This document shows, in pieces, positions 1 to 64,000 of a stretch of 64,000 nucleotides of DNA. The stretch is from IMG/VR virus record IMGVR_UViG_3300047560_001581, positions 1-64,000 of that record; one strand, 5' to 3'. The DNA is from a virus. Under the pieces are notes generated by a model, which saw only the letters and a program-made list of their open reading frames with translations, ran no database searches and was not told where the DNA came from. Within the stretch, counting starts at the first letter, position 1; each line of letters opens with the position of its first letter. Position numbers and translations under genes: made by a program.

Positions 1-817
1 CGTGATGTCCTGCGGGTGGGCAGTATATCTTATTGTTCTTAGTTACAATGTGGGTGAAGTACTTGCGGGTTGTATCAGTGATTCCAATACGCTCAGACGA
101 CCATTCATTATCCTTATTGGTTAATAGAAAGTCAAAGTCATCTACATATCCGTAGGGAATAGAGTATATTACATCGTTAGCTATAGCCATTGTCGTATAC
201 TTCATCGTAGAATACTCATAGCCCGGATAAAACTTACTGAAATCCCTTAATATATACGTATGGTCGTTGCAATTAAACTCTATAGCATAATTAAACGCTA
301 TGCTTCTATTCTCACTGCGCGGGCTAGCATAGATAATACCGTTTCTGATAACGCTTTGATGCCATTTCTTCTTATCGTTGACCGGTGTTTCCAATGTTAC
401 TGTAGAAACACTGTCATCGAGTAAATCTACAATCAAAAGCTGATCCAAAGGCTCTGTTTCTCCGTACGGTAACGCATATATCTTGTCATTGTATATGTGT
501 CCCATAACATATTTGCCTCTTGTTTTCATTCTGTCTTCTGGGAAGTCAACCTGTACGTATTTGTGCTCTTTTGTAGCTGTATCGTATATCAATACTCTGT
601 TTTCTCCGTAGGGTAGCCAGTATATCTTAGAACCCACTGTGATACCATACGTATATTTCTCTGTGGTTCCATTCTTATCTAACTGTATCTTATTAATCTC
701 ATATGTCTTGGGATTAATTACCAACATTAAATCTAATTCTTCTGTGAGTCCGTAGGGCGGGACATAGATTAGATTATCTTGTCCTACTGTAGGGTAGCTA
801 TATGCTTGTGGGGTCAT
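1..817 (-). CDS. PYG-repeat beta-propeller-like protein (3' end outside window)
   Basis: This is an open frame of at least 272 codons that starts with ATG at 817 and runs off the left edge without a stop, so the C-terminus is missing. The translation shows a recurring unit of about 45-60 residues in which a short strand of the form IYxxPYG follows a hydrophobic strand (VPPYG, WLPYG, ALPYG, SIPYG), the look of a Kelch- or NHL-like propeller. There is no signal peptide. Its ATG overlaps the stop of the upstream PLP-enzyme gene as ATGA, so the two are translationally coupled. The protein at 6340-7575 has a similar unit (VFFPYG). Function is unknown; a carbohydrate-binding or virion role is inference only. 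Confidence 0.7.
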   Translation of the reverse strand, partial: MTPQAYSYPTVGQDNLIYVPPYGLTEELDLMLVINPKTYEINKIQLDKNGTTEKYTYGITVGSKIYWLPYGENRVLIYDTATKEHKYVQVDFPEDRMKTRGKYVMGHIYNDKIYALPYGETEPLDQLLIVDLLDDSVSTVTLETPVNDKKKWHQSVIRNGIIYASPRSENRSIAFNYAIEFNCNDHTYILRDFSKFYPGYEYSTMKYTTMAIANDVIYSIPYGYVDDFDFLLTNKDNEWSSERIGITDTTRKYFTHIVTKNNKIYCPPAGHH

Positions 818-1734
818 TTAAATGTGCCTGTCTTATTATAATCGTATATTGCGTTGCGTAAGCCTATTCTATTACAGATACCTTCTCTATCATAGTGAAT
901 CCATTCTTCTCCCCCGAGCCCTAAATGAATAGTCTTAGAGGGCTTTAGATTATAGTGTTCGCAGGCTTTCAATTGAATGTCTCTGTATGCATTGGGAATA
1001 GTATCGGGACCAAAATTCTGCATCAAATTATACGCAATGTATGTATGAATGTGTATACCGTGATGCCATTCAGTTAATATCTCTAATGAACAGTCTCTAC
1101 CCGTACGCTTAGTGAATATCATGCCCGTACGCATATTCCCGCAGTTTAAACTCTTTGTCGGGCTAAACGCTACAGTGTCGATACAGGGTTGATTAAAGTC
1201 TAAGTGAATATCTAAGCAGGTTCCATAGAACGCACAGTCTACGAACACCGGGATATTTAATTCATTGCAGGTATTAATTAATTCATTCCATCGTGGGTGA
1301 ATATCTCCCGTAGCACTGAATGGGGCTGAGATTAATAGTGCGTCATTACGCTCTAGGGGCAAGTCATCTACTGCATTACATATATTATCACAGTCGCTTA
1401 TCTCGCGGGCATAACCATACTCACCCTTCAATACTCTTAATCTACGCTTTGTCTTTAATGTATATAGAACAAAGTCGTCCATAGCCTGCGTAGTTCCTAA
1501 GCTAACATGACGCTTGGGGAATGTCTCTAACCCAGTAACTGTATTCAGCTTACTAGATGTAATCCATTGCGGGTATAACTCTAAGAACTCGTCCTGTACG
1601 TCAACTTGCTTTCTATTAGTGATAACATCCTCAAACCAATTGCTATCTTTCAAATAGAATCGATATGGGTCGTGCATCACTGAGTTAGCAGGTTTAATCA
1701 GGTACTTGTCGTATAAGTGTTCGAATTCTTTCAT
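814..1734 (-). CDS. PLP-dependent aminotransferase-like enzyme (fold type I)
   Basis: The product is 306 residues if translation starts at the ATG at 1734. A longer frame opens at 1779, but it would cross the divergent promoter and overlap the opposite gene, so I reject it. Near residue 166 lies VFVDCAFYG, matching the Asp and Tyr that contact pyridoxal phosphate in class I/II aminotransferases. Near residue 194 lies FSPTKSLNCGNMRTG, matching the Schiff-base lysine followed by a downstream Arg. It is shorter than typical family members (about 350-400), mainly at the N-terminus. It stands divergent to the radical SAM gene with 28 bases between the starts, and is coupled to the next gene by ATGA. 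Substrate is unknown; amino-sugar or amino-acid chemistry is inferred. Confidence 0.72.
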   Translation of the reverse strand: MKEFEHLYDKYLIKPANSVMHDPYRFYLKDSNWFEDVITNRKQVDVQDEFLELYPQWITSSKLNTVTGLETFPKRHVSLGTTQAMDDFVLYTLKTKRRLRVLKGEYGYAREISDCDNICNAVDDLPLERNDALLISAPFSATGDIHPRWNELINTCNELNIPVFVDCAFYGTCLDIHLDFNQPCIDTVAFSPTKSLNCGNMRTGMIFTKRTGRDCSLEILTEWHHGIHIHTYIAYNLMQNFGPDTIPNAYRDIQLKACEHYNLKPSKTIHLGLGGEEWIHYDREGICNRIGLRNAIYDYNKTGTFK

Positions 1735-1740
1735 AGTGAA

Positions 1741-1759
1741 ATATTTATTGAATAAATAT
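1741..1759. promoter_or_regulatory. Palindromic divergent late promoter
   Basis: The sequence ATATTTATT-G-AATAAATAT is a perfect 19-base palindrome centred on 1750. It gives one AATAAATA box on each strand (1751-1758 plus, 1742-1749 minus), each 7 of 8 with the T4 late consensus TATAAATA. The plus ATG (1763) is 4 bases after its box and the minus ATG (1734) is 7 bases after its box, leaving no room for a Shine-Dalgarno leader. Confidence 0.6.
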
Positions 1760-1762
1760 CCG

Positions 1763-2935
1763 ATGACTAAAAAGTGCATTTTGCCATGGATTCATATGCT
1801 AGCAGACAGCGATGGGACCGTGAGGGCTTGCTGTAACACTGATAAGAATACAGAGGTTATGGGCAATATATTGACAGAGAGTCCTGTCACTGTATGGAAT
1901 AACGAGCATTATATTAAAATGCGTACTGAAATGATGAATGGTATCGAGCCATTAGCTTGCAAACCCTGCTATGATAGCGAACGCTTAGGGTTGTTCAGTA
2001 AGAGGCTAAGAGAGAATGAAGACTGGAAACGTTATGAGCATTTAATGAATAGCCCAGTCGCAGAGTTTAAAATCCGTCATTTGGACGTGCGCTTTGACAA
2101 CGTATGCAACTTCAAGTGCCGCTACTGTAATCCATGGTTAAGTCATTCATGGGCTAATGATTATAAGAAGTTGGGCTGGGAGATTAGAACCGTAGAAGCA
2201 ATTAATGTCAATGGTCCTGACTTATATAACGTAATCAAAGATAATTGCATAGATGGCTTAGAGAGTGTATTCTTCTGCGGGGGCGAACCCTTATTAATGG
2301 ATCAGCATTTAGAGTTATTACAGTTATTAGACAGTAAACAGATGTACGATACTAAGCTCCTTTATATCAGCAATTTAAGTAAATTAAAGTATAAGGGAGT
2401 AGACTATATTGAGTTGTGGAATAAGTTCAATGATGTGAACGTACATTTCAGCTTAGACTGTATAGGACCCAAGCTAGAGTATATACGATGCGGGGCTAAA
2501 TGGGCTGAGATAGAAAAGAATATCAAGACTGTATTTGAGCACAAAGAGAAGCTAAAGCCTAAGATAGGGATAACCGTGAGTATGTTTAATGCCACAGAAG
2601 TATTAGATACAGTGAAATACTTGACGGACACGGGGTATATTACATTAGAGGACATTGCGTTGCACGTGGTCAGACGCCCTGAAATATATAGCTGTCAGAT
2701 ACTACCCAAAGAGATTAAAGAGACTATTACACAGGATGTTAATAAGTTTCTAAGTGAGAATGACTTGCCCTTGTTCTTTAAGAGCCGTTACGAGTACTTT
2801 ATCAACTATATGAACGACAAGGACACGTATGAGCAACACAAGACTGAGTTCAAGGATATGACAAAGAAATTAGATGATATCAGGGCTGAAAACTTTAATG
2901 ATATTTTCCCAGAATTAAAGGGCTATTATGATTGA
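1763..2935 (+). CDS. Radical SAM protein with N-terminal twitch/SPASM-like cysteines
   Basis: The product is 390 residues from the ATG at 1763; a frame opening at 1706 would run through the promoter. The radical SAM motif CNFKCRYC has its Cys residues at about 115, 119 and 122, which would bind the 4Fe-4S cluster that cleaves S-adenosylmethionine. A GGEPLL motif follows. The N-terminus carries CILPWIHM, DGTVRACC (Cys 23-24) and CKPC (66-69), the pattern seen in twitch-domain radical SAM proteins where it binds an auxiliary cluster. Such proteins occur in other environmental phages, but the substrate is not known. It heads a plus-strand run and overlaps the following SGNH gene by 8 bases. A role in modifying a sugar, peptide or nucleotide is inference. 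Confidence 0.85.
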   Translation: MTKKCILPWIHMLADSDGTVRACCNTDKNTEVMGNILTESPVTVWNNEHYIKMRTEMMNGIEPLACKPCYDSERLGLFSKRLRENEDWKRYEHLMNSPVAEFKIRHLDVRFDNVCNFKCRYCNPWLSHSWANDYKKLGWEIRTVEAINVNGPDLYNVIKDNCIDGLESVFFCGGEPLLMDQHLELLQLLDSKQMYDTKLLYISNLSKLKYKGVDYIELWNKFNDVNVHFSLDCIGPKLEYIRCGAKWAEIEKNIKTVFEHKEKLKPKIGITVSMFNATEVLDTVKYLTDTGYITLEDIALHVVRRPEIYSCQILPKEIKETITQDVNKFLSENDLPLFFKSRYEYFINYMNDKDTYEQHKTEFKDMTKKLDDIRAENFNDIFPELKGYYD

Positions 2936-3545
2936 TATTAATTTCACTAAGCGAGAGGGTTATAATGTTAACAGTCTCGGATATAGGGCTGTAGAGTTTG
3001 ACACTGTAGACTGGGCTAATAGCTATATCATACAGGGGTGTTCAGCAGTGTTCGGGCTGGGTATACCTGAAGATGAATTGACTATCTCGGGGCAACTATC
3101 TAGAATGATGGATGAACCCGTTATCAATCTGGGTATCAGTGGGGCGGGGATGATGCTTCAACATTACAATCTATTAGAGATGCTAGAGAGTAATATCAAA
3201 CCCAAGGGCGTATTCATACTATATCCTAATATGGACAGATATCCTCTATATACTCAGCACGGGATATTGAACGTAGGGTCTTGGAATTGTGATACTCACT
3301 TTGCATGGATGGAAGACGGGAATAGTGAAGTACATAATCTATATGCTATGCGTAACTATAGAATGTTATTAGAATTAAATAATATCCCTCTATATGAAGT
3401 CAGTCATCATAAAAGAAATACATTCTGTAAGAGTTTATTCACTAACCATTATGACAAGTTCCTAGACTACGGAACTGATGGGCAACACTGGGGTCCGAAG
3501 ACTAGTAAAATCATTGCTAGTTTATTTTATAGCCAGCTTAAATAA
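2928..3545 (+). CDS. SGNH/GDSL-like hydrolase
   Basis: The product is 205 residues, starting inside the end of the radical SAM gene. Block I is GCSAVFGLG near residue 38, with GCS in place of GDS, which is usual in phage and polysaccharide-modifying members. NLGISGAG near residue 64 matches the oxyanion-hole Gly block, and the C-terminal DGQHWGP supplies the Asp-x-x-His pair. The family hydrolyses or transfers acyl esters, often acetyl groups on polysaccharides. No signal peptide is seen, so it acts in the cytoplasm or in the virion. Its 3' end overlaps the convergent kinase-like gene by 24 bases. The gene at 8759-9430 is a second, distant SGNH member. Confidence 0.72.
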   Translation: MIDINFTKREGYNVNSLGYRAVEFDTVDWANSYIIQGCSAVFGLGIPEDELTISGQLSRMMDEPVINLGISGAGMMLQHYNLLEMLESNIKPKGVFILYPNMDRYPLYTQHGILNVGSWNCDTHFAWMEDGNSEVHNLYAMRNYRMLLELNNIPLYEVSHHKRNTFCKSLFTNHYDKFLDYGTDGQHWGPKTSKIIASLFYSQLK

Positions 3546-3965
3546 ATCTCCGTAGGCTTCAATCATGTCTTGATTCAGCTTATCGTAGGCTTCATGTAGA
3601 GAATAGATACCCACGTTATCCCAGTCTATCATTACAAACCCATTATCAGTCTCTATGATATTACTGGGCGCCCAGTCTCCGTGAACATAGGGAAGAGTAG
3701 AATATAGCTGCGTGAGACAATAATCATAGATACGTTTAATGTTATACTCAGTAGCCTCTAGAGTATTACAGGGCGTCCCTTGAATAGGGTTTAAGTCTAT
3801 AAAACCACCCCCGATCTGATTAACGTATCCGGGCATCAATTCGTCTAGTATCTTCTTGTGCATAACGAACCATTCGTCCGTTCTGTCCAGATACTTGCGA
3901 TAGCAACCGTTATCTAACAGATAGGTTACTCGGTTCTTTGATATATTCTCTTTAATCTTCTTCAT
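3522..3965 (-). CDS. Phosphotransferase/kinase-like fragment (APH fold C-lobe)
   Basis: The product is only 147 residues. It contains YVHGDWAPSNII near residue 93, a good match to the catalytic loop HGDxxxxN of aminoglycoside phosphotransferase and choline-kinase-like proteins. FVMIDWDNVG near residue 110 provides the metal-binding Asp. The usual N-lobe with nucleotide-binding lysine and Gly-rich loop (about 100 residues) is missing, so it is either a minimal kinase or a remnant. The ATG at 3965 lies 13 bases from the opposite gene's ATG and 6 bases after a TCTAAATA box. It could phosphorylate a sugar or small alcohol, but activity is doubtful without the N-lobe. Confidence 0.6.
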   Translation of the reverse strand: MKKIKENISKNRVTYLLDNGCYRKYLDRTDEWFVMHKKILDELMPGYVNQIGGGFIDLNPIQGTPCNTLEATEYNIKRIYDYCLTQLYSTLPYVHGDWAPSNIIETDNGFVMIDWDNVGIYSLHEAYDKLNQDMIEAYGDLFKLAIK

Positions 3966-3979
3966 AATAAATATTTAGA
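3966..3979. promoter_or_regulatory. Divergent late promoter in a 13-base intergenic gap
   Basis: The whole gap between two divergent start codons is AATAAATATTTAG. It contains the palindrome TAAATATTTA (3968-3977), which gives AATAAATA on the plus strand (3966-3973, ATG 5 bases on) and TCTAAATA on the minus strand (3979-3972, ATG 6 bases on). Neither gene has space for a ribosome binding site, so both mRNAs are predicted to be leaderless. Confidence 0.55.
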
Positions 3980-4629
3980 TGTTAATGCCATATTTACAAA
4001 AATACGAGACTGTGGATCTAGGATGGAAGATAAAGCCATGGATTAAGATAGACAAGGAACGTATGTTATCTTGGTACAGTGACTTAGAACGTGAGTACGG
4101 GGACTGGAAGTTCTCATACGAGAAGCACAAGCATATGTGGAAGCGAGATCCCGCGGGTAATGGAGTCAATGGGCACATGTTTATGCCCGATACCAGCTGG
4201 TATACATTATGTCACAACAGTGATATTAAGGGTCCGTTGCCCCCTGAGCGCAGTATGAGTATTACAGAGTTACAGGATGTTGATGATAATAAATTAAACC
4301 CCCGTGAATGCTTTAAGGGTTACGGATTAGAAGTCATAGAGAACTTACCCATCCGCAGTAAGAGAGCATTAGTGAGTATAACAACACCCGGTACTAAACT
4401 AGCATTGCATCAGGATCAGCCCGATAAGATTAGATATCATATTACATTAAAGACTAACGATAAGTTTAAATGGGTTATTGACGGGGAAGATATTGATATA
4501 CCCTGCGATGGATGGATATATCTAGTTAATACAACATTGCCCCACTATATTATTAACAACGGTACGACAGACAGGGTTAGTATGTACGGGAAAGTATGGA
4601 CAGAGGAAGTACAGAATTTATGCATATAA
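3979..4629 (+). CDS. 2OG-Fe(II) oxygenase-like protein 1 (Asp/Asn hydroxylase-type cupin)
   Basis: The product is 216 residues; an ATG two codons in (3985) is an alternative start. The C-terminal half has LHQDQ (HxD iron pair), then IRYHITL, then LPHYIINNG (second His) and DRVSM. This order and spacing resemble aspartyl/asparaginyl beta-hydroxylase-type double-stranded beta-helix enzymes, which use Fe(II), oxygen and 2-oxoglutarate. The N-terminal 100 residues are not recognised. It is first of a plus-strand run with two similar proteins (4620-5195, 5604-6317). Substrate is unknown; sugars, lipids, proteins and nucleobases are all known for the superfamily. No SD is visible because the promoter box abuts the start. 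Confidence 0.62.
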   Translation: MLMPYLQKYETVDLGWKIKPWIKIDKERMLSWYSDLEREYGDWKFSYEKHKHMWKRDPAGNGVNGHMFMPDTSWYTLCHNSDIKGPLPPERSMSITELQDVDDNKLNPRECFKGYGLEVIENLPIRSKRALVSITTPGTKLALHQDQPDKIRYHITLKTNDKFKWVIDGEDIDIPCDGWIYLVNTTLPHYIINNGTTDRVSMYGKVWTEEVQNLCI

Positions 4630-5195
4630 TTCCCCTAGACGTTGAGTTTGACTTGAATGAGTTAATAGACTATTATAATACCCTAGAACGTGACTATCAG
4701 CATTTGAAATGGACATTCAAAGACGATGTTGAAGATGTTGATAGAGGGCATAAGCACGAAGGGTTATTTGGATGGGGTATTCAGAGTAACTTAAGTGACT
4801 TATCTATTCCCTGTCCCCCGTACGATATACACAAAGAACGTACCAAAGTATATAGAGACACTGAATTAGTATTTGGGTTTGCTAAGAAGATTATTGATTT
4901 CTTTCCGGGCGTCAGACAATTAGGAATAGCAGGGCACCCCCATGGTATTGAGATAATGCAACACGTAGATAATGACGAGTATTATAAGATTCACATACCC
5001 ATTATTACTAACAATCAAGCATATTTTATCTACGGGGAAGAGAAGTATGTCATGCAGCCGGGTAAGATGTATTTTGTAGAAACAGAAGAAATGCACGGTA
5101 CACGCAATGACGGAGAAACTAATAGAGTTCATATGCTGTTTAAATGCACTAGAGATACAATTGACGCAGTACGGAATATGAAGGGCAAGCTATGA
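4620..5195 (+). CDS. 2OG-Fe(II) oxygenase-like protein 2
   Basis: The product is 191 residues from the ATG at 4620, which overlaps the previous stop by 10 bases; an upstream ATG at 4596 is possible. Motifs are QHVDNDEYYKIHIPI (HxD then K-x-H-I-P), QPGKMYFVETEEMHGTRNDG (second iron His) and RVHMLF. The same order occurs in the third paralogue at 5604-6317 as HVDGERKKLHIPL, NPAIPHGTYNHG and RYHMI. I infer a cytoplasmic Fe(II)/2-oxoglutarate oxygenase. The next gene begins at an ATGA overlap at 5192, so the run is translationally coupled. Confidence 0.6.
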   Translation: MHIIPLDVEFDLNELIDYYNTLERDYQHLKWTFKDDVEDVDRGHKHEGLFGWGIQSNLSDLSIPCPPYDIHKERTKVYRDTELVFGFAKKIIDFFPGVRQLGIAGHPHGIEIMQHVDNDEYYKIHIPIITNNQAYFIYGEEKYVMQPGKMYFVETEEMHGTRNDGETNRVHMLFKCTRDTIDAVRNMKGKL

Positions 5196-5632
5196 ACGTA
5201 TACGGATATAATAGACAACGATTCATAGAGTTGGGCGTTAATGATGATAATGTCAACGAGAGTAAAGACTATTATGTGAGTATATTACCCACAGGGGGAC
5301 CGAAGGGTGTACCAATCTTTAATCAGCAACACACTAATGCTTATACTATTGTGTTTGATGATGTATTAGAATCGGGTAAGTTCTGGGGCAAAGATATCAA
5401 TAGATATTATGACGCTGTTGCTATTACTGAGGAACAAGCTAAAGATTTGCACTATTTTTTACTGTCTATTCCAGAAGATGCTAACGTGCATATTCATTGT
5501 GTATACGGGAAGAGTAGAACAGGGGCAGTCGCTAAGTATCTCAGAGACTATAGAAACGCAGTTGTCCATGACATTGAATTAGAATATGTGAATGAAAGAG
5601 TATATGAGTTATTACATAGAGAACATAACTGA
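5192..5632 (+). CDS. Dual-specificity/tyrosine phosphatase-like protein
   Basis: The product is 146 residues. VHIHCVYGKSRTGAVAKYL near residue 115 contains the CX5R loop of Cys-based phosphatases, with the nucleophile Cys, the phosphate-binding Arg and the following Thr. A candidate general acid Asp lies upstream in VFDDVL. The length fits a minimal phosphatase. It sits between two 2OG oxygenase-like genes, its start overlapping the previous stop as ATGA and its end overlapping the next gene. Many phages carry such small phosphatases, acting on phosphoproteins or on phosphosugars and nucleotides; the substrate here is unknown. Confidence 0.75.
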   Translation: MNVYGYNRQRFIELGVNDDNVNESKDYYVSILPTGGPKGVPIFNQQHTNAYTIVFDDVLESGKFWGKDINRYYDAVAITEEQAKDLHYFLLSIPEDANVHIHCVYGKSRTGAVAKYLRDYRNAVVHDIELEYVNERVYELLHREHN

Positions 5633-6317
5633 GATTGACCACGATTTTGTAATGAATGGGCAGTGGGATGTTATTAAGTTTAATCTTAAACTAAACCCGC
5701 AGAAGTTACAAGACTATCTGAATGAATTAAAGACTACCCATAAACAACAGGAATTTAACTTCAAAGAACACACTGATGTATTGAATGAGTATACTCACAA
5801 TAGAGTACAGAACGAGAATAGAGTTAGTAACTACGTAGGTGATGTTACGGGCTGGACATTAGTATGGCCGATTGAGCGTGACGACCCTATCCCTAGTCAA
5901 GTACATATTGACAAGAAACAGTTCCCAGAACTAGAGAAGTATAATCTATATCATGACGGGAAACTAATGAATAGATTCAATTACGGATATATGACTACAT
6001 TGATGGAACAGTTAACTATCAAGTCATTCCGTCAAACTATCGTCACAAAGCATCCAAAAGGGTTAGTCACTCTCACACACGTAGACGGGGAGCGCAAAAA
6101 GCTACATATTCCGCTACAAACTAACCCCAACGCTATCTTTCACTTTGGGGAGAACGGGGAAAGAGAATATCACTTCGAAGTGGGTAATATGTATCTAATT
6201 AACCCTGCAATACCCCATGGAACGTACAATCACGGGGATGACAGGTATCACATGATTTCCCGCATTGATTTTGACTATATGAACACTGTTTTATCAATGA
6301 GTGGAACTATTGACTAA
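5604..6317 (+). CDS. 2OG-Fe(II) oxygenase-like protein 3
   Basis: The product is 237 residues from the ATG at 5604; an in-frame ATG at 5592 is an alternative. The C-terminal domain has THVDGERKKLHIPL (HxD iron pair and a Lys-x-His-Ile-Pro strand), FEVGNMYLINPAIPHGTYNHG (second His) and RYHMIS (2-oxoglutarate-contacting Arg candidate). It is clearly related to 4620-5195 and more distantly to 3979-4629. It overlaps the phosphatase gene upstream and ends at a TAA that lies inside the ACTAAATA box serving the next gene. Substrate not known. Confidence 0.62.
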   Translation: MSYYIENITEIDHDFVMNGQWDVIKFNLKLNPQKLQDYLNELKTTHKQQEFNFKEHTDVLNEYTHNRVQNENRVSNYVGDVTGWTLVWPIERDDPIPSQVHIDKKQFPELEKYNLYHDGKLMNRFNYGYMTTLMEQLTIKSFRQTIVTKHPKGLVTLTHVDGERKKLHIPLQTNPNAIFHFGENGEREYHFEVGNMYLINPAIPHGTYNHGDDRYHMISRIDFDYMNTVLSMSGTID

Positions 6318-6320
6318 ATA
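6313..6320 (+). promoter_or_regulatory. Late-promoter-like box ACTAAATA
   Basis: ACTAAATA overlaps the TAA stop of the oxygenase gene (6315-6317). It is followed by TACTATTAGGAGC, with the AGGAG ribosome binding site, and the ATG at 6340. This box-plus-SD arrangement recurs at many fibre-gene borders further on. Confidence 0.5.
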
Positions 6321-6339
6321 TACTATTAGGAGCATTTTT

Positions 6340-7575
6340 ATGAATACCACATTCTTTTCACAGGTACTTGACGACCCATTATATATTGGGAACGGTGAGT
6401 ACGTATCAGTCGTAACGAGCGGCAAGGTTAATATCGTAGGGGAAGCCCGTGATATTAGCAAGGACGCAGCAGCCAAAGCAGGTCTATTGCGTGTCAATAC
6501 TAACACAGGCGAGTCTACTTTTATCAACTTTGCTAGCAAGGGAGAAGAAGGTGACCGTTATCGCGGCGCTGTAATCGTTGACAACAAAGTGTATGTAATG
6601 CGTACACAAGCAAATCACATTGACAGTATTGTACGTTTGGTCTGCGTTGACCTAGCTGACAATAGCGTTGAAATGATTCAGGAGAAAGCAATCAGCGTAT
6701 CTGGTTCTGTTACTCCAAAGACATTCTGCGGTCACTTTAACTTCGGGCGCCCTGTAGTAGCAGGCACATCAATTGTTTACCCACCATTGAATTCAGGTAT
6801 TGTTATTGTATATGACACTATCACACGTACATTCGTATCACATGATGTTCCAGATGATTTCAGTTCTATTTGGGTAGCGTTTGTTCCTGAACTAAATCAA
6901 GCTGTATTCTTCCCATATGGCGCAAGAACAAACAAGTTATTAGTCTTGGACTTGACTGCAAACACACATAAGTTTGTCGAAGCTCCTACAGAGAATAGCT
7001 TCTATTGTGCTTTCAGTCACAACGGTAAAGCGATCGGTGTTCCGCACATCATGGGTTCAAAGACTCAAATGTACTTCTGGGTATATGATGGTGAAACAGT
7101 TAAGTCTATCGAGTATCATCCTAGCGTTGGTAATGTAGATGGCTCTAACGGATTCAAATACGGTTCAATCGACAATGATGTATTCTATACACATACAAGC
7201 AGTGACAGAAGCCATGACTTAGTTAAGTTTGACTTGAAGAACAATGAAATCACTGTTGTTCCTAGCAACTTAGCATTGGGTTCTAAGCCAATTACAGTTA
7301 ACGGTAACACGTATTTGTTCCCAAGTATTCTAAACACACGTATGATGGATGCTCCACAAGGCGTTTACAAGTTAGTAAACGGTCAAATCGTTAAAGAGTT
7401 TGAACTACCTACAAACAACATTACGTACGGTCCTATCAATGAGAACGAAGGCAATGTATTGTTAGTTCCATATAAGTTTGACTTGGTTGACGGTAAGTTG
7501 TCTAGTCAATTGACAATCGTAGACTTAGCTAATTCATCTGCTAAGACTATGGATGTTATGTTAGAGTTAGAATAA
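6340..7575 (+). CDS. Beta-propeller-like repeat protein
   Basis: The product is 411 residues from the ATG at 6340, chosen because AGGAG lies 8 bases upstream; the frame is open back to 6301. Repeating units pair a solvent strand with a hydrophobic strand and a turn (TSIVYPPL, QAVFFPYGARTNKLLVLDL, DVFYTHTSSDRSHDLVKFDL, NVLLVPYKFDLVDGKLSSQLTIVDL), suggesting a six- or seven-bladed propeller. It resembles the partial protein at 1-817. There is no signal peptide or membrane segment. It has its own promoter and SD, unlike the preceding coupled genes, and its codon use looks more like the structural genes. Function unknown; a virion-bound binding protein is one possibility. Confidence 0.65.
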   Translation: MNTTFFSQVLDDPLYIGNGEYVSVVTSGKVNIVGEARDISKDAAAKAGLLRVNTNTGESTFINFASKGEEGDRYRGAVIVDNKVYVMRTQANHIDSIVRLVCVDLADNSVEMIQEKAISVSGSVTPKTFCGHFNFGRPVVAGTSIVYPPLNSGIVIVYDTITRTFVSHDVPDDFSSIWVAFVPELNQAVFFPYGARTNKLLVLDLTANTHKFVEAPTENSFYCAFSHNGKAIGVPHIMGSKTQMYFWVYDGETVKSIEYHPSVGNVDGSNGFKYGSIDNDVFYTHTSSDRSHDLVKFDLKNNEITVVPSNLALGSKPITVNGNTYLFPSILNTRMMDAPQGVYKLVNGQIVKEFELPTNNITYGPINENEGNVLLVPYKFDLVDGKLSSQLTIVDLANSSAKTMDVMLELE

Positions 7576-8146
7576 ACTCATCACGTTGACGCAAGTATTC
7601 GGGGACGTTAACTTTCCAGATACTTTGCTCAACACCATACAACATCATAGTGTATGGTTTTTCAAAGACGCCACGTTTCATTATGCGTGGCGCCATTGTT
7701 TTATCTAGTCTACTACTAGATCCTGCTTTCTTATTATCTACGTTAGTTGTAACATAGAACTCTGCATCGGGTTCTATACTCTGAATCAACATAATCTGCA
7801 TGTACATTAGATATGTAAAGTGTATTCCACTTCGGTAGATATCCATACTGAATTCAGGAGTGTATGTGGGTAGTTGTGCCCCTCTGAATAGACAACGATA
7901 TGCTTTGTCGTTTACTTCGGGGAACTTGTGTACGCCGGCTAGAGATACAATCTTATCCCCATCTAGTACAACATGAAACTTGCCGTAGGGCATCTGCATC
8001 TTGTCTAACTTGATTGCTTTAAAGTCTTTATTGTTTTCCCAGCCTAATTTACTGCATTCATCGCAGAATAGTTGTAAGCTAGGTAAATCTGTATCTAATA
8101 GTTCTCTTGCTATTAGATTATGACTTCCATGTACTCTTAGTTGCAT
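7556..8146 (-). CDS. GNAT-like acyltransferase, putative
   Basis: The product is 196 residues. HVVLDGDKIVSLAGVHKFPEV (about residues 57-77) looks like the paired central strands of a GNAT fold, followed by AYRCLFRGAQL. The clear acetyl-CoA pyrophosphate loop (Q/RxxGxG/A) is not obvious, so the assignment is tentative. It is last in a four-gene minus-strand operon, overlapping the adenylate-forming enzyme gene by 29 bases, and it ends convergently over the last 20 bases of the propeller gene. If the neighbour activates an acyl group, this could transfer it; that is inference. Confidence 0.45.
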   Translation of the reverse strand: MQLRVHGSHNLIARELLDTDLPSLQLFCDECSKLGWENNKDFKAIKLDKMQMPYGKFHVVLDGDKIVSLAGVHKFPEVNDKAYRCLFRGAQLPTYTPEFSMDIYRSGIHFTYLMYMQIMLIQSIEPDAEFYVTTNVDNKKAGSSSRLDKTMAPRIMKRGVFEKPYTMMLYGVEQSIWKVNVPEYLRQRDEFILTLT

Positions 8147-8762
8147 CTTTAAGTCTATGGCTATATGTTTGAGTTTCTAAGTTGAACACATCACCGGTAG
8201 ATTCTCCGTTAACATATAGTAACCCATCTTGGTCGAACCCTACTTGATAACCATAACTGTTGCGGAAGTCAAACTTAGTCCCGTTAGTTGCTACAAAGAC
8301 AGGGGGTGGGTTCTCTGTACTACCGTACCAGTTTTGTATTGTCTGCACTCCCTTTGCTCGTAACATACTAATCATATCTTCCGGTACATCTTGACTGCCC
8401 ATTATCAAATGTCGAACGCAACTCATATCCAATGTGTCGAAACCCTTAGTATGTGATATTAACTCAATCATCTTAGGAATCAATGCTATGACAGTAGGTC
8501 TATATTGATTGAATACTCTGATAAATGCGTACGGGTCAAAGTTCATTTGAATCAAAGTAGCACCTACTCTATTCGCAGGGCCTGCACTGATGACATGATA
8601 CCCAATTACGTTAAAGGGAATCACATTTAGAACGATATCGTCTTTAGTTAACCCTAATAGTTCTACAGAGATATCCTGTCTCTCATTAATAAACTCTCGG
8701 TCGTGGATAACTTCTTTAGCATCAGAAGTGGAGCCGGATGTGAATAGTATTAGTTTGCTCAT
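8118..8762 (-). CDS. Mini adenylate-forming (ANL superfamily) protein
   Basis: The product is 214 residues. It begins directly at the phosphate-binding A3 loop (LILFTSGSTSDAKEV, residues 4-18) and contains WYGSTENPP (A5-type, near residue 145) and STGDVFNL (A7-type, near residue 188). Full acyl-CoA synthetases and NRPS adenylation domains have about 500 residues; the N-terminal 150-200 and the mobile C-terminal domain with the catalytic Lys are absent. The ATG overlaps the upstream SGNH stop as ATGA and the frame is intact, so it appears to be an evolved short form rather than a broken gene. The expected reaction is ATP-dependent activation of a carboxylate to an acyl-adenylate; the missing lysine makes full activity uncertain. 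Confidence 0.75.
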   Translation of the reverse strand: MSKLILFTSGSTSDAKEVIHDREFINERQDISVELLGLTKDDIVLNVIPFNVIGYHVISAGPANRVGATLIQMNFDPYAFIRVFNQYRPTVIALIPKMIELISHTKGFDTLDMSCVRHLIMGSQDVPEDMISMLRAKGVQTIQNWYGSTENPPPVFVATNGTKFDFRNSYGYQVGFDQDGLLYVNGESTGDVFNLETQTYSHRLKDATKSTWKS

Positions 8763-9430
8763 AGATTCTTTGTTTTGATAAAGTTGTATAACATGTCTGC
8801 TAGCATCTCATGTCCCTTGTCATTCAAGTGATATCTGTCTGTTACAACGTCCATGTATGTAGATTCATCGTTAATAAACGACTGTGGCTCAGTGAATATA
8901 GTATTCTTATATTCATCTATGACATTGAAGTTGTTTAGATATCTAGAGTAATAGAACACCGTAGGGATTCTACGATAAGCTAGCATGTTTTGGAACATGA
9001 AGTTATGATAGTTAAACTGTTCCCATTCAAACTTCTCGGATAGAAAGTTCTCTTGGTACATCTTCATAAAGTCTTTTTCAATCTCATTGTTCTGCCAAGT
9101 GTGACTGTCCATCTTAAACTTCAAAACTGTTCCATTCTCATCGTAGTATTCACTTACGTCTGCATGGAACTCGTGCTTGTTTCTAGGGAGAGCACTCCAA
9201 AATTCTCTGCGCTCAGGGTTTGTATATTGCACGACTAGTAGGTCATTGCTAGTCAAGTTGCCGTTCATAATAGCGTTAGTAATGTGTCTCCACATTCTGT
9301 AATTAGAGCCGATACCTTTTGCTTTGTGGACGTACTCAAATCCTAGATTCTTTGCTAGATTGCTCCCGTAGTTTCTAGGGCTAGGAAGATTGTCGCTAAA
9401 GCTGCATCCAGCTACATATAGTTTTCTCAT
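8759..9430 (-). CDS. SGNH/GDSL-like hydrolase or acyltransferase
   Basis: The product is 223 residues. VAGCSFSD at residues 7-14 is block I with the nucleophile Ser in GCS. LLVVQYTNPERREFW near residue 64 matches the block III strand, and DRYHLNDKGHEML near residue 201 gives the Asp-x-x-His pair. It is second in the operon, starting at a TAATG overlap with the FkbM gene and ending at ATGA with the ANL gene. SGNH proteins next to polysaccharide-active enzymes often add or remove O-acyl groups. With an adenylate-forming enzyme and a GNAT-like protein beside it, an acyl transfer route is plausible. There is no signal peptide. Confidence 0.7.
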   Translation of the reverse strand: MRKLYVAGCSFSDNLPSPRNYGSNLAKNLGFEYVHKAKGIGSNYRMWRHITNAIMNGNLTSNDLLVVQYTNPERREFWSALPRNKHEFHADVSEYYDENGTVLKFKMDSHTWQNNEIEKDFMKMYQENFLSEKFEWEQFNYHNFMFQNMLAYRRIPTVFYYSRYLNNFNVIDEYKNTIFTEPQSFINDESTYMDVVTDRYHLNDKGHEMLADMLYNFIKTKNL

Positions 9431-10278
9431 TAGAACAATACCTTTAATCGTTTAAGACGTTGGAAACAAGCATTGAATGGCTCATAGTTTGTTACTTCAA
9501 TTAAATCATCTGGCTGTTTTAGTTCGTTGGGGACGCATAGAATGTTTGCTACTGTGCTAGCACCGAATGGGTTTTCTTCTGTTTGCTTATATGTTTCTGA
9601 GATAGGCTTTGTTCTACACGCCACCCAATACATTGTGTACATACGTTCTTCCATGAATTCATAACATTTTGTCCATACATCCCATTCCATTGCTTCAAAC
9701 ATAACTACAGGACGATATTTACTGATTGTTTTAGTGCAACCAGTTAATGTTTCTAGTTCATGCCCTTCTACGTCAATTTTGATAAGACTACAACGGTCTA
9801 GTTGAACGTTGTCAATGGAGATAGCGTTAACTTCTACTGCACCTGTATCGTCTTTATGAATGTCACCGTAGTTACCTGTGTTCGCAGGGTCAAAGTCTTT
9901 CATTTTGAATTTGAAGTTACGGTCACTTGCGGCAGCATTTACTAGCTGAATCTGCTCGATCCCCTTACTGTTGTAGCTAGCGACTGCAAAGTGTTTGGGG
10001 TTAGGTTCGAAACCCAAAACACTACATCCTACTTCTTTATATACACCAACTAAGTGATAGCCAATGTTTGTGCCGATATCTACATACCTAGAATTCTTAT
10101 CTAAGTAACGTTTCATTATCTCTACTTCCGCATGACAGTATTCACCGAACAGTTTGATGGCTTTGCTGATTACTTGGTCGTTCTTATATACAAGAAATTC
10201 ACCTACACGTGAATCAGTAAGTTCCAAACTAGGAAGTATGGAATCTAATGTTGCTTGCAATGTTTCTTCTGTTGACAT
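9430..10278 (-). CDS. FkbM-family SAM methyltransferase
   Basis: The product is 282 residues. SAM-binding motif I is YVDIGTNIGYH near residue 67, motif post-I is VLGFEPNP near residue 88, and the FkbM signature IKIDVEGHELETLTGC lies near residue 163. FkbM enzymes methylate hydroxyl groups on sugars and polyketides, and phages often place them with surface-glycan genes. It is the first gene of the operon running to 7556 and has an AAGG ribosome site 8-11 bases before the ATG. A weak GCTAAATT element lies upstream at about 10304-10311. Target unknown. Confidence 0.88.
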   Translation of the reverse strand: MSTEETLQATLDSILPSLELTDSRVGEFLVYKNDQVISKAIKLFGEYCHAEVEIMKRYLDKNSRYVDIGTNIGYHLVGVYKEVGCSVLGFEPNPKHFAVASYNSKGIEQIQLVNAAASDRNFKFKMKDFDPANTGNYGDIHKDDTGAVEVNAISIDNVQLDRCSLIKIDVEGHELETLTGCTKTISKYRPVVMFEAMEWDVWTKCYEFMEERMYTMYWVACRTKPISETYKQTEENPFGASTVANILCVPNELKQPDDLIEVTNYEPFNACFQRLKRLKVLF

Positions 10279-10326
10279 TTTAAATCCTTATCTATAATTT
10301 AGCTGGATTTAAGTATCAGCCAAAGT

Positions 10327-10608
10327 TTATTGGCAAGTTCGTGTAGTTGTGATAGAACCGTCTGGATTCACAACTTGAGTCCATGGGCTACAGTTCTGCA
10401 TCTGTGTGGGTTGTTGAATGACGACTGGTGGCTGTTGATAGACAACTGTTGGTGGTCTAGCAATCTCATAACCGATTACGCCACCTACTACTACGGGGGC
10501 TACCCAGTTCCAGTTACCCCCGCCGCCGTGACGCCAGTAGCCGTGTTGGTGTGCGAATGCTGATACACATGATAAACTAAGTAGTAACACTAATAAACTT
10601 TTCTTCAT
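10327..10608 (-). CDS. Small exported proline/glycine-rich protein
   Basis: The product is 93 residues from the ATG at 10608, which has AGAGG 8 bases upstream and overlaps the previous stop as ATGA; the frame is open further upstream. Residues 1-21 are a signal peptide (MKKSLLVLLLSLSC, then VSAFA before HQ, a good signal peptidase I site). A His/Gly/Trp-rich stretch follows, then a short glycine-containing hydrophobic segment (VAPVVVGGVIGYEIA) and a PP-rich tail. Being exported, proline-rich and two genes from the lysin, it could be a spanin-like lysis accessory, but no canonical lipobox is present. It also resembles small periplasmic glycine-zipper proteins of bacteria. Confidence 0.6.
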   Translation of the reverse strand: MKKSLLVLLLSLSCVSAFAHQHGYWRHGGGGNWNWVAPVVVGGVIGYEIARPPTVVYQQPPVVIQQPTQMQNCSPWTQVVNPDGSITTTRTCQ

Positions 10609-11123
10609 TTGTTTTCCTCTATTACGATCCAACCCATTTCAAATAGGTCTTGTCTGACTTCATCGGTTACAACTGATTCAGAGACATAGGCTTTGATTTT
10701 TAGAAAGTGAAGTTTTTCATCTTCTGTCATGTCATCAAACGACTGTTCTTCTTCATCTATATTCCTAATACCTGAACAGTACCAATCAATATAGTCGCCT
10801 TCTTCTCTGATATCTGCTACGATTCCCCCAGCATGACGCCAACTACAACTCCAACGCTTATCTGTTAGAATTGGGTATACATCATTCTTTTGAAAGTCAT
10901 TATTACATAACGCGGCATATATGTGTTGAGCATACACAAGGTCCTTACATTTTTCAATTATTTTCCCATTAGTACGCAAATCATACTCTAAGTTATCTTT
11001 TCGCCATTCAGAGGTCTCCTCAAGAGCAAGTTGCTCTTGTTGCCATTTTTCCATTAGGTCACGCATAACATCACCTTGCCTATTTCTTCTTTGAAAAGAA
11101 CCTCTGTCTGGACTACGATTCAT
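10605..11123 (-). CDS. Conserved phage protein of unknown function
   Basis: The product is 172 acidic residues. The N-terminal 50 residues are charged and likely helical (MRDLMEKWQQEQLALEE). The centre has ILTDKRWSCSWRHAGGIVADIRE and DYIDWYCSGI, motifs I recall from hypothetical proteins of environmental T4-like phages. No catalytic pattern is recognised. It lies between the lysin and the small exported protein, with ATGA overlaps on both sides, so it belongs to the same transcript. An internal ATG at codon 20 is an alternative start. Confidence 0.55.
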   Translation of the reverse strand: MNRSPDRGSFQRRNRQGDVMRDLMEKWQQEQLALEETSEWRKDNLEYDLRTNGKIIEKCKDLVYAQHIYAALCNNDFQKNDVYPILTDKRWSCSWRHAGGIVADIREEGDYIDWYCSGIRNIDEEEQSFDDMTEDEKLHFLKIKAYVSESVVTDEVRQDLFEMGWIVIEENK

Positions 11124-11707
11124 CTACGCTTCTTATATGGTTTACTATAGAATATATGATTCCCGATACGTTTTACAAATCCATAACTGATTCTAGGTTG
11201 TACACTTAGATTATGAAAGAATAAGACGCTCATCGGAATTACTTCTTTATACATGTCGTATAGTAACACATCTTGAGCAACTCGTAAACTGTTTTGGTAT
11301 CTCGCTGAATGTCTATTTGGGTTTTTCTTACCCTCGCATACCCATGCGAACTGACATGCTTTTACCCAGAATGTCTCGTCATCATCGTTTGTTTGTTTTA
11401 TTTGGGTTGATTGATAGACAACTTGACACGGGGTATTACCAAATCCATGACTGATTCTATTGAGAACTACACGGGCGACTGCTGCCTTACCCTCAGTTGA
11501 TTCTCCGCCTGCTTCAAAATATATATTATCAGCTAGACATTGTAGTTGCTTATGGTCTACTACCTTAGCAACTTGTTGCGGTTCTTCTACCTCTGCTTTT
11601 TGTTGCATTGGTTTTTCTACTTTTGTTACAGCGTAGCCTAAAATAGCTAGTGCTATAACCCATCCTAATATCACCCTAATTAAAAGGTGTGTGGAAACTT
11701 GTTGCAT
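11120..11707 (-). CDS. Membrane-anchored cell wall hydrolase (SleB/CwlJ type), likely endolysin
   Basis: The product is 195 residues. An N-terminal membrane segment (VILGWVIALAILGYAV, about residues 12-27) is followed by a linker and a SleB-type domain: CLADNIYFEAGGESTEGKAAVARVVLNR with the presumed catalytic Glu near residue 67, then PCQVVY, CQFAWVC and a SVLFFHNL region. The family hydrolyses peptidoglycan glycan strands (lytic transglycosylase-like). The membrane segment suggests signal-anchor-release export. It sits downstream of the structural gene at 11754 and starts after AAAGGA. A role in lysis is most likely; a virion-bound role is the alternative because of the neighbouring tail genes. 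Confidence 0.88.
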   Translation of the reverse strand: MQQVSTHLLIRVILGWVIALAILGYAVTKVEKPMQQKAEVEEPQQVAKVVDHKQLQCLADNIYFEAGGESTEGKAAVARVVLNRISHGFGNTPCQVVYQSTQIKQTNDDDETFWVKACQFAWVCEGKKNPNRHSARYQNSLRVAQDVLLYDMYKEVIPMSVLFFHNLSVQPRISYGFVKRIGNHIFYSKPYKKRR

Positions 11708-11729
11708 AATATATCCTTTCCATGATAGA

Positions 11730-11752
11730 TATACTACTTGAACAGTAGTATA
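11730..11752. other. Inverted repeat between structural gene and lysin gene
   Basis: TATACTACT, a 5-base loop and AGTAGTATA form a perfect 9-base-pair stem in the 46-base gap just after the stop of the 682-residue protein gene (minus-strand transcription) and 23 bases before the lysin ATG. It has few G-C pairs and no U-tract, so it is more likely an RNA processing or stability element than a strong terminator. Confidence 0.4.
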
Positions 11753-11753
11753 G

Positions 11754-13802
11754 TTATGCTAATAGGTCCCAGCAATCACAGTTACAGATAATAACTTGTT
11801 CGACTGCTTGGTCCGGTGTAATGACAGACGATTGTACGATATCTGCGAAATCAACAATGTCTAAGTTCGGCGGTACTAATGTACTTTCTGGACTTGTACC
11901 TAAGCTACCGTTACCTGTAGGTCCACCTGTAAATATAGGTGTATTAACTAAAGGTCCTTTGTTAACTAAAGGTGCATCAATTACTTTGTTAGTAACTGGA
12001 TCAATACTTGGTTTGGTTGGTACTGCTCCGTTTACTTTTGGTAATGAAAGTTTTTCTATTCCAACTTCATTATCCTGCTCTGCACCCACTAGGCCTAGTT
12101 TAAGTGCGTTTCTAGTTTCTCTCATTCCTCCTATGATGTTGTTGCCACCGTTGTCTGGATCGCTGATTGCTTCCAATACCTGAACATGGCCAAATTGCTC
12201 AGTGTCAGTGGCATACTGATTTAAACTCTGTATGAAACTATAAATGTCTGATACCGTCGTAGTTAAGTATTGCAGGTTAGGCAATGCTGCTTCGCGGGCA
12301 TCTTGTTCTTTTTGTAAATGTCTTCCGAAATCCTCATACGTTTCATTTAACTTAGCGACACCGCTAGGATTACTGTTACGTATGTTTGTTAATTCTGTTG
12401 TGATGGCACTTAGTGCCGCTGATTCTTCTTCCGTACCCAAAGCATCATTTAAACTAGTGTATGCGGCAGCTAATGCCGGGGTTTGAACTTGCTTAATTTG
12501 TGATTGTAATTTTGCCCATTCGAATGATACACCAGACATTGCACCGAAGAAATCGCACACTGTATACTTGCCACTAGTGCCTGTACCTTTAGCAATCATA
12601 GCTAAACTTGACTTTGCAAGTTCTTGGTCGGTAGGCATAGTAGAACCATTAACACTTAAGTCATTTACAGGTTCTAAGTTGCGAACAACCTGACTAAACT
12701 TTTCAATGTTCATAGTCTGGATGTGCTTAATCTGCAACATACTAACACTGAATGCGTCACATACACTTGCTAGTGCCATTGGATATAATGATTCAAGGCG
12801 TGCGCCGAACTTAGTCAACACTTGCGTAGATGGTTCATCATCGTTGTACAATAGATAATATGTCTTGCTGTTAGTTGGCAAGGGCATCGTGTTGTATTGC
12901 GGGACTGATAGTGTTTTGTAACTTGTAGGGAACAGTTTCTTTGGGTTCAGTAAGTCTGCTAGTGTGTCTAACTTCTCAGTCTGACAGTTGATCGGAATCA
13001 ACGCATCTCTCAAGTCGTCACCCATCACTAAACTAAAGGCAGCATACAAACGCTTTTGTTCTTCTGGTGTAGCATCTCTGCCGTTAACAATATCATCTAT
13101 ATCTGATGATAAAAATCCAGCAGTCAATAACGCTAAGTTAACTGCTTTAGTTAACGCTCTATTCTTCTTTAATGTTCTTAGTAGATTCTGTGGATTGCCG
13201 AAGCTATCAATCGTTGACAAATCAATTGCTCTACCTGACTTGATTAAGTCTTGTCCCCAATAGAACGTGCTTAAACTCACACCAGTGATATCTGCTGTAA
13301 CTAAGTCATCCATGTTGCTGTAAACACCATCTAAGTAACTTAGGCTAGCATTAAACCCATCAATAACTTTGTTTGATTGTGACTTGAACCCGTCAGCTAT
13401 TGCATATGTACTAAGGAAATCACTATAAGATCCGTTGTTCAAATGAAACTCTTGGTATGCTTGTAACGCAATAGTGCGTAGCCAACCATAGCTTGCTGCT
13501 TCACCTGAGTATGTGCGTGTGTATGATAGTGGTGCTGCGCCTGTTAGTGCAGGACAAATGTCTCTACCGGTAGTTACTAACGCACTGAATACTGATGGTG
13601 CTGATGAATATGCGTTTCTCAGTACAGTAGTCACTTCATTTAAACATGTTGACGTTACAATAGAGCCGGGTGTGTAATTGCCTACTGCTGTACTTGAACC
13701 CATGAAAGACTGAGCTCCTGCATTAATGCGAAGCCCTCTGCTTTGTAAGAATGAACCTATAACGTTTAGGTTTAGCGGAGTCAGATTACCTGTTAAACTC
13801 AT
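11754..13802 (-). CDS. Virion structural protein, probably tail/baseplate
   Basis: The product is 682 residues with no recognised catalytic motif. The N-terminus (MSLTGNLTPLNLNVIGSFLQ) begins immediately downstream of the PAAR gene by an ATGA overlap, and the two genes are next to each other in related environmental phages as far as I recall. The middle is largely helical; around residues 555-665 there are Pro/Asn/Gly-rich spacers (LVNKGPLVNTPIFTGGP), and the C-terminus ends in an odd CNCDCWDLLA. Position beside the spike-tip protein and before the lysin suggests a baseplate or tail component. No lysozyme or protease signature is seen. Confidence 0.5.
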   Translation of the reverse strand: MSLTGNLTPLNLNVIGSFLQSRGLRINAGAQSFMGSSTAVGNYTPGSIVTSTCLNEVTTVLRNAYSSAPSVFSALVTTGRDICPALTGAAPLSYTRTYSGEAASYGWLRTIALQAYQEFHLNNGSYSDFLSTYAIADGFKSQSNKVIDGFNASLSYLDGVYSNMDDLVTADITGVSLSTFYWGQDLIKSGRAIDLSTIDSFGNPQNLLRTLKKNRALTKAVNLALLTAGFLSSDIDDIVNGRDATPEEQKRLYAAFSLVMGDDLRDALIPINCQTEKLDTLADLLNPKKLFPTSYKTLSVPQYNTMPLPTNSKTYYLLYNDDEPSTQVLTKFGARLESLYPMALASVCDAFSVSMLQIKHIQTMNIEKFSQVVRNLEPVNDLSVNGSTMPTDQELAKSSLAMIAKGTGTSGKYTVCDFFGAMSGVSFEWAKLQSQIKQVQTPALAAAYTSLNDALGTEEESAALSAITTELTNIRNSNPSGVAKLNETYEDFGRHLQKEQDAREAALPNLQYLTTTVSDIYSFIQSLNQYATDTEQFGHVQVLEAISDPDNGGNNIIGGMRETRNALKLGLVGAEQDNEVGIEKLSLPKVNGAVPTKPSIDPVTNKVIDAPLVNKGPLVNTPIFTGGPTGNGSLGTSPESTLVPPNLDIVDFADIVQSSVITPDQAVEQVIICNCDCWDLLA

Positions 13803-14080
13803 GGTACAAAGATATCCCCGCTGCCATCGACAATACTATGTCCGCAACTGTTGCCGGAGCCAATACGTAATACAGGAGCACCTTCTGCAAATACAGTAGG
13901 TGAACCATCTGTTGTAGTAGCTTGGTCATGAGGGGGATGTGGGCGACCCCAGGGTGCATGCGGTGTTATCTTGCTAACATGTAAACCTACTGGCTTACCG
14001 TTGGCAAACACAGTACCGGCACCTCTAATGATTTTGCCGCCTGTTTGATTACCGTCACCCTGTCTGCTTATCCCCGCCAT
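13799..14080 (-). CDS. PAAR-domain tail spike tip protein
   Basis: The product is 93 residues, the typical length of a free PAAR protein. It starts MAGISRQGDGNQTGGKI, contains VFANGKPVGLHVSKITPH and VFAEGAPVLRIGS, and ends NSCGHSIVDGSGDIFVP. The His and Cys residues spaced along it are the usual metal ligands, and the paired V-x-A-x-G-x-P-V turns form the beta-cone. PAAR proteins sharpen the central spike of contractile tails (T4 gp5.4). The adjacent structural gene is coupled by ATGA. Confidence 0.88.
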   Translation of the reverse strand: MAGISRQGDGNQTGGKIIRGAGTVFANGKPVGLHVSKITPHAPWGRPHPPHDQATTTDGSPTVFAEGAPVLRIGSGNSCGHSIVDGSGDIFVP

Positions 14081-14081
14081 G

Positions 14082-14384
14082 TTATCCTAAAATTAACTTC
14101 TTATCTGGTACTTGAATGCCTGTAGTTGCTTCTAAGTACTTCATTTTAACTGAATCCTCAGACTCCGCATGCATTGCGATACTATTAATATTTATCATCA
14201 CAGGTTTGTCAGGATCGCTAGTAAAAAGACTAGGGATTAGACCTACGCCCTGCGCTGAAGGCGCCACGGACAAAGGACTCTCTACTTCAATCATATCTGC
14301 TTGACATAGATTGACGATTTTTCCGATCATTTCCTCACCTGAGTTGAACTTAAATGTGTATACTTTACCTGTTTCAAATGACAT
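14082..14384 (-). CDS. Small conserved phage protein (SH3/Lsm-like barrel, putative)
   Basis: The product is 100 residues from the ATG at 14384, chosen because AAAGGA lies 7-12 bases upstream; the frame is open to 14420 but that would extend over the glutaredoxin gene. The first 45 residues (KVYTFKFNSGEEMIGKIVN, then MIEVESPLSV) read as a small barrel of five short strands, similar to Lsm/SH3-like folds. Function is unknown. It lies between glutaredoxin and PAAR with a one-base gap to the latter. Confidence 0.55.
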   Translation of the reverse strand: MSFETGKVYTFKFNSGEEMIGKIVNLCQADMIEVESPLSVAPSAQGVGLIPSLFTSDPDKPVMININSIAMHAESEDSVKMKYLEATTGIQVPDKKLILG

Positions 14385-14385
14385 G

Positions 14386-14631
14386 TTATTCCTTTGTTGC
14401 TTCTTTGAATTCTTCTTCACTCATGCCAGCTAGGCCCTGATAGCCACCTGGGATGTGATGCGTGCCGTTGTAGATTTGTGGAACTGAACGGAATCCAGCA
14501 TCTACTAACATTTGACGGGCGTCACTATCTACGGAGATATCTATAGATTCGTAAGCAACGCCTTTGCTTTCTAATAGTTGTTTTGCCATGTCGCAAAACT
14601 GACAGTTTGGTTTTGAATATACTTTAATCAT
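14386..14631 (-). CDS. Glutaredoxin
   Basis: The product is 81 residues, a compact thioredoxin fold. The active site CQFC is at residues 11-14 after MIKVYSKPN. The cis-proline motif RSVPQIYNG lies near residue 50, and the GGYQGLAGM segment near residue 64 matches the glutathione-binding GG. It would reduce the disulfide formed in NrdA during each ribonucleotide reduction. It sits two genes downstream of nrdB in the same operon, with AAGGAAAA before the ATG. Confidence 0.93.
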   Translation of the reverse strand: MIKVYSKPNCQFCDMAKQLLESKGVAYESIDISVDSDARQMLVDAGFRSVPQIYNGTHHIPGGYQGLAGMSEEEFKEATKE

Positions 14632-15066
14632 TTATTTTCCTTGTGGTATATGGTATGTTTGCTGAAAGATATCTTTCTTTACAGCACCGTAATCATTAGG
14701 GCCGTGACGTACAATGTAATCATTGCCCTTTGTGTATTGTAAGTCGCCCCATGAAGTATGAAGTAGACCATCGTGGTCAGCCATCTTAGCAACTTTAAAG
14801 ATTTTCTTTGGTGTTGCTTCGCCGTCACCAGATACATCATAAAATGAAGAAAATTTCTCCGGGGTGACTGGGTACTGTTCCCCTTTTGGACCTGTGATGA
14901 TGATGTGACCGGTGTCATAACGTACGGGCCCTTCTAATGTGTTTACCGTACCAGGTTCATTGGCTACTTCATACTTAATGGGGCTAGGATGTTTGTATGT
15001 TACAAAGCCCCCATCGAACCAGTCATCATTAACTGATTCACTTACAATATTAATTAATTCTATCAT
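14632..15066 (-). CDS. PGDYG-type domain protein
   Basis: The product is 144 residues. The C-terminal half has MADHDGLLHTSWGDLQYTKGNDYIVRHGPNDYGAVKKDIFQQTY, which matches the small PGDYG-type domain found in phages and bacteria (pattern KGDY-V-x-PxDYG-V-x--xF--TY). That domain is small, beta-rich and has no assigned biochemical role. The N-terminal half (YKHPSPIKYEVANEPGTVNT) repeats the theme in weaker form. It lies between nrdB and glutaredoxin, its ATG overlapping the nrdB stop by 4 bases, so it may have a link to nucleotide metabolism, though that is only positional. Confidence 0.6.
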   Translation of the reverse strand: MIELINIVSESVNDDWFDGGFVTYKHPSPIKYEVANEPGTVNTLEGPVRYDTGHIIITGPKGEQYPVTPEKFSSFYDVSGDGEATPKKIFKVAKMADHDGLLHTSWGDLQYTKGNDYIVRHGPNDYGAVKKDIFQQTYHIPQGK

Positions 15067-16163
15067 AGTGTCGGTAGTTCTTCAAAGTCAACTTCATCTG
15101 ACATTACACCGATAACATAGTTAGTTGATTCTGTTTCTTGTAATGCTGATTGTTTCTTATTGATATTCACATGCTTGTTAAACCATGGAATAGGTGAATG
15201 CTTAGGATGATTCTCTAAGTACTTGATACCGATTTCTTTTAATCTAGTAAACGCAGTGAAGTCTACAAAGTCAGATAGAATGTCTGCATTTAATCCGATA
15301 ACAACACCTTTACTGAATAGATATGTTGCCCATGCTTTTTCTTCACGGATAACTTCTAAGTACATGTCGTATACTTCTTTTTGAGTTTCTGCTTGAATTC
15401 TAATGAAGTCTGGGTCTTCTTTGATAACTGTGTTAATCAACCATGCTGTCCATTCTGTATGCAACAATTCGTCTTGCAGGATCAAGGAGATAATGTTTCC
15501 GTTACCAATGTAAATCTTGTTCTCTACCATAGCAAGTGATGTTGCAAATGACACCATGAATCTTAGCGCCTCAAGAGCGTAGCTGGCGTGAAGGGCAAGC
15601 CAAATCGCTTTCTTATGCGTGTATACATCAACGACCTGTCCGACTTCTTTTTGACAGTTAAGTTGATGAAGGTTCTCATAATAACGGCCAACGTTAGCTG
15701 CCATATTGACGATTTCACTGGTGTCGTGAATCTTATTGAATTCATCTTTAGGTACGCCGTAGACATTCCTAATAATATGGCTATAGCTTTTGGAATGAAT
15801 GCTAGTTTCAAAGAAACCCCAAGTAAGCGTAAGAGCTTCAAGTTCCGGAATCGAACAAACGGGGCCAAAGACTTGACTTGGTGCACGACCTTGTATGCTG
15901 TCCAGAGCAGTCTGGCGAAGAAGATTACTAGTAAAGATATGCTTAATAGCATCACTTGATTCCTTATGGTCAATCTTATCTTTTGTCAAAGATATTTCTT
16001 CTGGAACCCAGAAGAAGCCACGTGCCGTTTCTTCATACTTCTGTAGCTTAGGATACTTAACTTCTTCAAAACGCTGTATTGTTACAGGACCGTCAGGGTC
16101 CAAGAACATCTTACGTTGTAGATAGTTAGTAGGTTTACTTAAATTATATTGTTCTTTGCTCAT
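15063..16163 (-). CDS. nrdB: Class Ia ribonucleotide reductase beta subunit
   Basis: The product is 366 residues, a normal length. The ferritin-like metal site is visible: ALTLTWGFFETSIHSKSYSHIIRN near residues 110-133 carries the Glu, His and, four residues on, the Tyr expected to hold the radical. ILQDELLHTEW near residue 228 carries the second Glu and His. The acidic C-terminus (DFEELPTL) would dock in NrdA. It makes the radical that NrdA needs for deoxynucleotide synthesis. ATGA-type overlaps join it to nrdA upstream and to the PGDYG gene downstream. Confidence 0.96.
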   Translation of the reverse strand: MSKEQYNLSKPTNYLQRKMFLDPDGPVTIQRFEEVKYPKLQKYEETARGFFWVPEEISLTKDKIDHKESSDAIKHIFTSNLLRQTALDSIQGRAPSQVFGPVCSIPELEALTLTWGFFETSIHSKSYSHIIRNVYGVPKDEFNKIHDTSEIVNMAANVGRYYENLHQLNCQKEVGQVVDVYTHKKAIWLALHASYALEALRFMVSFATSLAMVENKIYIGNGNIISLILQDELLHTEWTAWLINTVIKEDPDFIRIQAETQKEVYDMYLEVIREEKAWATYLFSKGVVIGLNADILSDFVDFTAFTRLKEIGIKYLENHPKHSPIPWFNKHVNINKKQSALQETESTNYVIGVMSDEVDFEELPTL

Positions 16164-18496
16164 AGCTTACATGCCTCGCAGTCATCATCGAATTCAATTT
16201 GCTCAGTTCTATTGTTAACGAACGGAATAACATTATCTTCTTGTAGTACTGCTTTTGATCCTACTTTATTAATTAATGAATAGTACATTGTTTTAATGCC
16301 CCACTTGTATGCAAGCATTAGATTCTTAGCCACCAATGTGCCTGGAACTTTACCCTTCTCAAAGAATGCAGGGTTATAGAATGTGTTTGTACTTAATGAC
16401 TGATCCACATATGCTGCAATAACTGCGGCTGTCTTTAGATAGTCAACACAATCACGTTGATCCCACATCAACTGATAGCGATTCTTTAGGCGTTTGTACT
16501 CTGGTACTACCTGTACAAACGATCCAGCTTTCGATTCCTTAACAGAAATCAATTCCATCGGCATCTCAATACCGTTGGTGGAGTTTAACACAACGCTGCT
16601 GGACTCTACTGGCGCTACAGCCATTAGTGTAGCATTACGAATACCGTATTGCAATAGTTTCTGGCGCAAGCCTTCCCAGTCTAGATTTGTACTTGGGGTA
16701 AAGTCTGTTAATTCGTTTACACCCGCTGCCCTACGTTCCCAAGGGAATACACCCTGACCATAGAATGTTTGTGCTGATTTACCACATGCACCCTTTTCTT
16801 GTGCTAGTTCAACTGATGCTTCAATCAAGTAATATGCTTGATGTTCCATCCAGCGCTTAACTTCTGCTAATGCTTCTGGTGAACCATACTTGAATCCACG
16901 CTTCGCATGCCAGTAAGCTAAATTGGTAATGCCTATACCTAGAGGTTCAAAGTCTAAGTTAGCCAACTTGCTCTGCACTGAGAGGAAGTCTTGATAGCTA
17001 AGGAGATTACTTAAACTTCTTACTAGTACTCTACAACTCTTACGCATTTCTTGTGGAGTTTTAAATGCTCCCCAGTTCTCACTGCCTAAAGTACAAAGGG
17101 CAATGCGTCCTGCCTCGTCTTCAATGCGTTGAAATGGTTTAGTAGGTAATAGAATCTCTTGGCATAGATTACTCTGATAAATCGGGTCAACTTTCGTATC
17201 GAAAGGACCTTGATTAATTACGTTGTCAATAAAGACTAGATAGATACGACCTGTATCTGTTCTTTCTTTAAGGATACCATTCTTGAACATCTCTACTGCT
17301 GGCAACACTTTCTTTTTGATGCCACGCTTATGTTCATAGTGGTTGTATAATGTTTCGAATTCTTCCGTGTCTCTATAGAATGCTTCATATAGATCAGGTA
17401 CTTCATGTGGATCAAACAATGTAATGTTTTCTTGATTCTTATAACGATTAAAGAACATCTTGTTAACTACGATTGAGTAATCCATTTGACGAACACGAGT
17501 TTCTTCTGTGCCCTGATTGTTCTTTAATACGATAAAGTCTTCAAACTGGTAGTGCCAGATAGGCAATGTAACTGTACACGATGCATTACGAATGCCACCT
17601 TGTGAGCATGAACGCAAGTCACCATACCACTTCTTCAAGAATGGAATGAGGCCAGTATGTTTGATCTCACCGTTACGAATAGGTGCACCGACTGGACGAA
17701 TACGACCAATCTCTAAGCCAATGCCAGCACGTTTACTTGCGTACTTAGCCATCATCTCACCGGCAGCAAAGATACTGTCTAAAGTATCGTCGGCGCTAAT
17801 GAGTACACAACTAGAAAACTGCTTAGTAGGAGTGCCAAGACCGGCAAGCACAGGAGTAGCAAGAGTAAAATGACCATCCGAAGCACATTCATAATATTCT
17901 TTAACATACTTTAGCCTCTTTTCTTTTGGTTCATTATGAAACGCTGTAGCTGCCGCAATTGCGTAACGAACTTGAGGTGTTTCAAAGATTTGACCAGTAG
18001 CACGGTTCTGCACTAAGTACTTTTCTGCCAATTGGGCGATAGCCGCATAGGTATAATTTTCGTCCTTGCTATGGTCAATGAATAAGTCAATGATATTCCA
18101 TTCATCTTCTGAATACCATTCTAACAATTCTGGGCTGTATGATTTGTTCGCTACGTTTCTTTTAACGATTTCATACAATGAAGGTGGTGTATAGTCACCA
18201 TACACTTCTTTGCGTAGCATAGACACTTTCTGTCTGCCCGCTACATATTGGTAGTTTACGTTGTTGATATCTGAGTTTTCAGATTCGTCTATCAAGTTTA
18301 CCATTGCTTTTAGAAGCAATTCGTCTATAGTTTTCGTACTCATCCCGTCATGCAATTCAATCTGGGCTTTAATCTCAATCATACTAGGGCTAACATTATC
18401 AATGCCCCTGCAGCCATATGCTACTTGTCTTTGTATTTTTGAGATATCTAGAGGGACAGTCGTCCCATCACGCTTAACTACGTTGATGTTGTTCAT
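16160..18496 (-). CDS. nrdA: Class Ia ribonucleotide reductase alpha subunit
   Basis: The product is 778 residues, full length. Residues 1-90 form an ATP-cone (VVKRDGTTVPLDISKIQ), so dATP inhibition is expected. Catalytic Cys residues are seen in FSSCVLI (near 228), NLCQEI (near 443) and ALCTLGSENWGAF (near 467). KTMYYSL near 740 has the paired Tyr of the radical pathway, and the C-terminal CEAC provides the shuttle cysteines re-reduced by glutaredoxin; here they are CxxC rather than the wider spacing of E. coli. AAGG lies 8 bases before the ATG. It converts ribonucleoside diphosphates to deoxy forms for phage DNA synthesis. Confidence 0.97.
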   Translation of the reverse strand: MNNINVVKRDGTTVPLDISKIQRQVAYGCRGIDNVSPSMIEIKAQIELHDGMSTKTIDELLLKAMVNLIDESENSDINNVNYQYVAGRQKVSMLRKEVYGDYTPPSLYEIVKRNVANKSYSPELLEWYSEDEWNIIDLFIDHSKDENYTYAAIAQLAEKYLVQNRATGQIFETPQVRYAIAAATAFHNEPKEKRLKYVKEYYECASDGHFTLATPVLAGLGTPTKQFSSCVLISADDTLDSIFAAGEMMAKYASKRAGIGLEIGRIRPVGAPIRNGEIKHTGLIPFLKKWYGDLRSCSQGGIRNASCTVTLPIWHYQFEDFIVLKNNQGTEETRVRQMDYSIVVNKMFFNRYKNQENITLFDPHEVPDLYEAFYRDTEEFETLYNHYEHKRGIKKKVLPAVEMFKNGILKERTDTGRIYLVFIDNVINQGPFDTKVDPIYQSNLCQEILLPTKPFQRIEDEAGRIALCTLGSENWGAFKTPQEMRKSCRVLVRSLSNLLSYQDFLSVQSKLANLDFEPLGIGITNLAYWHAKRGFKYGSPEALAEVKRWMEHQAYYLIEASVELAQEKGACGKSAQTFYGQGVFPWERRAAGVNELTDFTPSTNLDWEGLRQKLLQYGIRNATLMAVAPVESSSVVLNSTNGIEMPMELISVKESKAGSFVQVVPEYKRLKNRYQLMWDQRDCVDYLKTAAVIAAYVDQSLSTNTFYNPAFFEKGKVPGTLVAKNLMLAYKWGIKTMYYSLINKVGSKAVLQEDNVIPFVNNRTEQIEFDDDCEACKL

Positions 18497-18504
18497 TTTT
18501 CACC

Positions 18505-18939
18505 TTATATTTTAGTTTTTATGTTTGAGATATCTATTTGACGCTTGATGGTAAAATCGTTTAGATTACTACTTAGTACCGAATCGGGCCAGTAATTAAG
18601 TACATATTTTGCGTTATCGACCAGGACTAGTATCAAGTCCTCGCCCATTCTATCTGTTGCTTCAACCAATTCTATGTCATCTACACCTACTAATAACAAA
18701 GTATAACACATTCCTAACGCTCTTGCAACAGTGCAATAGGTGTTTTCTACCAAAAGATCCCAGGGACCGGGCCAGTTCAGTGAGTCATGTGGGTGCAGAT
18801 AGTGATTGACTAGAGGGGCTTTTTGCCACCAATTGTCAATCTCTACTACTTTGTTTTGGATTAATGTGCCTTCAATATCGGCTCGTAAGTCGTACCAGCT
18901 TCTAAGTCTGGCATCATAGTTTAGTTGAAATACGTTCAT
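18505..18939 (-). CDS. Conserved phage protein of unknown function
   Basis: The product is 144 residues: MNVFQLNYDARLRSWYDLR, then VEIDNWWQKAPLVNHYLHPHDSLNWPGPWDLL, and LVLVDNAKYVLNYWP. The string of Trp, His and Asp residues is one I recall in hypothetical proteins of T4-like environmental phages, usually near tail or nucleotide genes. There is no known catalytic signature and no signal peptide. There is no SD upstream of the ATG; instead a GATAAGTA element and an inverted repeat cover the start (see the entry at 18938-18959). NrdA follows after 8 bases. Confidence 0.55.
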   Translation of the reverse strand: MNVFQLNYDARLRSWYDLRADIEGTLIQNKVVEIDNWWQKAPLVNHYLHPHDSLNWPGPWDLLVENTYCTVARALGMCYTLLLVGVDDIELVEATDRMGEDLILVLVDNAKYVLNYWPDSVLSSNLNDFTIKRQIDISNIKTKI

Positions 18940-18959
18940 CAGACAACTACTTATCTGAT
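18938..18959 (-). promoter_or_regulatory. Late-box-like element and hairpin over a start codon
   Basis: On the minus strand GATAAGTA (18955-18948) is followed after GTTGTCTG by the ATG at 18939. The same block precedes the sulfotransferase start as TATAAATA then GCTGTCT and ATG. ATCAGA and TCTGAT (18938-18943, 18954-18959) can also pair around a 10-base loop, placing the start codon in the stem. Either a leaderless late promoter or a translational switch is possible. Confidence 0.35.
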
Positions 18960-18966
18960 TTCAGAA

Positions 18967-19350
18967 TCACGTATTTGTTTTGCCGAACTTTTCTTCTGCG
19001 AATTTGACTAACGAATGGTGATGCCCTTTGCGACAATCAAACTGTCTACATGCTATAGGTCTAATATCGTATATTGTACATATACCATCTTTAAACATAC
19101 CGCATCCGAGTGTCACTGGATTCTTATAAAGAGTTATGATAGGTCCGCATTTAGGTTCAGATATCTTATCATCCGGAGTAGGACTTGTAATACTAAGAGG
19201 GTACTTACCTGATGATATCTCATCTGAAGTCAGGTAAGGTGCAAGTGTTTCACAACATTTTGTACACCCATCACACGGTACATCTGCGATTTCTGCGTCA
19301 TTCTGAATGGCAGTTAAATTAATGTTGACTATGTTGTAGATTCTTTTCAT
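18967..19350 (-). CDS. YkgJ-type cysteine cluster protein
   Basis: The product is 127 residues. It has the signature CDGCTKCCETLAP (CxxCxxCC) near residue 26, then KCGPII, LGCGMFKDGICTIYDIRPIACRQFDC, so eight or more Cys that bind zinc or an iron-sulfur cluster in the YkgJ family. The biochemical role of the family is unsettled, with links to iron-sulfur assembly or oxidation of partner substrates. The gene begins 32 bases inside the upstream glycosyltransferase gene and is the last member of the operon that starts at 22507. Confidence 0.85.
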   Translation of the reverse strand: MKRIYNIVNINLTAIQNDAEIADVPCDGCTKCCETLAPYLTSDEISSGKYPLSITSPTPDDKISEPKCGPIITLYKNPVTLGCGMFKDGICTIYDIRPIACRQFDCRKGHHHSLVKFAEEKFGKTNT

Positions 19351-20656
19351 GCAACAACTCTTTTAGTTCTGCCATTGTGCTATTCCAGTTATTGTACTCT
19401 GATTGTCTAAGAATAGTTACCACATCACCGTACCACGCTGATTTGTTACTCTTGTTATAAGCCCATGTATAGTAGTTGAGAATAGGAGTACACACAATAG
19501 TCTCCTTACCCATAGCAGCGGCTGCATGTGGTAACGATGTGCAACTTGAAACAACCAAATCCATTTGGTCTAGATAATCAAGTGTGTCATCCCATGATTT
19601 GATCTTATCACGTAAGGGAGTTACTCTAGGGTGATTGATATCTTCGTCTATATGGAAGCTATAGATAGTCCAGTCTTCTGGGATAGCATCTAACATCTGA
19701 TCCAATGGCAATGTACGATTCAAATCTTGGTCATACTTAGGGTTACCTGAATGTTTGATACCTACTTTAAACTTACCGGGCAATAAATCTTTATCACGCT
19801 TAGGTGTAAGGTAAGGTCCATACCACAACTCAGTATAGTCGATATCTAACCACGTCGGAGTCTCCATAGAGTACGTCCACAACCAGTCAGGATCTATTTC
19901 ATCCAGAGTTTCAATTACATCATATCCATTACGTCTATAAATTTCAGCTAAGTCTTTTCTATCAGTGTACCACAGCGGCTTCATACCCAAGTCTCTGATA
20001 TGCTTTTGAAACCTAATGTTGATTAGTTCGTCCCCGATGCCGCCTTCAAAGCACATGACAACCGTTTGTCCTGGGACAACTTCGCCGCGCCATCTTTTGT
20101 TTTTAAGTGCATATGTTTGCCAGATATTGAGTAATTTCCCGTCTAACAACACATGTCGCAATCCTTCTTTGAAATTGCCATTAGCAATGTCATATGTGCC
20201 TAAGTTGAATCTAACACGTGAATCAATATCTTTGCTTCTTGGTTGTGTGAGAATACTTCTAAGAAGCTGCTCACCTTCAGTTTTACGATTCAATAAAAAA
20301 AGCGCCATTGCTTTGTCCATCATGTTAGGATGGTCGGATGGTTTTATTTTCTCGTTTTCTAAAACTAGCTCAAGTGCCTCTTCTGGTTTGTTTAGATTCA
20401 AATATGCACGAATCATATTCACACGTAATATGTAACGTTCTTCATCCGTTTTAACTTTAGCATATGTTTTCTTTGCTAACTCCAACGTTGTATTGAAGTC
20501 ACGTACTTCAGCGTATAGTTTACCAATGGCGTCGATAGATGTTAGTTCTTCACCCGTGTAGGGTTTAAGTAAATCTAAAATGATTTTAGCTTCGTCAAAT
20601 TTTTTCATCTCAATGAAAAACTCTGCGGCTACTAGTGGGTTCTTATATTGCTGCAT
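19319..20656 (-). CDS. TPR protein with GT9-like glycosyltransferase domain
   Basis: The product is 445 residues. Residues 5-175 are helical pairs with TPR spacing (FFIEMKKFDEAKIILD, AYLNLNKPEEALELVLE, FNLGTYDIANGNFKEGL). Residues 195-430 look like a GT-B fold: VVMCFEGGIGDELINIRFQKHI resembles the GGIGD loop of heptosyltransferase-like (GT9) enzymes, and MDLVVSSCTSLPHAAAAMGKETIV matches the C-terminal donor-binding loop with a Thr-Ser-x-x-H-x-A-A pattern. The family transfers sugars onto LPS or proteins. With methyltransferase, oxygenase and sulfotransferase neighbours it fits a glycan-decorating pathway. It overlaps the methyltransferase gene by 14 bases. Confidence 0.75.
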   Translation of the reverse strand: MQQYKNPLVAAEFFIEMKKFDEAKIILDLLKPYTGEELTSIDAIGKLYAEVRDFNTTLELAKKTYAKVKTDEERYILRVNMIRAYLNLNKPEEALELVLENEKIKPSDHPNMMDKAMALFLLNRKTEGEQLLRSILTQPRSKDIDSRVRFNLGTYDIANGNFKEGLRHVLLDGKLLNIWQTYALKNKRWRGEVVPGQTVVMCFEGGIGDELINIRFQKHIRDLGMKPLWYTDRKDLAEIYRRNGYDVIETLDEIDPDWLWTYSMETPTWLDIDYTELWYGPYLTPKRDKDLLPGKFKVGIKHSGNPKYDQDLNRTLPLDQMLDAIPEDWTIYSFHIDEDINHPRVTPLRDKIKSWDDTLDYLDQMDLVVSSCTSLPHAAAAMGKETIVCTPILNYYTWAYNKSNKSAWYGDVVTILRQSEYNNWNSTMAELKELLHEKNLQHSQH

Positions 20657-21203
20657 CTACTTTAACTACTCTTAAACCTAAATGAACTTCCCAGAATACA
20701 TTGTTGAAGTTCTCAATAACTTCAGTGATTTCTTCGTCTGACATTGTTTTAAAACGTTCTTCCCATTTGGGATAAAGTTTTTGTGTGACACCTAGAATCT
20801 CGTAATCAACGTCAAGTTTCAATCCGAACCCTGAACTAGAACCATATTGTGCAATGTGAGATAGGTTCTCTTTCTTACTAAACATTCTGAATTGATCCAC
20901 TGTTAGTTTTCTGCAATGAGTGGGATCACCGAACCATATTTCACTTCTATGGTGAGGGAACTTAACGTCAATAACAGCGTCATGTTTACACACTCTGTAT
21001 AGTTCTTGCATCAAACTAAAAAAGCCATTGCCTATGTGTTCTAGTACGTGGTGCGCTAATACTTCATCAACAGTGTTGTCAGGGATATCATCTAGTTTTA
21101 GATTTTCTAAATCTGCTAGATAATCCGGCTTGACCATTGGATCATGGTCAACGTTATGATATCCGGGGATTCTAACATACCCCGATCCTATATTAAGTTT
21201 CAT
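20643..21203 (-). CDS. SAM-dependent methyltransferase, putative
   Basis: The product is 186 residues. It opens MKLNIGSGYVRIPGYHNVDHDP, the LNIGSG SAM motif followed by the acidic residue at the end of the second strand. VLAHHVLEHIGNGFFSLMQELYRVCK is the usual His-x-x-Glu-His motif after motif II, and AVIDVKFPHHRS follows. This is the short class I type commonly encoded beside glycosyltransferases. The target is unknown, probably a sugar or small molecule. It overlaps both neighbours (11 and 14 bases). Confidence 0.82.
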   Translation of the reverse strand: MKLNIGSGYVRIPGYHNVDHDPMVKPDYLADLENLKLDDIPDNTVDEVLAHHVLEHIGNGFFSLMQELYRVCKHDAVIDVKFPHHRSEIWFGDPTHCRKLTVDQFRMFSKKENLSHIAQYGSSSGFGLKLDVDYEILGVTQKLYPKWEERFKTMSDEEITEVIENFNNVFWEVHLGLRVVKVDAAI

Positions 21204-21711
21204 CTTTTTTACCTACCAATCTATAATACTGAACTAGCCCATCTTGTAAAGAATGGAATAGCCAGGGCTTAAATATCACACCTTCATTTGGTTCTAATAA
21301 GATATTTGTATAACAGTCCCACTCCATCATGTTTCTGTAATTCCATTGATAACCATCTAATGCAGTTTTTGCATTGACGATTCCGTAATCTTGTAAATGA
21401 TGATAGAGATTGAATGTAGTTTTTTCTAATGCAATGATGAAGCACCACTCTTCCATAGATTCAAATGCCTCGAAATGAATACAGTTCATTGGTTTTCTAA
21501 AGATACCTGAACGAGATTCATCTGGTACAACCGGGTGACCTACTAGTTGTGTGAAGATTTGTTCAATGTCTGGAAATATGTAATTGAACTCGGGTATTTC
21601 CATACCGTAATCATTTTCAACAAACTGCATGTTATTAGCTACGTTTCTGATACCTTCAACCTCTGAGGGTATAAAAAAGTTATCAGCATGAATAAGTTTA
21701 ACCGGAGTCAT
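21193..21711 (-). CDS. Cupin/2OG oxygenase-like protein, divergent
   Basis: The product is 172 residues. It is beta-rich, with CIHFEAFESMEEWCFIIALEK near residue 79, LYHHLQDYG, and EPNEGVIFKPWLFHSLQDGLVQYYRLVG near residue 140, a layout like the prolyl-hydroxylase-type jelly roll (final His then Arg). A clean HxD pair is not visible, so iron binding is uncertain. It lies between the sulfotransferase (one-base gap) and the methyltransferase (11-base overlap), which suggests a part in the same pathway. Confidence 0.42.
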   Translation of the reverse strand: MTPVKLIHADNFFIPSEVEGIRNVANNMQFVENDYGMEIPEFNYIFPDIEQIFTQLVGHPVVPDESRSGIFRKPMNCIHFEAFESMEEWCFIIALEKTTFNLYHHLQDYGIVNAKTALDGYQWNYRNMMEWDCYTNILLEPNEGVIFKPWLFHSLQDGLVQYYRLVGKKDET

Positions 21712-21712
21712 G

Positions 21713-22507
21713 TTACTCTAGAATCAACAATTCGTCATCAAATTTTTTAAAGAAATCCATCAATTCTCTACCTAACACAACCTTTGGATCATTGCTAGTT
21801 TTTGAAATAGAAGGTCTGATTTCGTGCAGGTCTTTAAATCCCCACATTTCATCTTTAGTTTCTGCACAAGTGTTAACGATGTTATCAAACGTGTGCTGAA
21901 ACTTAGGGATGCCTAAGAAATCATAAACTCTGTCTAATTCATTCTGCGGATTGTTAATAATGTCATCATATTCAACCACTAGAATGTTTTTTCTATGATT
22001 GGCAAGCCCATACTGCAATGAATGGTAGGGATCCGAAGCATAGTTATACCACAGCATCATTGCACGATTGTATGTGTTACAATCTAAACCACGTTTACGC
22101 AAATCTTGGTCTACTGAGTTGTTTGGATCATTTGATATGAGTTTCAAGAAACTACAAATACTGTCTGCAATAGGGCGATATGTACAAACAACCTTAGGAT
22201 TCTCGTCTACGTATGTTTTTATTTGCGGGATGTTCTTAGGCCAACCTCTGTGTTTGTCGAATACGTATGGTTTGTCGATGTGCTTATAGAACGTAGGTGC
22301 CAATACTCGATGCAAATCATCGATTGATGTTTTCTTGTCATATGTATATTGAACTGCTAACTTGTCATATGCTAGTTCAGTTAGACAAAAGATGTCCATT
22401 AAAGGACTAGTAGGGGAGACATATATATCAGGGTTTTGATTTAGCATCGAACCCAAAAGAGTTGAGCCGGAACGTGCGATACCGGAAAGAAAAAATAACT
22501 GTTGCAT
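21713..22507 (-). CDS. Sulfotransferase family protein
   Basis: The product is 264 residues. The PAPS 5'-phosphosulfate loop is SGIARSGSTLL (residues 8-18), and the 3'-phosphate region is VVCTYRPIADSICSFLKLI (near residue 105), with Arg and Ser at the expected places. NILVVEYDDIINNPQNELDRVYDFLGIP is the typical following segment. The start must be at 22507, since the loop begins at residue 8. The enzyme would move sulfate from PAPS to a hydroxyl, probably on a glycan, and needs PAPS from the host. It heads the operon to 18967 and has a perfect TATAAATA box 7 bases upstream and no SD. Confidence 0.85.
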   Translation of the reverse strand: MQQLFFLSGIARSGSTLLGSMLNQNPDIYVSPTSPLMDIFCLTELAYDKLAVQYTYDKKTSIDDLHRVLAPTFYKHIDKPYVFDKHRGWPKNIPQIKTYVDENPKVVCTYRPIADSICSFLKLISNDPNNSVDQDLRKRGLDCNTYNRAMMLWYNYASDPYHSLQYGLANHRKNILVVEYDDIINNPQNELDRVYDFLGIPKFQHTFDNIVNTCAETKDEMWGFKDLHEIRPSISKTSNDPKVVLGRELMDFFKKFDDELLILE

Positions 22508-22514
22508 AGACAGC

Positions 22515-22522
22515 TATTTATA
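22515..22522 (-). promoter_or_regulatory. Perfect T4-type late promoter box TATAAATA
   Basis: TATAAATA lies in the 29-base gap between the RCC1 gene and the sulfotransferase gene, with GCTGTCT and then ATG (22507). In T4 the late transcript begins about 6 bases after this box, which here would be at or next to the start codon. This is the best match in the window and supports reading the 7-of-8 copies elsewhere as promoters. Confidence 0.7.
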
Positions 22523-22536
22523 AATCATCCCGATGT

Positions 22537-23718
22537 TTAAAATTTTAATGCTATTGTGAAGTTATACCCAGCTTGCACTCTTGACCAGTTTGTGTTTGTA
22601 CCTACTTGAGTTGGCGCTGACCTTACAGATGTGTCGCCCAAGCCTAACTGACCGTTATTATTGTTACCCCATGTCCACAATGTACCATCAGTTTTAATCG
22701 CGGCAGTAAACCCAATCGTACCATTCCCGCCAGCTGATACTTGTTTCCAATTAGTACCTCCAGCATAAGTTTGTACTGGACTTGAATAATATGTTACGGT
22801 GTTGGTTCCCAATTGACCCTGATCGTTCCATCCCCAAGTCCACAAAGTACCATCAGTTTTAATAGCGGCAGTGTGTCTATATCCACCTGACACTTGTTTC
22901 CAAGTAGTATCTGATCCTACTTTAGTAGGTGATGAGCGACTTGTATTGTCACCCAACCCCAATGTGCCATTAGAATTATCTCCCCACACCCACAACGTAC
23001 CATCTGTTTTTGTTGCTAAGAAACCCAAGACGTTAATTCCTGCTGATGCAACGGACCTCCATGTTGTTCCACCTGCGATAGTTTGTACCGGGCTAGACTT
23101 TGATGTAGTAGTATTATCACCTAGTGCACCGTTGTTTCCTCGACCCCAAGTCCACAATGTGCCATCAGTTTTAATAGCAGCAGTAGTTACACCGCCTGCA
23201 GTTGCAGTTCTCCAGTTGTTTCCACCTGCAACAGTTTGTATGGGACTAGAATAATATGTTCTAGTGTTGTTACCTAATTGGCCGTAAGCATTATTACCCC
23301 ATAACCACAATGTTCCGTCTGTTTTCAATCCAGCTGCTGACCTCGTAGTAATGCCGGTAAAAACATCTTTCCAGTTTGTTGTTGCTGATACTGTTTGACC
23401 TGGACTGGATCTATCAACTGTGCCGTTGTTTGCTAACATGCCGTCAGCACCTCTGCCCCAAGACCATAAGGTACCGTCATTTCGTATACCATATGCTGTT
23501 AATGAAGCTACCCCGATTTTCATCCAGTTAGTACCATACCCTACGTTTTGCACTGGACTTGATTTTGTACCAGTTGTATTGTCACCTACTTGGCCGAAGC
23601 TGTTATACCCCCATCCCCATAATGTAGTGCCGAGTATGTATTCTCTGCGAACAAAGAAATCATCAAAGTTATATCCAAAGTTAGAACCAGATTGTGATAT
23701 TTTATAATTAGTAGACAT
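22537..23718 (-). CDS. Seven-bladed RCC1-type propeller protein A
   Basis: The product is 393 residues. After a 29-residue N-terminus (FGYNFDDFFVRREYIL, resembling fibre attachment segments) there are seven units of about 50 residues, each with T-L-W-x-W-G followed by NxxGQLG-type turns and SSPVQ plus GGxxWxxV: GWGYNSFGQVG, SWGRGADGMLA, LWGNNAYGQLG, TWGRGNNGALG, VWGDNSNGTLG, TWGWNDQGQLG and TWGNNNNGQLG. This is the alpha-tubulin-suppressor/RCC1 repeat. Seven blades close a complete propeller. It has no enzyme motif. The position at the end of the fibre locus suggests a receptor-binding tip. It is joined to propeller B by TAATG. Confidence 0.88.
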   Translation of the reverse strand: MSTNYKISQSGSNFGYNFDDFFVRREYILGTTLWGWGYNSFGQVGDNTTGTKSSPVQNVGYGTNWMKIGVASLTAYGIRNDGTLWSWGRGADGMLANNGTVDRSSPGQTVSATTNWKDVFTGITTRSAAGLKTDGTLWLWGNNAYGQLGNNTRTYYSSPIQTVAGGNNWRTATAGGVTTAAIKTDGTLWTWGRGNNGALGDNTTTSKSSPVQTIAGGTTWRSVASAGINVLGFLATKTDGTLWVWGDNSNGTLGLGDNTSRSSPTKVGSDTTWKQVSGGYRHTAAIKTDGTLWTWGWNDQGQLGTNTVTYYSSPVQTYAGGTNWKQVSAGGNGTIGFTAAIKTDGTLWTWGNNNNGQLGLGDTSVRSAPTQVGTNTNWSRVQAGYNFTIALKF

Positions 23719-24962
23719 TAGAACGACCCCGTAACATCATCATTAATAAATGTGTTATCACATATTCCAACCATGAAACAATTCAATGAGCCACCGCCCA
23801 TGGCTATTGATTTCCATGTTTGTATACCACCTGAATTGAACGGTACCGTCTTCTGGTTTGATGAATAATCTCCGAATTCACCATATGTGTTTTTGCCCCA
23901 GCAGTATAACCACCCGTTAGTAGTAATACCCATCATGCTAATATCACCTGTTTGTGCTACGGTATACCACGTAGTCCATGCGCCCACTTGAGTAGGAGTT
24001 GAACGAGTAGTTAAATCACCTTGACCTAATTGATATCCTGCATTTTTGCCCCATGTCCATAGTGTACCGTCTGTTTTAATGCCTGCACTTGCTTGTAAGC
24101 CAGGTGCAATAGTTTTCCAGTTAGTACCGCCGCCGGCAATTTGTACTGGACTAGAATATTTTGTAGTATTGCCGGTACCTAATTGATAGTTTGTATTATC
24201 TCCCCAAACCCACAATTGGTTAGACGAGTTGATAGCCATTGACACATCGCCGCCGCCCATTGAAGTCGAGTAGACTTTTGTCCAAGTTGTCAATAAGCCA
24301 ATTTGCACCGGACTTGACTTACCAACTACAGTACCGTCACCGAGTTGACCGTTTGTGTTTAGCCCCCATGACCACATTGTACCGTTAGTCTTAATTGCCA
24401 GTGCATGTTGAGGGCCGCATGCTATCATTTTCCACGTAGTGCCTGCAGCAATAGTTTGTATCGGAGAAGATGTACCAGTTAAACTGTTATTACCAAGTTG
24501 TCCGGATGCACTGCTACCCCACATCCAAAGAGTACTATCAGCAGCTATACCGCCAGAGAACGATGCGCCGGCTGAAACTTGTCTCCATGTCGTTAATGCG
24601 CCAATTTGAATAGGACTTGAGTAAGAAGTAGTATTGCCACTACCTAAATGACCCACTGAGTTATATCCCCACCCCCACAATGTGCCATCTGTTTTGATAG
24701 CCATAACATGAGAAGATCCAGCTGCAACTTGTTTCCAGTTTGCGCCGCCTGCTACTGTCTGTACTGGGCTAGAATACTTAGTACCGTTAGTGTTGTTACC
24801 AAGCTGCCCGTTTGTATTATCGCCGGACAACCACAACCCTGCCATCTTATTGACGTTGTTCATTTCAGGATATCTATCCAAAATGAATTCTTTGGTAATC
24901 AATGACTTACCAATATCTACCCCGTTAACTTGAAAGCCTGTGAGTTGTACGCCTAGTGCCAT
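23718..24962 (-). CDS. Seven-bladed RCC1-type propeller protein B
   Basis: The product is 414 residues. The N-terminus (VNGVDIGKSLITKEFILDRY) is of the same kind as the short fibre-anchoring segments of neighbours. Seven repeats follow: LWLSGDNTNGQLG, WGWGYNSVGHLG, MWGSSASGQLG, SWGLNTNGQLG, VWGDNTNYQLG, TWGKNAGYQLG and CWGKNTYGEFG. Blade edges differ from protein A, while the core W-G and SSP-x-Q residues are kept, as expected if loops on one face vary for binding. It ends one base into the start of protein A and is preceded by the DUF4376-like gene. Confidence 0.88.
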   Translation of the reverse strand: MALGVQLTGFQVNGVDIGKSLITKEFILDRYPEMNNVNKMAGLWLSGDNTNGQLGNNTNGTKYSSPVQTVAGGANWKQVAAGSSHVMAIKTDGTLWGWGYNSVGHLGSGNTTSYSSPIQIGALTTWRQVSAGASFSGGIAADSTLWMWGSSASGQLGNNSLTGTSSPIQTIAAGTTWKMIACGPQHALAIKTNGTMWSWGLNTNGQLGDGTVVGKSSPVQIGLLTTWTKVYSTSMGGGDVSMAINSSNQLWVWGDNTNYQLGTGNTTKYSSPVQIAGGGTNWKTIAPGLQASAGIKTDGTLWTWGKNAGYQLGQGDLTTRSTPTQVGAWTTWYTVAQTGDISMMGITTNGWLYCWGKNTYGEFGDYSSNQKTVPFNSGGIQTWKSIAMGGGSLNCFMVGICDNTFINDDVTGSF

Positions 24963-24964
24963 CT

Positions 24965-25588
24965 TTAATTTCTCAGGTCAATAGATTCTATATTCTCTAA
25001 TGTTGCATTAGAAATTTCTGTGTTCTTCATAACTTCCCAATCGAAACATGATTGGATATGTTGGGTAATAGCAGTGAAGATTGTCTGTATATCAGTATCA
25101 GTCAATATAATCCAATGGTCTTGGTCTATTTTCCAATTTAACTGAGTAATACCCGACGTGACATATTGATGAAACATGCTACGTGATGCATCGTCTGTAC
25201 TAAATGTGTAGGTTGTACCGTTTATTTCTACATCAATAAATGTAGTTTGCTTTTGCCAACGGACGTTCGCTACTGAGTTACGCAATGTATTCTTTATACC
25301 TTCTAACGGAAGCTGCACTACTTGCCATGATGAAATTGCTACAGTATCAGTGAACTCATAAAAAGGTCCTGATAACTGCTCTGTGATGATATTATAATTT
25401 GGCGGAAGTTCTTGTTGTACTGGATAAACGATAATATCTTCTGAGACATGAACTACATCCATGTTGTCATTAGTCCACTCGAACACATATTGGATGCCAC
25501 AATCTTCTTCAATGACTTCCGTGAATCTTCTTGGATGCCAGCGCATCGGTCCTAAAATAACATTTCCCTGATATACAATTACAAACAT
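24965..25588 (-). CDS. DUF4376-like tail fibre-associated protein
   Basis: The product is 207 residues. The first 90 residues (FVIVYQGNVILGPMRWHPRRF, then IVYPVQQELPPNYN) form a beta-rich head. Residues 105-200 (VEINGTTYTFSTDDASRSMFHQYV, LNWKIDQDHWIILTDTDIQTIFTAITQHI) match DUF4376, a helical domain common at the C-terminus of phage tail fibre or fibre-assembly proteins. It lies between RCC1 propeller genes C and B. The AATAAATA box overlaps the stop of propeller C, and AGAGGG precedes the ATG. A role as adaptor or chaperone for the propellers is inferred from position. Confidence 0.6.
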   Translation of the reverse strand: MFVIVYQGNVILGPMRWHPRRFTEVIEEDCGIQYVFEWTNDNMDVVHVSEDIIVYPVQQELPPNYNIITEQLSGPFYEFTDTVAISSWQVVQLPLEGIKNTLRNSVANVRWQKQTTFIDVEINGTTYTFSTDDASRSMFHQYVTSGITQLNWKIDQDHWIILTDTDIQTIFTAITQHIQSCFDWEVMKNTEISNATLENIESIDLRN

Positions 25589-25602
25589 ATTATCCCTCTA
25601 GC

Positions 25603-26829
25603 TTATTTATTTGGATACAAGTTATAAGGATCAGAATAACAGATAGCAGCGGCGTGATTGTAACCGGTAGTCACATGTTTCCAATTAGTTCCACCGCATG
25701 CGGTTTGTACAGGTGTAGACACACTAGACGCTGTTCCTTGACCAACATATCCACCAGTACCGCGACCCCACATCCATAATGTACCATCTGCTTTTACTGC
25801 ACCATGTGAATAATTCCCGTTACCTCTACCAATTCTTTTCCAGTTAGTGCTCAATGTAGCTTCTTGAACCGGAGTATACTTATCAGTTGATGTACCATCG
25901 GGAACCATAAGAACAGTGGCTGCTCTCCCCCACGCCCATAGTGTACCGTCTTTTTTAATACCATACATTGCTTGGTTTCCACTACCGATTGATCGCCATG
26001 CATACGGATCAGTTCCTGCCATAACTTGTGTGGGCGTTGATCGAGTAGTAACGTCACCGTGCCCAGTCTGACCATATGCTGCTCCTCCCCATGTCCATAG
26101 CGATCCATCTGCTTTAATAGCACCCATATATGGACTTGAACTAGTACTATTGGATACTACAGTTTTCCAAGTATTACCACCTAGTATTGTTTGTACTGCA
26201 CTTGATTGTGCAGTAGTGTTACCAGTACCTAATTGATATGTACCATTGGCTCCCCAGACCCACAGTGTGCCATCATTTTTAATTGCACCAACACTCACAC
26301 CACCTGCTGACACATACTTCCAAGTACTACCGCCTGCAAGTGTTTGTACTGGACTTGAATATGAGGTAGCTGTACCTGTTACACCTAGCTGCGGCCCAGC
26401 TTGACCCCATGTCCACAAAGTACCATCTGTTTTGATACCTATAGAATAGTATAAAGTGCCGCCGCCTGCTGCGACCATCGCCCAGTTAGTGTTAGTTCCA
26501 ACTTGCATAGGTGATGAGTAGTTAGTGATGTTACTTAATCCTAATTCACCTACTAGATTATACCCCCATGCCCATAGTGTACCGTTTGATTTAATCCCGA
26601 GCGTATATTTGGCGCCAGCCGCAACGTATGACCAGTTGTTACCCAATGATACAGTCTGTACAGGACTCGACACTGATGCAATTGCATTGTTCCCAAATGC
26701 ACCATACGCATTGTTCCCCCACATCCATAATGTTCCACTGGTACTCTGTGCATCAACTGCATCATAATCTGTTATGTTTAAAAAAATATCTTCTAAGTCA
26801 CCATCCGGTGAAAGAAATTTACCTGACAT
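25603..26829 (-). CDS. Seven-bladed RCC1-type propeller protein C
   Basis: The product is 408 residues. The N-terminal 33 residues (MSGKFLSPDGDLEDIFLNITDYD) lead to seven repeats: MWGNNAYGAFG, AWGYNLVGELG, TWGQAGPQLG, VWGANGTYQLG, TWGGAAYGQTG, AWGRAATVLM and MWGRGTGGYVG. Blades 3 and 6 have shortened or altered NxxGxxG turns. GGATAG lies 9 bases before the ATG, and the start overlaps the S74 fibre stop by 11 bases, so it is translated right after that fibre. Likely a receptor-binding domain encoded as a separate protein. Confidence 0.87.
   Translation of the reverse strand: MSGKFLSPDGDLEDIFLNITDYDAVDAQSTSGTLWMWGNNAYGAFGNNAIASVSSPVQTVSLGNNWSYVAAGAKYTLGIKSNGTLWAWGYNLVGELGLSNITNYSSPMQVGTNTNWAMVAAGGGTLYYSIGIKTDGTLWTWGQAGPQLGVTGTATSYSSPVQTLAGGSTWKYVSAGGVSVGAIKNDGTLWVWGANGTYQLGTGNTTAQSSAVQTILGGNTWKTVVSNSTSSSPYMGAIKADGSLWTWGGAAYGQTGHGDVTTRSTPTQVMAGTDPYAWRSIGSGNQAMYGIKKDGTLWAWGRAATVLMVPDGTSTDKYTPVQEATLSTNWKRIGRGNGNYSHGAVKADGTLWMWGRGTGGYVGQGTASSVSTPVQTACGGTNWKHVTTGYNHAAAICYSDPYNLYPNK
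25604..25611 (-). promoter_or_regulatory. Late-promoter-like box AATAAATA
   Basis: The box overlaps the TAA stop (25603-25605) of RCC1 propeller C and lies 15 bases before the ATG of the DUF4376-like gene, with AGAGGG between. Confidence 0.5.
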
Positions 26830-28081
26830 TTTCTATCCTTGTAACACGTTGTTCTAATTCATTAATAGCTTCAACTACAAGGCCCATGACACCGTTATAG
26901 TTCAATGACAATAATCCTGTTTCAGGATTAAACTTTACTGCTTCCGGTAATATTTTCTGTACTTGTTGTGCTAACAAACCTGCACTAGGTTCATTACTAT
27001 CTACTAGCATATACGTATAACCACCTAATGTAGATAGTTTTTCTAATGCGTTTAATATTCTTTCTTTATCAGTCTTTACGGTTTCATCTGACAATGAGTT
27101 GAATATAGTAGCGTTCAGTGTACCGTTAGTTGGATAGAAGTAAAGTTTAGTAGTTGAAACGTTGGCAGCAGATAACGTACCGGATGTGGTAGTCGATATA
27201 ATCGGATAGTACGCACTACCTGATGCTGTTTCGTTAGTGATAGTGGCGCCGCCACCGGCGCCGCCTGTTGCCCATGATAAGTTACCAGCACCGTCTGTAC
27301 TTAATACTTGACCTGAAGAGCCACCGGTAATTTTAATGTTTGCATTAGAACCTAAACTTACGTTACTTGCTGTAGTAAAATTAACAGTACCTGTTGTCGT
27401 AAATCCGTTTGTAACGCTTAGTACCCCGTTACCGTTGTATAATCTTGCTTTGATATTGCCTGACAAGAATCCACCGGTGGCAAAAACAATATCATTAGTT
27501 GTTCCACCAGTGCCAGTAGCAAATACTAAGTTACCACCTAAGCCTGCGCCTGTAACTGCGTTTGCAAAAACATAACCATCGTTCTTACCCGTCACTGTAT
27601 AGTTTGCGTCACTGAAGTTTGACCCAGTAAAGCCCATATCGACCCAACCTGATGCATCAGTACCGTTGTCTCCGTATGCCGCAAAGTCAGCAGAGCCTGC
27701 GTTACTTGAGTTGACTGCACCGATTTGAATATATGTTGCGGCTGCATCTTTAGCAATGATAGTTGGATTAGATAATCCAGTTGCGTTTGCACCTGTACCT
27801 ACATACAAGTCTGATGCCACCATGATGTTACCTGCAGTGATGTTACCTGTATATGTAGGTAGATATGCTGCTACATTTGAGTTAGCATATGATACTGGTG
27901 CACCGCTGAATGAGCCATTACCGTATAAAATGTTACTACCATTACCGTCTAAGTTGACAGTTACAATGTTGCCTAAACTTGTAGCATTACGAGTCCAGCT
28001 GTTGGTAGCACTGGCGTATGTATATGTTATACCGCCTACTGTTGCTGTTTGACTATTTACTGGTGAACTTGGGAATGCCAT
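26819..28081 (-). CDS. Tail fibre with C-terminal S74 intramolecular chaperone
   Basis: The product is 420 residues. The N-terminus MAFPSSPVNSQTATVGGITYTYAS is an anchoring motif also seen at 50893-51168. The shaft holds NGSNILYGNGSFSGAPVSYANSNVAAYLPTYTGNI and GGSSGQVLSTDGAGNLSWATGG modules. The last 95 residues (SLSDETVKTDKERILNALEKLSTLGGYTYML, then GLLAQQVQKILPEAV, VVEAINELEQRV) are the S74 domain: Ser-Asp of the autocleavage site, the conserved Lys, and the C-terminal coiled coil. This domain trimerises and folds the fibre, then cuts itself off. The gene just downstream encodes RCC1 propeller C. Confidence 0.88.
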   Translation of the reverse strand: MAFPSSPVNSQTATVGGITYTYASATNSWTRNATSLGNIVTVNLDGNGSNILYGNGSFSGAPVSYANSNVAAYLPTYTGNITAGNIMVASDLYVGTGANATGLSNPTIIAKDAAATYIQIGAVNSSNAGSADFAAYGDNGTDASGWVDMGFTGSNFSDANYTVTGKNDGYVFANAVTGAGLGGNLVFATGTGGTTNDIVFATGGFLSGNIKARLYNGNGVLSVTNGFTTTGTVNFTTASNVSLGSNANIKITGGSSGQVLSTDGAGNLSWATGGAGGGATITNETASGSAYYPIISTTTSGTLSAANVSTTKLYFYPTNGTLNATIFNSLSDETVKTDKERILNALEKLSTLGGYTYMLVDSNEPSAGLLAQQVQKILPEAVKFNPETGLLSLNYNGVMGLVVEAINELEQRVTRIENVR

Positions 28082-28098
28082 TTTATTACCTTATTATA

Positions 28099-28106
28099 TA
28101 TTTATT
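28099..28106 (-). promoter_or_regulatory. Late-promoter-like box AATAAATA
   Basis: The box overlaps the TAA stop (28102-28104) of the glycine-rich gene and is followed by TATAATAAGG and the ATG of the S74 fibre at 28081. Closely similar box-plus-SD blocks precede 38729 and 49580. Confidence 0.5.
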
Positions 28107-28980
28107 GGAACAAGTATCTAATGATTACAATGCCCGACCCACCTGCACCTGATAACCCGCTTGATTGACTGGCTCCGCCCCCGCCATCACCTTTATTGGT
28201 TGCACCGTTAATTGCAGTACCTGATGTGTCGCTAGCATTACTAGCTGAATATGTTACACTTGAACCAGAAATACTACTAGCCCTGCCTGGCGCGCCTGAT
28301 GACGGAGGGACATTTATATCACCATTGCCGCCAGCACCGCCACCGCATACGGTTTGTTGTGAATAATTAGTTGACCATGCTCTATAGCCTTGTCTAGGAG
28401 AAATTACCGATTCTGCGGGATTTCCTATCCAAGTGCCACTGCTGTACCCGTGACCTCCACTAGAGCCACCACTACCTGGATCTCCTGCAGCAGTAGATGC
28501 TCTCGCTCCACCACCGCCACCGATAGAAGTTACACTATAACTACCGGACTTTACAATTGATGAATTTCCACCGTTACTGCCCTTGTTGCTACCTGTTCCC
28601 TTTGCACCGCCGGCGCCTACTGTTACAGTAAAAACATCACTGCTATTAACATATATTCTTGCACCTGAAAAGTCTGCACCTACTGTCTGTGCTGCATAAC
28701 TTTCTAAAAATCCTCCCGCACCGCCGCCGCCAAGGTGAGAGTTTGTACCGGGCATGTCTCCACCGCCACCTCCGCCCCCTGCAATAATCAAATATTCAAT
28801 TGCTTTGTTTACTCCAGCAGTGACAGTAAAGGTACCTGAAGATAAAAATGTATGAACTGTATAGTTCCCCACTGTAGTGACAGTGCCTGTACTAGTAGCG
28901 GTGATAAAGGCAGGTACACTTACTACTGGATTCGTAGTAGATGACGTTAAAGTTTGTGCGCCTGCACGTTTATATGCCAT
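28102..28980 (-). CDS. Glycine-rich tail adhesin-like protein 1
   Basis: The product is 292 residues. After an N-terminal TVGNYTVHTFLSSGTFTV strand module and EYLIIAGGGGGGG, most of the chain is Gly, Ser, Ala and Asn with runs of GGGGG and GGAGG and scattered aromatic loops, ending SGAGGSGIVIIRYLF. This recalls the polyglycine-II sandwich of T-even gp38 adhesins, in which loops between Gly helices bind the receptor. The start overlaps the stop of the 109-residue gene upstream as TAATG, preceded by GGAG. Three paralogues lie at 30794, 38758 and 49614. Confidence 0.72.
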   Translation of the reverse strand: MAYKRAGAQTLTSSTTNPVVSVPAFITATSTGTVTTVGNYTVHTFLSSGTFTVTAGVNKAIEYLIIAGGGGGGGDMPGTNSHLGGGGAGGFLESYAAQTVGADFSGARIYVNSSDVFTVTVGAGGAKGTGSNKGSNGGNSSIVKSGSYSVTSIGGGGGARASTAAGDPGSGGSSGGHGYSSGTWIGNPAESVISPRQGYRAWSTNYSQQTVCGGGAGGNGDINVPPSSGAPGRASSISGSSVTYSASNASDTSGTAINGATNKGDGGGGASQSSGLSGAGGSGIVIIRYLFQ

Positions 28981-29309
28981 TAACTAATCTCCGTACCGAA
29001 TAAACTAAAGCTAACGTTACCTGTGTTTGCGTATACTTTTACTACATCTGTTGTAGCTAACGTGATGCCTAGTGTCATTGCAATACTATCATTAGCTGGT
29101 AAGTTAGTATCATATGTTAGATAATGTACGTTCGCTAATGCTGCACCGGCTGGGCACACTGCAACTCTAACAGTTACATTAGACGCTGATAAATTACAAA
29201 TGTTCAATGTAGATGCAATTGCACTTGTACTTGACGGTACAGTGTACAATGTTGTTGCTGTTGTTGCTGCTGGGTTTTGTTGCCCCAAGACTTTATAGAT
29301 TGTTCCCAT
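28980..29309 (-). CDS. Small structural protein, partner of glycine-rich adhesin 1
   Basis: The product is 109 residues: YKVLGQQNPAATTATTLYTVPSST, then LNICNLSASNVTVRVAVCPAG, then SLFGTEIS. It is all-beta in look, like small phage decoration or fibre-collar proteins. A close paralogue of equal length is at 50549-50878, also coupled to a glycine-rich gene by the same TAATG junction with GGAG upstream. Constant pairing suggests the two proteins act together, for example as connector and tip. Confidence 0.65.
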   Translation of the reverse strand: MGTIYKVLGQQNPAATTATTLYTVPSSTSAIASTLNICNLSASNVTVRVAVCPAGAALANVHYLTYDTNLPANDSIAMTLGITLATTDVVKVYANTGNVSFSLFGTEIS

Positions 29310-29310
29310 A

Positions 29311-30396
29311 TTAAATTCCTAAAAATACGAATGGATGAGGTATGACCGGCACTGGTGCAGTAGATAAAGTCGGTGATTGTACATCAACCCAATAACTTGT
29401 AGTACCGTCGTTTACATATTCATACAACACACCTGTTGATGTATTGTACCATTGGTCTGCTACGTTTGCTGATCCTGGCGGTGTAGTAGCCGCAGTATAA
29501 GTTAAACTTGAACCACTACCACCTGAAACAGTAGCCCATGACAATGTGCCCGAACCATCAGTCTTTAAATATTGACCACTAGAGCCACCTGATACATGCA
29601 AGTTAGCGACCGGTACAGTGAGATTACCCGGAGATAAGTTTCCAGTGTATGTAGGTAAGTATGTTGCTACGTTACTATCACCGTATGTGCTACCGCCGCC
29701 ACCTGACACAGTAGTCCAACTTAACCCACCTGAGCCGTTAGTAGTCAATACTTGCCCAGTAGTTCCGCCGGTTATTGTTACGTTACCGACTGCACCAAAG
29801 TTACTAGTACCTGATACAGTCAGTGTAGTTAGAGTACCAACACTAGTAATGTTTGGCTGTGCCGCAGTATATACAGTACCTGCAACTAATGCGTTCCCTA
29901 CTTGTCCTGTTACGTTAGCACCTGCAATTGCACTCAATCCGTTGCCTGCGCCTACAAAGTAGTTTGCAGATATAACGTTTGCACCGGTGATGTTACCACC
30001 CGACCCTCCACCTGTACTAATATTACCAGATGTGATTAAATTACCGACTGTTGCATTACCTGTAACAGTTACAGAACTCAAAGTACCAACTGATGTAATA
30101 TTAGGCTGTGCCGCAGTATATACTGTGCCTGCAACTAATGCGTTCCCTACTTGTCCTGTTACATTAGCTCCTGCCACGGAATTGGCGGTGGTCGCATATG
30201 CAACAGCACCAGTAACGTTACTGCCTGTAATTGATGTTAGTAAACTACCATTACCCGAGAAGAAGTTAGAAGTTGTTAAGTTACCTAAATTTGCGTTACC
30301 CGCAGTAACATTACCAGTACCAACCGACACGTTGGCAAACGTGTAACCCTGAGTGGTATCCAAGTTAAAAGGTTGTATTAGAGTAATGTTATCCAT
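29311..30396 (-). CDS. Tail fibre shaft protein
   Basis: The product is 361 residues. The N-terminus (ITLIQPFNLDTTQGYTFANV) is shared with the other shafts and probably attaches to the baseplate. Two copies of the unit GANVTGQVGNALVAGTVYTAAQPNITSVGTL follow, then GGSSGQYLKTDGSGTLSWATV modules, and a C-terminal ANVADQWYNTSTGVLYEYVNDGTTSYWVDV head, a short tip found in many phage fibres. The ATG lies 7 bases after an AATAAATA box with no SD. The small gene following is coupled within 2 bases. Confidence 0.78.
   Translation of the reverse strand: MDNITLIQPFNLDTTQGYTFANVSVGTGNVTAGNANLGNLTTSNFFSGNGSLLTSITGSNVTGAVAYATTANSVAGANVTGQVGNALVAGTVYTAAQPNITSVGTLSSVTVTGNATVGNLITSGNISTGGGSGGNITGANVISANYFVGAGNGLSAIAGANVTGQVGNALVAGTVYTAAQPNITSVGTLTTLTVSGTSNFGAVGNVTITGGTTGQVLTTNGSGGLSWTTVSGGGGSTYGDSNVATYLPTYTGNLSPGNLTVPVANLHVSGGSSGQYLKTDGSGTLSWATVSGGSGSSLTYTAATTPPGSANVADQWYNTSTGVLYEYVNDGTTSYWVDVQSPTLSTAPVPVIPHPFVFLGI
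29848..30175 (-). repeat. Dispersed shaft module GANVTGQVGNALVAGTVYTAAQPNITSVGTL
   Basis: Two copies about 240 bases apart lie in the 361-residue shaft; related copies lie near 36050-36120, 36350-36430 and 37820-37895 (1233-residue shaft), 55680-55750 (859-residue shaft) and 59860-59945 (1306-residue shaft). Protein sequence is almost constant while third codon positions vary between most copies. The two copies in this gene share an identical run of about 30 bases. Confidence 0.75.
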
Positions 30397-30403
30397 GATT
30401 TAG

Positions 30404-30411
30404 TATTTATT
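30404..30411 (-). promoter_or_regulatory. Late-promoter-like box AATAAATA, leaderless type
   Basis: The box overlaps the stop of the 119-residue gene (30410-30412), with CTAAATC and then the ATG at 30396. There is no purine-rich SD, so the shaft mRNA is predicted to start at or near the ATG. Confidence 0.45.
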
Positions 30412-30769
30412 ATTGCGGTTCTTGATACTCTACCCAACTAGTAGTAGCTTCATCCCAATTGTACATCTTACCGTCATCTGGTTTAGCAACAGGTGCGTCC
30501 CATTGACATGTATCTTCATTGATTACCCAGCTATCGAATGGCTTGGGTGGAATAAATGCATCACGCTGGCTATCGTATGTATAACCGATTCCTGCATAAT
30601 TCTTACGCAATGGTGTACCACCTAATTTGTGTACACCACCATATGTATTGTAACTAGTTTGAACGAATGAACTCGGTTCACCGAACAGACCGGTATCCAC
30701 CACGTCTTGCTCAATGACAAGAACTTGTGTTACGATGTTGTTTTCATCAATTTGTGCGAAATGTGACAT
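30410..30769 (-). CDS. Conserved small phage tail protein
   Basis: The product is 119 residues. The sequence MSHFAQIDENNIVTQVLVIEQDVVDTG, NYAGIGYTYDSQRDAFIPPKPFDSWVI and KMYNWDEATTSWVE belongs to a family I recognise from many environmental tailed phages, usually next to tail fibre genes. The function is not known. It has a box TCTAAATA and an AAAGGA SD upstream, and is followed by a leaderless-type promoter for the shaft gene. Confidence 0.65.
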   Translation of the reverse strand: MSHFAQIDENNIVTQVLVIEQDVVDTGLFGEPSSFVQTSYNTYGGVHKLGGTPLRKNYAGIGYTYDSQRDAFIPPKPFDSWVINEDTCQWDAPVAKPDDGKMYNWDEATTSWVEYQEPQ

Positions 30770-30790
30770 TGTTGTTTCCTTTATAAATTG

Positions 30791-30798
30791 TATTTAGA
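30791..30798 (-). promoter_or_regulatory. Late-promoter-like box TCTAAATA
   Basis: The box overlaps the TAA stop (30794-30796) of glycine-rich gene 2. AAAGGA lies 8-13 bases before the ATG at 30769. Confidence 0.45.
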
Positions 30799-31732
30799 AT
30801 GCTATTGTACCGGATGAAGTAAATTTGAATACATGGTTACCTGACACGATAGAATAGGTATATGTTCCGGTTACTGTATTTGGTTTTGTGAAGAAAATAG
30901 GAAAATAAACATACACGACACCTGATCCGCCAGCGCCGGCGCCTACGCCATCAACGCCGGGTGCCCCTTTTCCGCCGCCGCCACCACCGGTATTTATTGT
31001 ACCGGCAGTTCCATTAGTACCGGTGCTTCCTGCCGAGCCGGCGCCGCCACCTCCTGCGCCGCCTGCCGCTGCACTAGAATAACCAGCGCCGCCGCCACCA
31101 CCTGCTAAGGTTACTCCCATTAAAGAAAATGATTTACCAGCGCCGCCTGCGGTTCCGTTAGAAGCTGAATCACTTACATTATCTGCTGCTGCTGCGTTTG
31201 CGCCCCCGCCACCGCCGGCTGCAAAGTTTCCACCACCGTATGCTGCGCCGCCGCCATGATTACCTTGATTGGTAACTCCCAAAGCTCCGGCAGTATATGT
31301 TCCTGAAGTAAATGTGCCTCCATATCCTCCGCCACTTCCTCCTACTGCAGGAGCAACAGTACCGAGATTACCCCAATAGTATGTGCCACCGTTTCCACCA
31401 CCGAACGCTAAAACTTTTACAGTTAGATTTTGAAGGCCGCCGTACTCGATTGCACTGTCGCTGCCTGATGTTGGATACGTTGATGTTGAATTAACATAGC
31501 CGACGCCGCCGGCACCGACTGTAATTGTATATGTATACCCGGATGTTACAATCATTTGAGTCAGTACGTAGCCACCTGCGCCACCACCTCCAAAGCCTCC
31601 TCCACCACCTCCACCGACTACACATAAATTAAAGAAGGTTGGAAATGCTGATGCTTTTTGCGGAGTAGAAATCATTCCGCTATTTAACGATGCAGATGAT
31701 CCCATTATACCAGACGAGTAGCGTTTGACCAT
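30794..31732 (-). CDS. Glycine-rich tail adhesin-like protein 2
   Basis: The product is 312 residues. A 30-residue N-terminus leads to FNLCVVGGGGGGGFGGGGAGGYVL, then a TYTITVGAGGVG strand module and long Gly/Ala/Asn runs (GGGGGAGYSSAAAGGAGGGGAGS). It differs from the other three by carrying its VFKFTSSGTIAF strand module at the C-terminus rather than the N-terminus, as if circularly rearranged; the protein at 49614 has the same order. It follows the small gene at 31735 after two bases. A polyglycine-sandwich receptor-binding tip is inferred. Confidence 0.7.
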   Translation of the reverse strand: MVKRYSSGIMGSSASLNSGMISTPQKASAFPTFFNLCVVGGGGGGGFGGGGAGGYVLTQMIVTSGYTYTITVGAGGVGYVNSTSTYPTSGSDSAIEYGGLQNLTVKVLAFGGGNGGTYYWGNLGTVAPAVGGSGGGYGGTFTSGTYTAGALGVTNQGNHGGGAAYGGGNFAAGGGGGANAAAADNVSDSASNGTAGGAGKSFSLMGVTLAGGGGGAGYSSAAAGGAGGGGAGSAGSTGTNGTAGTINTGGGGGGKGAPGVDGVGAGAGGSGVVYVYFPIFFTKPNTVTGTYTYSIVSGNHVFKFTSSGTIAF

Positions 31733-31734
31733 TT

Positions 31735-32106
31735 TTAACTGATGTCCTCGTAGCTACATGTAACTATCAATGCGTTTGCAGTACCAGCAGTAGCACCCAA
31801 ACTGGTATTTTCTTCTAGATAGTATTGACTTGATTTATCAACTATATTCAATGTCGAGTATGCCGGAACACTCATGCCGCCAGCTATCGCAAAATTAGTG
31901 CCCGCTAGTGCGGCTGCTGTATTGTAATTCACTGTTATGTTTGCTGCGGTAGCAGTATAATTAGTAACGTTAACTGTATTAATTTTCAAACACTTACCAC
32001 TACCTGATGCGTTTGATACCACTGCAGTTGCACTCGTTGTTGTTAAGTTAGCTCCTGCTGTTTTACCTAAAATTGTTGTTGCGCCGATTAAATTTGGTGC
32101 TGCCAT
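31735..32106 (-). CDS. Small structural protein, partner of glycine-rich adhesin 2
   Basis: The product is 123 residues: MAAPNLIGATTILGKTAGANL, CLKINTVNVTNYTATAANITVNYN, and SSQYYLEENTSLGATAG. It is a small all-beta phage structural protein of a type common in environmental T4-like phages. It takes the same position relative to the glycine-rich gene as the 109-residue proteins at 28980 and 50549, with similar length but little sequence in common apart from the strand pattern N-V-x-V. The ATG follows the shaft stop by one base. Confidence 0.62.
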   Translation of the reverse strand: MAAPNLIGATTILGKTAGANLTTTSATAVVSNASGSGKCLKINTVNVTNYTATAANITVNYNTAAALAGTNFAIAGGMSVPAYSTLNIVDKSSQYYLEENTSLGATAGTANALIVTCSYEDIS

Positions 32107-32107
32107 A

Positions 32108-33202
32108 TTATCCTCCGAATACTAAGTTATAGCCCGTCACTCTCGCTGCGGTCACGCCGCTGGTTGTAGATGCTGCTGCTAATTCTCTAATTTGAATTAA
32201 TGTGCCGTTGGGCGGGGCTGTTGTAAATGTCAATGTTGCACCTGACACTGTATAATCTGTCGTAGGTGTTTGAACAACACCGCTGATTGATACCAGGGCG
32301 CTAGTAGTTGTTGTACCGCTAGTAACAGTATATGCTACATTACTACCATCACCTGTGTAAGTCCTAGATACAAAGCTAGATGATCCTACATTAACACCTG
32401 CAAATGTAGTAACTTCAAGTTTAGAACCGTTTGCCGGTGCACTGCCTAATGTTAATGTGGTACCTGACACTGAGTATGCTGAACGCAATACTGTTGCACC
32501 ATTATAGTTAACAATAGTTGAGTTTGCACTTGCAGGTGAAGTGCTTAATGTGAATGCAGTTTGCACCCCGTTACCAGTAAATGTATCTACTGTAACTGAT
32601 GTAGATGTTCCACCTACTACTGTTCCCCATGACAGAGAGCCTGAACCATCTGTCTTTAAATATTGACCGCTAGTACCACCGGTGATAGTTACGTTACCGA
32701 TACCACCTAAGTTAGCAGTAGTGGTTGCTATGAAGTTATTAGCTGTTAATGTGGTTGTTGTTTTATTAAATGTTAAACCCGCGTTGCCACCAAATGAACC
32801 AGCGTCATTGAACTGTAATTGTGTGTTAGAACCACCGGGTGTTCCACTTCCACCACCTAAACTGTACGCAGTTCCGTTAGCATAATACAAGTGGTCTGTT
32901 AGAACATTACCTGCAGTCACGTTTCCTGTAACTGTTAAGCTAGATAATGTACCGACGGATGTAATATTAGGTTGTGCTGCTGTAGTAACTGTACCCGATG
33001 TTGTTGCGCTGCTTACAGTACCTGTTACGTTTGCACCAGTAATACTAGTCAATAAGCTACCGTTACCTGAGAAGTAATTTGATGTTGCTAGATTACCTAA
33101 GTTAGCGTTTAACGATGCAACGTTGCCCGTAGCGGTTACATTGTTGAACGTAAAGTCCAATGTACTATCGATGACGTAGGGTTTAATCTTAATTATTGAC
33201 AT
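32108..33202 (-). CDS. Tail fibre shaft protein
   Basis: The product is 364 residues. The N-terminus (IIKIKPYVIDSTLDFTFNNVTATGNV) and NANLGNLATSNYFSGNGSLLTSI are shared with neighbouring shafts. It contains one NITSVGTLSSLTVTGNVTAGNVLTDHLYYANG unit, a GGSNTQLQFNDAGSFGG module and two copies of the domain ending TLTLGSAPANGSKLEVTTFAG / TLTFTTAPPNGTLIQIREL, which look like small beta modules in tandem. The C-terminus is short (TGYNLVFGG), so tips come from the separate downstream genes. Box GATAAATA and AAGATAGG lie upstream. Confidence 0.75.
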   Translation of the reverse strand: MSIIKIKPYVIDSTLDFTFNNVTATGNVASLNANLGNLATSNYFSGNGSLLTSITGANVTGTVSSATTSGTVTTAAQPNITSVGTLSSLTVTGNVTAGNVLTDHLYYANGTAYSLGGGSGTPGGSNTQLQFNDAGSFGGNAGLTFNKTTTTLTANNFIATTTANLGGIGNVTITGGTSGQYLKTDGSGSLSWGTVVGGTSTSVTVDTFTGNGVQTAFTLSTSPASANSTIVNYNGATVLRSAYSVSGTTLTLGSAPANGSKLEVTTFAGVNVGSSSFVSRTYTGDGSNVAYTVTSGTTTTSALVSISGVVQTPTTDYTVSGATLTFTTAPPNGTLIQIRELAAASTTSGVTAARVTGYNLVFGG

Positions 33203-33219
33203 TTTGTAAGCCTATCTTA

Positions 33220-33227
33220 TATTTATC
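33220..33227 (-). promoter_or_regulatory. Late-promoter-like box GATAAATA
   Basis: The box overlaps the TGA stop (33226-33228) of the subtilisin gene and precedes the shaft ATG at 33202, with ATAGG 11 bases from the ATG. Confidence 0.48.
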
Positions 33228-35028
33228 ACGTTTGGAATGTCAGAATCCCACCTGTCATATGAAGACCGTTTGACCCTAATGCCATGTTTGCAGATGAAAA
33301 CGGGTTATATAAAAATGCGTTATTTCCGCCACTTAATGACAAGTTACCATATGTATAGTTGTTAGATAACCCGTCATCCCATAGAACCCCGTTAATACAC
33401 CCTTGATTATTTGACGTTATCCACTTCTTTGCATTTGCAGGGGTTGCGCTAGGATTCTGTTGTAGAAACAATGCTAGAACTCCTGCAGCTTCAGGGGAAG
33501 AAAATGATGTACCTGATTCATTCTTTTGATAGAATGAACTATTTCCTGCGTATGTATTACCAGAAACAGCCGCACATACTAATCCCACACCGGGTGCATA
33601 TAAATCTACAGCAGTTCCATAACTTGAGAACGTTCCTCTTTGGTCTAATGTAGAACTATACGTTGTTACGTTAGATGCACCTACGTTAATGCATCCTGCA
33701 GCCCACGGACTAGATGCTCTACAGTAGTATGTATTTGAAAGCACAGGCTGCCCGCTAGCATTAATACTAGTGATGATGCTTACGTAATTGTTGTAATCAG
33801 GGCCAGTACTAAGTTCTTGTTTAGTGTGGTCGTTACCGGCAGAACGAACATAGTGTACCCCGTTAGCCATCATGCTAGCTAAAGCAGAATCATATGTAGT
33901 TGAATAACCGTTAATCTGATAGAGTATTGACGCATTACCAGATGTATTCGTGTATGTACCTGCATTAGTACCATCTAATGCATAGTTAGCATTGATAGTA
34001 TAACCACTCCAACTAGTGCCGCGGTATGAACCGCCCCAAATCTGATAGTTCAAATAGATTGTATGCCCTGAATATGGATTATATGGACTACCACTATTCA
34101 TAACATATCCAGTAACTCCCCATGATCCGTTGACGATAGTAGGACGTTTTGTTCCTAAAACAGGATCAATTGCTTTCTGCACGTGAAATTTGTTAATCAA
34201 GTCAAATGCAGTGGCAGTAGCAATAGTTGTACCAGCAGTGCCTAGAATGTTCATTGCATAAATCTTTGCATTCTTCGCCCAGCCGAATGTCTTACCAGCT
34301 ACAACTGATGCTACGCTAGTACCGTGTCCATTGTCATCGGTGTAGAAATTTGCTGGCATCGTACCACTAGTTCCAGTAACACTATACCAATCGATTTGTT
34401 GAACACGAGATACCCCGTTAGCATATAAAAACTCAGGGTGTGTTGGTAAGATACCAGTATCCATGATTACAACGTCAACCCCTGTTCCATCCGCTATATA
34501 ATTATAAGTGCCGGATGCTGTGTTCCCAGTACCATAGTTATTAGTTGGACTACTGCATCTTTTCAATCCCCAGTTAACTACATTACCTGTTGCGTTCCCA
34601 AAGATAGCTTGCTTGGTAAAGTCGCTTGATTGTATTGAATGTGGTAGAATTCGTAGACTAGGATTAACTTCTGGGTTTAGTTCAACATCAAGTACATCAG
34701 GGTGATTCTTTAACTTCAATGCTTCATCCACTGTTAGCCAATAATGAGTTTGTGTATCTGAAGCCGGTCTTCTGTTAGCAACATCTACAATTCTGTCAGG
34801 GATAATACTACTATCAACAGAATCATCTAATGTAGTGTCACGTTCTAAATCACGCTCCAAGTCGTCAATAGTTAAACCTTGTTTTACTATCACCACGTAA
34901 TCTTGCAGTTGATTAGGATCTGCCTGAGTTAACTGGATAGGTGCAACATCTAGATGAGTATTAAACTCAGTAGTTGGAACTGTTAATACAGCACCGAAGT
35001 CTAACTCTTGTGTATTAAATGTTGCCAT
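33226..35028 (-). CDS. Subtilisin-like serine protease (S8) with I9-type propeptide
   Basis: The product is 600 residues from the ATG at 35028, which forms TAATG with the preceding stop; an ATG at 35046 would add six residues. Catalytic residues are visible in VVIMDTGIL (Asp, near 164), DDNGHGTSVASV (His, near 207) and ESGTSFSSPEAAGV (Ser, near 521). Residues 35-115 contain DYVVIVKQG and HPDVLDVELNPEV, the pattern of an I9 inhibitor propeptide. There is no signal peptide. Lodged between two shaft genes, it may be carried on the tail, mature fibres, or cut host surface proteins. About 100 residues are inserted between the His and Ser blocks relative to a minimal subtilisin. Confidence 0.9.
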   Translation of the reverse strand: MATFNTQELDFGAVLTVPTTEFNTHLDVAPIQLTQADPNQLQDYVVIVKQGLTIDDLERDLERDTTLDDSVDSSIIPDRIVDVANRRPASDTQTHYWLTVDEALKLKNHPDVLDVELNPEVNPSLRILPHSIQSSDFTKQAIFGNATGNVVNWGLKRCSSPTNNYGTGNTASGTYNYIADGTGVDVVIMDTGILPTHPEFLYANGVSRVQQIDWYSVTGTSGTMPANFYTDDNGHGTSVASVVAGKTFGWAKNAKIYAMNILGTAGTTIATATAFDLINKFHVQKAIDPVLGTKRPTIVNGSWGVTGYVMNSGSPYNPYSGHTIYLNYQIWGGSYRGTSWSGYTINANYALDGTNAGTYTNTSGNASILYQINGYSTTYDSALASMMANGVHYVRSAGNDHTKQELSTGPDYNNYVSIITSINASGQPVLSNTYYCRASSPWAAGCINVGASNVTTYSSTLDQRGTFSSYGTAVDLYAPGVGLVCAAVSGNTYAGNSSFYQKNESGTSFSSPEAAGVLALFLQQNPSATPANAKKWITSNNQGCINGVLWDDGLSNNYTYGNLSLSGGNNAFLYNPFSSANMALGSNGLHMTGGILTFQT

Positions 35029-38000
35029 TAGTGCAAGTCCACCCATGATCCGTTAGCGTATACTTGTAACTTGTTCGTAGTGGTGTTGTAAATCACGTAC
35101 CCGTTACTAGCCGCAATCGCATCACGTACTGTAGAAGTGCAAGTATAGAATTGCATTGGACTTGTTGACACACGAACTACTGTGTTCGCAGATAGCACAA
35201 TGCTTGTGTTTGATTGTAATGTCGGTGTTCCTGAGCCACCGTTAACAACACTATTAGCAGTCAATGTATCAACTGTTAAGTTTGTGTTTGACGAGATAAC
35301 GTTACCTGACAATGTATTCGCAGTAACAGTATTAGCAGAAAATACGTTAGCTGTGATGTTGCCGCTACCAAAACCTAATACACTTGAGAATGTAGTTACT
35401 TCGATTGGAGCTGTGTCAGGTGGTGCTGATGAGAATGTCAATGTTGTACCTGACACAGTGTATACTGTTCTAGGCTGAATTGTACCACCTAATGCAACTA
35501 ATGTATATGCTGAACTTGATGGAGAAACTGATAGCGTATATGCAGTTTGAACACCGTTACCTGTAAAGTTATCAACTGTTACAGTTGATCCCGTTGGTGT
35601 TACCCAAGTTAAGTTGCCAGCACCATCAGTCTGTAATAGTTGGTTAGTTGAACCACCTGTGATATGTACGTTAGCTACCGCACCTAAATTAGCACTAGTA
35701 GATGATACAAAGTTATTTGCAGTTAATGTAGTTGTCGTCTTGTTGAACGTTAGACCAGCATTGCCACCCAATGAACCACCGTCATTGAATTGAATCTGTG
35801 TATCTGATCCAGCAACTGTTGCGCCACCGCCGCCTAAGCTATATGCAACACCGTTAGCGTAGTACAAATGGTCAGTTAAGATGTTACCTGCTGTAATATT
35901 ACCGGATGCAGTGAGTGTGTTTGCACTAATTACGTTTGCACCGGTGATGTTACCGCCTGAACCAGAGCCGCCTATAATGTTACCTGTCGTGATTAAGTTG
36001 CCACCAGTAATGTTACCAGTAGCAGTTAAGCTGGTCAACGTACCAACTGAAGTAATGTTTGGCTGTGCTGCTGTATATACAGTACCTGCAACTAGTGCAT
36101 TACCAACTTGACCTGTTACGTTTGCGCCAGCCACTGCATTTGCAGTAGTTGCGTATGCGACTGCACCTGTTACGTTTGCGCCAGTCAAATTAGTTAAGCT
36201 ATTACCAGCACCAACAAAGTAGTTTGCAGTAATGACATTAGCACCAGAGATATTGCCACCAGAGCCGCCGCCTGTAACAATGTTACCTGCTGTTATCAAA
36301 TTGCCACCGGTGATGTTACCAGTAGCAGTTAGGCTAGTTAGTGTACCAACACTAGTGATATTAGGTTGCGCCGCAGTATAAACTGTACCTGCTACTAATG
36401 CATTACCTACTTGACCTGTAACATTCGCACCGGTTATTGCTGACAATGAACTACCGTTACCGCTTAAGTAAGCTGCGGATACGTTACCTGTAGCAGATAC
36501 ATTACCCGGTGTTGTTACATTCTTGAAGTTTGCACCAGTACTACTGATAGTACCTACAATGTTGGCTGTGTTAGGTCCGCCTGCAATGAATCTAATACTT
36601 GTTCCAGAAGTTACTGTACCTAAAACTAAGTTACCAGCACTACTGTTACCTTGGACATACAAATATCCATCATCAGCGTATGCAGCAGTACCTATACTGT
36701 TTTCTTGTGTTCCATCCCATGAGCCTCCTGCGATACCCATGTCAATAAAGAACTTAGTATCAGTACCGTTGTCTGATGTTGCACAGAAGTCAGTACTTGC
36801 TTGACTACCGTGATTAATGTTTTGGAAGTTAATCTGTACGTATGCGTTAGAGTCTGCACTGGCTTGAATGATAGGATTATATACAACCGCATATCCAGAT
36901 GATAGACCGGCATACAATGCTCCAACACCGTGTGCGTCTCCGTAAAACTGACCTGAGTTACCAGTTAACTGGTTAATAGATCCATTACCAGTAAATGTAA
37001 GATTACCAGTAACTGATAAGTTACCACCCACATGTGTGTTACCATCTACGTCAATATTACCTGCTAGGGCAAGACTACTAGACCAAGCAGTATCATAGTT
37101 AGTGCCACTGTTTTTTGTTAATACTTGCCCAGCAACGCCGCCTGCAGCAACACCTTGACCAGTAGCACCAGTAGCACCAGTTGGACCTCTTGGTCCCTGT
37201 GGACCTTGACTAGATAATTCTAATGCAGCGTAATCAATGCTTGTCGTGTGTGATGAGTTACCACTATTGCTATGATACAACTTCAATTGTGCAACACCGC
37301 TGCCATTAATGTAGGGGGCGGAGTCAATTACTTCTAACGCAAATGCATAATACGCACCTAAGCCGGTGTAGGTACCGATAGCATCCCATGTGCTAGTTGA
37401 GTTATTATACAATTGAACATAAATGGTATGTCCAGATGCTTGTGTGTAGTTGATGTTTAATACAACACGGTTGAAACTTGTTACTGAGATGAAGTCGATG
37501 TCAACTTGCCATGCGGGCGCAGATCCTGTACCGTCAGTCAATACGTAGACATTGCCGCCGGCATAATCTCCAAACGATTGTATACTTGTTACGTTACCTG
37601 ATACGTATACACCACCAGTCAAGGCAATTGAGTTAGCGTTGTATGTTGTAGTTGATGGTACATTATCGACCCATTGTATGTTGCCTGTGCCGTCTGTTTC
37701 TAATATGTAACCGGCAGAGCCACCTGAAATTTTAACGTTAGCAACGTTACCTAAACTAACGTTACTTGCGCCGGTTAAATTAACAGTACCTGTACTAGTT
37801 AATCCAGTTAGTGTTCCAACTGAAGTAATGTTTGGTTGCGCCGCAGTATATACAGTACCTGCAACTAGTGCATTGCCCACTTGACCTGTCACGTTCGCAC
37901 CAGTCAATCCAGTTAATGCTTGTCCATTACCGATGATGTTACCTACAGTTACGTTACCTGTAGTTACGATGGTGTTTGATCCATAGCTAGCTAAGAACGT

Positions 38001-38729
38001 AGATACGTTGCTGTTACCATATGTGACTGGTGCTGATGCGAACACACCATTACCATATAAGATGTTACTTGCATTACCATCTTTGTTGATAGTTGCAATG
38101 TTACCAATACCAGTAACGTTTGCTACTGCTACTGAGTAAGCAACGTTTGCTACATTGGCATTTGCACCTAAGTTATCCACAAAGCTAGTAGTTACACGTG
38201 CATCAATCGCTGAGTTTGCTTTAGCTACAGTGTAATACTGGTTGAGACCTTCTGGTAGATTTGTCGTTGTCTTGGTTGCTAACCAAGTATCAGCCGTCGA
38301 TGTGAACGATGTAGTACTTAACTTGTTAGCAAGTGCATTAGTAACTGTCGTTGAGTAGCTAGCATCGTTGCCCAGTGCATCTGCTAGTTCTTTTAATGTA
38401 TCCAGTGCCGTTGGAGCTGAATTTACTAAGTTTGCTACTGCGTTTGATACGTCAGTTGTGGTTGCGTATCCAGTTAAATTAGCAGGTTGTAATGCTGTGT
38501 CGGCTTTTGATCCTTGGGCTGCCGTAGCAAAGCTACTTGAAGTGAATCCGTTAAGCGATGCTGCATTGACTCCAGTTACTGAACTACCGTTTCCTACAAA
38601 ATAGTTAGCAGTTACAGTGTTCCCTAAATTAGCATTTGCGGCAGCTACGTTGCTGGTAACGGTTACATTCGCAAATGTAAAACTGCTTGTTGAATCTAGT
38701 GTAAAACTGGGTAATCTTGTTAATGCCAT
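35028..38729 (-). CDS. Long tail fibre shaft with collagen-like segment
   Basis: The product is 1233 residues. The N-terminus TRLPSFTLDSTSSFTFANV is the shared attachment module. It contains one DTLKELADALGNDASYSTTVTNALANKL unit with IDARVTTSFVDNLGANANVANVA, three NITSVGTL units, a short collagen-like run near residue 515 (GPQGPRGPTGATGATG, six Gly-x-y triplets), and a YYANGVAYSLGGGG block like that in the 364-residue shaft. The C-terminus (MQFYTCTSTVRDAIAASNGYVIYNTTTNKLQVYANGSWVDLH) is a small tip domain known from many phage fibres. The ACTAAATA box and AATAAGG lie upstream. It shares a 63-base identical DNA block with the 979-residue shaft. Confidence 0.82.
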   Translation of the reverse strand: MALTRLPSFTLDSTSSFTFANVTVTSNVAAANANLGNTVTANYFVGNGSSVTGVNAASLNGFTSSSFATAAQGSKADTALQPANLTGYATTTDVSNAVANLVNSAPTALDTLKELADALGNDASYSTTVTNALANKLSTTSFTSTADTWLATKTTTNLPEGLNQYYTVAKANSAIDARVTTSFVDNLGANANVANVAYSVAVANVTGIGNIATINKDGNASNILYGNGVFASAPVTYGNSNVSTFLASYGSNTIVTTGNVTVGNIIGNGQALTGLTGANVTGQVGNALVAGTVYTAAQPNITSVGTLTGLTSTGTVNLTGASNVSLGNVANVKISGGSAGYILETDGTGNIQWVDNVPSTTTYNANSIALTGGVYVSGNVTSIQSFGDYAGGNVYVLTDGTGSAPAWQVDIDFISVTSFNRVVLNINYTQASGHTIYVQLYNNSTSTWDAIGTYTGLGAYYAFALEVIDSAPYINGSGVAQLKLYHSNSGNSSHTTSIDYAALELSSQGPQGPRGPTGATGATGQGVAAGGVAGQVLTKNSGTNYDTAWSSSLALAGNIDVDGNTHVGGNLSVTGNLTFTGNGSINQLTGNSGQFYGDAHGVGALYAGLSSGYAVVYNPIIQASADSNAYVQINFQNINHGSQASTDFCATSDNGTDTKFFIDMGIAGGSWDGTQENSIGTAAYADDGYLYVQGNSSAGNLVLGTVTSGTSIRFIAGGPNTANIVGTISSTGANFKNVTTPGNVSATGNVSAAYLSGNGSSLSAITGANVTGQVGNALVAGTVYTAAQPNITSVGTLTSLTATGNITGGNLITAGNIVTGGGSGGNISGANVITANYFVGAGNSLTNLTGANVTGAVAYATTANAVAGANVTGQVGNALVAGTVYTAAQPNITSVGTLTSLTATGNITGGNLITTGNIIGGSGSGGNITGANVISANTLTASGNITAGNILTDHLYYANGVAYSLGGGGATVAGSDTQIQFNDGGSLGGNAGLTFNKTTTTLTANNFVSSTSANLGAVANVHITGGSTNQLLQTDGAGNLTWVTPTGSTVTVDNFTGNGVQTAYTLSVSPSSSAYTLVALGGTIQPRTVYTVSGTTLTFSSAPPDTAPIEVTTFSSVLGFGSGNITANVFSANTVTANTLSGNVISSNTNLTVDTLTANSVVNGGSGTPTLQSNTSIVLSANTVVRVSTSPMQFYTCTSTVRDAIAASNGYVIYNTTTNKLQVYANGSWVDLH
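38040..38102 (-). repeat. 63-base block identical to 46953-47015
   Basis: This block inside the 1233-residue shaft gene is identical, base for base, to 46953-47015 in the 979-residue shaft gene and shares 50 bases with 47836-47885 in that same gene. It encodes INKDGNASNILYGNGVF. A further copy near 54555-54620 has diverged at several bases. Other shared modules in the same genes differ at many synonymous sites, so this block looks recently exchanged. Confidence 0.8.
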
Positions 38730-38746
38730 ACTTAAACCTTATTATA

Positions 38747-38754
38747 TATTTAGT
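38747..38754 (-). promoter_or_regulatory. Late-promoter-like box ACTAAATA
   Basis: The box lies 3 bases downstream of the stop of glycine-rich gene 3 and is followed by TATAATAAGG and the ATG at 38729. Confidence 0.5.
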
Positions 38755-38757
38755 CGT

Positions 38758-39642
38758 TTAAGCGGTGTATCTTATTATGACTATTCCCGATCCGCCTGCA
38801 CCTGCGGCTGAGTTAACACCCGCAATACTTGCGCCGCCACCGCCTGTATTAGTAGTACCATTAACGATAGTTTGATACACTGCGGTTGCACCGCCACCTA
38901 AACCACCTGAACCTTGAGAGCCTGTCGCGGCAGCGCCGCCTGCACCCTTGTTCAATGAGCCACCGCCGCCACCTGCATAATAGTTACCGTCTAACCACTG
39001 TAAACCATCACCACCATTACCACCATTACTAGAACTAGGAGATACGCCTGCTGCTCCTGCTCCGCCGCCACCGGCGCCCGGACGTCCTGATGTAGTTGTT
39101 GCCGGTGCTGTACCACCGTTATTGCCCTGTGACGGGGAAGTTGAAGGAGTATTACCTGCTCCGCCTGCAGGGGCGAACGGTTGTCCTCCACCACCTGAAC
39201 CACCTGAAGCGCCAGCTCCGGAATATCTACCCGATCCGCCGCCGCCACCTGCGCTTGATATCGAAAATGCTGAACTTGCTGATCCAGAGCCACCTAAACC
39301 ACCGTTCGCTGCACCACCTGCGCCTGCGCCACCCACTGTAATAGCATAATCTTGTGGTGTTACTACGTTAGTGCCTGTTCTATAACCGCCTGCGCCACCA
39401 CCGCCTGAACCGTTACCGTCAGTACCACCGCCACCTCCACCGCCGGCAACGACTAGAAAGCTAACAGCTTCATTACCTAAGTTACTAGTAACAGTGAATG
39501 TACCTGACCCAGTGAAGGTGTGATATTTGTATCCACCCACTGTGGTAACAGTACCACCTGATGCAACAATTTTAGGTGCAGAACCAGATACACGAGTGTG
39601 TAAACCTGTAAATGCTCCAGCAAACTGTGTAAATCTTGACAT
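38758..39642 (-). CDS. Glycine-rich tail adhesin-like protein 3
   Basis: The product is 294 residues. The N-terminal 40 residues lead to TVGGYKYHTFTGSGTFTV and VSFLVVAGGGGGGG, followed by Gly/Ala/Ser-rich sequence with GGGGAGGYRTG, DYAITVGGAGAGG and GGDGLQWLDGNYYAGGGGGS, ending GGSGIVIIRYTA like protein 1. Aromatic and polar residues between Gly runs could form the receptor-contacting loops of a gp38-like polyglycine sandwich. Here the upstream neighbour is a 155-residue protein two bases away instead of the 109/123-residue partner seen in the other three cassettes. Confidence 0.72.
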   Translation of the reverse strand: MSRFTQFAGAFTGLHTRVSGSAPKIVASGGTVTTVGGYKYHTFTGSGTFTVTSNLGNEAVSFLVVAGGGGGGGTDGNGSGGGGAGGYRTGTNVVTPQDYAITVGGAGAGGAANGGLGGSGSASSAFSISSAGGGGGSGRYSGAGASGGSGGGGQPFAPAGGAGNTPSTSPSQGNNGGTAPATTTSGRPGAGGGGAGAAGVSPSSSNGGNGGDGLQWLDGNYYAGGGGGSLNKGAGGAAATGSQGSGGLGGGATAVYQTIVNGTTNTGGGGASIAGVNSAAGAGGSGIVIIRYTA

Positions 39643-39644
39643 GA

Positions 39645-40112
39645 TTATCCGTAATTAGAATATTGTCCCAACACAGACCAAGCACTACTTGTTCTCAGTA
39701 GAGTGAATGAGAAGATTTCAGTTTTACTTGCAGTACCAGTAGGTGCTGTGCTTGTAATCCACTTGATTGTTTGTGCAGAACCGTCAATTTGAACTGCTGT
39801 CGGAACGTATGGTGTTGAACCTTGCACTACAATCAATGCAGCTACGATTGCTCTATTGTCTGTTGTTGATACGTTTGTAAAGTTCGCAGTAAAATTGGCT
39901 GCAGGACTCGTATGGTAAAACGTTGCTCCTGTGCTTATGTCATGTGCAACTGTACCAGTAGCTCCGGTCTTTAAGTTAACAACTTCACTAGATTGTTGAA
40001 ACGTAGACCAGCTTGAGAATGCGGCGTTACCGCTAACGTTCAATGTAGTCAATGTACCTACACTAGTAATGTTAGCTGTATCGATTAATGATGCTGATGC
40101 TTTTGTAGTCAT
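39645..40112 (-). CDS. Short tail fibre protein with beta-sandwich tip
   Basis: The product is 155 residues. Residues 12-30 have a single NITSVGTLTTLNVSGNAAF shaft unit. The rest (GATGTVAHDISTGATFYHTSPAANFTANFTNV, ALIVVQGSTPYVPTAVQIDGSAQTIKW, TEIFSFTLLRTSSAWSVLGQYSNYG) is a recurrent tip domain of phage fibres. It reads as a detached fibre end, expressed as its own gene between the LamG giant and glycine-rich gene 3. An AAATAAATA element precedes the ATG by 10 bases. Confidence 0.7.
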   Translation of the reverse strand: MTTKASASLIDTANITSVGTLTTLNVSGNAAFSSWSTFQQSSEVVNLKTGATGTVAHDISTGATFYHTSPAANFTANFTNVSTTDNRAIVAALIVVQGSTPYVPTAVQIDGSAQTIKWITSTAPTGTASKTEIFSFTLLRTSSAWSVLGQYSNYG

Positions 40113-40122
40113 ATAATTACTC

Positions 40123-40130
40123 TATTTATT
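40123..40130 (-). promoter_or_regulatory. Late-promoter-like box AATAAATA
   Basis: The box overlaps the TAA stop (40126-40128) of the LamG giant and lies 10 bases before the ATG at 40112. Confidence 0.48.
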
Positions 40131-43100
40131 TCAGTTTCAATGTGACTGAAGGAGGTGTGAATGTTGATGTATAACGTGCATAGCCTTTAGTGATTCTAAA
40201 GTCTGCGATGTAACCATTCATGTAACTTGCGGCAGTTGTATTGTCTACACCGATTCTTAATGGTTGTGTATTGGCTGTTCCCGTACCCATAGATGCAGTT
40301 GTGCCATCAACAGTTCCGTTAATGAACAATTTGCCCGTGTTACCACTCTTAGAAAATGCAATATGTGTCCACACGTTAGCAGCTATAGTACCAGTAGATG
40401 TAAGTGTAGTACCGCCTGTAAAATAGAACGAAACAGTATTAGCAGAGTTAATACGCAAGTTCCACCCGTCTGAGCTAGCTGAACTTCTAGTGACTGCAAT
40501 ATTATGTTCTACACTAACGGCATTTCTGTATACCCAGCATTCGATAGTCATATCTTCTGCTACCATCTGATGCGCCGGGTTATATGGTACTGATATATAA
40601 TCACCGCTACCATCAAAGTAATAACTGATACCGGCATTTACTTGGAATGGATTCTGTGTAGCAACTTTAACCGTCGCTGGACCTGATAGAACCATTGAGA
40701 ATGCGTTTGTGCTGTTATCTACAAATTTATTAGATTGGCATGTTAACAAACTAGTGTTTGCTATTGCTGTCAACGGTACTGTCGATGGCGTGAAGCCTGA
40801 AGTATATTGTGCAGCACCTTTGATAATTCGCAAGTTACTTAGATAGAAGTTACCGTAACCAGCCCATGTTTGTGCATAACCTACATATAACGATGCACTA
40901 GTATCTGTGATGTTAGCACTAGAAGTACCAGTTGCGTCTAACACTCCGTTCTTAAACCAATAAAGAGTTGTGCCTGTTCTAACTAATGCCCAATGAGACC
41001 ATACACCAGCTTCAACAGCAGAGGTTGTATAGAAATCATTCTGCTGTGTTAGTCTAGCACTCATCTTGGAAGCTTGCGTTGAGTTTCTATAAATTTGCCA
41101 ACCGTCTGATGAGTCGTTGACTTTTTTACCAACTACACCAGCAGTGCCAGAACTCCAAGTAATTGGATAGATCCAAAACTCGATAGTAAAATTACCAGTA
41201 CCAAAATCTAACAATGTATTATGTGCAGTTGACATGTAGTCCGAAGTGCCATTAAAGTAATTGCTATAGTAATTTCCATTGTAGGGACTAAATGTTACTG
41301 GTTTAGTTTCTCCTGCAGTTTCGAACGTACTTGTTCTTGATGAATCGATGATGCCAGCACCTGTACCCGGCAACATAAATGTAGCACTGTATGGCAACGA
41401 GTTGACCGTAACAGATGATGTTAGTGGGGTCGATCCTGGGTAGAAGTTACTAGTGTATAATGCAGTACCTCTAATCACACGCACATCTGACATGTAGCCT
41501 TGGAACTGTGCATTGTAACCAGTCTGTGGTCCTGCTGCACCAACTGTTAAAGGATCAGATGTTGTATATAATGAACCGGCATTTGTGCCAGACTTATCAA
41601 GAATACCATTAATGAATAATCTGAATGTACTACCTGAACGAGTTAGTGCTAAGTGAGTCCATGTGTGTTGTTTAACTGTTGCAGTTGAAGAACCTAAATC
41701 AATTTCCCATGACCCACCACTAGTAGAGCCTAATACTCTAACAGTGTTTCCAGATTCCAAGTATATTACATAACTTGCGTATGCGTTAGCGGATCCCTGC
41801 CATTGTTTTCCAACGAATACTTGTTCAGACCCTGTTTTGGTAGTGTATATCCAACCTTCAACAGTGAAATCTGATGTTGTCATCCATTGGGATGGTTGAT
41901 GTGCTGCAACTAAATAATCACCTGAGCCATCAAAGTACATACTACCACCAAACGTTGTTGTATCGTAACTAGATGATGCGTTAGCTGTCGGAGTGAAAGG
42001 TGACACTGCTAATGGTCTAACATCGCCGCTGGTAGTTAAAGCATATGAATTTATACTATTATCTTTTACAGTTGAATCTTTACAAGTCAACAAACTAGTA
42101 CCTGATGATATTGCTGCAATATTTGTTCCAGAACTTTGAGTAGCAGACAATGGACTTGTAGGAGGAGTAAATGAACCGGTATATACACCTAAGCCCTTAA
42201 CTACACGCAGATTACTAATATAGCCTGACATAGGAAAACTTGAGCTATCATAACCATTAATACCCACAATAGGTCTAGTTGAAGTTCCTACTACGTAGTT
42301 ATTATTGTCAGTGTACGTTGAGTTAACCTGTGATCCGTTAACATATAGTTTTCCGCTATTTGAAATTCTTACATAAGCAATATGATACCAGGTATTTACT
42401 GCTAACGTACCGCCGCTAGTTAAGATTGTACCCGCCAATGAATATACTTGTACAACTCCGGCAGTAGTTATTTGTAAACCGAATCTACCGGTACCAGTTG
42501 AGTCTCCTGCGTTCAATGTATCGTACAACCCTCGTTGCACCGATAAGTTATTGACATACACCCACATTTCAATGGTAAAATCCCCAGTGCCCATTGAGAA
42601 TGTTGATTGGTTACTAGGTAAAGTAAGGTAATCACCGCTACCATCAAAGTATGTAGAATAGTATTTAGATACAGTTAATGTACTGAATGGTGAGAACTTT
42701 TGAACCTTTGGTGATCCATTTATAGTAGGAGTAAAGTTATTTACTGAGTTGTCAGCAAACGATCTTGATTGACCAGTTAACAAAGATGTATTCGCGGTTG
42801 CAGTCAGCGGGCTTGTAGGTGGTGTAAAAATCTGTGTACCTACAGTTGTGCTTGCAGTTGTATATTGTGCAGTACCTTTTAATATTCTAAAATTCGAAAC
42901 GTACCCAGTAAGATAATCCGACGTACCACCAGATCCATAATTCACTACTCCTGATGTTCCATAGTTGCCGGTATCTGTACCAACGTATGCTAACATACCG
43001 TTGACATACATTTTAAACCCGTTAGCAGAAGTACTTTCTCTAACCACTGCAAGGTGATTCCATTGATCGTTTGCGATCAAATAACTGCAAGTATATGTTG

Positions 43101-46100
43101 TGGAACTTGGACCAGAATAATAACGCAAAGTACCCACTGTTGATCCGCTATAACCACCTGTACCTAATAGGAACTGACTTCCTTGCACTGTGATTTGTTT
43201 GTTGTTAGTACCTGTCGGTAAGTTTACCCAACCTTCGAACGTAAATGCACCTGTACCGAATGCGTATTGTGCGCTTGACGGAAAAGTGATATATGATGAA
43301 CCATCAAAATAGTTACTCCAGTTATCTCCGTATGGACTGAACGTTCCACCGCTAACCATATTGCCATTTTTAGCAACTATGTTATTGAAACCTGATACTT
43401 CATTGATGGTATTGTTATTATGAGGGCCGTTATACTGTAGTGTTAACAATTGTGTGTTTGCTACATTTGTCAAAGGTGATAAACTAGGTGTAAACACTGA
43501 TGTATACAATGCAGTACCTTTTATAATTCTGACATTAGAAATATATCCCAACCAATCATTCGATGTAGTACCATTTTGTCTACCAATGTAGACAGGGCCC
43601 GAACTAACGTTAGTATCAGTGTTTGTGGCAGTTCCATCTACTACGCCGTTGATAAATTGTTTAACTGTTGAACCGGATCTAGCGATAGCAACGTGTACCC
43701 ATTGATTCAATGGAATTGCGTTCGTAGATGTTATCCAAGATGAAGTTGAGTTAAATGCAGTTAATTGATTTGACGAGTTCATGTAGAACAATACGTTGAC
43801 GTATGAGCCTCCACGCAAATCAACAATGGCTCGTTGTGTGCCTGAATCAGTTCTGTACACCCATGCTTCAATAGTGTAATCTCCGCTTAATGCGAATGCA
43901 GGAGATGATGCTATTGAGCAATAATCACCGGATCCATCAAAATACATACTACCGTAAGTATTTACTAAGGTGCTTGAATAGCTAAGTGCAAACGGTGACA
44001 CTGGTACCTGCGTAGCTGATGAGGTTCCTATTGTGATAGTAGCACCGGTAGATGAATTATCTTTGATAGTAGTATCATTACATAATAATAATACTGTATT
44101 CGCAATTGCAGTTAATGGTGTCGTACTAGGAGTGAATGCGGTACTATATACTACTGTTTTAGTAATGCGAAGATTGTTAACAAGACCGTTGTACTTTGTT
44201 CCTATTTGACCAGTATCTTGCCCGACGTATATAGTTTGGGCGGCGCCACCGTCTACTGAACCTGCATATGTTTGAGTAGATTCTGCCACACCGTTCAAAT
44301 ACATAGTAAATGTATTACCACTTCTAACAATTGCTACATGATACCATGTGTTATTCTGGATAGAAGTAGAACTAACTAGCCAATTAGCTGTATTTTGTGC
44401 GTCATACACACCAAACACTAGTTTAGTAGGATAATCTTGGTGTCTATCGTCTAGTTGCCATCTGTGCATATTCCAGTCACCGTTGCACAATAATATTGGA
44501 TAGTCATTAGTTTTTGCTCTAGTATTGAACCATAGTTCAATAGTAAAATTACTAGTGCCTAATGCAAACGCACTATTGCTAGGAAGATATAGGTAATCAG
44601 TTGAACCATTGAAGTTAGTAGAATAATACTGTGCAGTGAGTTGGTATGCAGAACCGAAAGGGCTCAGTGGAACAATTTTTGTACCCGACCCCGCAGTCAC
44701 AGTAGCATACACCGGTGACGAATCTATGTGTCTAGGACGATTACAAGTGACTAGACTAACATATGAGCTAGACACTTTAGGTGATGTAGGAATTGTAATT
44801 GTAGTTGAAGACGCTGAATAAGGTGCGCTTCCTGCAGGTCCATTGAACACGCTAACATTTGAAACATAACCACTTAGATATACACCGTTATATTCACCGT
44901 CAATACCTAGACCAATACGCAACGCACCTGGGTTTGCATCAGTAGCAGTGTTTAATCCGCTGTAAGTCGCTCCTCTAGTCCCGTTAATAAACAATGACCA
45001 GATTGCACTTGATTTTACCAATGCAATATGATACCACATGCCGGGTACTGGAATTGTTGTTGAAGTTATCGTGCCAATCGCACTTGTTCCAGGTGAACCT
45101 GATGCGCCCCATACTAGCTTAACGTATTTACTAGCATCTAGTTGAACAGACCAGTTTTGAAAACTTACACCGTTTCTGCCTGACTTGTCCATGATAACCT
45201 GATTAGCACTAACAGTAGTCCAATACACCCAGCATTCAGCAATAAATGTATTAGTGTCACCTGACATGATTGATAAGTTTGAATTATGTGGGATGCTTAC
45301 ATAATCGTTAGATGTTCCGTTGAATTGAACACTGTAATAACCGGGCTGATATTGGTTGAAAGTTTGTACTCTAGTATCTCCTGGAACAGTAATCGGTGCA
45401 TTATTGATACTAGCGTCATTCACAATTGAGCTTGTTTGACTACTTGCACTAGCAGATATTAATAATGTCGTATACTGCCAATACAAATCTGCTAATGATA
45501 TTACCCATGTAATCGTATTTGTTGCACTTCTGTTAGTGCTAGCGGCAGTAGCAGTAAACAAGGTTGATGATGTGCCTTCAACTGTGGGTGTTCCGCTGAC
45601 TGTTCCTGAACTTAATGATAGCCCGGTGGGCAATGCATTTGCAGTGTATGTAATAGATTTTCCAGCAGCACTAGTTGCTGACAATACCTGTGAGTATAAA
45701 GTACCATCTAGTTGTACTGTTGACCCGGGTGTAGGAGCACCCCAAGTAACTACGTCTTGTTGTACGTTGAAATAAATTGTCTCAGATGCAGTGCGAGTAG
45801 TTGCGTTACCAGTTGCCGTAATTGTAGTAGCAGTATTTCCTACAGCCGTTGCTGCACCACTGATTACACCTGCTGATAATGTTAACCCTGTAGGCAATCC
45901 AGATGCTGAATAGTTGACCGTGTCGCTTGCTGCGCTTGTTGCAGATAATGTTACATTTGAGATGTTTGAATATTCATAACTGTTGACTACTGAACCATTT
46001 GATGGACTTGACCACGTTATAACATCAGGGTTGATAGTAATACTGAACTGACGATTTGTATCTTGGTTCTGTGCGTCAGATGCCGCAACAGTAAATGTAT

Positions 46101-46641
46101 AAGTTGTAGGGGATCCTGAACCAACTACACTAGTACCAGTAATAGTACCGTTTGTGTTCAGTGTTGCTCCTGTCGGTAGCGAACCACTAACTACACTATA
46201 TGTAACAGGGGCATCACCTGTGGCTGAAACTGACCTACTAAAAGCAGAGGTTTCATATTGACTACCTAATGAACCAGCTGATGTAGTCCACGCAGGTGTA
46301 CCTGAATATTGAATACCTGGTACAGCGATACCAGTACCACCGTCACTGTTAACCACATATAGAATATAACTACCTGCTGAATTTGCAGGGCTTGTAAATG
46401 TAATAGACGTTGAACTGACGACTGTAACTACACTTGCTGTAGCTGTACCAACCAACACTGATGCGCCAGTTGCAAAGCCTGTACCAGTAATAGTAATAGT
46501 CTGTCCGCCTGCAGTATCTGCCGCAGTATCATTGCCTACATATGCAATACTTGTAATCTTTGGTGTAGTAAGTGCAGTGATTGTAGTTGCGATAACATCC
46601 GTTACTGTCCCGCTTTTAATTTCTTTTGAAGATTGTGTCAT
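40126..46641 (-). CDS. Giant adhesin with IPT/TIG, He_PIG-like and eight LamG-like domains
   Basis: The product is 2171 residues from the ATG at 46641 (AGGA SD, TAATG overlap); the frame opens at 46662 only with TTG. Residues 25-110 are an IPT/TIG domain (ITITGTGFATGASVLVG). Three putative-Ig repeats follow to about 390 (SGSLPTGATLNTNGTITGT, SASGLPTGLTLSAGVISGA and similar). Then come eight concanavalin-A/LamG-like domains of 200-235 residues, each beginning with a YFDGSGDYL-type strand and FTIEMWVY, and each ending with N-x-R-I-x-K-G-x-x-Y-x-x-x-F-x-P. They start near 45340, 44630, 43960, 43325, 42665, 41945, 41275 and 40630. LamG domains bind sugars or proteins. A fibre-like host-surface adhesin is the likely role. 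Confidence 0.88.
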   Translation of the reverse strand: MTQSSKEIKSGTVTDVIATTITALTTPKITSIAYVGNDTAADTAGGQTITITGTGFATGASVLVGTATASVVTVVSSTSITFTSPANSAGSYILYVVNSDGGTGIAVPGIQYSGTPAWTTSAGSLGSQYETSAFSRSVSATGDAPVTYSVVSGSLPTGATLNTNGTITGTSVVGSGSPTTYTFTVAASDAQNQDTNRQFSITINPDVITWSSPSNGSVVNSYEYSNISNVTLSATSAASDTVNYSASGLPTGLTLSAGVISGAATAVGNTATTITATGNATTRTASETIYFNVQQDVVTWGAPTPGSTVQLDGTLYSQVLSATSAAGKSITYTANALPTGLSLSSGTVSGTPTVEGTSSTLFTATAASTNRSATNTITWVISLADLYWQYTTLLISASASSQTSSIVNDASINNAPITVPGDTRVQTFNQYQPGYYSVQFNGTSNDYVSIPHNSNLSIMSGDTNTFIAECWVYWTTVSANQVIMDKSGRNGVSFQNWSVQLDASKYVKLVWGASGSPGTSAIGTITSTTIPVPGMWYHIALVKSSAIWSLFINGTRGATYSGLNTATDANPGALRIGLGIDGEYNGVYLSGYVSNVSVFNGPAGSAPYSASSTTITIPTSPKVSSSYVSLVTCNRPRHIDSSPVYATVTAGSGTKIVPLSPFGSAYQLTAQYYSTNFNGSTDYLYLPSNSAFALGTSNFTIELWFNTRAKTNDYPILLCNGDWNMHRWQLDDRHQDYPTKLVFGVYDAQNTANWLVSSTSIQNNTWYHVAIVRSGNTFTMYLNGVAESTQTYAGSVDGGAAQTIYVGQDTGQIGTKYNGLVNNLRITKTVVYSTAFTPSTTPLTAIANTVLLLCNDTTIKDNSSTGATITIGTSSATQVPVSPFALSYSSTLVNTYGSMYFDGSGDYCSIASSPAFALSGDYTIEAWVYRTDSGTQRAIVDLRGGSYVNVLFYMNSSNQLTAFNSTSSWITSTNAIPLNQWVHVAIARSGSTVKQFINGVVDGTATNTDTNVSSGPVYIGRQNGTTSNDWLGYISNVRIIKGTALYTSVFTPSLSPLTNVANTQLLTLQYNGPHNNNTINEVSGFNNIVAKNGNMVSGGTFSPYGDNWSNYFDGSSYITFPSSAQYAFGTGAFTFEGWVNLPTGTNNKQITVQGSQFLLGTGGYSGSTVGTLRYYSGPSSTTYTCSYLIANDQWNHLAVVRESTSANGFKMYVNGMLAYVGTDTGNYGTSGVVNYGSGGTSDYLTGYVSNFRILKGTAQYTTASTTVGTQIFTPPTSPLTATANTSLLTGQSRSFADNSVNNFTPTINGSPKVQKFSPFSTLTVSKYYSTYFDGSGDYLTLPSNQSTFSMGTGDFTIEMWVYVNNLSVQRGLYDTLNAGDSTGTGRFGLQITTAGVVQVYSLAGTILTSGGTLAVNTWYHIAYVRISNSGKLYVNGSQVNSTYTDNNNYVVGTSTRPIVGINGYDSSSFPMSGYISNLRVVKGLGVYTGSFTPPTSPLSATQSSGTNIAAISSGTSLLTCKDSTVKDNSINSYALTTSGDVRPLAVSPFTPTANASSSYDTTTFGGSMYFDGSGDYLVAAHQPSQWMTTSDFTVEGWIYTTKTGSEQVFVGKQWQGSANAYASYVIYLESGNTVRVLGSTSGGSWEIDLGSSTATVKQHTWTHLALTRSGSTFRLFINGILDKSGTNAGSLYTTSDPLTVGAAGPQTGYNAQFQGYMSDVRVIRGTALYTSNFYPGSTPLTSSVTVNSLPYSATFMLPGTGAGIIDSSRTSTFETAGETKPVTFSPYNGNYYSNYFNGTSDYMSTAHNTLLDFGTGNFTIEFWIYPITWSSGTAGVVGKKVNDSSDGWQIYRNSTQASKMSARLTQQNDFYTTSAVEAGVWSHWALVRTGTTLYWFKNGVLDATGTSSANITDTSASLYVGYAQTWAGYGNFYLSNLRIIKGAAQYTSGFTPSTVPLTAIANTSLLTCQSNKFVDNSTNAFSMVLSGPATVKVATQNPFQVNAGISYYFDGSGDYISVPYNPAHQMVAEDMTIECWVYRNAVSVEHNIAVTRSSASSDGWNLRINSANTVSFYFTGGTTLTSTGTIAANVWTHIAFSKSGNTGKLFINGTVDGTTASMGTGTANTQPLRIGVDNTTAASYMNGYIADFRITKGYARYTSTFTPPSVTLKLK
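40500..45450 (-). repeat. Eight-fold LamG domain array
   Basis: Eight in-frame units with a period of about 640-720 bases lie in the giant adhesin gene. Each has a conserved F-D/N-G-S-x-D-Y strand, an acidic W-V/I-Y strand, a W-x-H-x-A-x-x-R/K strand and a terminal VRIxKGxxxYTxxFxP strand. DNA identity between units is low by eye, so the array is old rather than freshly expanded. Confidence 0.8.
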
Positions 46642-49580
46642 TATAATCCTATCACTTTCCAACCATATGTACTATTACTATAAACTATTTCCACAGTAGC
46701 CTTATTGTAATCTACTGCTAAGTTATCACTTACGCCTTCTATCTTTTTACCATTACGTCCCAATATCAAACTGTGCGTACCGAATGTACCTGCTAAGTCA
46801 TTAATTTTAATCGAATCACCTAGATTAGGACTACCTGGTAAGGTTAATGTTATTGCAGTTGAGGATGTGTCTACGAAATACCCATTAAATGCCGTAGCAT
46901 TAGTATCAACAGTAATCACACTCCATGTGTATGATCCTGTCGGTGCTGCTGAGAACACACCATTACCATATAAGATGTTACTTGCATTACCATCTTTGTT
47001 GATAGTTGCAATGTTTCCAAGGCCTGTTATGTTTGCTACTGGTATTGAAGTTACAGTCGGTGCAGCAGCAAATGAGCCATTACCATAAAGAATGTTGCTT
47101 AGATTACCGTCTATATTGATAGTGGCAATGTTACCAATACCAGTAACATTTGCTACCGGAAGACTTGATATAGATCCAATTGCAGTACCCAACTCACGAA
47201 TTTGAATCTTCTTACCTGTAGTAGGAGCAGAGACAAATGTTAGCGTACCGGAAGATACTGTATAATCTGTAACCGGTGTCTTTGTCAATCCATCAACTAC
47301 GACAAGAAGGCTAGACGCATATGTACCAGACGATACCGCATAACTAGATGTTGATCCATCAGCTAAGTAGTTTCTTACTGTCAGGTCACCTGCGCCTGTT
47401 GCAATGCTCATCGTAGTAGTAACTTCAACTAATGATCCATCTTCAGGTGCTTCACTGAATGTGATAACTGCACCACTCAATGAATAGGCGCTACGTAATT
47501 GCGCTGCGCCGTTATAGTTAACGAATGTTTGATTTTTGTTGCCGGGTGTGATGGACAACGTGAACGCAGTTTGGACCCCATTACCGGTGAAGTTATCAAC
47601 TGTGATTGATCCATACTCACTAGTTACTGAAGGGTCAGTCCATGATAAGTTACCAGATCCATCTGTCTTTAGAACTTGACCAGTTGTACCACCAGTGATA
47701 GTTATGTTACCGATTGCACCCAACACAGATAGGCCAGATACTTCTAGATTCCCTATACTCAAGTCACCTGTATATGTTGGTAAGTAAACTTCAACGTTTG
47801 AGTTACCATAAGTTACTGGTGCGCTAGCAAAGACGCCATTACCATATAAGATGTTACTTGCATTACCATCTTTGTTGATAGTTGCGATGTTACCGATTCC
47901 ATCGACATTAGCTACTGCCACTGAATTAGCGATTGAAGCGTATCCAACTTCTCCGAATACATTATCACCTGCAACATAATTCGCAGTATCAGCTATGTAA
48001 GCATGTGATGCATTGTCTACGTTGCCGACGACATTGGCACCGTCTACTGACAATGCAATGTTCGCTACGTTGGCATTTGCACCTAAGTTATCAACAAAAC
48101 TAGTTGTTACACGTGCATCAATCGCAGTGTTAGCACGTGACACTGTATAATACTGGTTGGTGCCTTCACTTACATTCGTAGTTGATTTTGTTGCTAACCA
48201 AGTATCAGCCGTAGAGCTAAATGAACTTGTGCTTAATTTGTTGGCTAATGCGTTTGTAATAGTAGTTGAGTAGCTAGCGTCATTACCCAATGCATCCGCT
48301 AGTTCTTTCAATGTATCTAGGGCAGACGGTGCTGAGTTAACTAAATTAGCAACAGCATTTGATACATCAGTCTGTGTTGCATAAGTTGATAAGTTAGCTA
48401 TTACTAGATAGCCTGCATCGTTTGTTAAATCACTTACGTTATCGCCTGGCTGCACCGCAGAGTCAGCAGTTGAACCCTGTGCCGCTGTGGCATAATCGGT
48501 TGCATCTGTTGCCGCCGCTGTACCAAGAGTTGGTTTGTTTGTCAAATCTGCATAGCTACCACTAAACAAACTTGGCTTATTTGCCAATGATGAATACTCA
48601 CCATTAAACAACGATGGCTTGTTTGTTAAATCTGTGTAGCTACCGCTAAACAAACTTGGCTTGTTTGCAAGAGATGAGTACTCTCCATCAAACAATGACG
48701 GTTTGTTTGTCAAGTCTAAGTAACTACCACTAAACAAACTTGGTTTATTTGATAGTTCGTCATAGTCTCCGGTTAAGGCTACACTTGCCAAATTGCCCAT
48801 TTGAACAGCGTTGTCTGCTTTTGTTCCTTGTTCTGATGTAGCGAATTGGGATGCAGCATAACCTTGCAAGGTCGCTGCGTTTACACCCAAGTTATCAACA
48901 AAACTTGTTGTAACTCTGTTATCAATAGCTGTGTTTGCACGTGCTATCGTATAGTATTGGTTAGTACCTTCAGTTACATCACTAGTTGATTTAGTTGCCA
49001 ACCAGGTGTCAGCAGTAGAACTGAAACTACTTGTGCTTAGTTTATTTGCTAACGCATTTGTAATAGTAGTTGAGTAGCTAGCGTCATTACCCAGTGCATC
49101 TGCTAGTTCTTTTAGCGTGTCTAACGCACTAGGAGCTGAATTAATTAAGTTGCCTATTGCATTACTTACATCGGTTCCAGTTGCATAGCCTGATAATGCA
49201 CTAGAAGTAATGAACCCAGTGTCATTGGTCAAATCGCTTACGTTTGCTGGAATAGTAGGCTTATTAGATAAGTCAGCATAACTTCCGCTAAACAATGTTG
49301 GTTTGTTTGCTAGAGATGCATACTCGCCATCAAACAACGTTGGTTTGTTGTTTAAATCTTCATAGTTTCCAGTAATAGCGACATTTGCTAAATCTGAAGA
49401 TATCAAGTACCCAGCATCGTTCGTAAATGATGCTACAGTGTACGTTACCCCGTTAGCGTACTTTAAGTGGTCAGTTTTTACATTACCAGCACTAACATTA
49501 CCCGTGCCGGAGATACTGTTAACTACATAGTCACCAGTCGTATCTATTGCTCTGGGTTTGATTGTTGTTATTGCTGCCAT
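46641..49580 (-). CDS. Long tail fibre shaft with NKP tandem repeats
   Basis: The product is 979 residues. The N-terminus ITTIKPRAIDTTGDYVVN is the shared attachment module. Two clusters of YxxLxNKPxxF repeats (near residues 70-115 and 270-350) alternate FSGSY and FDGEY forms. Two copies of SAPSALDTLKELADALGNDASYSTTITNALANKL occur, each followed by a TADTWLATKS and RVTTSFVDNLG unit. The C-terminal 95 residues (YTWSVITVDTNATAFNGYFVDTSSTAITLTLPGSPNLGDSIKINDLAG, then YGWKVIGL) form a tip domain common in phage fibres. The gene ends at TAATG with the LamG giant, so shaft and adhesin are translationally coupled. Confidence 0.82.
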   Translation of the reverse strand: MAAITTIKPRAIDTTGDYVVNSISGTGNVSAGNVKTDHLKYANGVTYTVASFTNDAGYLISSDLANVAITGNYEDLNNKPTLFDGEYASLANKPTLFSGSYADLSNKPTIPANVSDLTNDTGFITSSALSGYATGTDVSNAIGNLINSAPSALDTLKELADALGNDASYSTTITNALANKLSTSSFSSTADTWLATKSTSDVTEGTNQYYTIARANTAIDNRVTTSFVDNLGVNAATLQGYAASQFATSEQGTKADNAVQMGNLASVALTGDYDELSNKPSLFSGSYLDLTNKPSLFDGEYSSLANKPSLFSGSYTDLTNKPSLFNGEYSSLANKPSLFSGSYADLTNKPTLGTAAATDATDYATAAQGSTADSAVQPGDNVSDLTNDAGYLVIANLSTYATQTDVSNAVANLVNSAPSALDTLKELADALGNDASYSTTITNALANKLSTSSFSSTADTWLATKSTTNVSEGTNQYYTVSRANTAIDARVTTSFVDNLGANANVANIALSVDGANVVGNVDNASHAYIADTANYVAGDNVFGEVGYASIANSVAVANVDGIGNIATINKDGNASNILYGNGVFASAPVTYGNSNVEVYLPTYTGDLSIGNLEVSGLSVLGAIGNITITGGTTGQVLKTDGSGNLSWTDPSVTSEYGSITVDNFTGNGVQTAFTLSITPGNKNQTFVNYNGAAQLRSAYSLSGAVITFSEAPEDGSLVEVTTTMSIATGAGDLTVRNYLADGSTSSYAVSSGTYASSLLVVVDGLTKTPVTDYTVSSGTLTFVSAPTTGKKIQIRELGTAIGSISSLPVANVTGIGNIATINIDGNLSNILYGNGSFAAAPTVTSIPVANITGLGNIATINKDGNASNILYGNGVFSAAPTGSYTWSVITVDTNATAFNGYFVDTSSTAITLTLPGSPNLGDSIKINDLAGTFGTHSLILGRNGKKIEGVSDNLAVDYNKATVEIVYSNSTYGWKVIGL
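46953..47015 (-). repeat. 63-base block identical to 38040-38102
   Basis: This is the second copy of the identical block, near the 3' end of the 979-residue shaft gene; a 50-base partial copy follows at 47836-47885 in the same gene. The repeats are direct, so recombination between them would delete or swap intervening fibre and adhesin genes. Confidence 0.8.
48562..48813 (-). repeat. 84-base tandem repeat in the 979-residue shaft gene
   Basis: The word CTAAACAAAC begins at 48562, 48646 and 48730, an exact 84-base period. Each unit encodes 28 residues made of two 14-residue halves (SGSYxDLTNKPSLF and DGEYSSLANKPSLF). A second, shorter cluster occurs at about 49255-49370. Tandem units of this sort allow fibre length to change by slippage or recombination. 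Confidence 0.75.
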
Positions 49581-49600
49581 TATTCTTATACCTTATTATG

Positions 49601-49608
49601 TATTTAGC
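49601..49608 (-). promoter_or_regulatory. Late-promoter-like box GCTAAATA
   Basis: The box lies between glycine-rich gene 4 and the 979-residue shaft and is followed by CATAATAAGG and the ATG at 49580, the same block as at 38747 and 28099. Confidence 0.5.
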
Positions 49609-49613
49609 TACTG

Positions 49614-50549
49614 TTAAAGTGTCAAGGTTCCTGAAGAAAGAAACTGAAAAATTTGATATGTGAATCCGGTAGATATATCAACCCATGTATATGAATATGC
49701 ACCCGTATGCGTCGGCGTCTTATAAGTTGATATTAGATCATTTATCAGTACTCTGATTACAACAATCCCTGAGCCACCTGAGCCAGGTCCTGCAGCGTTG
49801 GTTGCTTGATACATGCCGCCACCAGCGCCGCCACCAGTATTAGTTCCACCGTTTTCACCTGGTTTGTTTGATGTGCTACTATTACCACCTGTGCTTCCCA
49901 GGCCTCCACCGCCGAGTCCACCTAATCCAGGGGTATATGTAGAATATTGACCGCCACCACCACCACCTGCATAGTAAACACTAACGCCAGTAATAGAAGA
50001 TTGTGCACCTACGCCGCCTGCACCTGAATAGTGAAGTACAGTTGGGCTACCACCAGCCCCACCAGCTCCGCCGCCGCCTGCGCCGCCGCCAGACGCACCA
50101 GAGGCTAATGCGCCGCCGCCTGCATATCCCTGACCTGATGTAGGTGACCCTCCTGTTGCTCCGTTTAACTGTCCTCCAGAGCCGCCGCCTGAACCGCCAC
50201 TTGATCCACTTGTTCTGTAGTTACCGCCCTTGCCGCCACCTACTGTAGTAATAGTAGCAAAACCTGTACCTGCTATACTGGAAGAAGAGCCATTTGCGCC
50301 TGACCCACCGGCGCCTACCGTAGCTGTAATAGTGACAGAACCTGATAATCCAGACACAGTTCCAGTTAAATAGCCGCCTGCGCCGCCGCCACCGCCTGCA
50401 CCTGTTGTACCAGCAAGAATACTTCCGCCGCCGCCACCACCGGCAACTACTATATAGGTAAAGGTAGTCTGTGAAGGATACGTACCCTGTACATTCATAA
50501 CAGAACTTTTATTAACAGGTCCTGTTTTCTTCAAAGACCTAATACCCAT
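49614..50549 (-). CDS. Glycine-rich tail adhesin-like protein 4
   Basis: The product is 311 residues. After 25 residues comes FTYIVVAGGGGGGSILAG, then a SVTITATVGAGGSG strand module and Gly-rich sequence with GGGGGGQYSTYTPGLGGLGGGGLG. Like protein 2 it carries GSGGSGIVVIRV before a terminal strand module, here FTYQIFQFLSSGTLTL. It is coupled to the 109-residue gene by TAATG with GGAG just upstream, which is the same junction as at 28980. A gp38-like receptor-binding role is inferred from composition. Confidence 0.72.
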   Translation of the reverse strand: MGIRSLKKTGPVNKSSVMNVQGTYPSQTTFTYIVVAGGGGGGSILAGTTGAGGGGGAGGYLTGTVSGLSGSVTITATVGAGGSGANGSSSSIAGTGFATITTVGGGKGGNYRTSGSSGGSGGGSGGQLNGATGGSPTSGQGYAGGGALASGASGGGAGGGGAGGAGGSPTVLHYSGAGGVGAQSSITGVSVYYAGGGGGGQYSTYTPGLGGLGGGGLGSTGGNSSTSNKPGENGGTNTGGGAGGGMYQATNAAGPGSGGSGIVVIRVLINDLISTYKTPTHTGAYSYTWVDISTGFTYQIFQFLSSGTLTL

Positions 50550-50878
50550 TATGTTATCTCCGAACCAAACAAACTAAAACTTACGGACGTTGTGTTTGCG
50601 TACACTGTAACTATATCTGTAGTTGCCAATGACAAACCGATTGTTAATGTTAACAGGTCATTACCAGCAACTACAGTATCATATGCTATATAATGTTGTG
50701 CAGCTATAGAAGCGCCTGCAGGTCTTACTGCAACACGAACTGCAACGTTTGTACTTGCTTGATTGCAAATTGTCAGTGACGAAGCAACTGCACTTTTTCC
50801 TGCACCAACTGTATACAAATCCGTGTTTGTAGTTGCAGCTGGATTACTTTGTCCTAATACTTTGTATGTGAAAGCCAT
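50549..50878 (-). CDS. Small structural protein, partner of glycine-rich adhesin 4
   Basis: The product is 109 residues and is a clear paralogue of 28980-29309: YKVLGQSNPAATTNTDLYTVGAGKSAVASSLTICN and a closing SFSLFGSEIT. Roughly two thirds of positions agree by eye. It ends at the start of the glycine-rich gene (TAATG). AAAGGA precedes its ATG. Likely a small beta-sandwich connector. Confidence 0.68.
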   Translation of the reverse strand: MAFTYKVLGQSNPAATTNTDLYTVGAGKSAVASSLTICNQASTNVAVRVAVRPAGASIAAQHYIAYDTVVAGNDLLTLTIGLSLATTDIVTVYANTTSVSFSLFGSEIT

Positions 50879-50892
50879 AATTTATTCCTTTA

Positions 50893-51168
50893 TTACATTC
50901 CTGCTAACAAGAATGGATTCATAGTATCCGGTATAGTTACAGTAGCAAAACTTAAATTACCCGACCCATCAGTTGAGATTAGTTGTCCAGATGTACCACC
51001 TGAAATGTGTACGTTTGATATAGTGCCCAATGTTACGTTCCCTGTCAAAGGGTTTGACAAATCTGAATTCTTAAAATTTCTCCAAGCACCAGTTGTGCTT
51101 GAATAGATAAATGTTCTACCATACTGAGTATATGTTTGACCGTCTGTTGGACTTGTTGGGAATGCCAT
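50893..51168 (-). CDS. Short fibre protein
   Basis: The product is 91 residues. The N-terminus MAFPTSPTDGQTYTQYGRTFIYSSTTGAWRNF is an anchoring motif of the type at the start of the S74 fibre, followed by one GNVTLGTISNVHISGGTSGQLISTDGSGNLSFATV shaft unit and a MNPFLLAGM end. It looks like a miniature fibre or the remnant of a longer one, still intact as a gene with AAGGA upstream. It lies between the DUF4376-like gene and the small structural protein. Confidence 0.6.
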   Translation of the reverse strand: MAFPTSPTDGQTYTQYGRTFIYSSTTGAWRNFKNSDLSNPLTGNVTLGTISNVHISGGTSGQLISTDGSGNLSFATVTIPDTMNPFLLAGM

Positions 51169-51177
51169 ATCTTTTCC

Positions 51178-51555
51178 TTATAACCAATTGTTAGCCATAT
51201 TTTGTACAGCTATTTTATAAACTTCTGCTAGTTGTGCAATAGTAATCTCTGTAATTGTGTTATCAGTTAACTTCCATTGAACATTAGTGTCATTGTAATT
51301 CTTTTCGTATGCTTCGCCTACAGTCAATCCGTTGAACAAATCACTATTGAAGTCAGTATTCGCTATTTGCAAATAGCGAATCATTCTATTCATACTGGTT
51401 TCATCCGCATCAAACACACAGTCATTGAATGTTACGGTAGCAGTGTAGATTCTCTCTGTCTTTTGTGCTTTTGTACCCTTAACTGGATCTTCGGTGAATG
51501 TGTACACCTTCTTAAACATTTGTGGGGCGATTTCAACTATTTTACTTTCTAACAT
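51178..51555 (-). CDS. DUF4376-like tail-associated protein
   Basis: The product is 125 residues. Residues 40-125 (ATVTFNDCVFDADETSMNRMIRYLQIA, VQWKLTDNTITEITIAQLAEVYKIAV) match the DUF4376 layout seen at the C-terminus of 24965-25588, without that protein's N-terminal head. Such domains accompany fibre and tip proteins in many phages. It begins at TAATG with the SPDG propeller protein, so a DUF4376-like gene follows a propeller gene here and another lies between RCC1 propellers. Confidence 0.58.
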   Translation of the reverse strand: MLESKIVEIAPQMFKKVYTFTEDPVKGTKAQKTERIYTATVTFNDCVFDADETSMNRMIRYLQIANTDFNSDLFNGLTVGEAYEKNYNDTNVQWKLTDNTITEITIAQLAEVYKIAVQNMANNWL

Positions 51556-54068
51556 TATGCTGACTTTCTTAGATTAAGTTGAACTTTTGTAATTTCAGAG
51601 AATGCAGGGTTGTTGGTTAATTTAAACTGAATTGACCTTGCATTTGTGGTAATAGTATTTGATGTTTGTACAATGTTACCAGACACTACCGATGTTGTCA
51701 TAGTAGGAGTTGTAATTGATGCTGGTAACGATACACTCGTAGGGGCACTTCCTTGTGCCGCAAATGTTAATGCGTACTTAGTTAAAGTTTTCAACCTTAC
51801 ATTGAATTGGTAAATTGTACCGTCTGCTGCCATAACGTATAATTTTGTACCGTCTGCTGAAATATCTAAACTTCTCAAGTATGTGGAAATAGTCACTGAG
51901 TTAGCTGGCCAATTAGTGTAGGTAGCGTTTGAAGCTGTAGAAGATGAATATGTCACCGATGCCCAGCTGTTAGACACACTCGCTGTTGTTGCAAACATAT
52001 AGCCATCAATCCAACCTGATCCAAGACCAATAATAGTATTACCGTCAGGTGTAAAGCATTCATCACTTGTGTAAGGAGTGCCACTTGTGCTAGTCATTGT
52101 TCCTGAAATTGTTGTTATATCATATGCAGTACCGACAGAATGATACCAAGTCCACATTGACGCACTTTGTTGTGACTGAATCAATAATTGTGTACCAGTT
52201 CGATTGAATCTGCATCTTACTATCCTACCAGCACTAGATAAACCGGTGTACAGATATCCGTCTTTAACAACAATAGTACGAGTTGAATCAAAATCATGTG
52301 CCTTTGCAAATTTGTATTGATAGATTTTTGAACTAGCACTGGATGCCCCGCATATCACAACAAAACTACTACCGTCTGGATTTATATCAAAACCAGATTG
52401 TGTAGTATAACTATTATCAGTAACGTTGATGTAGTTTTTGTAAGTTGCAGTAGATACATCCCATGGTGTAGATAGCACGTACTGATATACTCCTACGCCC
52501 AATGCACTAGTATTTCCGCCCAATACATAAAGATATGACCCATTACTACTAATTCTCATATGCTGCTGGGCTAATATATTCTCGTATGCATTTGCAAAAT
52601 TAGAAGTACCTGTATTAGTTTGAAAACTTTTATTGGAATACTTTATGTAATCAACTGCATTACTTGGATCTTGCTTAACTAACCCGTTTGATGTTTCCGT
52701 AACCCCAGTTAGAGTAACAGTAGTGGTACCATTTAGTATCACCGAATCACCAGTTGATAATAAACTTGATCCATCAAAACCAACAACAGCGGAAGTAGTA
52801 GTAGATGCTATTCCAGTAGTATATCCATTAACGTTGCCATCTAACTCCAAGTCTTGGTTAGTCCATGATAATGTTGGCGATAATTTAGATGTTGCAACTG
52901 AAGTAGTCGGCATTTTTAACCATGCATTAGTAGGGGCAGAGCTTAATCCAAATGCCGAAATGTCAATGTTTTTACTTAATGCAATGTCAACGTTAAATGT
53001 AGCATGTTTTAGATACCCTGATCCAGTAGCTATTTGTGCAGGCAACAATGTCAGTGTCCCGTCTAAATTTATTAACGGTGACATATGATAACCAGACGAG
53101 TTGTTATAGACATAGGTTCCGTCACTGCATGTTAAGGTGATAGCAGTACCTAATGTTCTAGGGTCCCATGCGGTTCCGGCAACTGCGGCATAAACATATG
53201 TTGATGAAGTAGTTGTAGCATACGATACCCAATACCATGTTTTACCGTCAGGTGAAATTTCAGTATTATACGCTGAATTCGGGATTGTAGCGGAGTAACT
53301 ATACGAGGCAGTAGAGATATCCCATGCCGTAGTCATGGTACATTTATACCAGTTAGCAGAAGAAGAAAAAACCACTACAAATCCTAGACCATCTGGCTGT
53401 ATTCTTAAAGAATGATACGCTGAACTAGCTGGCAAGCTAGAAATCGCCTTAGATACCGTTTGTCCTGATACAACTGTTGATATATCCCAGGGCGTACCTA
53501 GTGTTAGTCTTTCTACCGTATAGTTTGATGTCCAATTCATCCTAAACAAATATTTACCGTCAGGACTAAAATCTATACCAGCACAATTACTTAAAGTCTT
53601 GCCACTAGTAGTCGCAGTATTCATACTACCCACTGTACCGATATTAAATTCAAGCAACGTGCCATCACCCTTAACACCCCAAAACACTTTACCATCGGGT
53701 TTTAACTTGTATCCGTATGTATAATATGCGGCAGAAGTATACAATGCACTTAGCGGGGAAGCATTAGAACTTCTAGCAGAAATGATAGCAGGAGTAGATG
53801 TTTGCGTTTTTATAGTGCCGGTTGTAACTAAACCACATACACCACTGACTACATTGCTACCGTCAGTACTCAACAATATAGTATCATTTGAACTAACTCT
53901 TGTTTCATTTAAAACAGATAGATTGTTTGATGTAGTGTCTGCCGAACGAATATTCAATGAGTTTGAGCCACCGGTGACTACTACTTGGTACTCATTCCAA
54001 TTAGTATCACCCGCTTCTTGAGTGTAAATATTGCTTATAAAAGTAGCGTTTGCTGTGTATGCTTTCAT
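51555..54068 (-). CDS. Large SPDG-type beta-propeller adhesin
   Basis: The product is 837 residues from the ATG at 54068 (TAATG with the upstream shaft); the frame reaches 54080 only with TTG. The sequence repeats units of 40-55 residues with GIDFSPDGKYLFRMN, LRIQPDGLGFVVVF, TEISPDGKTWYWV, FDINPDGSSFVVIC, LDISADGTKLYVM and a recurring TPWDIST / TAWDIST phrase. This is a YVTN/WD-like propeller pattern, probably two propellers (about 100-370 and 490-760). There is no shaft repeat or known enzyme motif. The short C-terminus (IQFKLTNNPAFSEITKVQLNL) may be a strand-swap or attachment. A receptor-binding role is inferred. Confidence 0.7.
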   Translation of the reverse strand: MKAYTANATFISNIYTQEAGDTNWNEYQVVVTGGSNSLNIRSADTTSNNLSVLNETRVSSNDTILLSTDGSNVVSGVCGLVTTGTIKTQTSTPAIISARSSNASPLSALYTSAAYYTYGYKLKPDGKVFWGVKGDGTLLEFNIGTVGSMNTATTSGKTLSNCAGIDFSPDGKYLFRMNWTSNYTVERLTLGTPWDISTVVSGQTVSKAISSLPASSAYHSLRIQPDGLGFVVVFSSSANWYKCTMTTAWDISTASYSYSATIPNSAYNTEISPDGKTWYWVSYATTTSSTYVYAAVAGTAWDPRTLGTAITLTCSDGTYVYNNSSGYHMSPLINLDGTLTLLPAQIATGSGYLKHATFNVDIALSKNIDISAFGLSSAPTNAWLKMPTTSVATSKLSPTLSWTNQDLELDGNVNGYTTGIASTTTSAVVGFDGSSLLSTGDSVILNGTTTVTLTGVTETSNGLVKQDPSNAVDYIKYSNKSFQTNTGTSNFANAYENILAQQHMRISSNGSYLYVLGGNTSALGVGVYQYVLSTPWDVSTATYKNYINVTDNSYTTQSGFDINPDGSSFVVICGASSASSKIYQYKFAKAHDFDSTRTIVVKDGYLYTGLSSAGRIVRCRFNRTGTQLLIQSQQSASMWTWYHSVGTAYDITTISGTMTSTSGTPYTSDECFTPDGNTIIGLGSGWIDGYMFATTASVSNSWASVTYSSSTASNATYTNWPANSVTISTYLRSLDISADGTKLYVMAADGTIYQFNVRLKTLTKYALTFAAQGSAPTSVSLPASITTPTMTTSVVSGNIVQTSNTITTNARSIQFKLTNNPAFSEITKVQLNLRKSA

Positions 54069-56647
54069 TATAGTGTCCAACCTGAATTATAACTGTTGTA
54101 ACTGAAATCTGTCACAACGACTGCTGTATCATCTATATTTAGATTGACAACTAACACTGTTCTAGTATCTATTGATGAGGTAACTCCGCCCGAAACAACT
54201 TGGGTTGTCATGTAATGTGTTGTATTACTTGTTACTGCTGGCATTGTCCATGAGATACTACCGGCTGTTCTAGTAAAAGTTCCACCTGTTACCGATACGA
54301 TATAAGCATATGAAGCATTATAGTTTGTGATAGTATATGTTTGAGTTGACACTTCATTGGCTTGCGTAGGTCCAGTGACTGCAGGATCTGCTACAGTAGT
54401 CATCGGCATGATACTAGTTGTTACCCAAGTATTACCGTCATAAACATACAATTCACCAGTCGTACCATTATCGTACCACATACCGCCTGCTGTGGGACTA
54501 CTTGGTGGAGTTGAATTAACAGTTACACTTGCGCCGCCACCTGATGGTGCAGCAGCGAATACACCATTACCATACAAGATATTACTTGCGTTACCATCTT
54601 TGTTTATAACAGCGATGTTACCAATACCAGTGACATTTGCTACCGCTACTGATAATGCAACGTTTGCTATGTTAGCGTTTGCACCCAAGCTATCAACAAA
54701 ACTCTTTGTTACACGTGCATCAATTGCAGTATTTGCACGTGCTACTGTGTAATATAAGTTTGTGCCTTCAGTTACGTTTGTAGTTGTCTTAGTTGCCAAC
54801 CATGTATCAGCGGTAGATGTGAATGATGTAGTTGACAGTTTGTTAGCTAAACTATTTGTAATTGTTGTTGAATAACTGGCGTCATTACCTAGAGCATCAG
54901 ATAGTTCTTTTAATGTATCTAGCGCCGCTGGAGCTGAATTTACTAAGTTAGCAATTGAATCGTCAACATAAGTTATACTTGCATAAGTCTCTGAGTTAGA
55001 AATTGACTGCGTTAAGTCAGTAGGCTGAATTACGCCACCTAGAGTAGAAACTGTAGAGAATGTACCGCTAGCAGTGATGACAACGCCAGTTGGATCAGGT
55101 GTATCGGCAGTTGGTTTTGGAACCAGAGTAATAGCACCAGTAGTACCATCTGTCTTAATCGTTGCGCCGGCTAAGTCAATAGTAGACCCAGAAAGATACA
55201 AATCTTTCCAACGCTTTGTTGGGCTACCTAAGTTATATGTGATATTAGCAGAAGGTAAAATGTTTGCAGCAACATTGCCCCAATCAACAGTTCCGCTGCC
55301 TCCACCACTAGAACCACCTGCACCAGTAACTAGTGTTCTGATTTCAATCAAACTACCATCAGTAGGTGTGCTACCAAAACTTACAGTGTCAGTGGTCAAT
55401 GTATACGCATCACTTAACTGTAGTACGCCATCTACGTTAACTATTAAGAAACTCTTGCTATCAGGAGTTACAGACAATTGGAAGCTGTTGTTACTTCCAT
55501 CACCTGTGAATTGGTCAATAGATACGTCAGGTAATACAGGGCTTCCGCCAGCTGGTGCTACCCATGATAAGTTGCCAGCACCGTCAGTTTGTAGTACGTA
55601 GTTTGCTGTACCGCCACTGATAGTGATATTAGAAATATTACCTAAATTAACAGTACCATCAACAGTCAATGAACTCAACGTACCAACACTTGTGATATTC
55701 GGCTGTGCATTTGTATATACGGTACTAGCAAGTAAACTGTTACCAACTTGTCCTGATACATTAGCCCCGGCTACTGAGTTTGCGACATTAGCATATGCAA
55801 CTTCACCTGATACGTTTGCACCTGCTACAGCATATGCAATGTTTGCTACATTGGCATTTGCACCTAAGCTATCAACGAAACTAGTAGTCACACGTGCATC
55901 AATTGCCGAGTTTGCCCTAGTAGTAGTAAAATACTGATTAGTACCTTCAGTTAGATTGCTAGTTGTCTGAGTTGCAATCCATGTGTTTGCAGTAGAACTA
56001 AAATCACTTGCACTTAATGTGTTTGCTAATTGATTAGTGATAGTAGTCGAGAAACTAGCATCATTACCCAATGCGTCTGCTAACTCTTTTAGTGTGTCGA
56101 GTGCAGCCGGTGCGCTTGCTACTAAGTTCGCTACAGCATTTGATACATCTGTTTGCGTAGCATAGCTGCTCATATCAGCAGATGTTAGGTATCCAGAATC
56201 ATTAGTGAACGATGCAATTGTATATGCGTTACCATTTGCGTATAGCAAGTGGTCAGTTTTAACATTACCAATACTAGCGTTACCTGTAACAGATAAGTCT
56301 GTTAGCGTACCTAGACTAGTGATGTTAGGTTGAGCGTTAATATAAACTGTACCTGCTACTAATGCGTTTGCTACTTGACCAGTAATGTTAGACCCACTAA
56401 CATTAGTCAAATAAGAACCATTACCAACAAAGTAGTTAGCATCAACTGTATTACCTAAGTTAGCATTGTTAGCTACAACTGCGTTAGCGGTAATGTTACC
56501 GGTAGCAGTAACGTTAGCAACTGTGATAGTACCAGTACCACCGCTCAATGAAGCATCAACATATGCTTTAGTAGCCGCATCTGAGCTACTTGACGGGTCG
56601 GTCAAGTTTCTAAGTTGCGTCGGTGATGGGAATGATAAGAATGCCAT
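54068..56647 (-). CDS. Long tail fibre shaft with Ig-like C-terminus
   Basis: The product is 859 residues. The N-terminus SFPSPTQLRNLTDPSSSSDAATKAYVDASLSG is a fibre-attachment type different from the KPxxIDST form. It carries two DTLKELADALGNDAS units with IDARVTTSFVDSLGANANVAN, two NITS-L/V-GTL units, and DLYLSGSTIDLAGATIKTDGTTGAI. The C-terminal part has SPTAGGMWYDNGTTGELYVYDGNTWVT (small tip module) followed by an Ig-like domain VTGPTQANEVSTQTYTITNY to the end. It is coupled to the SPDG propeller by TAATG. Confidence 0.78.
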   Translation of the reverse strand: MAFLSFPSPTQLRNLTDPSSSSDAATKAYVDASLSGGTGTITVANVTATGNITANAVVANNANLGNTVDANYFVGNGSYLTNVSGSNITGQVANALVAGTVYINAQPNITSLGTLTDLSVTGNASIGNVKTDHLLYANGNAYTIASFTNDSGYLTSADMSSYATQTDVSNAVANLVASAPAALDTLKELADALGNDASFSTTITNQLANTLSASDFSSTANTWIATQTTSNLTEGTNQYFTTTRANSAIDARVTTSFVDSLGANANVANIAYAVAGANVSGEVAYANVANSVAGANVSGQVGNSLLASTVYTNAQPNITSVGTLSSLTVDGTVNLGNISNITISGGTANYVLQTDGAGNLSWVAPAGGSPVLPDVSIDQFTGDGSNNSFQLSVTPDSKSFLIVNVDGVLQLSDAYTLTTDTVSFGSTPTDGSLIEIRTLVTGAGGSSGGGSGTVDWGNVAANILPSANITYNLGSPTKRWKDLYLSGSTIDLAGATIKTDGTTGAITLVPKPTADTPDPTGVVITASGTFSTVSTLGGVIQPTDLTQSISNSETYASITYVDDSIANLVNSAPAALDTLKELSDALGNDASYSTTITNSLANKLSTTSFTSTADTWLATKTTTNVTEGTNLYYTVARANTAIDARVTKSFVDSLGANANIANVALSVAVANVTGIGNIAVINKDGNASNILYGNGVFAAAPSGGGASVTVNSTPPSSPTAGGMWYDNGTTGELYVYDGNTWVTTSIMPMTTVADPAVTGPTQANEVSTQTYTITNYNASYAYIVSVTGGTFTRTAGSISWTMPAVTSNTTHYMTTQVVSGGVTSSIDTRTVLVVNLNIDDTAVVVTDFSYNSYNSGWTL

Positions 56648-56648
56648 A

Positions 56649-59084
56649 TTATGAAGTCGTTACAATAGAAGCCGCTTGGCTGAAGTTTGTGAATCCCCAT
56701 ACCTTATATGTGTATCCTGATATAGTTACAGTGCCAGTTGCGTCTGGTGTGTCTACAATATCAGAACCCAAGAATACGTGTTTAAATGTATGTGATGCAG
56801 ATGTAGGTGTTGCTAGCCAGAGATAATCTGTAGCAGTAGTTGATGTAGTTGCTCCTTGTCCTAAAGCATAGTTACTAGTGTTATGTGAATCACTAGTTGT
56901 AAATGTAGGGACTGTGCTAGAATTTGTTATCTTCCAGAACAGTGGGTAATACTTAGTTGCGGCTGTTACAGTACCTGTAACAGTAGATGGGATAGTTCTT
57001 GTACCTGCACCATATTGTCCTGCACCAGTATAATCAGTGCTTGAAATTGTATAGTTCATTGTACTATCCAATGAAGTACTTGTACCAGAAGTTGCGCCGC
57101 TAGATGTTAAGCTGCCAGAAACACTGTTAGCAACGTTAGCATATGTTACGTTACCAGATGCAACAACTGCACCTGACGTAGTTGTAGCTGTCCAGTTGAA
57201 TGTCTGATTAACGCTCCAATATGGAACTGAACTTGTTGGGAACGAGCCAGTTAACGCTGTTACGTTAAACGGTACAGGCTGATTGTTTGTTAATGTTGTG
57301 CCAGTAGAAGCATACACGCCTCTGCTTGTAGTTAAGTTAACTGTCACTGTATCTGATGCTGATGTTTGTACAGTAGAACTGAAATAAGTGTTTGGGATAG
57401 TGTATGTACCACCTGTACCACTAATACCCAATGCAGTAATGTTAGCACCAGTAACTGAACTACCACCAATAGTAATCGTATCAGTTGTTTTGATATCAAA
57501 TGTTGCGTTTGCTACAGACAATACAATAGAAATATTTTGAGTGTTGACTGATGTAGCGATATAGTTAGCGTATGCATTTTTACTTGTGCCGCCGCTAGCC
57601 CATGTATCAGTTGTAGTGATTGTTACAGGACCCAATTGATTGATTGTGAATACACCAGCTGGGTATGTTGCGTTACCGTAATCAGCCGCAATAGACAATG
57701 CTGATCCAGACACAATAGTGTTTACGTTAGAAACAACACACGCAAAATAGTTACCAGTTAATGATGTAGCCGGGATGTTTGTTAAGTAGTAACCATTACC
57801 AACGAAATAGTTAGCTGTCGCGGCATTACCTAAGTTTGCATTACCTGCAGTAACGTTACCTGAGATATCAAGACTTGTTAATGTACCAACTGATGTAACG
57901 TTTGGTTGTGCTGCTGTTGTTACAGTACCAGCAGTGGTCGCAGAACTTACGGTACCGGTTACGTTTGCTCCTGCTACGCTATTAGCGGCATCAGCTACAT
58001 ATGCATGAGTTGCATTACCCACGTTACCAGTAACATTTGCACCCGCAATGCTAGTAAGACCTGCACCATTAGCAACGATGTTGTCTACTGTTAATGTTTT
58101 AGTAGATGCATCAAATGTTAGATTAGCACTACCAGCTAAGTTAGTACCATCATTGTATTGAATCTGTGTATTAGAACCAGCTACATTAGCGTTACCTGTA
58201 CCAGTGGCAGTTGACGGAGATGTCCAACTCAAGTTACCAGAACCGTCAGTTGTTAGTACATAACCTGATGTACCACCTGTAATCTTGATTGTGCTAGGTG
58301 CACCGAATGTCTTTAAACCAGTAACAGTCAGTGTACTCAATGTACCAACTGATGTAATGTTTGGTTGTGCGTTAGTTGTGACAGTACCAGCAGTGTTTGC
58401 TGAATCTGCGGTATTCGCTACGTTAGCAAATTGTGCAGTTAAGTTAGCAACTTCAGTAGTTGATTTGATGAATAAAGGTTGCGTACCAGTCGCAACATTT
58501 GAAATAAAACTTGCACCCTTGATGTTACCATATGTGCCAGAGAATACACCGTCTGTTTCTGTACCATCTACGTAATATTCAAATGCTTGGGTGTCGTTAG
58601 CAAAGCCAAAGAATGCTTCTTTGTCAGATGATTTGAAATAGTGTACACGTACACCTACGTCTTTACCGTCATCTACTGTTAATGGTGCTAAGTTAGCTTC
58701 AGTGTGTAATTCGATTACGCTATCTGAATATGTTGTGTTGTTACTTGATACAGTTGTTGTAGTACCAGTGATAACTAAGTTACCATTTAGTACAGTGTTA
58801 CCAGTAACTGTTAGACCTGTAAGTTCACCCAAACTAGTGATGTTAGGTTGACTTGCAGTTAAGATTGTGCCTTCGAAATAATTTGCTGTTGCAAGATTAC
58901 CCAAATTAGCATTGTGTGCCGTGATGTTTGCTGAGGTAAAGATGTTACCTTTAGTGCCAATACCACCTACAACAGTAAGGGCACCGGTTGCATTACTAGT
59001 TGCGGCGTCGGTACCATTGACCTCTAATACTGTGTCAATAGTTGCGTTGCCGTAAATTCTAGTGCCTGAACGTAGTAATGCCAT
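56649..59084 (-). CDS. Long tail fibre protein
   Basis: The product is 811 residues. The N-terminus MALLRSGTRIYGNATIDTVLEVNGT matches that of the 1306-residue fibre (MAKLKDGTRIYGNANVDSTL). Residues 105-200 hold a folded module (VIELHTEANLAPLTVDDGKDVGVRVHYFKSSDKEAFFGFAND) seen in related form in the 1306-residue protein. Shaft units NITSVGTL / NVTSVGTL and GGTSGYVLTTDGSGNLSW follow. The last 400 residues are Thr/Ser-rich beta sequence without recognised family, ending FKHVFLGSDIVDTPDATGTVTISGYTYKVWGFTN. A CATAAGTA element and AAGG lie upstream. Confidence 0.75.
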   Translation of the reverse strand: MALLRSGTRIYGNATIDTVLEVNGTDAATSNATGALTVVGGIGTKGNIFTSANITAHNANLGNLATANYFEGTILTASQPNITSLGELTGLTVTGNTVLNGNLVITGTTTTVSSNNTTYSDSVIELHTEANLAPLTVDDGKDVGVRVHYFKSSDKEAFFGFANDTQAFEYYVDGTETDGVFSGTYGNIKGASFISNVATGTQPLFIKSTTEVANLTAQFANVANTADSANTAGTVTTNAQPNITSVGTLSTLTVTGLKTFGAPSTIKITGGTSGYVLTTDGSGNLSWTSPSTATGTGNANVAGSNTQIQYNDGTNLAGSANLTFDASTKTLTVDNIVANGAGLTSIAGANVTGNVGNATHAYVADAANSVAGANVTGTVSSATTAGTVTTAAQPNVTSVGTLTSLDISGNVTAGNANLGNAATANYFVGNGYYLTNIPATSLTGNYFACVVSNVNTIVSGSALSIAADYGNATYPAGVFTINQLGPVTITTTDTWASGGTSKNAYANYIATSVNTQNISIVLSVANATFDIKTTDTITIGGSSVTGANITALGISGTGGTYTIPNTYFSSTVQTSASDTVTVNLTTSRGVYASTGTTLTNNQPVPFNVTALTGSFPTSSVPYWSVNQTFNWTATTTSGAVVASGNVTYANVANSVSGSLTSSGATSGTSTSLDSTMNYTISSTDYTGAGQYGAGTRTIPSTVTGTVTAATKYYPLFWKITNSSTVPTFTTSDSHNTSNYALGQGATTSTTATDYLWLATPTSASHTFKHVFLGSDIVDTPDATGTVTISGYTYKVWGFTNFSQAASIVTTS

Positions 59085-59102
59085 ACTTTTTTACCTTACA
59101 TA

Positions 59103-59110
59103 TACTTATG
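59103..59110 (-). promoter_or_regulatory. Variant late-promoter-like box CATAAGTA
   Basis: The box overlaps the TAA stop (59106-59108) of the 77-residue gene and is followed by TATGTAAGG before the ATG at 59084. It has G at position six of the octamer, as does the element at 18948-18955. Confidence 0.35.
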
Positions 59111-59339
59111 TAATCCCAGACACCTCATCAAAAACTCCGGAAATTTTTAGTACACCCGTATTTAGCTGTTGCATTGCCTCGCTATTTTCGGTTCCACTAT
59201 ACTCATCCAATGTATAAGCAAACACCCCATCAGGGGTGATGCTTATACTGTTTTGACTAGTCTCATCAAATCCTACGCTACCACCTAGTGTAGCGTAGAG
59301 ATTTCCAGAATTACTCAATCTAGCCGCGATGTTAGCCAT
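59106..59339 (-). CDS. Small tail-associated protein
   Basis: The product is 77 residues: MANIAARLSNSGNLYATLGGSVGFDETSQNSISITPDGVFAYTLDEYSG and then KISGVFDEVSGIT. The last segment, FDEVSGI, matches the end of the LamG protein at 63316 (EFDEVTGIV), so both share a C-terminal anchoring or folding tag. It has the strongest ribosome site of the locus (GGAGGTGAG, 6 bases before the ATG), suggesting high expression. It is between two long fibre genes. Confidence 0.6.
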   Translation of the reverse strand: MANIAARLSNSGNLYATLGGSVGFDETSQNSISITPDGVFAYTLDEYSGTENSEAMQQLNTGVLKISGVFDEVSGIT

Positions 59340-59355
59340 TTAGACTCACCTCCAA

Positions 59356-62300
59356 TTAATTGAAGATGAAGTCTAAGCTGTTAGCAGTTGCGTTAAATTG
59401 AATATATGCTGCGCTAGCAGTTCCGCCGTTGTTATTAGCAAAACCCACAGAGTGACCTGTGTAGATATTACCAGTAGCACCAATACCACCTGTTACTGTC
59501 AATGTACCAGTGATACTAGATGTTGAATCAGTATTTCCTAGTGCTGACAATGTACCATTAGCAGTAATGTTGTTAGCGTTGATATCACCAGTTACATCAA
59601 CGTAACCAGTTACGTTAGCACCTAAACCAGATACTGTCAATACAGTGTTGCCACCGCTCACAATTAGAACGTTACCATCTGCTGTAGGGATGCTTACATT
59701 ACTCGTACCCTTTGATACAGAGCTTGAATCAACTGTTGCCCATGATAGAGAACCAGAACCATCAGTCTTTAAGAACTGACCATCAGTACCACCTGCAACA
59801 GCGATGTTACCTACATCACCTAGGTCTACTGCGCCTTCGACTGTTAATTCAGTCAATGTACCTGTACTTGTGATGTTAGGTTGTGCACCTGTATACACTG
59901 TACCAGCAACTAATGCATTACCAACTTGACCAGTTACGTTACCGCCTGCTAAGTTTGTTAACGCTGAACCGTTACCAGTGATATATGTACCATTGATATA
60001 GTTAGCACTGACGTTACCGCCTGTTACAGATAGAACGTTAGTAGGACCATCGTATGTTAAGTTACCATTATCAACTAATAGACCAGCTGAACCTGCGAAT
60101 GTAACACGACCTGCAGTTAATGAACTTGCGGATACATTAGCTGCTGCTACTTTTTCAGTTGCAGTTACATTGTTTGCAGTTAATGTGTTTGTAGCTGAAT
60201 CATATGTTAATTCAGTGTCTTGTGTCAACAAGCCATCTGCGCCTGCTAATACAACACTACCTGCGGTCAATGCAGATACCTTAACATTACCAGAAGTCAA
60301 TGTAGTTGTTACACTAGCATTACCTGTTGTCAATGTTGTACCAGAGTATGTTAAGCCAGTAGCATCTTGCAATGCACCACCTGTACCAGCAACTGTCAAT
60401 GTACCAGAAGTCAATGAGCTTACTGTTACGTTAGATGCTGTAACTTTACCTGTTACTGCCAACACTTGTGTTGTATCATTGAATGTCAAGTTTGCACTTG
60501 CAGCAAAGTTATCACCTGTGTTGAATTGGATTTCATTGTCGCCACCAGCAGCTTGTTGGAAGTCAACAGCATCACCGTTAGCATAGTAGTAGTTATCAGT
60601 TAAGATACCACCAACTTCTACGTTACCACCAACTGTCAATACACCTGTGCTTACATCGTAAGTTAAGTTAGAACCGTCATTTGACAAGTCACCGTATGTA
60701 GATACTAAGCCTGCAGTACCTGTACCAGTACCTGCGCCTGTAGCAGTGAATCGTGTACCTACGTTATTATCTGCTGCACCGATTGCAGTGAAGTCAGTTG
60801 TACCGTGTGTAACGATTTCATATTCTTTACCAGAAACGATAGTTGTTGCAGGTAAGCCTGATCCAACGTGTTCTGATACGTTTGTAGCGAATTGGATAGA
60901 ACCATTTCCACCAGCAACTTTGATGTTACCAGAAATGTTACCGATAACGTCACCAACTAGATTACCAGTGAAGTAACCGTTAGATGTAATGTTACCGTTA
61001 GCGATAATAACGCCACCGATGTTTAAGTTTTCACCTTGGATGTTACCAGTGAATGTAGCATTACCTGCTTTCCAATCACCGTATTCGTTAACAGTAACTA
61101 CATTGTCTGTCACAGAAACATTGCTACCGACTACGAATTGTGCATTAGCTTCGTCCCAACCGATGAATGAATCAACTGCACCACCATCATAGCGATGTAG
61201 TAATAGACCACGATCCATACCATCTGCTGTACCTAGTGCTGCACCGTTTGCGCCCCCGCCTAGTTCGAACAATGGGTCAGTCAATTGTGTAACTGTTGTG
61301 TTAACACTTGTTGTTGTACCAGTAACAGTCAAGTTACCGTTGATTGTTGTATCACCCGCTGATAATGTGCCGCTGAATGTAGCGTTTGCACCATCAAAGT
61401 CACCAGTTGCAGTAACATGACCTTCTGTATTGAAAGATGCCGCAGTGATTTCACCGTTAGCAATTACAACACCACCGATGTTTACGTTACCAGTGATGTT
61501 AGCATCACCGTCGATTAAGATATCAGCAACGTTTGATTGACCAGAAACTGTCAATGAAGTCAATGTACCAACTGAAGTTACGTTTGGTTGCGCTGCTGTT
61601 GTCAACGTGCCTTTTAGTAAATCAGCACTCAATTCTTTTGTTGTTGTATTGAATGTTAGATTTGCGCTGTCTGTTAGCAAACCACCTGTACCAGCAAATG
61701 TGATATGTGTGTTTGTTAAGTTATTAGCAGTTACGTTTGCACCAACGATTGTACCAGATGCATTTAAGTTACCAACGTTTGCATTGTTAGTAATGATAAT
61801 GTTGTTAGCACCCAAATCAGATGAAACAGAAACAGTGTTTGTGTTTGATGTGATTGTTTGTGTACCCAAGTTAATTGTTGTACCAGATAACCACAAATCT
61901 TTCCATGCATATGAAGAACTACCTAAGTTACCACCGTAGTTTGTATCCGGTAACAAATCACCTGTAATTCTACCAGCAATGACCAAATTACCGATGTTGG
62001 CAGTACCTGAAGTAACCAAGTTACCACCAGTAATGTTACCTGTAGCAGAAACTACGCCTGTTGTATTTAAGTTTGCACCATCGATGTTACCGGTGATGTT
62101 AGCTGAACCAGGAGATACTAAGTTACCAACGTTAGCTGTACCAGTTACGTTTGCACCGCCACCTGTTACTAAACTACCACCAGTGATTGAGCCAGTTGCA
62201 ACGATTAATCCGTCTGTACTAATATTAGCGGCAGATGCGTTACCAGTGAAAGTACCGATGTTACCATATACGCCACCTAATGTTACTAAGTTAGCACCAG

Positions 62301-63276
62301 ATACGTTACCTGTAGCAGAAACTACACCACCTGTTGTTAAGTTACCACCAGATACGTTACCTGTAGCAGAAACTACACCACTAGTAGTGATGTTACCACC
62401 GTCAACGTTACCAGTTGCTGTTACTGTGCCGCTTGTCTCTAAGTTACCAACGTTAGCAGTACCAGTTACGTTAGCAGTACCACCAGTAGATAAATTACCG
62501 CCAGTGATAGTACCGGTTACTGACAATGCATTTGTTGACTTGTCAAATGTTAAACCTGCAACGCCGTTTACGTTACCGCCATCATTGAACTGAACATATG
62601 TGTCAGAGCCTTTAGCTGCGATAGTACCAGTGAATGTACCAGTGATGTTACCAGTTACATTCAAGTCGCCGCCGATGTTGGCATCACCAACTGTGGTCAA
62701 CGAATCAACGTTAGCTTCTGCATTAGAAACAATGTTAGCAAAGTTTGCAGTACCAGAAACATCTAAACCAGTTAGTGTACCTAAGCTAGTAATGTTACCC
62801 TGTGCGTTACCAGTAACGTTACCTGCATATGCAGACATGTTAGCATTGTTAACTGTACCTGTAACGTTAGCACCAGTAATGTTACCTAATGTGTCACCTT
62901 CACCTTTGAAGTGTAAACCATGAACGTTACCATATGTACCGATTGTTACTTTGTTGTTTGCTGAGTCAAACGTTGTTGTATCTGCAAATGCGAACTCAGC
63001 ATTTGTATGATCCCAACCCATGAAGCCGTCTTTAGCAGCTCCATCATTATATTTTAAGATAAGACCGCGTTCTTTGCCATCGTTAGTAGCATCAGCGCCA
63101 CCAGCGCCGCCGCCCAATGTCATCACTGGATCTTCAATTTGTGTTACTGTTGAATCAACAGTAGTTGTTGTGCCCTGAATCGTAATGTTACCAGTAACAA
63201 CTAAGTCTAACGTGGTTAGTGTAGAATCGACATTAGCGTTACCGTAAATTCTGGTGCCGTCTTTTAATTTTGCCAT
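59356..63276 (-). CDS. Very long tail fibre shaft
   Basis: The product is 1306 residues. The N-terminus is MAKLKDGTRIYGNANVDSTL. A folded module with TVTQIEDPVMTLGGGAGG, KERGLILKYNDG and DGFMGWDHTNAEFAFAD occurs at about residues 40-110 and again near 670-745 as TVTQLTDPLFELGGGANG, MDRGLLLHRYDG and DSFIGWDEANAQFVVG. Between and after these are many 17-residue units such as VSATGNVSGGNLTTGG. Near residue 810 is KEYEIVTHGTTDFTAIGAADNNVGTRFTATG, a widespread phage-fibre module. It is the longest pure shaft in the window. AAAAGG lies before the ATG; a weak ACTAAATT lies further up. Confidence 0.82.
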   Translation of the reverse strand: MAKLKDGTRIYGNANVDSTLTTLDLVVTGNITIQGTTTTVDSTVTQIEDPVMTLGGGAGGADATNDGKERGLILKYNDGAAKDGFMGWDHTNAEFAFADTTTFDSANNKVTIGTYGNVHGLHFKGEGDTLGNITGANVTGTVNNANMSAYAGNVTGNAQGNITSLGTLTGLDVSGTANFANIVSNAEANVDSLTTVGDANIGGDLNVTGNITGTFTGTIAAKGSDTYVQFNDGGNVNGVAGLTFDKSTNALSVTGTITGGNLSTGGTANVTGTANVGNLETSGTVTATGNVDGGNITTSGVVSATGNVSGGNLTTGGVVSATGNVSGANLVTLGGVYGNIGTFTGNASAANISTDGLIVATGSITGGSLVTGGGANVTGTANVGNLVSPGSANITGNIDGANLNTTGVVSATGNITGGNLVTSGTANIGNLVIAGRITGDLLPDTNYGGNLGSSSYAWKDLWLSGTTINLGTQTITSNTNTVSVSSDLGANNIIITNNANVGNLNASGTIVGANVTANNLTNTHITFAGTGGLLTDSANLTFNTTTKELSADLLKGTLTTAAQPNVTSVGTLTSLTVSGQSNVADILIDGDANITGNVNIGGVVIANGEITAASFNTEGHVTATGDFDGANATFSGTLSAGDTTINGNLTVTGTTTSVNTTVTQLTDPLFELGGGANGAALGTADGMDRGLLLHRYDGGAVDSFIGWDEANAQFVVGSNVSVTDNVVTVNEYGDWKAGNATFTGNIQGENLNIGGVIIANGNITSNGYFTGNLVGDVIGNISGNIKVAGGNGSIQFATNVSEHVGSGLPATTIVSGKEYEIVTHGTTDFTAIGAADNNVGTRFTATGAGTGTGTAGLVSTYGDLSNDGSNLTYDVSTGVLTVGGNVEVGGILTDNYYYANGDAVDFQQAAGGDNEIQFNTGDNFAASANLTFNDTTQVLAVTGKVTASNVTVSSLTSGTLTVAGTGGALQDATGLTYSGTTLTTGNASVTTTLTSGNVKVSALTAGSVVLAGADGLLTQDTELTYDSATNTLTANNVTATEKVAAANVSASSLTAGRVTFAGSAGLLVDNGNLTYDGPTNVLSVTGGNVSANYINGTYITGNGSALTNLAGGNVTGQVGNALVAGTVYTGAQPNITSTGTLTELTVEGAVDLGDVGNIAVAGGTDGQFLKTDGSGSLSWATVDSSSVSKGTSNVSIPTADGNVLIVSGGNTVLTVSGLGANVTGYVDVTGDINANNITANGTLSALGNTDSTSSITGTLTVTGGIGATGNIYTGHSVGFANNNGGTASAAYIQFNATANSLDFIFN

Positions 63277-63315
63277 TTTATTTTCCTTTTATTCTTTATG
63301 GTTAATTTAGTGTCT

Positions 63316-64000
63316 TTACACTATACCTGTAACTTCATCAAATTCATTCTTAACTAGCAACTCACCATGCTTATGCTGTTTCATTGCGCCGTTGTACGTA
63401 ATTGATAATGGTGTCAATGCATCATATGTTGCACTACCCACGTTTGTAACTGATTTGCTCGTTCCCGAACTGTCAGTTACCATTGTTCCTGAGCTTGCTA
63501 CTTTCAATAGTAACTTTGTTTCAGAACCAGTAATCGCAGCGATGTTAACGCTACTTGCTTGTGTAGCACTGAATGGAGCAATAGGAGTACTGAAATTATC
63601 AGTATACACTGCTACACCTTTTACTACACGGAAATTTGTTAGTTGTCCAGTGAAGTAGCCATCAGTAGATCCTGATGTGCCTGACTGACCTGTAACATCA
63701 GTGTTTACTTCACCGCCGATTGCTAATGCACGTGATGCAGTTGAGTTGAATGGTGTTGTATCAGTAATCACTGACTTACCATTCACATATACTGCTGCAT
63801 GGGTTGAATCTTCTTTGACTAATGCTACATGGAACCATTGGTTTTGTGGAACAATGTTAGAACCACTACCAACAGGTGCACCAGCACCATTCCAGTAATA
63901 CAATACTGATCCTAGCATCTCAACGTTGTCACCGTCTGGGAAAGACCACAAACGTTGATAACTCGTTGATGTGGTATAGAACCAACCTTCAACTGTAAAT
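63316..64000 (-). CDS. LamG-like domain protein (5' end outside window)
   Basis: The frame is open from 63316 to the right edge with no start in the window; a TTG at 63951 is internal. At least 227 residues are visible. They cover FTVEGWFYTTSTSYQRLWSF, QWFHVALVKEDSTHAAVYVNGKSV, RALAIGGEVN and FRVVKGVAVYTDNFSTPIAPF, the same LamG-like layout as the eight domains of the giant at 40126-46641. The tail GELLVKNEFDEVTGIV resembles the end of the 77-residue protein. It is probably another lectin-like fibre adhesin; the number of domains is unknown. A short TAGTGT/ACACTA hairpin (63308-63323) covers its stop. Confidence 0.8.
   Translation of the reverse strand, partial: FTVEGWFYTTSTSYQRLWSFPDGDNVEMLGSVLYYWNGAGAPVGSGSNIVPQNQWFHVALVKEDSTHAAVYVNGKSVITDTTPFNSTASRALAIGGEVNTDVTGQSGTSGSTDGYFTGQLTNFRVVKGVAVYTDNFSTPIAPFSATQASSVNIAAITGSETKLLLKVASSGTMVTDSSGTSKSVTNVGSATYDALTPLSITYNGAMKQHKHGELLVKNEFDEVTGIV

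Follow-up and report, generated by a model that had tools for sequence, protein, structure and literature searches.

Enzymes of the ANL superfamily, such as 4-coumarate:CoA ligase, FadD13 and feruloyl-CoA synthetase, comprise about 500 amino acids, and their subdomain A contributes to the acyl pocket. In phages, enzyme genes of several kinds have been described in clusters. The host recognition cluster of pelagimyophages and cyanomyophages (PMC7029224) is, like the islands described below, a hypervariable T4-type tail-fibre region with radical-SAM cassettes and surface-modification genes; its description emphasises glycosyltransferases and mentions neither AMP-binding nor FkbM anywhere in the text. 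A cyanophage cluster (Iyer et al., 2021; PMC7824862) is likewise an island and combines an amino-acid halogenase with 2OG/cupin hydroxylases and methyltransferases, and the tryptophan halogenase prnA of a phage has been reported (PMC2984593). The available portions of these two papers name neither an ANL ligase nor an ANL/GNAT pair.

We analyzed a window of 64,000 nt (positions 1 to 64,000 of IMG/VR virus record IMGVR_UViG_3300047560_001581), in which four overlapping ORFs on the minus strand are preceded by several genes on the plus strand:

1706..2935, plus strand: twitch-domain radical SAM protein, island neighbour (NF033640, E 4.6e-102, above cut-off)
3979..4629, plus strand: Asp/Asn beta-hydroxylase-like protein, island neighbour (PF05118, E 3.6e-9)
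4596..5195, plus strand: Asp/Asn beta-hydroxylase-like protein, island neighbour (PF05118, E 2.9e-8)
5192..5632, plus strand: dual-specificity/tyrosine-phosphatase-like protein, island neighbour (Y_phosphatase3, E 1.8e-4, just sub-threshold; relatives in other islands)
5592..6317, plus strand: Asp/Asn beta-hydroxylase-like protein (weak), island neighbour (PF05118, E 8.5e-4, sub-threshold; homologues in other islands)
6301..7575, plus strand: putative beta-propeller, judged by eye, convergent with the GNAT gene (no family match above cut-off)
7556..8146, minus strand: GNAT-fold putative acyltransferase, 196 aa (3t9y profile match, E 7e-5; predicted fold)
8118..8762, minus strand: mini-ANL, 214 aa, partial ANL/AMP-binding protein that spans motif A3 to the A8 hinge (PF00501, E 2.2e-18)
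8759..9430, minus strand: SGNH/GDSL-like protein, 223 aa, optional accessory (Lipase_GDSL, E 0.066, sub-threshold)
9430..10278, minus strand: FkbM-family methyltransferase, 282 aa, optional accessory (PF05050, E 6.8e-18; TIGR01444, E 2.1e-22)

The overlaps amount to 1 bp (FkbM/SGNH-like), 4 bp (SGNH-like/mini-ANL) and 29 bp (mini-ANL/GNAT-like), which bears out the original prediction of four coupled genes, with unchanged coordinates. The wider context of tail-fibre genes, Asp/Asn hydroxylases, Trp halogenase and radical SAM proteins was not part of that prediction.

The constant unit of this locus is the pair of mini-ANL and GNAT-like genes. With 107 and 68 relatives and a median dN/dS of 0.13 and 0.17, respectively, both ORFs are under purifying selection and are not chance ORFs. 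Among 55 non-redundant relatives, all from IMG/VR viral contigs, the GNAT gene overlaps mini-ANL, usually by 28 bp, in 42 of the 54 that could be tested (21 of 26 clusters at 70% identity), and an ANL-type gene lies within 2.3 kb at all 68 GNAT loci. The two genes are also co-inherited, as their protein distances correlate (43 pairs; Mantel r 0.48, reached in 0 of 2000 permutations). In 12 relatives the GNAT gene is not directly adjacent; eight of these form one clade with different neighbours, some with a 2OG-oxygenase-like gene. The pair is present in many uncultured water and soil phages, often beside tail-fibre genes. The 50,697 annotated phage records held no GNAT relative and only weak matches of mini-ANL to ordinary ANL proteins, and the cyanophage records held no mini-ANL match. 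Peptide-pattern scans of 84,980 cellular genomes with GNAT and ANL profiles returned no relatives; since these scans require near-exact short peptides, distant cellular ones may still exist. Literature searches found no account of the pair; its minimal enzyme and its phage-only distribution appear to be undescribed so far.

Mini-ANL is a genuine half-size ANL-type enzyme that runs from A3 to the A8 hinge. Its PF00501 match covers positions 167-346 of the 384 profile positions only, and its AF2 model (pLDDT 86.8, pTM 0.84) superimposes on residues 182-446 of 4-coumarate:CoA ligase (5bst; VIA Z 18.6, 207 aligned residues, 2.6 A). Thus, 207 of its 214 residues share the fold of the ANL enzymes named above, along with the same A3, A5, A7 and A8 residues, whereas equivalents of residues 1-181 and of everything after residue 446 of 4-coumarate:CoA ligase are lacking. 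Every ORF of the family (210-225 aa) begins at A3, without subdomain A, and stops at A8, without the C-terminal domain that carries the A10 Lys. The signature motifs are constant across 56 sequences with identities down to about 39%: the motif I/A3 P-loop T-S-G-[S/T]-T-x-x-x-K (T8, S9, G10, T12 and K16; 56/56), motif II/A5 Y-G-x-T-E, as defined in PMC3438747 (N144, W145, Y146 and G147, with T149 and E150 invariant; 56/56) and motif III/A7 (T189 and D191 in 55/55, G190 in 53/55), of which the first-position Tyr varies. The A7 Asp contacts the ATP ribose, and its substitution abolishes acetyl-CoA synthetase activity (PMC3438747). The A8 Arg (R203) and a C-terminal TWK (T211, W212, K213) are invariant in the 56 sequences as well. 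TWK is kept in five relatives (L080, L084, L120, L133 and L134) where mini-ANL has no overlapping GNAT gene, hence its conservation is not a by-product of gene overlap. Together, the invariant motif residues support a predicted ability of mini-ANL to bind nucleotide.

Decay into a truncated pseudogene is ruled out by the nearly equal size of the 55 non-redundant ORFs (one exception is clipped by a contig end), the dN/dS of about 0.13 and the invariant motifs. The missing ANL halves were not found elsewhere in the same phage either: in 13 phage records of up to 356 kb mini-ANL is the sole PF00501 match, always inside profile positions 157-346, and AMP-binding_C (PF13193) is present in none of them, while 12 of 14 control genomes were positive. 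A carrier protein is not supported as acceptor, since a carrier-protein domain exceeds the threshold in only one of the 13 records.

We tentatively propose that mini-ANL forms an acyl-adenylate and that the GNAT-like protein transfers the acyl group without CoA, with FkbM and SGNH as optional decorators. Mini-ANL would use its remaining A3/A5/A7/A8 site to bind ATP and would convert a carboxylic acid into the acyl-adenylate; because the C-terminal domain is absent, it should be unable to make a CoA thioester by the usual route. The co-translated GNAT-fold partner would dock on mini-ANL in replacement of the lost domain, take the acyl-AMP directly and acylate an amine or hydroxyl on the target of the island. 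The original prediction had read the locus as activation of an acid, transfer and methylation; the idea of activation followed by transfer is retained here. If true, the ANL fold would be reducible to about 215 residues with its nucleotide site intact, which bears on ANL evolution and on minimal ligase design, and a GNAT that draws on acyl-adenylate in place of acyl-CoA would work in a way new to its superfamily.

The absence of both the A10 catalytic Lys and subdomain A means that the activity of mini-ANL may be weak or lost. Together with the near-constant company of another enzyme gene, this absence would also fit a mini-ANL that is no longer an enzyme but binds nucleotide or serves as a scaffold, and so regulates or positions a GNAT that would itself use host acyl-CoA. 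We regard this as unlikely, since a pure scaffold would not require the three ANL signature motifs, including the adenylation residues (PMC3438747), that are invariant in the 56 sequences.

The GNAT-like protein has no significant family in Pfam, PHROGs or NCBIfam. Its GNAT fold is confirmed at the level of prediction, by the profile match to the solved GNAT structure 3t9y and by an AF2 model (pLDDT 86.8, pTM 0.86) that resembles PA3270 (8gxj; VIA Z 13.2, 166 aligned residues, 3.4 A), the GNAT domain of Pat (Z 12.3) and the sugar N-acyltransferase FdhC (Z 11.0). Compared to known GNATs, the pyrophosphate loop of motif A, [QR]xxGx[GA], is mostly absent: 36 of 43 members lack it, including the copy of the window, which reads QLPTYT, and seven have it. 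Its usual place is occupied by a nearly invariant FRGAQLPGY loop. Both features favour the proposed CoA-free transfer, but the protein may bind CoA even without motif A.

The resemblance to Pat raises the alternative of an ordinary acetyl-CoA-dependent acetyltransferase that acetylates a neighbour, e.g., the C-terminal Lys of mini-ANL, in a Pat-style regulation. The model matches the GNAT domain of S. lividans Pat in 4nxy (Z 12.3) and in 4u5y (Z 12.2), the latter solved together with the C-domain of acetyl-CoA synthetase; Pat is well established as an acetylase of lysines in ANL enzymes (PMC4053389), and the candidate site K213 is invariant. Yet, the target of Pat is the active-site Lys of the very C-terminal domain that mini-ANL lacks, most members of the GNAT family here are without the motif A that CoA-binding GNATs have, and it is not evident why a phage would need a regulator dedicated to a single enzyme. 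Such a role is accordingly improbable.

The unit probably serves to couple an activated acid to a target, whose nature is a guess from the gene neighbourhood. Asp/Asn-hydroxylase-like genes lie near the pair in 41 of the 55 islands and a Trp halogenase in 27, with TauD, a KedN5-like B12 radical SAM protein, aminotransferases and a desaturase as further neighbours; a tail-fibre gene stands beside the pair in 34. Halogenases in phage records are about 30% identical to that of the islands. Candidate targets are tail-fibre proteins, other surface proteins, glycans and small molecules, possibly ones that the Asp/Asn hydroxylases, Trp halogenase and radical-SAM enzymes encoded nearby process as well. 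Fibre proteins as the obvious substrate are unsupported, as the fibres are Trp-poor and their C-termini show no clear modification motif. The most far-reaching version of our proposal is doubtful: a CoA-free and carrier-free acyl-transfer machine, in which an adenylate-forming enzyme reduced to roughly half a normal N-terminal domain works with a GNAT in place of the C-terminal domain. T4-type phages would employ it alongside hydroxylases and halogenases to modify molecules of the host surface or the tail fibres of their own virions. A pair so widespread in uncultured phages, and so often in tail-fibre regions, would provide a handle on the role of phage halogenase/hydroxylase islands.

The same neighbours would suit a phage-encoded biosynthetic cluster for a diffusible small molecule, with the pair as its acyl or amide step, and the cyanophage halogenase/2OG-oxygenase cluster has been predicted to make a secondary metabolite or to decorate the capsule (PMC7824862). 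This has a low probability, given that carrier proteins are rare in the 13 records, that no PKS/NRPS module was seen and that the frequent position beside a tail-fibre gene is also consistent with virion or surface modification. At the enzyme level it is compatible with our preferred explanation.

A fixed four-gene route of acid activation, acyl transfer, SGNH trans-esterification and FkbM methylation can be set aside as very improbable: the window does have the four genes overlapping, FkbM, SGNH and mini-ANL follow the same order in relative L002 (whose sequence ends inside mini-ANL), several close relatives have FkbM ahead of mini-ANL and SGNH-like genes of other types are often found immediately upstream, but FkbM lies within 5 kb in only 7 of 55 relatives, the window-type SGNH occurs in one (other types in about 17), and many relatives have a tail-fibre gene upstream instead. 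The single pathway of the original prediction thus gives way to a pair: FkbM and SGNH occur independently in relatives, mini-ANL and GNAT do not, and methylation becomes an optional neighbour because FkbM is so seldom near. Its family assignments hold for FkbM in Pfam (65.8 bits against a cut-off of 22.7) and NCBIfam (80.1 against 37.7), for the ANL protein in Pfam and for the GNAT by fold; the SGNH-like protein has sub-threshold GDSL matches only, with its motif residues S10, G41, N71, D198 and H201 shared with the single close relative L002 (two sequences). At the other end of the pair, the putative beta-propeller recurs: L010 and L012 have homologues at the corresponding position, and 10 of the 55 islands have one within 5 kb.

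The four open reading frames of the original prediction were borne out by ORF calls, all on the minus strand:

9430-10278 (-), FkbM methyltransferase (PF05050, E 6.8e-18; TIGR01444, E 2.1e-22)
8759-9430 (-), SGNH-like protein (motif residues; Pfam matches under cut-off)
8118-8762 (-), mini-ANL, a half-size ANL/AMP-binding protein (AMP-binding profile positions 167 to 346 of 384 only)
7556-8146 (-), GNAT-like putative acyltransferase (structural model and PDB profile match to 3t9y)

Adjacent ORFs overlap by 1, 4 and 29 bp, which suggests translational coupling among the four genes. The FkbM assignment is secure. The SGNH assignment is by motif residues, since the Pfam scores fall under the cut-off, and no significant family match was found for the GNAT-like protein; a four-sequence profile of the latter matched GNAT 3t9y at E 7e-5. 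The window, 64,000 bases of a 66,452-base virus record, includes ribonucleotide reductase and PAAR genes along with phage tail-fibre genes, and two adjoining proteins at 22537-24962 (-) have RCC1-like (regulator of chromosome condensation) PHROG matches.

Relatives were found on IMG/VR viral contigs (loci with L numbers), where scans yielded 68 loci for the GNAT and 107 for the mini-ANL, with 80 of the latter retained; the mini-ANL loci were de-replicated to n = 55 (<90% identity). The larger contigs reach 356 kb, and five of the six large records checked encode a T4-type portal. Among 50,697 annotated phage records there were no GNAT relatives and only weak ordinary ANL matches for the mini-ANL; 84,980 cellular genomes gave none in pattern scans, a method that requires near-exact peptides.

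Across these loci the unit is a two-gene core of mini-ANL and GNAT. Of 54 testable loci, 42 have a mini-ANL gene whose end is overlapped by the GNAT gene, usually by 28 bp; the pair is kept in 21 of 26 clusters at 70% identity, and an ANL-type gene lies within 2.3 kb of the GNAT in 68/68 GNAT loci (not de-replicated). Twelve loci show no such overlap, and eight of them belong to a single clade. In this set of 12, L135 has its GNAT in convergent orientation and L084 has it 1.7 kb downstream, four loci show a weak GNAT match on the opposite strand at a distance of 3-8 kb, and in three the contig breaks off no more than 2.2 kb from the mini-ANL. Protein distances of the partners are correlated (Mantel r 0.48; 0/2000 permutations), with median dN/dS of 0.13 for the mini-ANL and 0.17 for the GNAT. 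FkbM, in contrast, is found no more than 5 kb from the mini-ANL in 7/55 loci, and the window-type SGNH occurs in one relative only, L002 (n = 55). The originally proposed pathway of four genes thus does not constitute a unit; its coupled mini-ANL/GNAT core stands, whereas FkbM and SGNH do not hold as fixed parts.

AlphaFold models made from the sequences of the window and viral relatives were confident for both proteins (mini-ANL: pLDDT 86.8, pTM 0.84; GNAT-like: pLDDT 86.8, pTM 0.86). Residues 182-446 of 4-coumarate:CoA ligase (5bst) align with 207 of the 214 mini-ANL residues (Z 18.6, rmsd 2.6 A), so that the mini-ANL spans the A3 P-loop to the A8 hinge and, as modeled, lacks both the subdomain upstream of A3 and the C-terminal domain carrying the A10 lysine. 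The ORF is uniform in size (210-225 aa, n = 55, apart from a few ORFs called longer from a start further upstream and one truncated at a contig end), and every match starts at A3 (n = 55). Thirteen phage records each contain no AMP-binding match other than the mini-ANL, which always covers the same half; AMP-binding_C was found in 0/13 and a carrier protein above threshold in 1/13. The mini-ANL is thus an ANL-derived half enzyme and not a full ANL member, because the two defining domains were looked for and not found. Together with its GNAT it is a variant of known superfamilies that is itself new.

Most likely, the mini-ANL would adenylate an acid to acyl-AMP, from which the GNAT would pass the acyl group, independently of CoA, to a hydroxyl or amine. 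We infer the CoA-free transfer because two losses match: the mini-ANL lacks the thioester-forming C-terminal domain and the GNAT its usual CoA loop, FRGAQLPGY being nearly invariant while [QR]xxGx[GA] occurs in 7/43 only. Alternatively, the GNAT might acetylate the mini-ANL in the manner of Pat, the protein acetyltransferase acting on acyl-CoA synthetases; the GNAT-like model resembles the Pat GNAT domain (4nxy, Z 12.3), as well as PA3270 (8gxj, Z 13.2, rmsd 3.4 A, 166 residues) and the sugar N-acyltransferase FdhC (5ktc, Z 11.0). The lack of the A10 lysine and of the pocket subdomain is a genuine difficulty for adenylation and transfer, and the mini-ANL may be non-catalytic. Invariant in 56 mini-ANLs are T8, S9, G10, T12 and K16 (A3), N144, W145, Y146, G147, T149 and E150 (A5), T189 and D191 (A7), R203 (A8) and the terminal T211, W212 and K213; the A7 Asp is an ATP-ribose ligand whose replacement abolishes acetyl-CoA synthetase activity (PMC3438747). 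The TWK end is also present without an overlapping GNAT (L080, L084, L120, L133, L134) and thus belongs to the mini-ANL protein itself. In L084, a bigger ANL protein (6366-7772 (+), 468 aa, PF00501 profile at 76-331) adjoins the mini-ANL.

A third reading, in which the pair would make one bond in the product of a small-molecule cluster, concerns the island around it. At up to 5 kb from the mini-ANL, Asp/Asn-hydroxylase-like genes occur in 41/55 loci (a cluster that includes small phosphatase-like genes via single linkage), a tail-fibre gene in 34/55 (Mtd_N domain in a representative) and a tryptophan halogenase in 27/55 (representative PF04820, E 2.5e-95), with SGNH-like, TauD, radical-SAM and FkbM genes as rarer neighbours. 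A frequent arrangement has the fibre gene first, followed by mini-ANL and GNAT, with halogenase and hydroxylase genes converging on them; the window's own record has hydroxylase-like genes and no halogenase. L077 is a divergent branch in which the association is kept and the gene order changed: its one-strand operon after the fibre (7627-11815 (+)) encodes a 413-aa fusion with GNAT in the C-terminal half, a tryptophan-halogenase-like protein, a class IV aminotransferase and a divergent 242-aa mini-ANL. Cyanophages have comparable halogenase/2OG islands (PMC7824862, PMC2984593), although the parts of these reports consulted name no ANL/GNAT pair; nor does the consulted part of the report describing a hypervariable host recognition cluster in T4-type marine phages (PMC7029224).

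Several further genes accompany the islands. A KedN5-like B12 radical-SAM methyltransferase-type gene (L010:6488-8428 (-), E 7.3e-43, below cut-off; also L011, L012) is found upstream of the pair together with TauD in all three loci, and in L010 together with desaturase genes as well. A 491-aa protein without Pfam match (L014:14895-16370 (-) and relatives) lies near the mini-ANL in 33/55 islands. In the window, a small RIO/APH-like kinase (3522-3965 (-), PF01163, E 2.5e-5, above cut-off) faces the hydroxylase genes and has relatives in 13 islands. L002 encodes an isocitrate lyase (855-2060 (+), PF00463, E 5.5e-103) and an IscU/NifU_N protein (482-868 (+), E 7.1e-54), possibly metabolic genes, on one of this group's phage contigs. 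The ORFs of L005 suggest that its ribonucleotide reductase large-subunit gene (2-3203) is broken up by an intein or a homing element; the inserted ORF has no Pfam match.

Follow-up and report, generated by a model that had tools for sequence, protein, structure and literature searches.

Tandem RCC1 propellers with one variable face as probable receptor-binding heads of phage fibres

Three RCC1 proteins encoded in a fibre locus of a virus (IMGVR_UViG_3300047560_001581) are probably fibre receptor-binding heads, each combining a position-specific anchor with an RCC1 propeller that varies on one face. In this model, the proteins would be carried in the virion, where the short N-terminal anchor of each would attach it to a particular site on a fibre or the baseplate. 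The seven-bladed propeller would be the head, with its framework and one face held constant. The opposite face would be formed, in each blade, by the long loop after the WG pair (blade columns 6–9 and 19) and a short turn (columns 40–41), and would display tyrosine-rich variable positions repeated sevenfold. This variable face would contact the host surface, its evolution driven by positive selection and, for the majority of relatives, also by DNA exchange between propellers of the same genome. The S74 chaperone would fold the upstream fibre, and the DUF4376 protein would probably assist the folding or docking of the heads, much as Tfa- or gp38-type accessory proteins do.

We found no report in the open literature of RCC1 as a phage receptor-binding protein. 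The model would give phage proteins of a large group, currently annotated as acting in chromosome condensation or DNA metabolism, a concrete, testable role in host recognition. It also suggests a new adhesin scaffold with a binding face that could be read column by column from sequence alone, allowing comparison of receptor specificity among many uncultured phages of aquatic habitats. The first-pass annotation of this DNA had already proposed receptor-binding heads at the fibre tips, and the role is now well supported by indirect evidence: fusions to S74 and collagen domains, variability at the UVR8 face, selection and fast turnover.

Results

Three seven-bladed propellers in a fibre locus

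The stretch of DNA analyzed here (the window) comprises 64 kb out of a 66.5 kb virus record. Its ribonucleotide reductase is nearest to that of Xanthomonas phage X1 (62% identity), no cultured phage gave a nucleotide match to a 20-kb query from the adjoining structural region, and a PADLOC search returned no defence families. In the direction of transcription (minus strand), the locus runs from the S74 fibre gene through RCC1, DUF4376, RCC1 and RCC1 to a sulfotransferase, and then through genes for a 2OG-type protein, a methyltransferase, a TPR protein and a CxxCxxCC protein to nrdA/nrdB. The S74 gene lies immediately upstream of the first RCC1 gene and overlaps it by 11 bases. The main features are:

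26819–28081, minus strand: S74 fibre protein with C-terminal S74 intramolecular chaperone (Pfam PF13884, E 1e-10; PHROG long tail fibre distal subunits)
25603–26829, minus strand: RCC1 propeller gene 1, 408 aa, anchor class C, after S74 (seven blades; Pfam RLD 1e-46)
26731–26829, minus strand: gene 1 N-terminal anchor (MSGKFLSPDGDLEDIFL..), class C (position-specific conservation)
25642–26730, minus strand: gene 1 propeller, seven blades (blade HMM)
24965–25588, minus strand: DUF4376 protein, 207 aa (PF14301, E 2e-9)
23718–24962, minus strand: RCC1 propeller gene 2, 414 aa, anchor class B, after DUF4376 (seven blades, the last weak; Pfam RLD 5e-61)
24837–24962, minus strand: gene 2 N-terminal anchor (..VDIGKSLITKEFILDRYPEM..), class B (position-specific conservation)
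23766–24836, minus strand: gene 2 propeller (blade HMM)
22537–23718, minus strand: RCC1 propeller gene 3, 393 aa, anchor class A (seven blades; AlphaFold2 closed propeller; UVR8 fold match 3e-34)
23623–23718, minus strand: gene 3 N-terminal anchor (..FGYNFDDFFVRREYI..), class A (position-specific conservation)
22543–23622, minus strand: gene 3 propeller (AlphaFold2 model; blade HMM)
21713–22507, minus strand: sulfotransferase adjoining the third RCC1 gene, part of a recurring downstream set (Pfam PF13469, 2e-15)
19319–20656, minus strand: TPR protein of the recurring downstream set (recurrence at related loci)

Each window RCC1 protein contains exactly seven blade units, spaced 50–55 aa apart, with seven tandem RCC1 repeats above the Pfam cut-off (RCC1/RLD E-values of 1e-46 to 2e-62 for the three proteins). 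A blade HMM also counted seven in each, and shuffled versions of the proteins gave a mean of 0.3 motifs. The first-pass annotation had described three complete propellers at 22537–26829, in adjacent genes of seven TLWxWG units each, directly following an S74 fibre and with a DUF4376-like gene among them. Its coordinates, blade count and neighbours are correct, and genes 2 and 3 are contiguous, but the DUF4376 gene separates genes 1 and 2, and the strict motif is degenerate in several blades of the gene 2 protein (LWLSG, MWSWG, LYCWG), the last of whose blades is weak (22.8 bits).

AlphaFold2 modelled the 22537–23718 protein (61 sequences) with pLDDT 89, pTM 0.87 and 28 strands, the N-terminal 30 residues being of low confidence (59–66). 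For this protein, the model provides the closed propeller anticipated in the first pass, predicted as seven blades of four strands like solved RLD structures. Foldseek matched it to UVR8, the plant UV-B receptor (E 3e-34, TM 0.8–0.9), to the RLD domains of HERC1 and HERC2 and, among viral models, to other phage RCC1 proteins, including the 'DNA condensation protein' of GAP32. UVR8 and the HERC proteins share the seven-bladed RCC1 fold with the window proteins but are eukaryotic signalling proteins, in which the face equivalent to the variable one described below has one fixed function. Eukaryotic RCC1, a nucleotide-exchange factor, binds Ran and the nucleosome; Ran is not known from phage–bacterium systems. 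BLIP-II is also a seven-bladed propeller that binds a protein partner, with picomolar Ki (PMC6121496), but it differs from the phage heads in having three-stranded blades and in being a bacterial β-lactamase inhibitor.

Among 170 complete, distinct RCC1 proteins, 152 have 7 blades, six have 14, three have 21 and one has 28. The number is thus a multiple of seven in 162 and not in the other eight, as required if a closed seven-bladed fold can be extended only one complete propeller at a time. Giant proteins of 21–35 RCC1 blades correspond to three to five fused propellers (L034, 4101–11438; the start of L070; L035; L027).

Variable positions map to the face through which UVR8 dimerizes

Across 826 aligned blades, the framework is strongly conserved (LWxWG, GQLG, P, W, KTDGT), and the six columns of highest entropy are 41, 40, 6, 8, 9 and 19. 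We mapped the UVR8 residues named as belonging to its dimer interface and salt-bridge network (PMC8748919, PMC5091643) to blade columns via the UVR8 sequence. These 18 residues fall on exactly the six top-entropy columns (P 5.6e-8 for six columns being the top six of 51 by chance), and the buried tryptophan ring of UVR8 falls on the near-invariant column 4. Judged from blade topology and the UVR8 alignment, the two variable loops of each four-stranded blade are placed on the same face, opposite that of the two conserved turns. The conserved cores and variable surface loops noted earlier are therefore borne out in a more specific form, in which the variable positions occupy one face only, the counterpart of the UVR8 dimer face. 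Tyrosine makes up 18% of residues at five of the six variable columns, compared with 0.6% elsewhere. A hypervariable surface on a conserved scaffold is thus present, as in an adhesin.

To compare rates of change, we used blade pairs with near-identical framework DNA; at cut-offs from 0.95 to 0.88, dN/dS was 8.3 to 2.8 at the six variable columns and 0.38 to 0.30 at the remaining columns, the pairs not being independent of one another. The contrast is not circular because UVR8 by itself suffices to define the columns, and by this codon-based estimate positive selection acts on the six variable columns only. The propellers also turn over quickly: between phages whose neighbouring enzymes are mostly 85–98% identical, they are mostly 63–72% identical, with one at 83% (pairs L060/L062, L068/L074, L075/L057 and L020/L028).

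Codons at the variable columns of the 826 blades carry T at the third position in 64% of cases. This is a strong excess, greater than for these amino acids at other blade positions, as though change fell chiefly on the first two bases. A diversity-generating retroelement was considered and rejected. No RVT_1 was found in 24 records, which include the complete S-SRM01 genome and many fragments, and the 24% of purine third bases at variable codons do not fit AAY-derived codons.

Position-specific anchors and exchange between propellers

The N-terminal segments sort by gene position (after S74, after DUF4376, or third) into three classes, which were assigned by hand-made patterns. Across the genomes of 20 complete trios, identity between anchors was 41% within a class and 29% between classes, whereas propellers were 57.4% identical within a class and 57.3% between classes, so class carries no signal in the propellers. 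In 17 of the 20 genomes, propellers resemble their own paralogues more closely than they do the average propeller of the same class elsewhere, and on a propeller tree genome labels change 30 times, compared with 51 when shuffled, while class labels do no better than shuffled ones. Paralogues in L033, L016, L020, L019 and L017 share exact DNA runs of 60–179 bases, indicating recent conversion between them. In most phages, then, it is the propellers and not the anchors that appear to be homogenized within a genome. The window is the exception: identity between its heads is 44%, the lowest of all, and no exact run common to them exceeds 20 bases. A search of ~1,400 proteins for the anchors on non-RCC1 proteins gave chance-level matches only, leaving anchor swapping between unrelated heads without support.

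The first pass had taken the three proteins for alternative heads. Two observations speak against this: each gene position keeps its own type of N-terminal segment, and virions of coliphage W70 contain three tandem RCC1 proteins together (PMC11370258). Together they suggest that the three heads are used jointly, at different sites. Fixed anchors combined with exchangeable heads would give direct access to the way in which phages alter their specificity.

These patterns also bear on whether the propellers are structural connectors that pair with each other or with fibre subunits through a UVR8-type dimer face. UVR8 does dimerize through the equivalent columns (PMC5091643), and such a role would suit both the presence of several propellers in one genome and the fused arrays, which have 14–35 blades. 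A constant assembly interface, however, would not evolve faster than the rest of the propeller, as this face does (dN/dS 3–8), and the propellers are exchanged between anchor positions; we consider connectors very unlikely.

Links to fibres and virions

Fusions to S74 and collagen offer the most direct evidence on location, and they suggest that such propellers are fibre domains. A single 1117-aa protein in L051 comprises collagen repeats, a seven-bladed propeller (residues 604–956) and a C-terminal S74 domain; L034 encodes collagen, four propellers and S74 in one protein, and L056 a propeller with S74. In these three fused proteins the propeller precedes S74, while the window RCC1 proteins stand alone. 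In Pseudomonas phage PollyC, a T7-tail-fibre-type N-terminus (just below the Pfam cut-off) is joined to RCC1 repeats.

RCC1 proteins of the same family as those of the window (PHROG 4219) are virion proteins in W70, GAP32 and 121Q. All three adjacent copies in W70 were detected in the virion by ESI-MS/MS (PMC11370258), and the GAP32 protein, a fold match to the 22537–23718 protein, is also a virion protein (PMC5259590); neither report gives the location within the virion. In contrast to the fibre-head reading preferred here, the authors of these studies propose a role in DNA ordering.

By that account, the RCC1 proteins would condense or order DNA and be packed with the genome, as proposed for phAPEC6 and W70 (PMC7247149, PMC11370258). 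PHROGs places the family under DNA metabolism, and the propeller proteins are mildly basic (net positive charge in 83%, median pI 8.8), a weak charge that is not decisive. Propellers are, however, fused to collagen and S74 fibre domains, the RCC1 genes are positioned after the S74 fibre gene, and the positively selected face is the most variable one, unlike a DNA-binding surface; its most variable columns hold 1% lysine and only 6% arginine. Mainly on the fusions and the selection, we reject DNA condensation as very unlikely, and the filing of the RCC1 family under chromosome condensation is probably misleading. Depolymerases are common among phage tail proteins of similar place, but propeller-based enzymes, such as capsule or polysaccharide depolymerases, are extremely improbable here given a variable face with no conserved polar cluster, near-invariant columns that are framework Gly, Pro, Trp and Leu or the KTDGT turn, and nearest folds that are binding domains.

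As putative receptor-binding heads, the window proteins resemble in arrangement the T2-type gp38 adhesins at the tip of gp37 (S16, PP01), which determine host range and likewise are products of a separate small gene partnered with a long-fibre gene, with a constant scaffold and hypervariable loops (PMC12892980). They differ in that gp38 is a polyglycine-II sandwich present as one kind per phage, whereas the heads described here are RCC1 propellers, of which a genome usually encodes three, each with a different anchor. The propeller fold rules out membership of the gp38 family.

Recurrence of the locus and its accessory genes

A scan of viral contigs returned at least 599 stretches, at least 594 of them encoding relatives. 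We read 77 loci, 73 of them distinct; as these are fragments picked by similarity to the query, the frequencies below hold for that sample only. The order S74 (or an S74-RCC1 fusion), RCC1, DUF4376, RCC1 occurs in 35/73 distinct loci among the matches listed, placing an RCC1 gene next to a distal fibre gene as for an adhesin. This order, which the first pass had proposed to seek in viral metagenomes, is therefore widespread and no peculiarity of the window phage.

The cultured Synechococcus phage S-SRM01 has a similar locus (gp334–gp345) of S74, RCC1, DUF4376, RCC1, cargo genes, RCC1 and sulfotransferase, and its third RCC1 protein is 49% identical over its full length to the window counterpart. 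It differs in that its first propeller has six recognized blades and in that TPR, 2OG and other genes stand between the second and third RCC1 genes. A term search of the S-SRM01 genome paper found no mention of RCC1 proteins.

The DUF4376 protein probably acts at the fibre tip, as a connector or an assembly factor. Each of the 37 homologues matches PHROG 10508 'tail fiber protein', and in BUCT-ZZ01 the protein at this position resembles a tail assembly chaperone family weakly, below the threshold. The AlphaFold2 model has pLDDT 95, its best PDB fold match reached only E 0.08, no PDB relative was found by sequence, and querying viral contigs with the window DUF4376 protein alone gave no matches. 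A role in assembly is likely, and the protein may act as a chaperone.

A sulfotransferase gene directly follows an RCC1 gene in 27/73 loci among the matches listed, namely the window (21713–22507) and 26 related loci. The nearest solved relatives of this sulfotransferase are protein-tyrosine sulfotransferases (E 1e-4). Given this position and the tyrosine-rich variable face, the enzyme might modify the RCC1 heads. A set of TPR, 2OG, CxxCxxCC, methyltransferase and sulfotransferase genes is found repeatedly alongside RCC1 genes, its order varying between loci (L009, L046, L057, L068, L075 and others). It is conceivable, though less likely than not, that the RCC1 propellers of tailed phages are a repeat-based, antibody-like recognition scaffold, with three position-locked heads per virion and seven variable patches on one face of each. 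Gene conversion between heads and strong positive selection would diversify them, and neighbouring phage enzymes might modify them, for instance by tyrosine sulfation.

The same fibre region encodes four glycine-rich fibre-type proteins (28102–28980, 30794–31732, 38758–39642 and 49614–50549), two with Pfam PF21722 matches and three matching PHROG 2295, which are possibly further adhesins. A 2178-aa protein at 40126–46662 contains about eight repeated stretches that match baseplate-wedge-type PHROG families.
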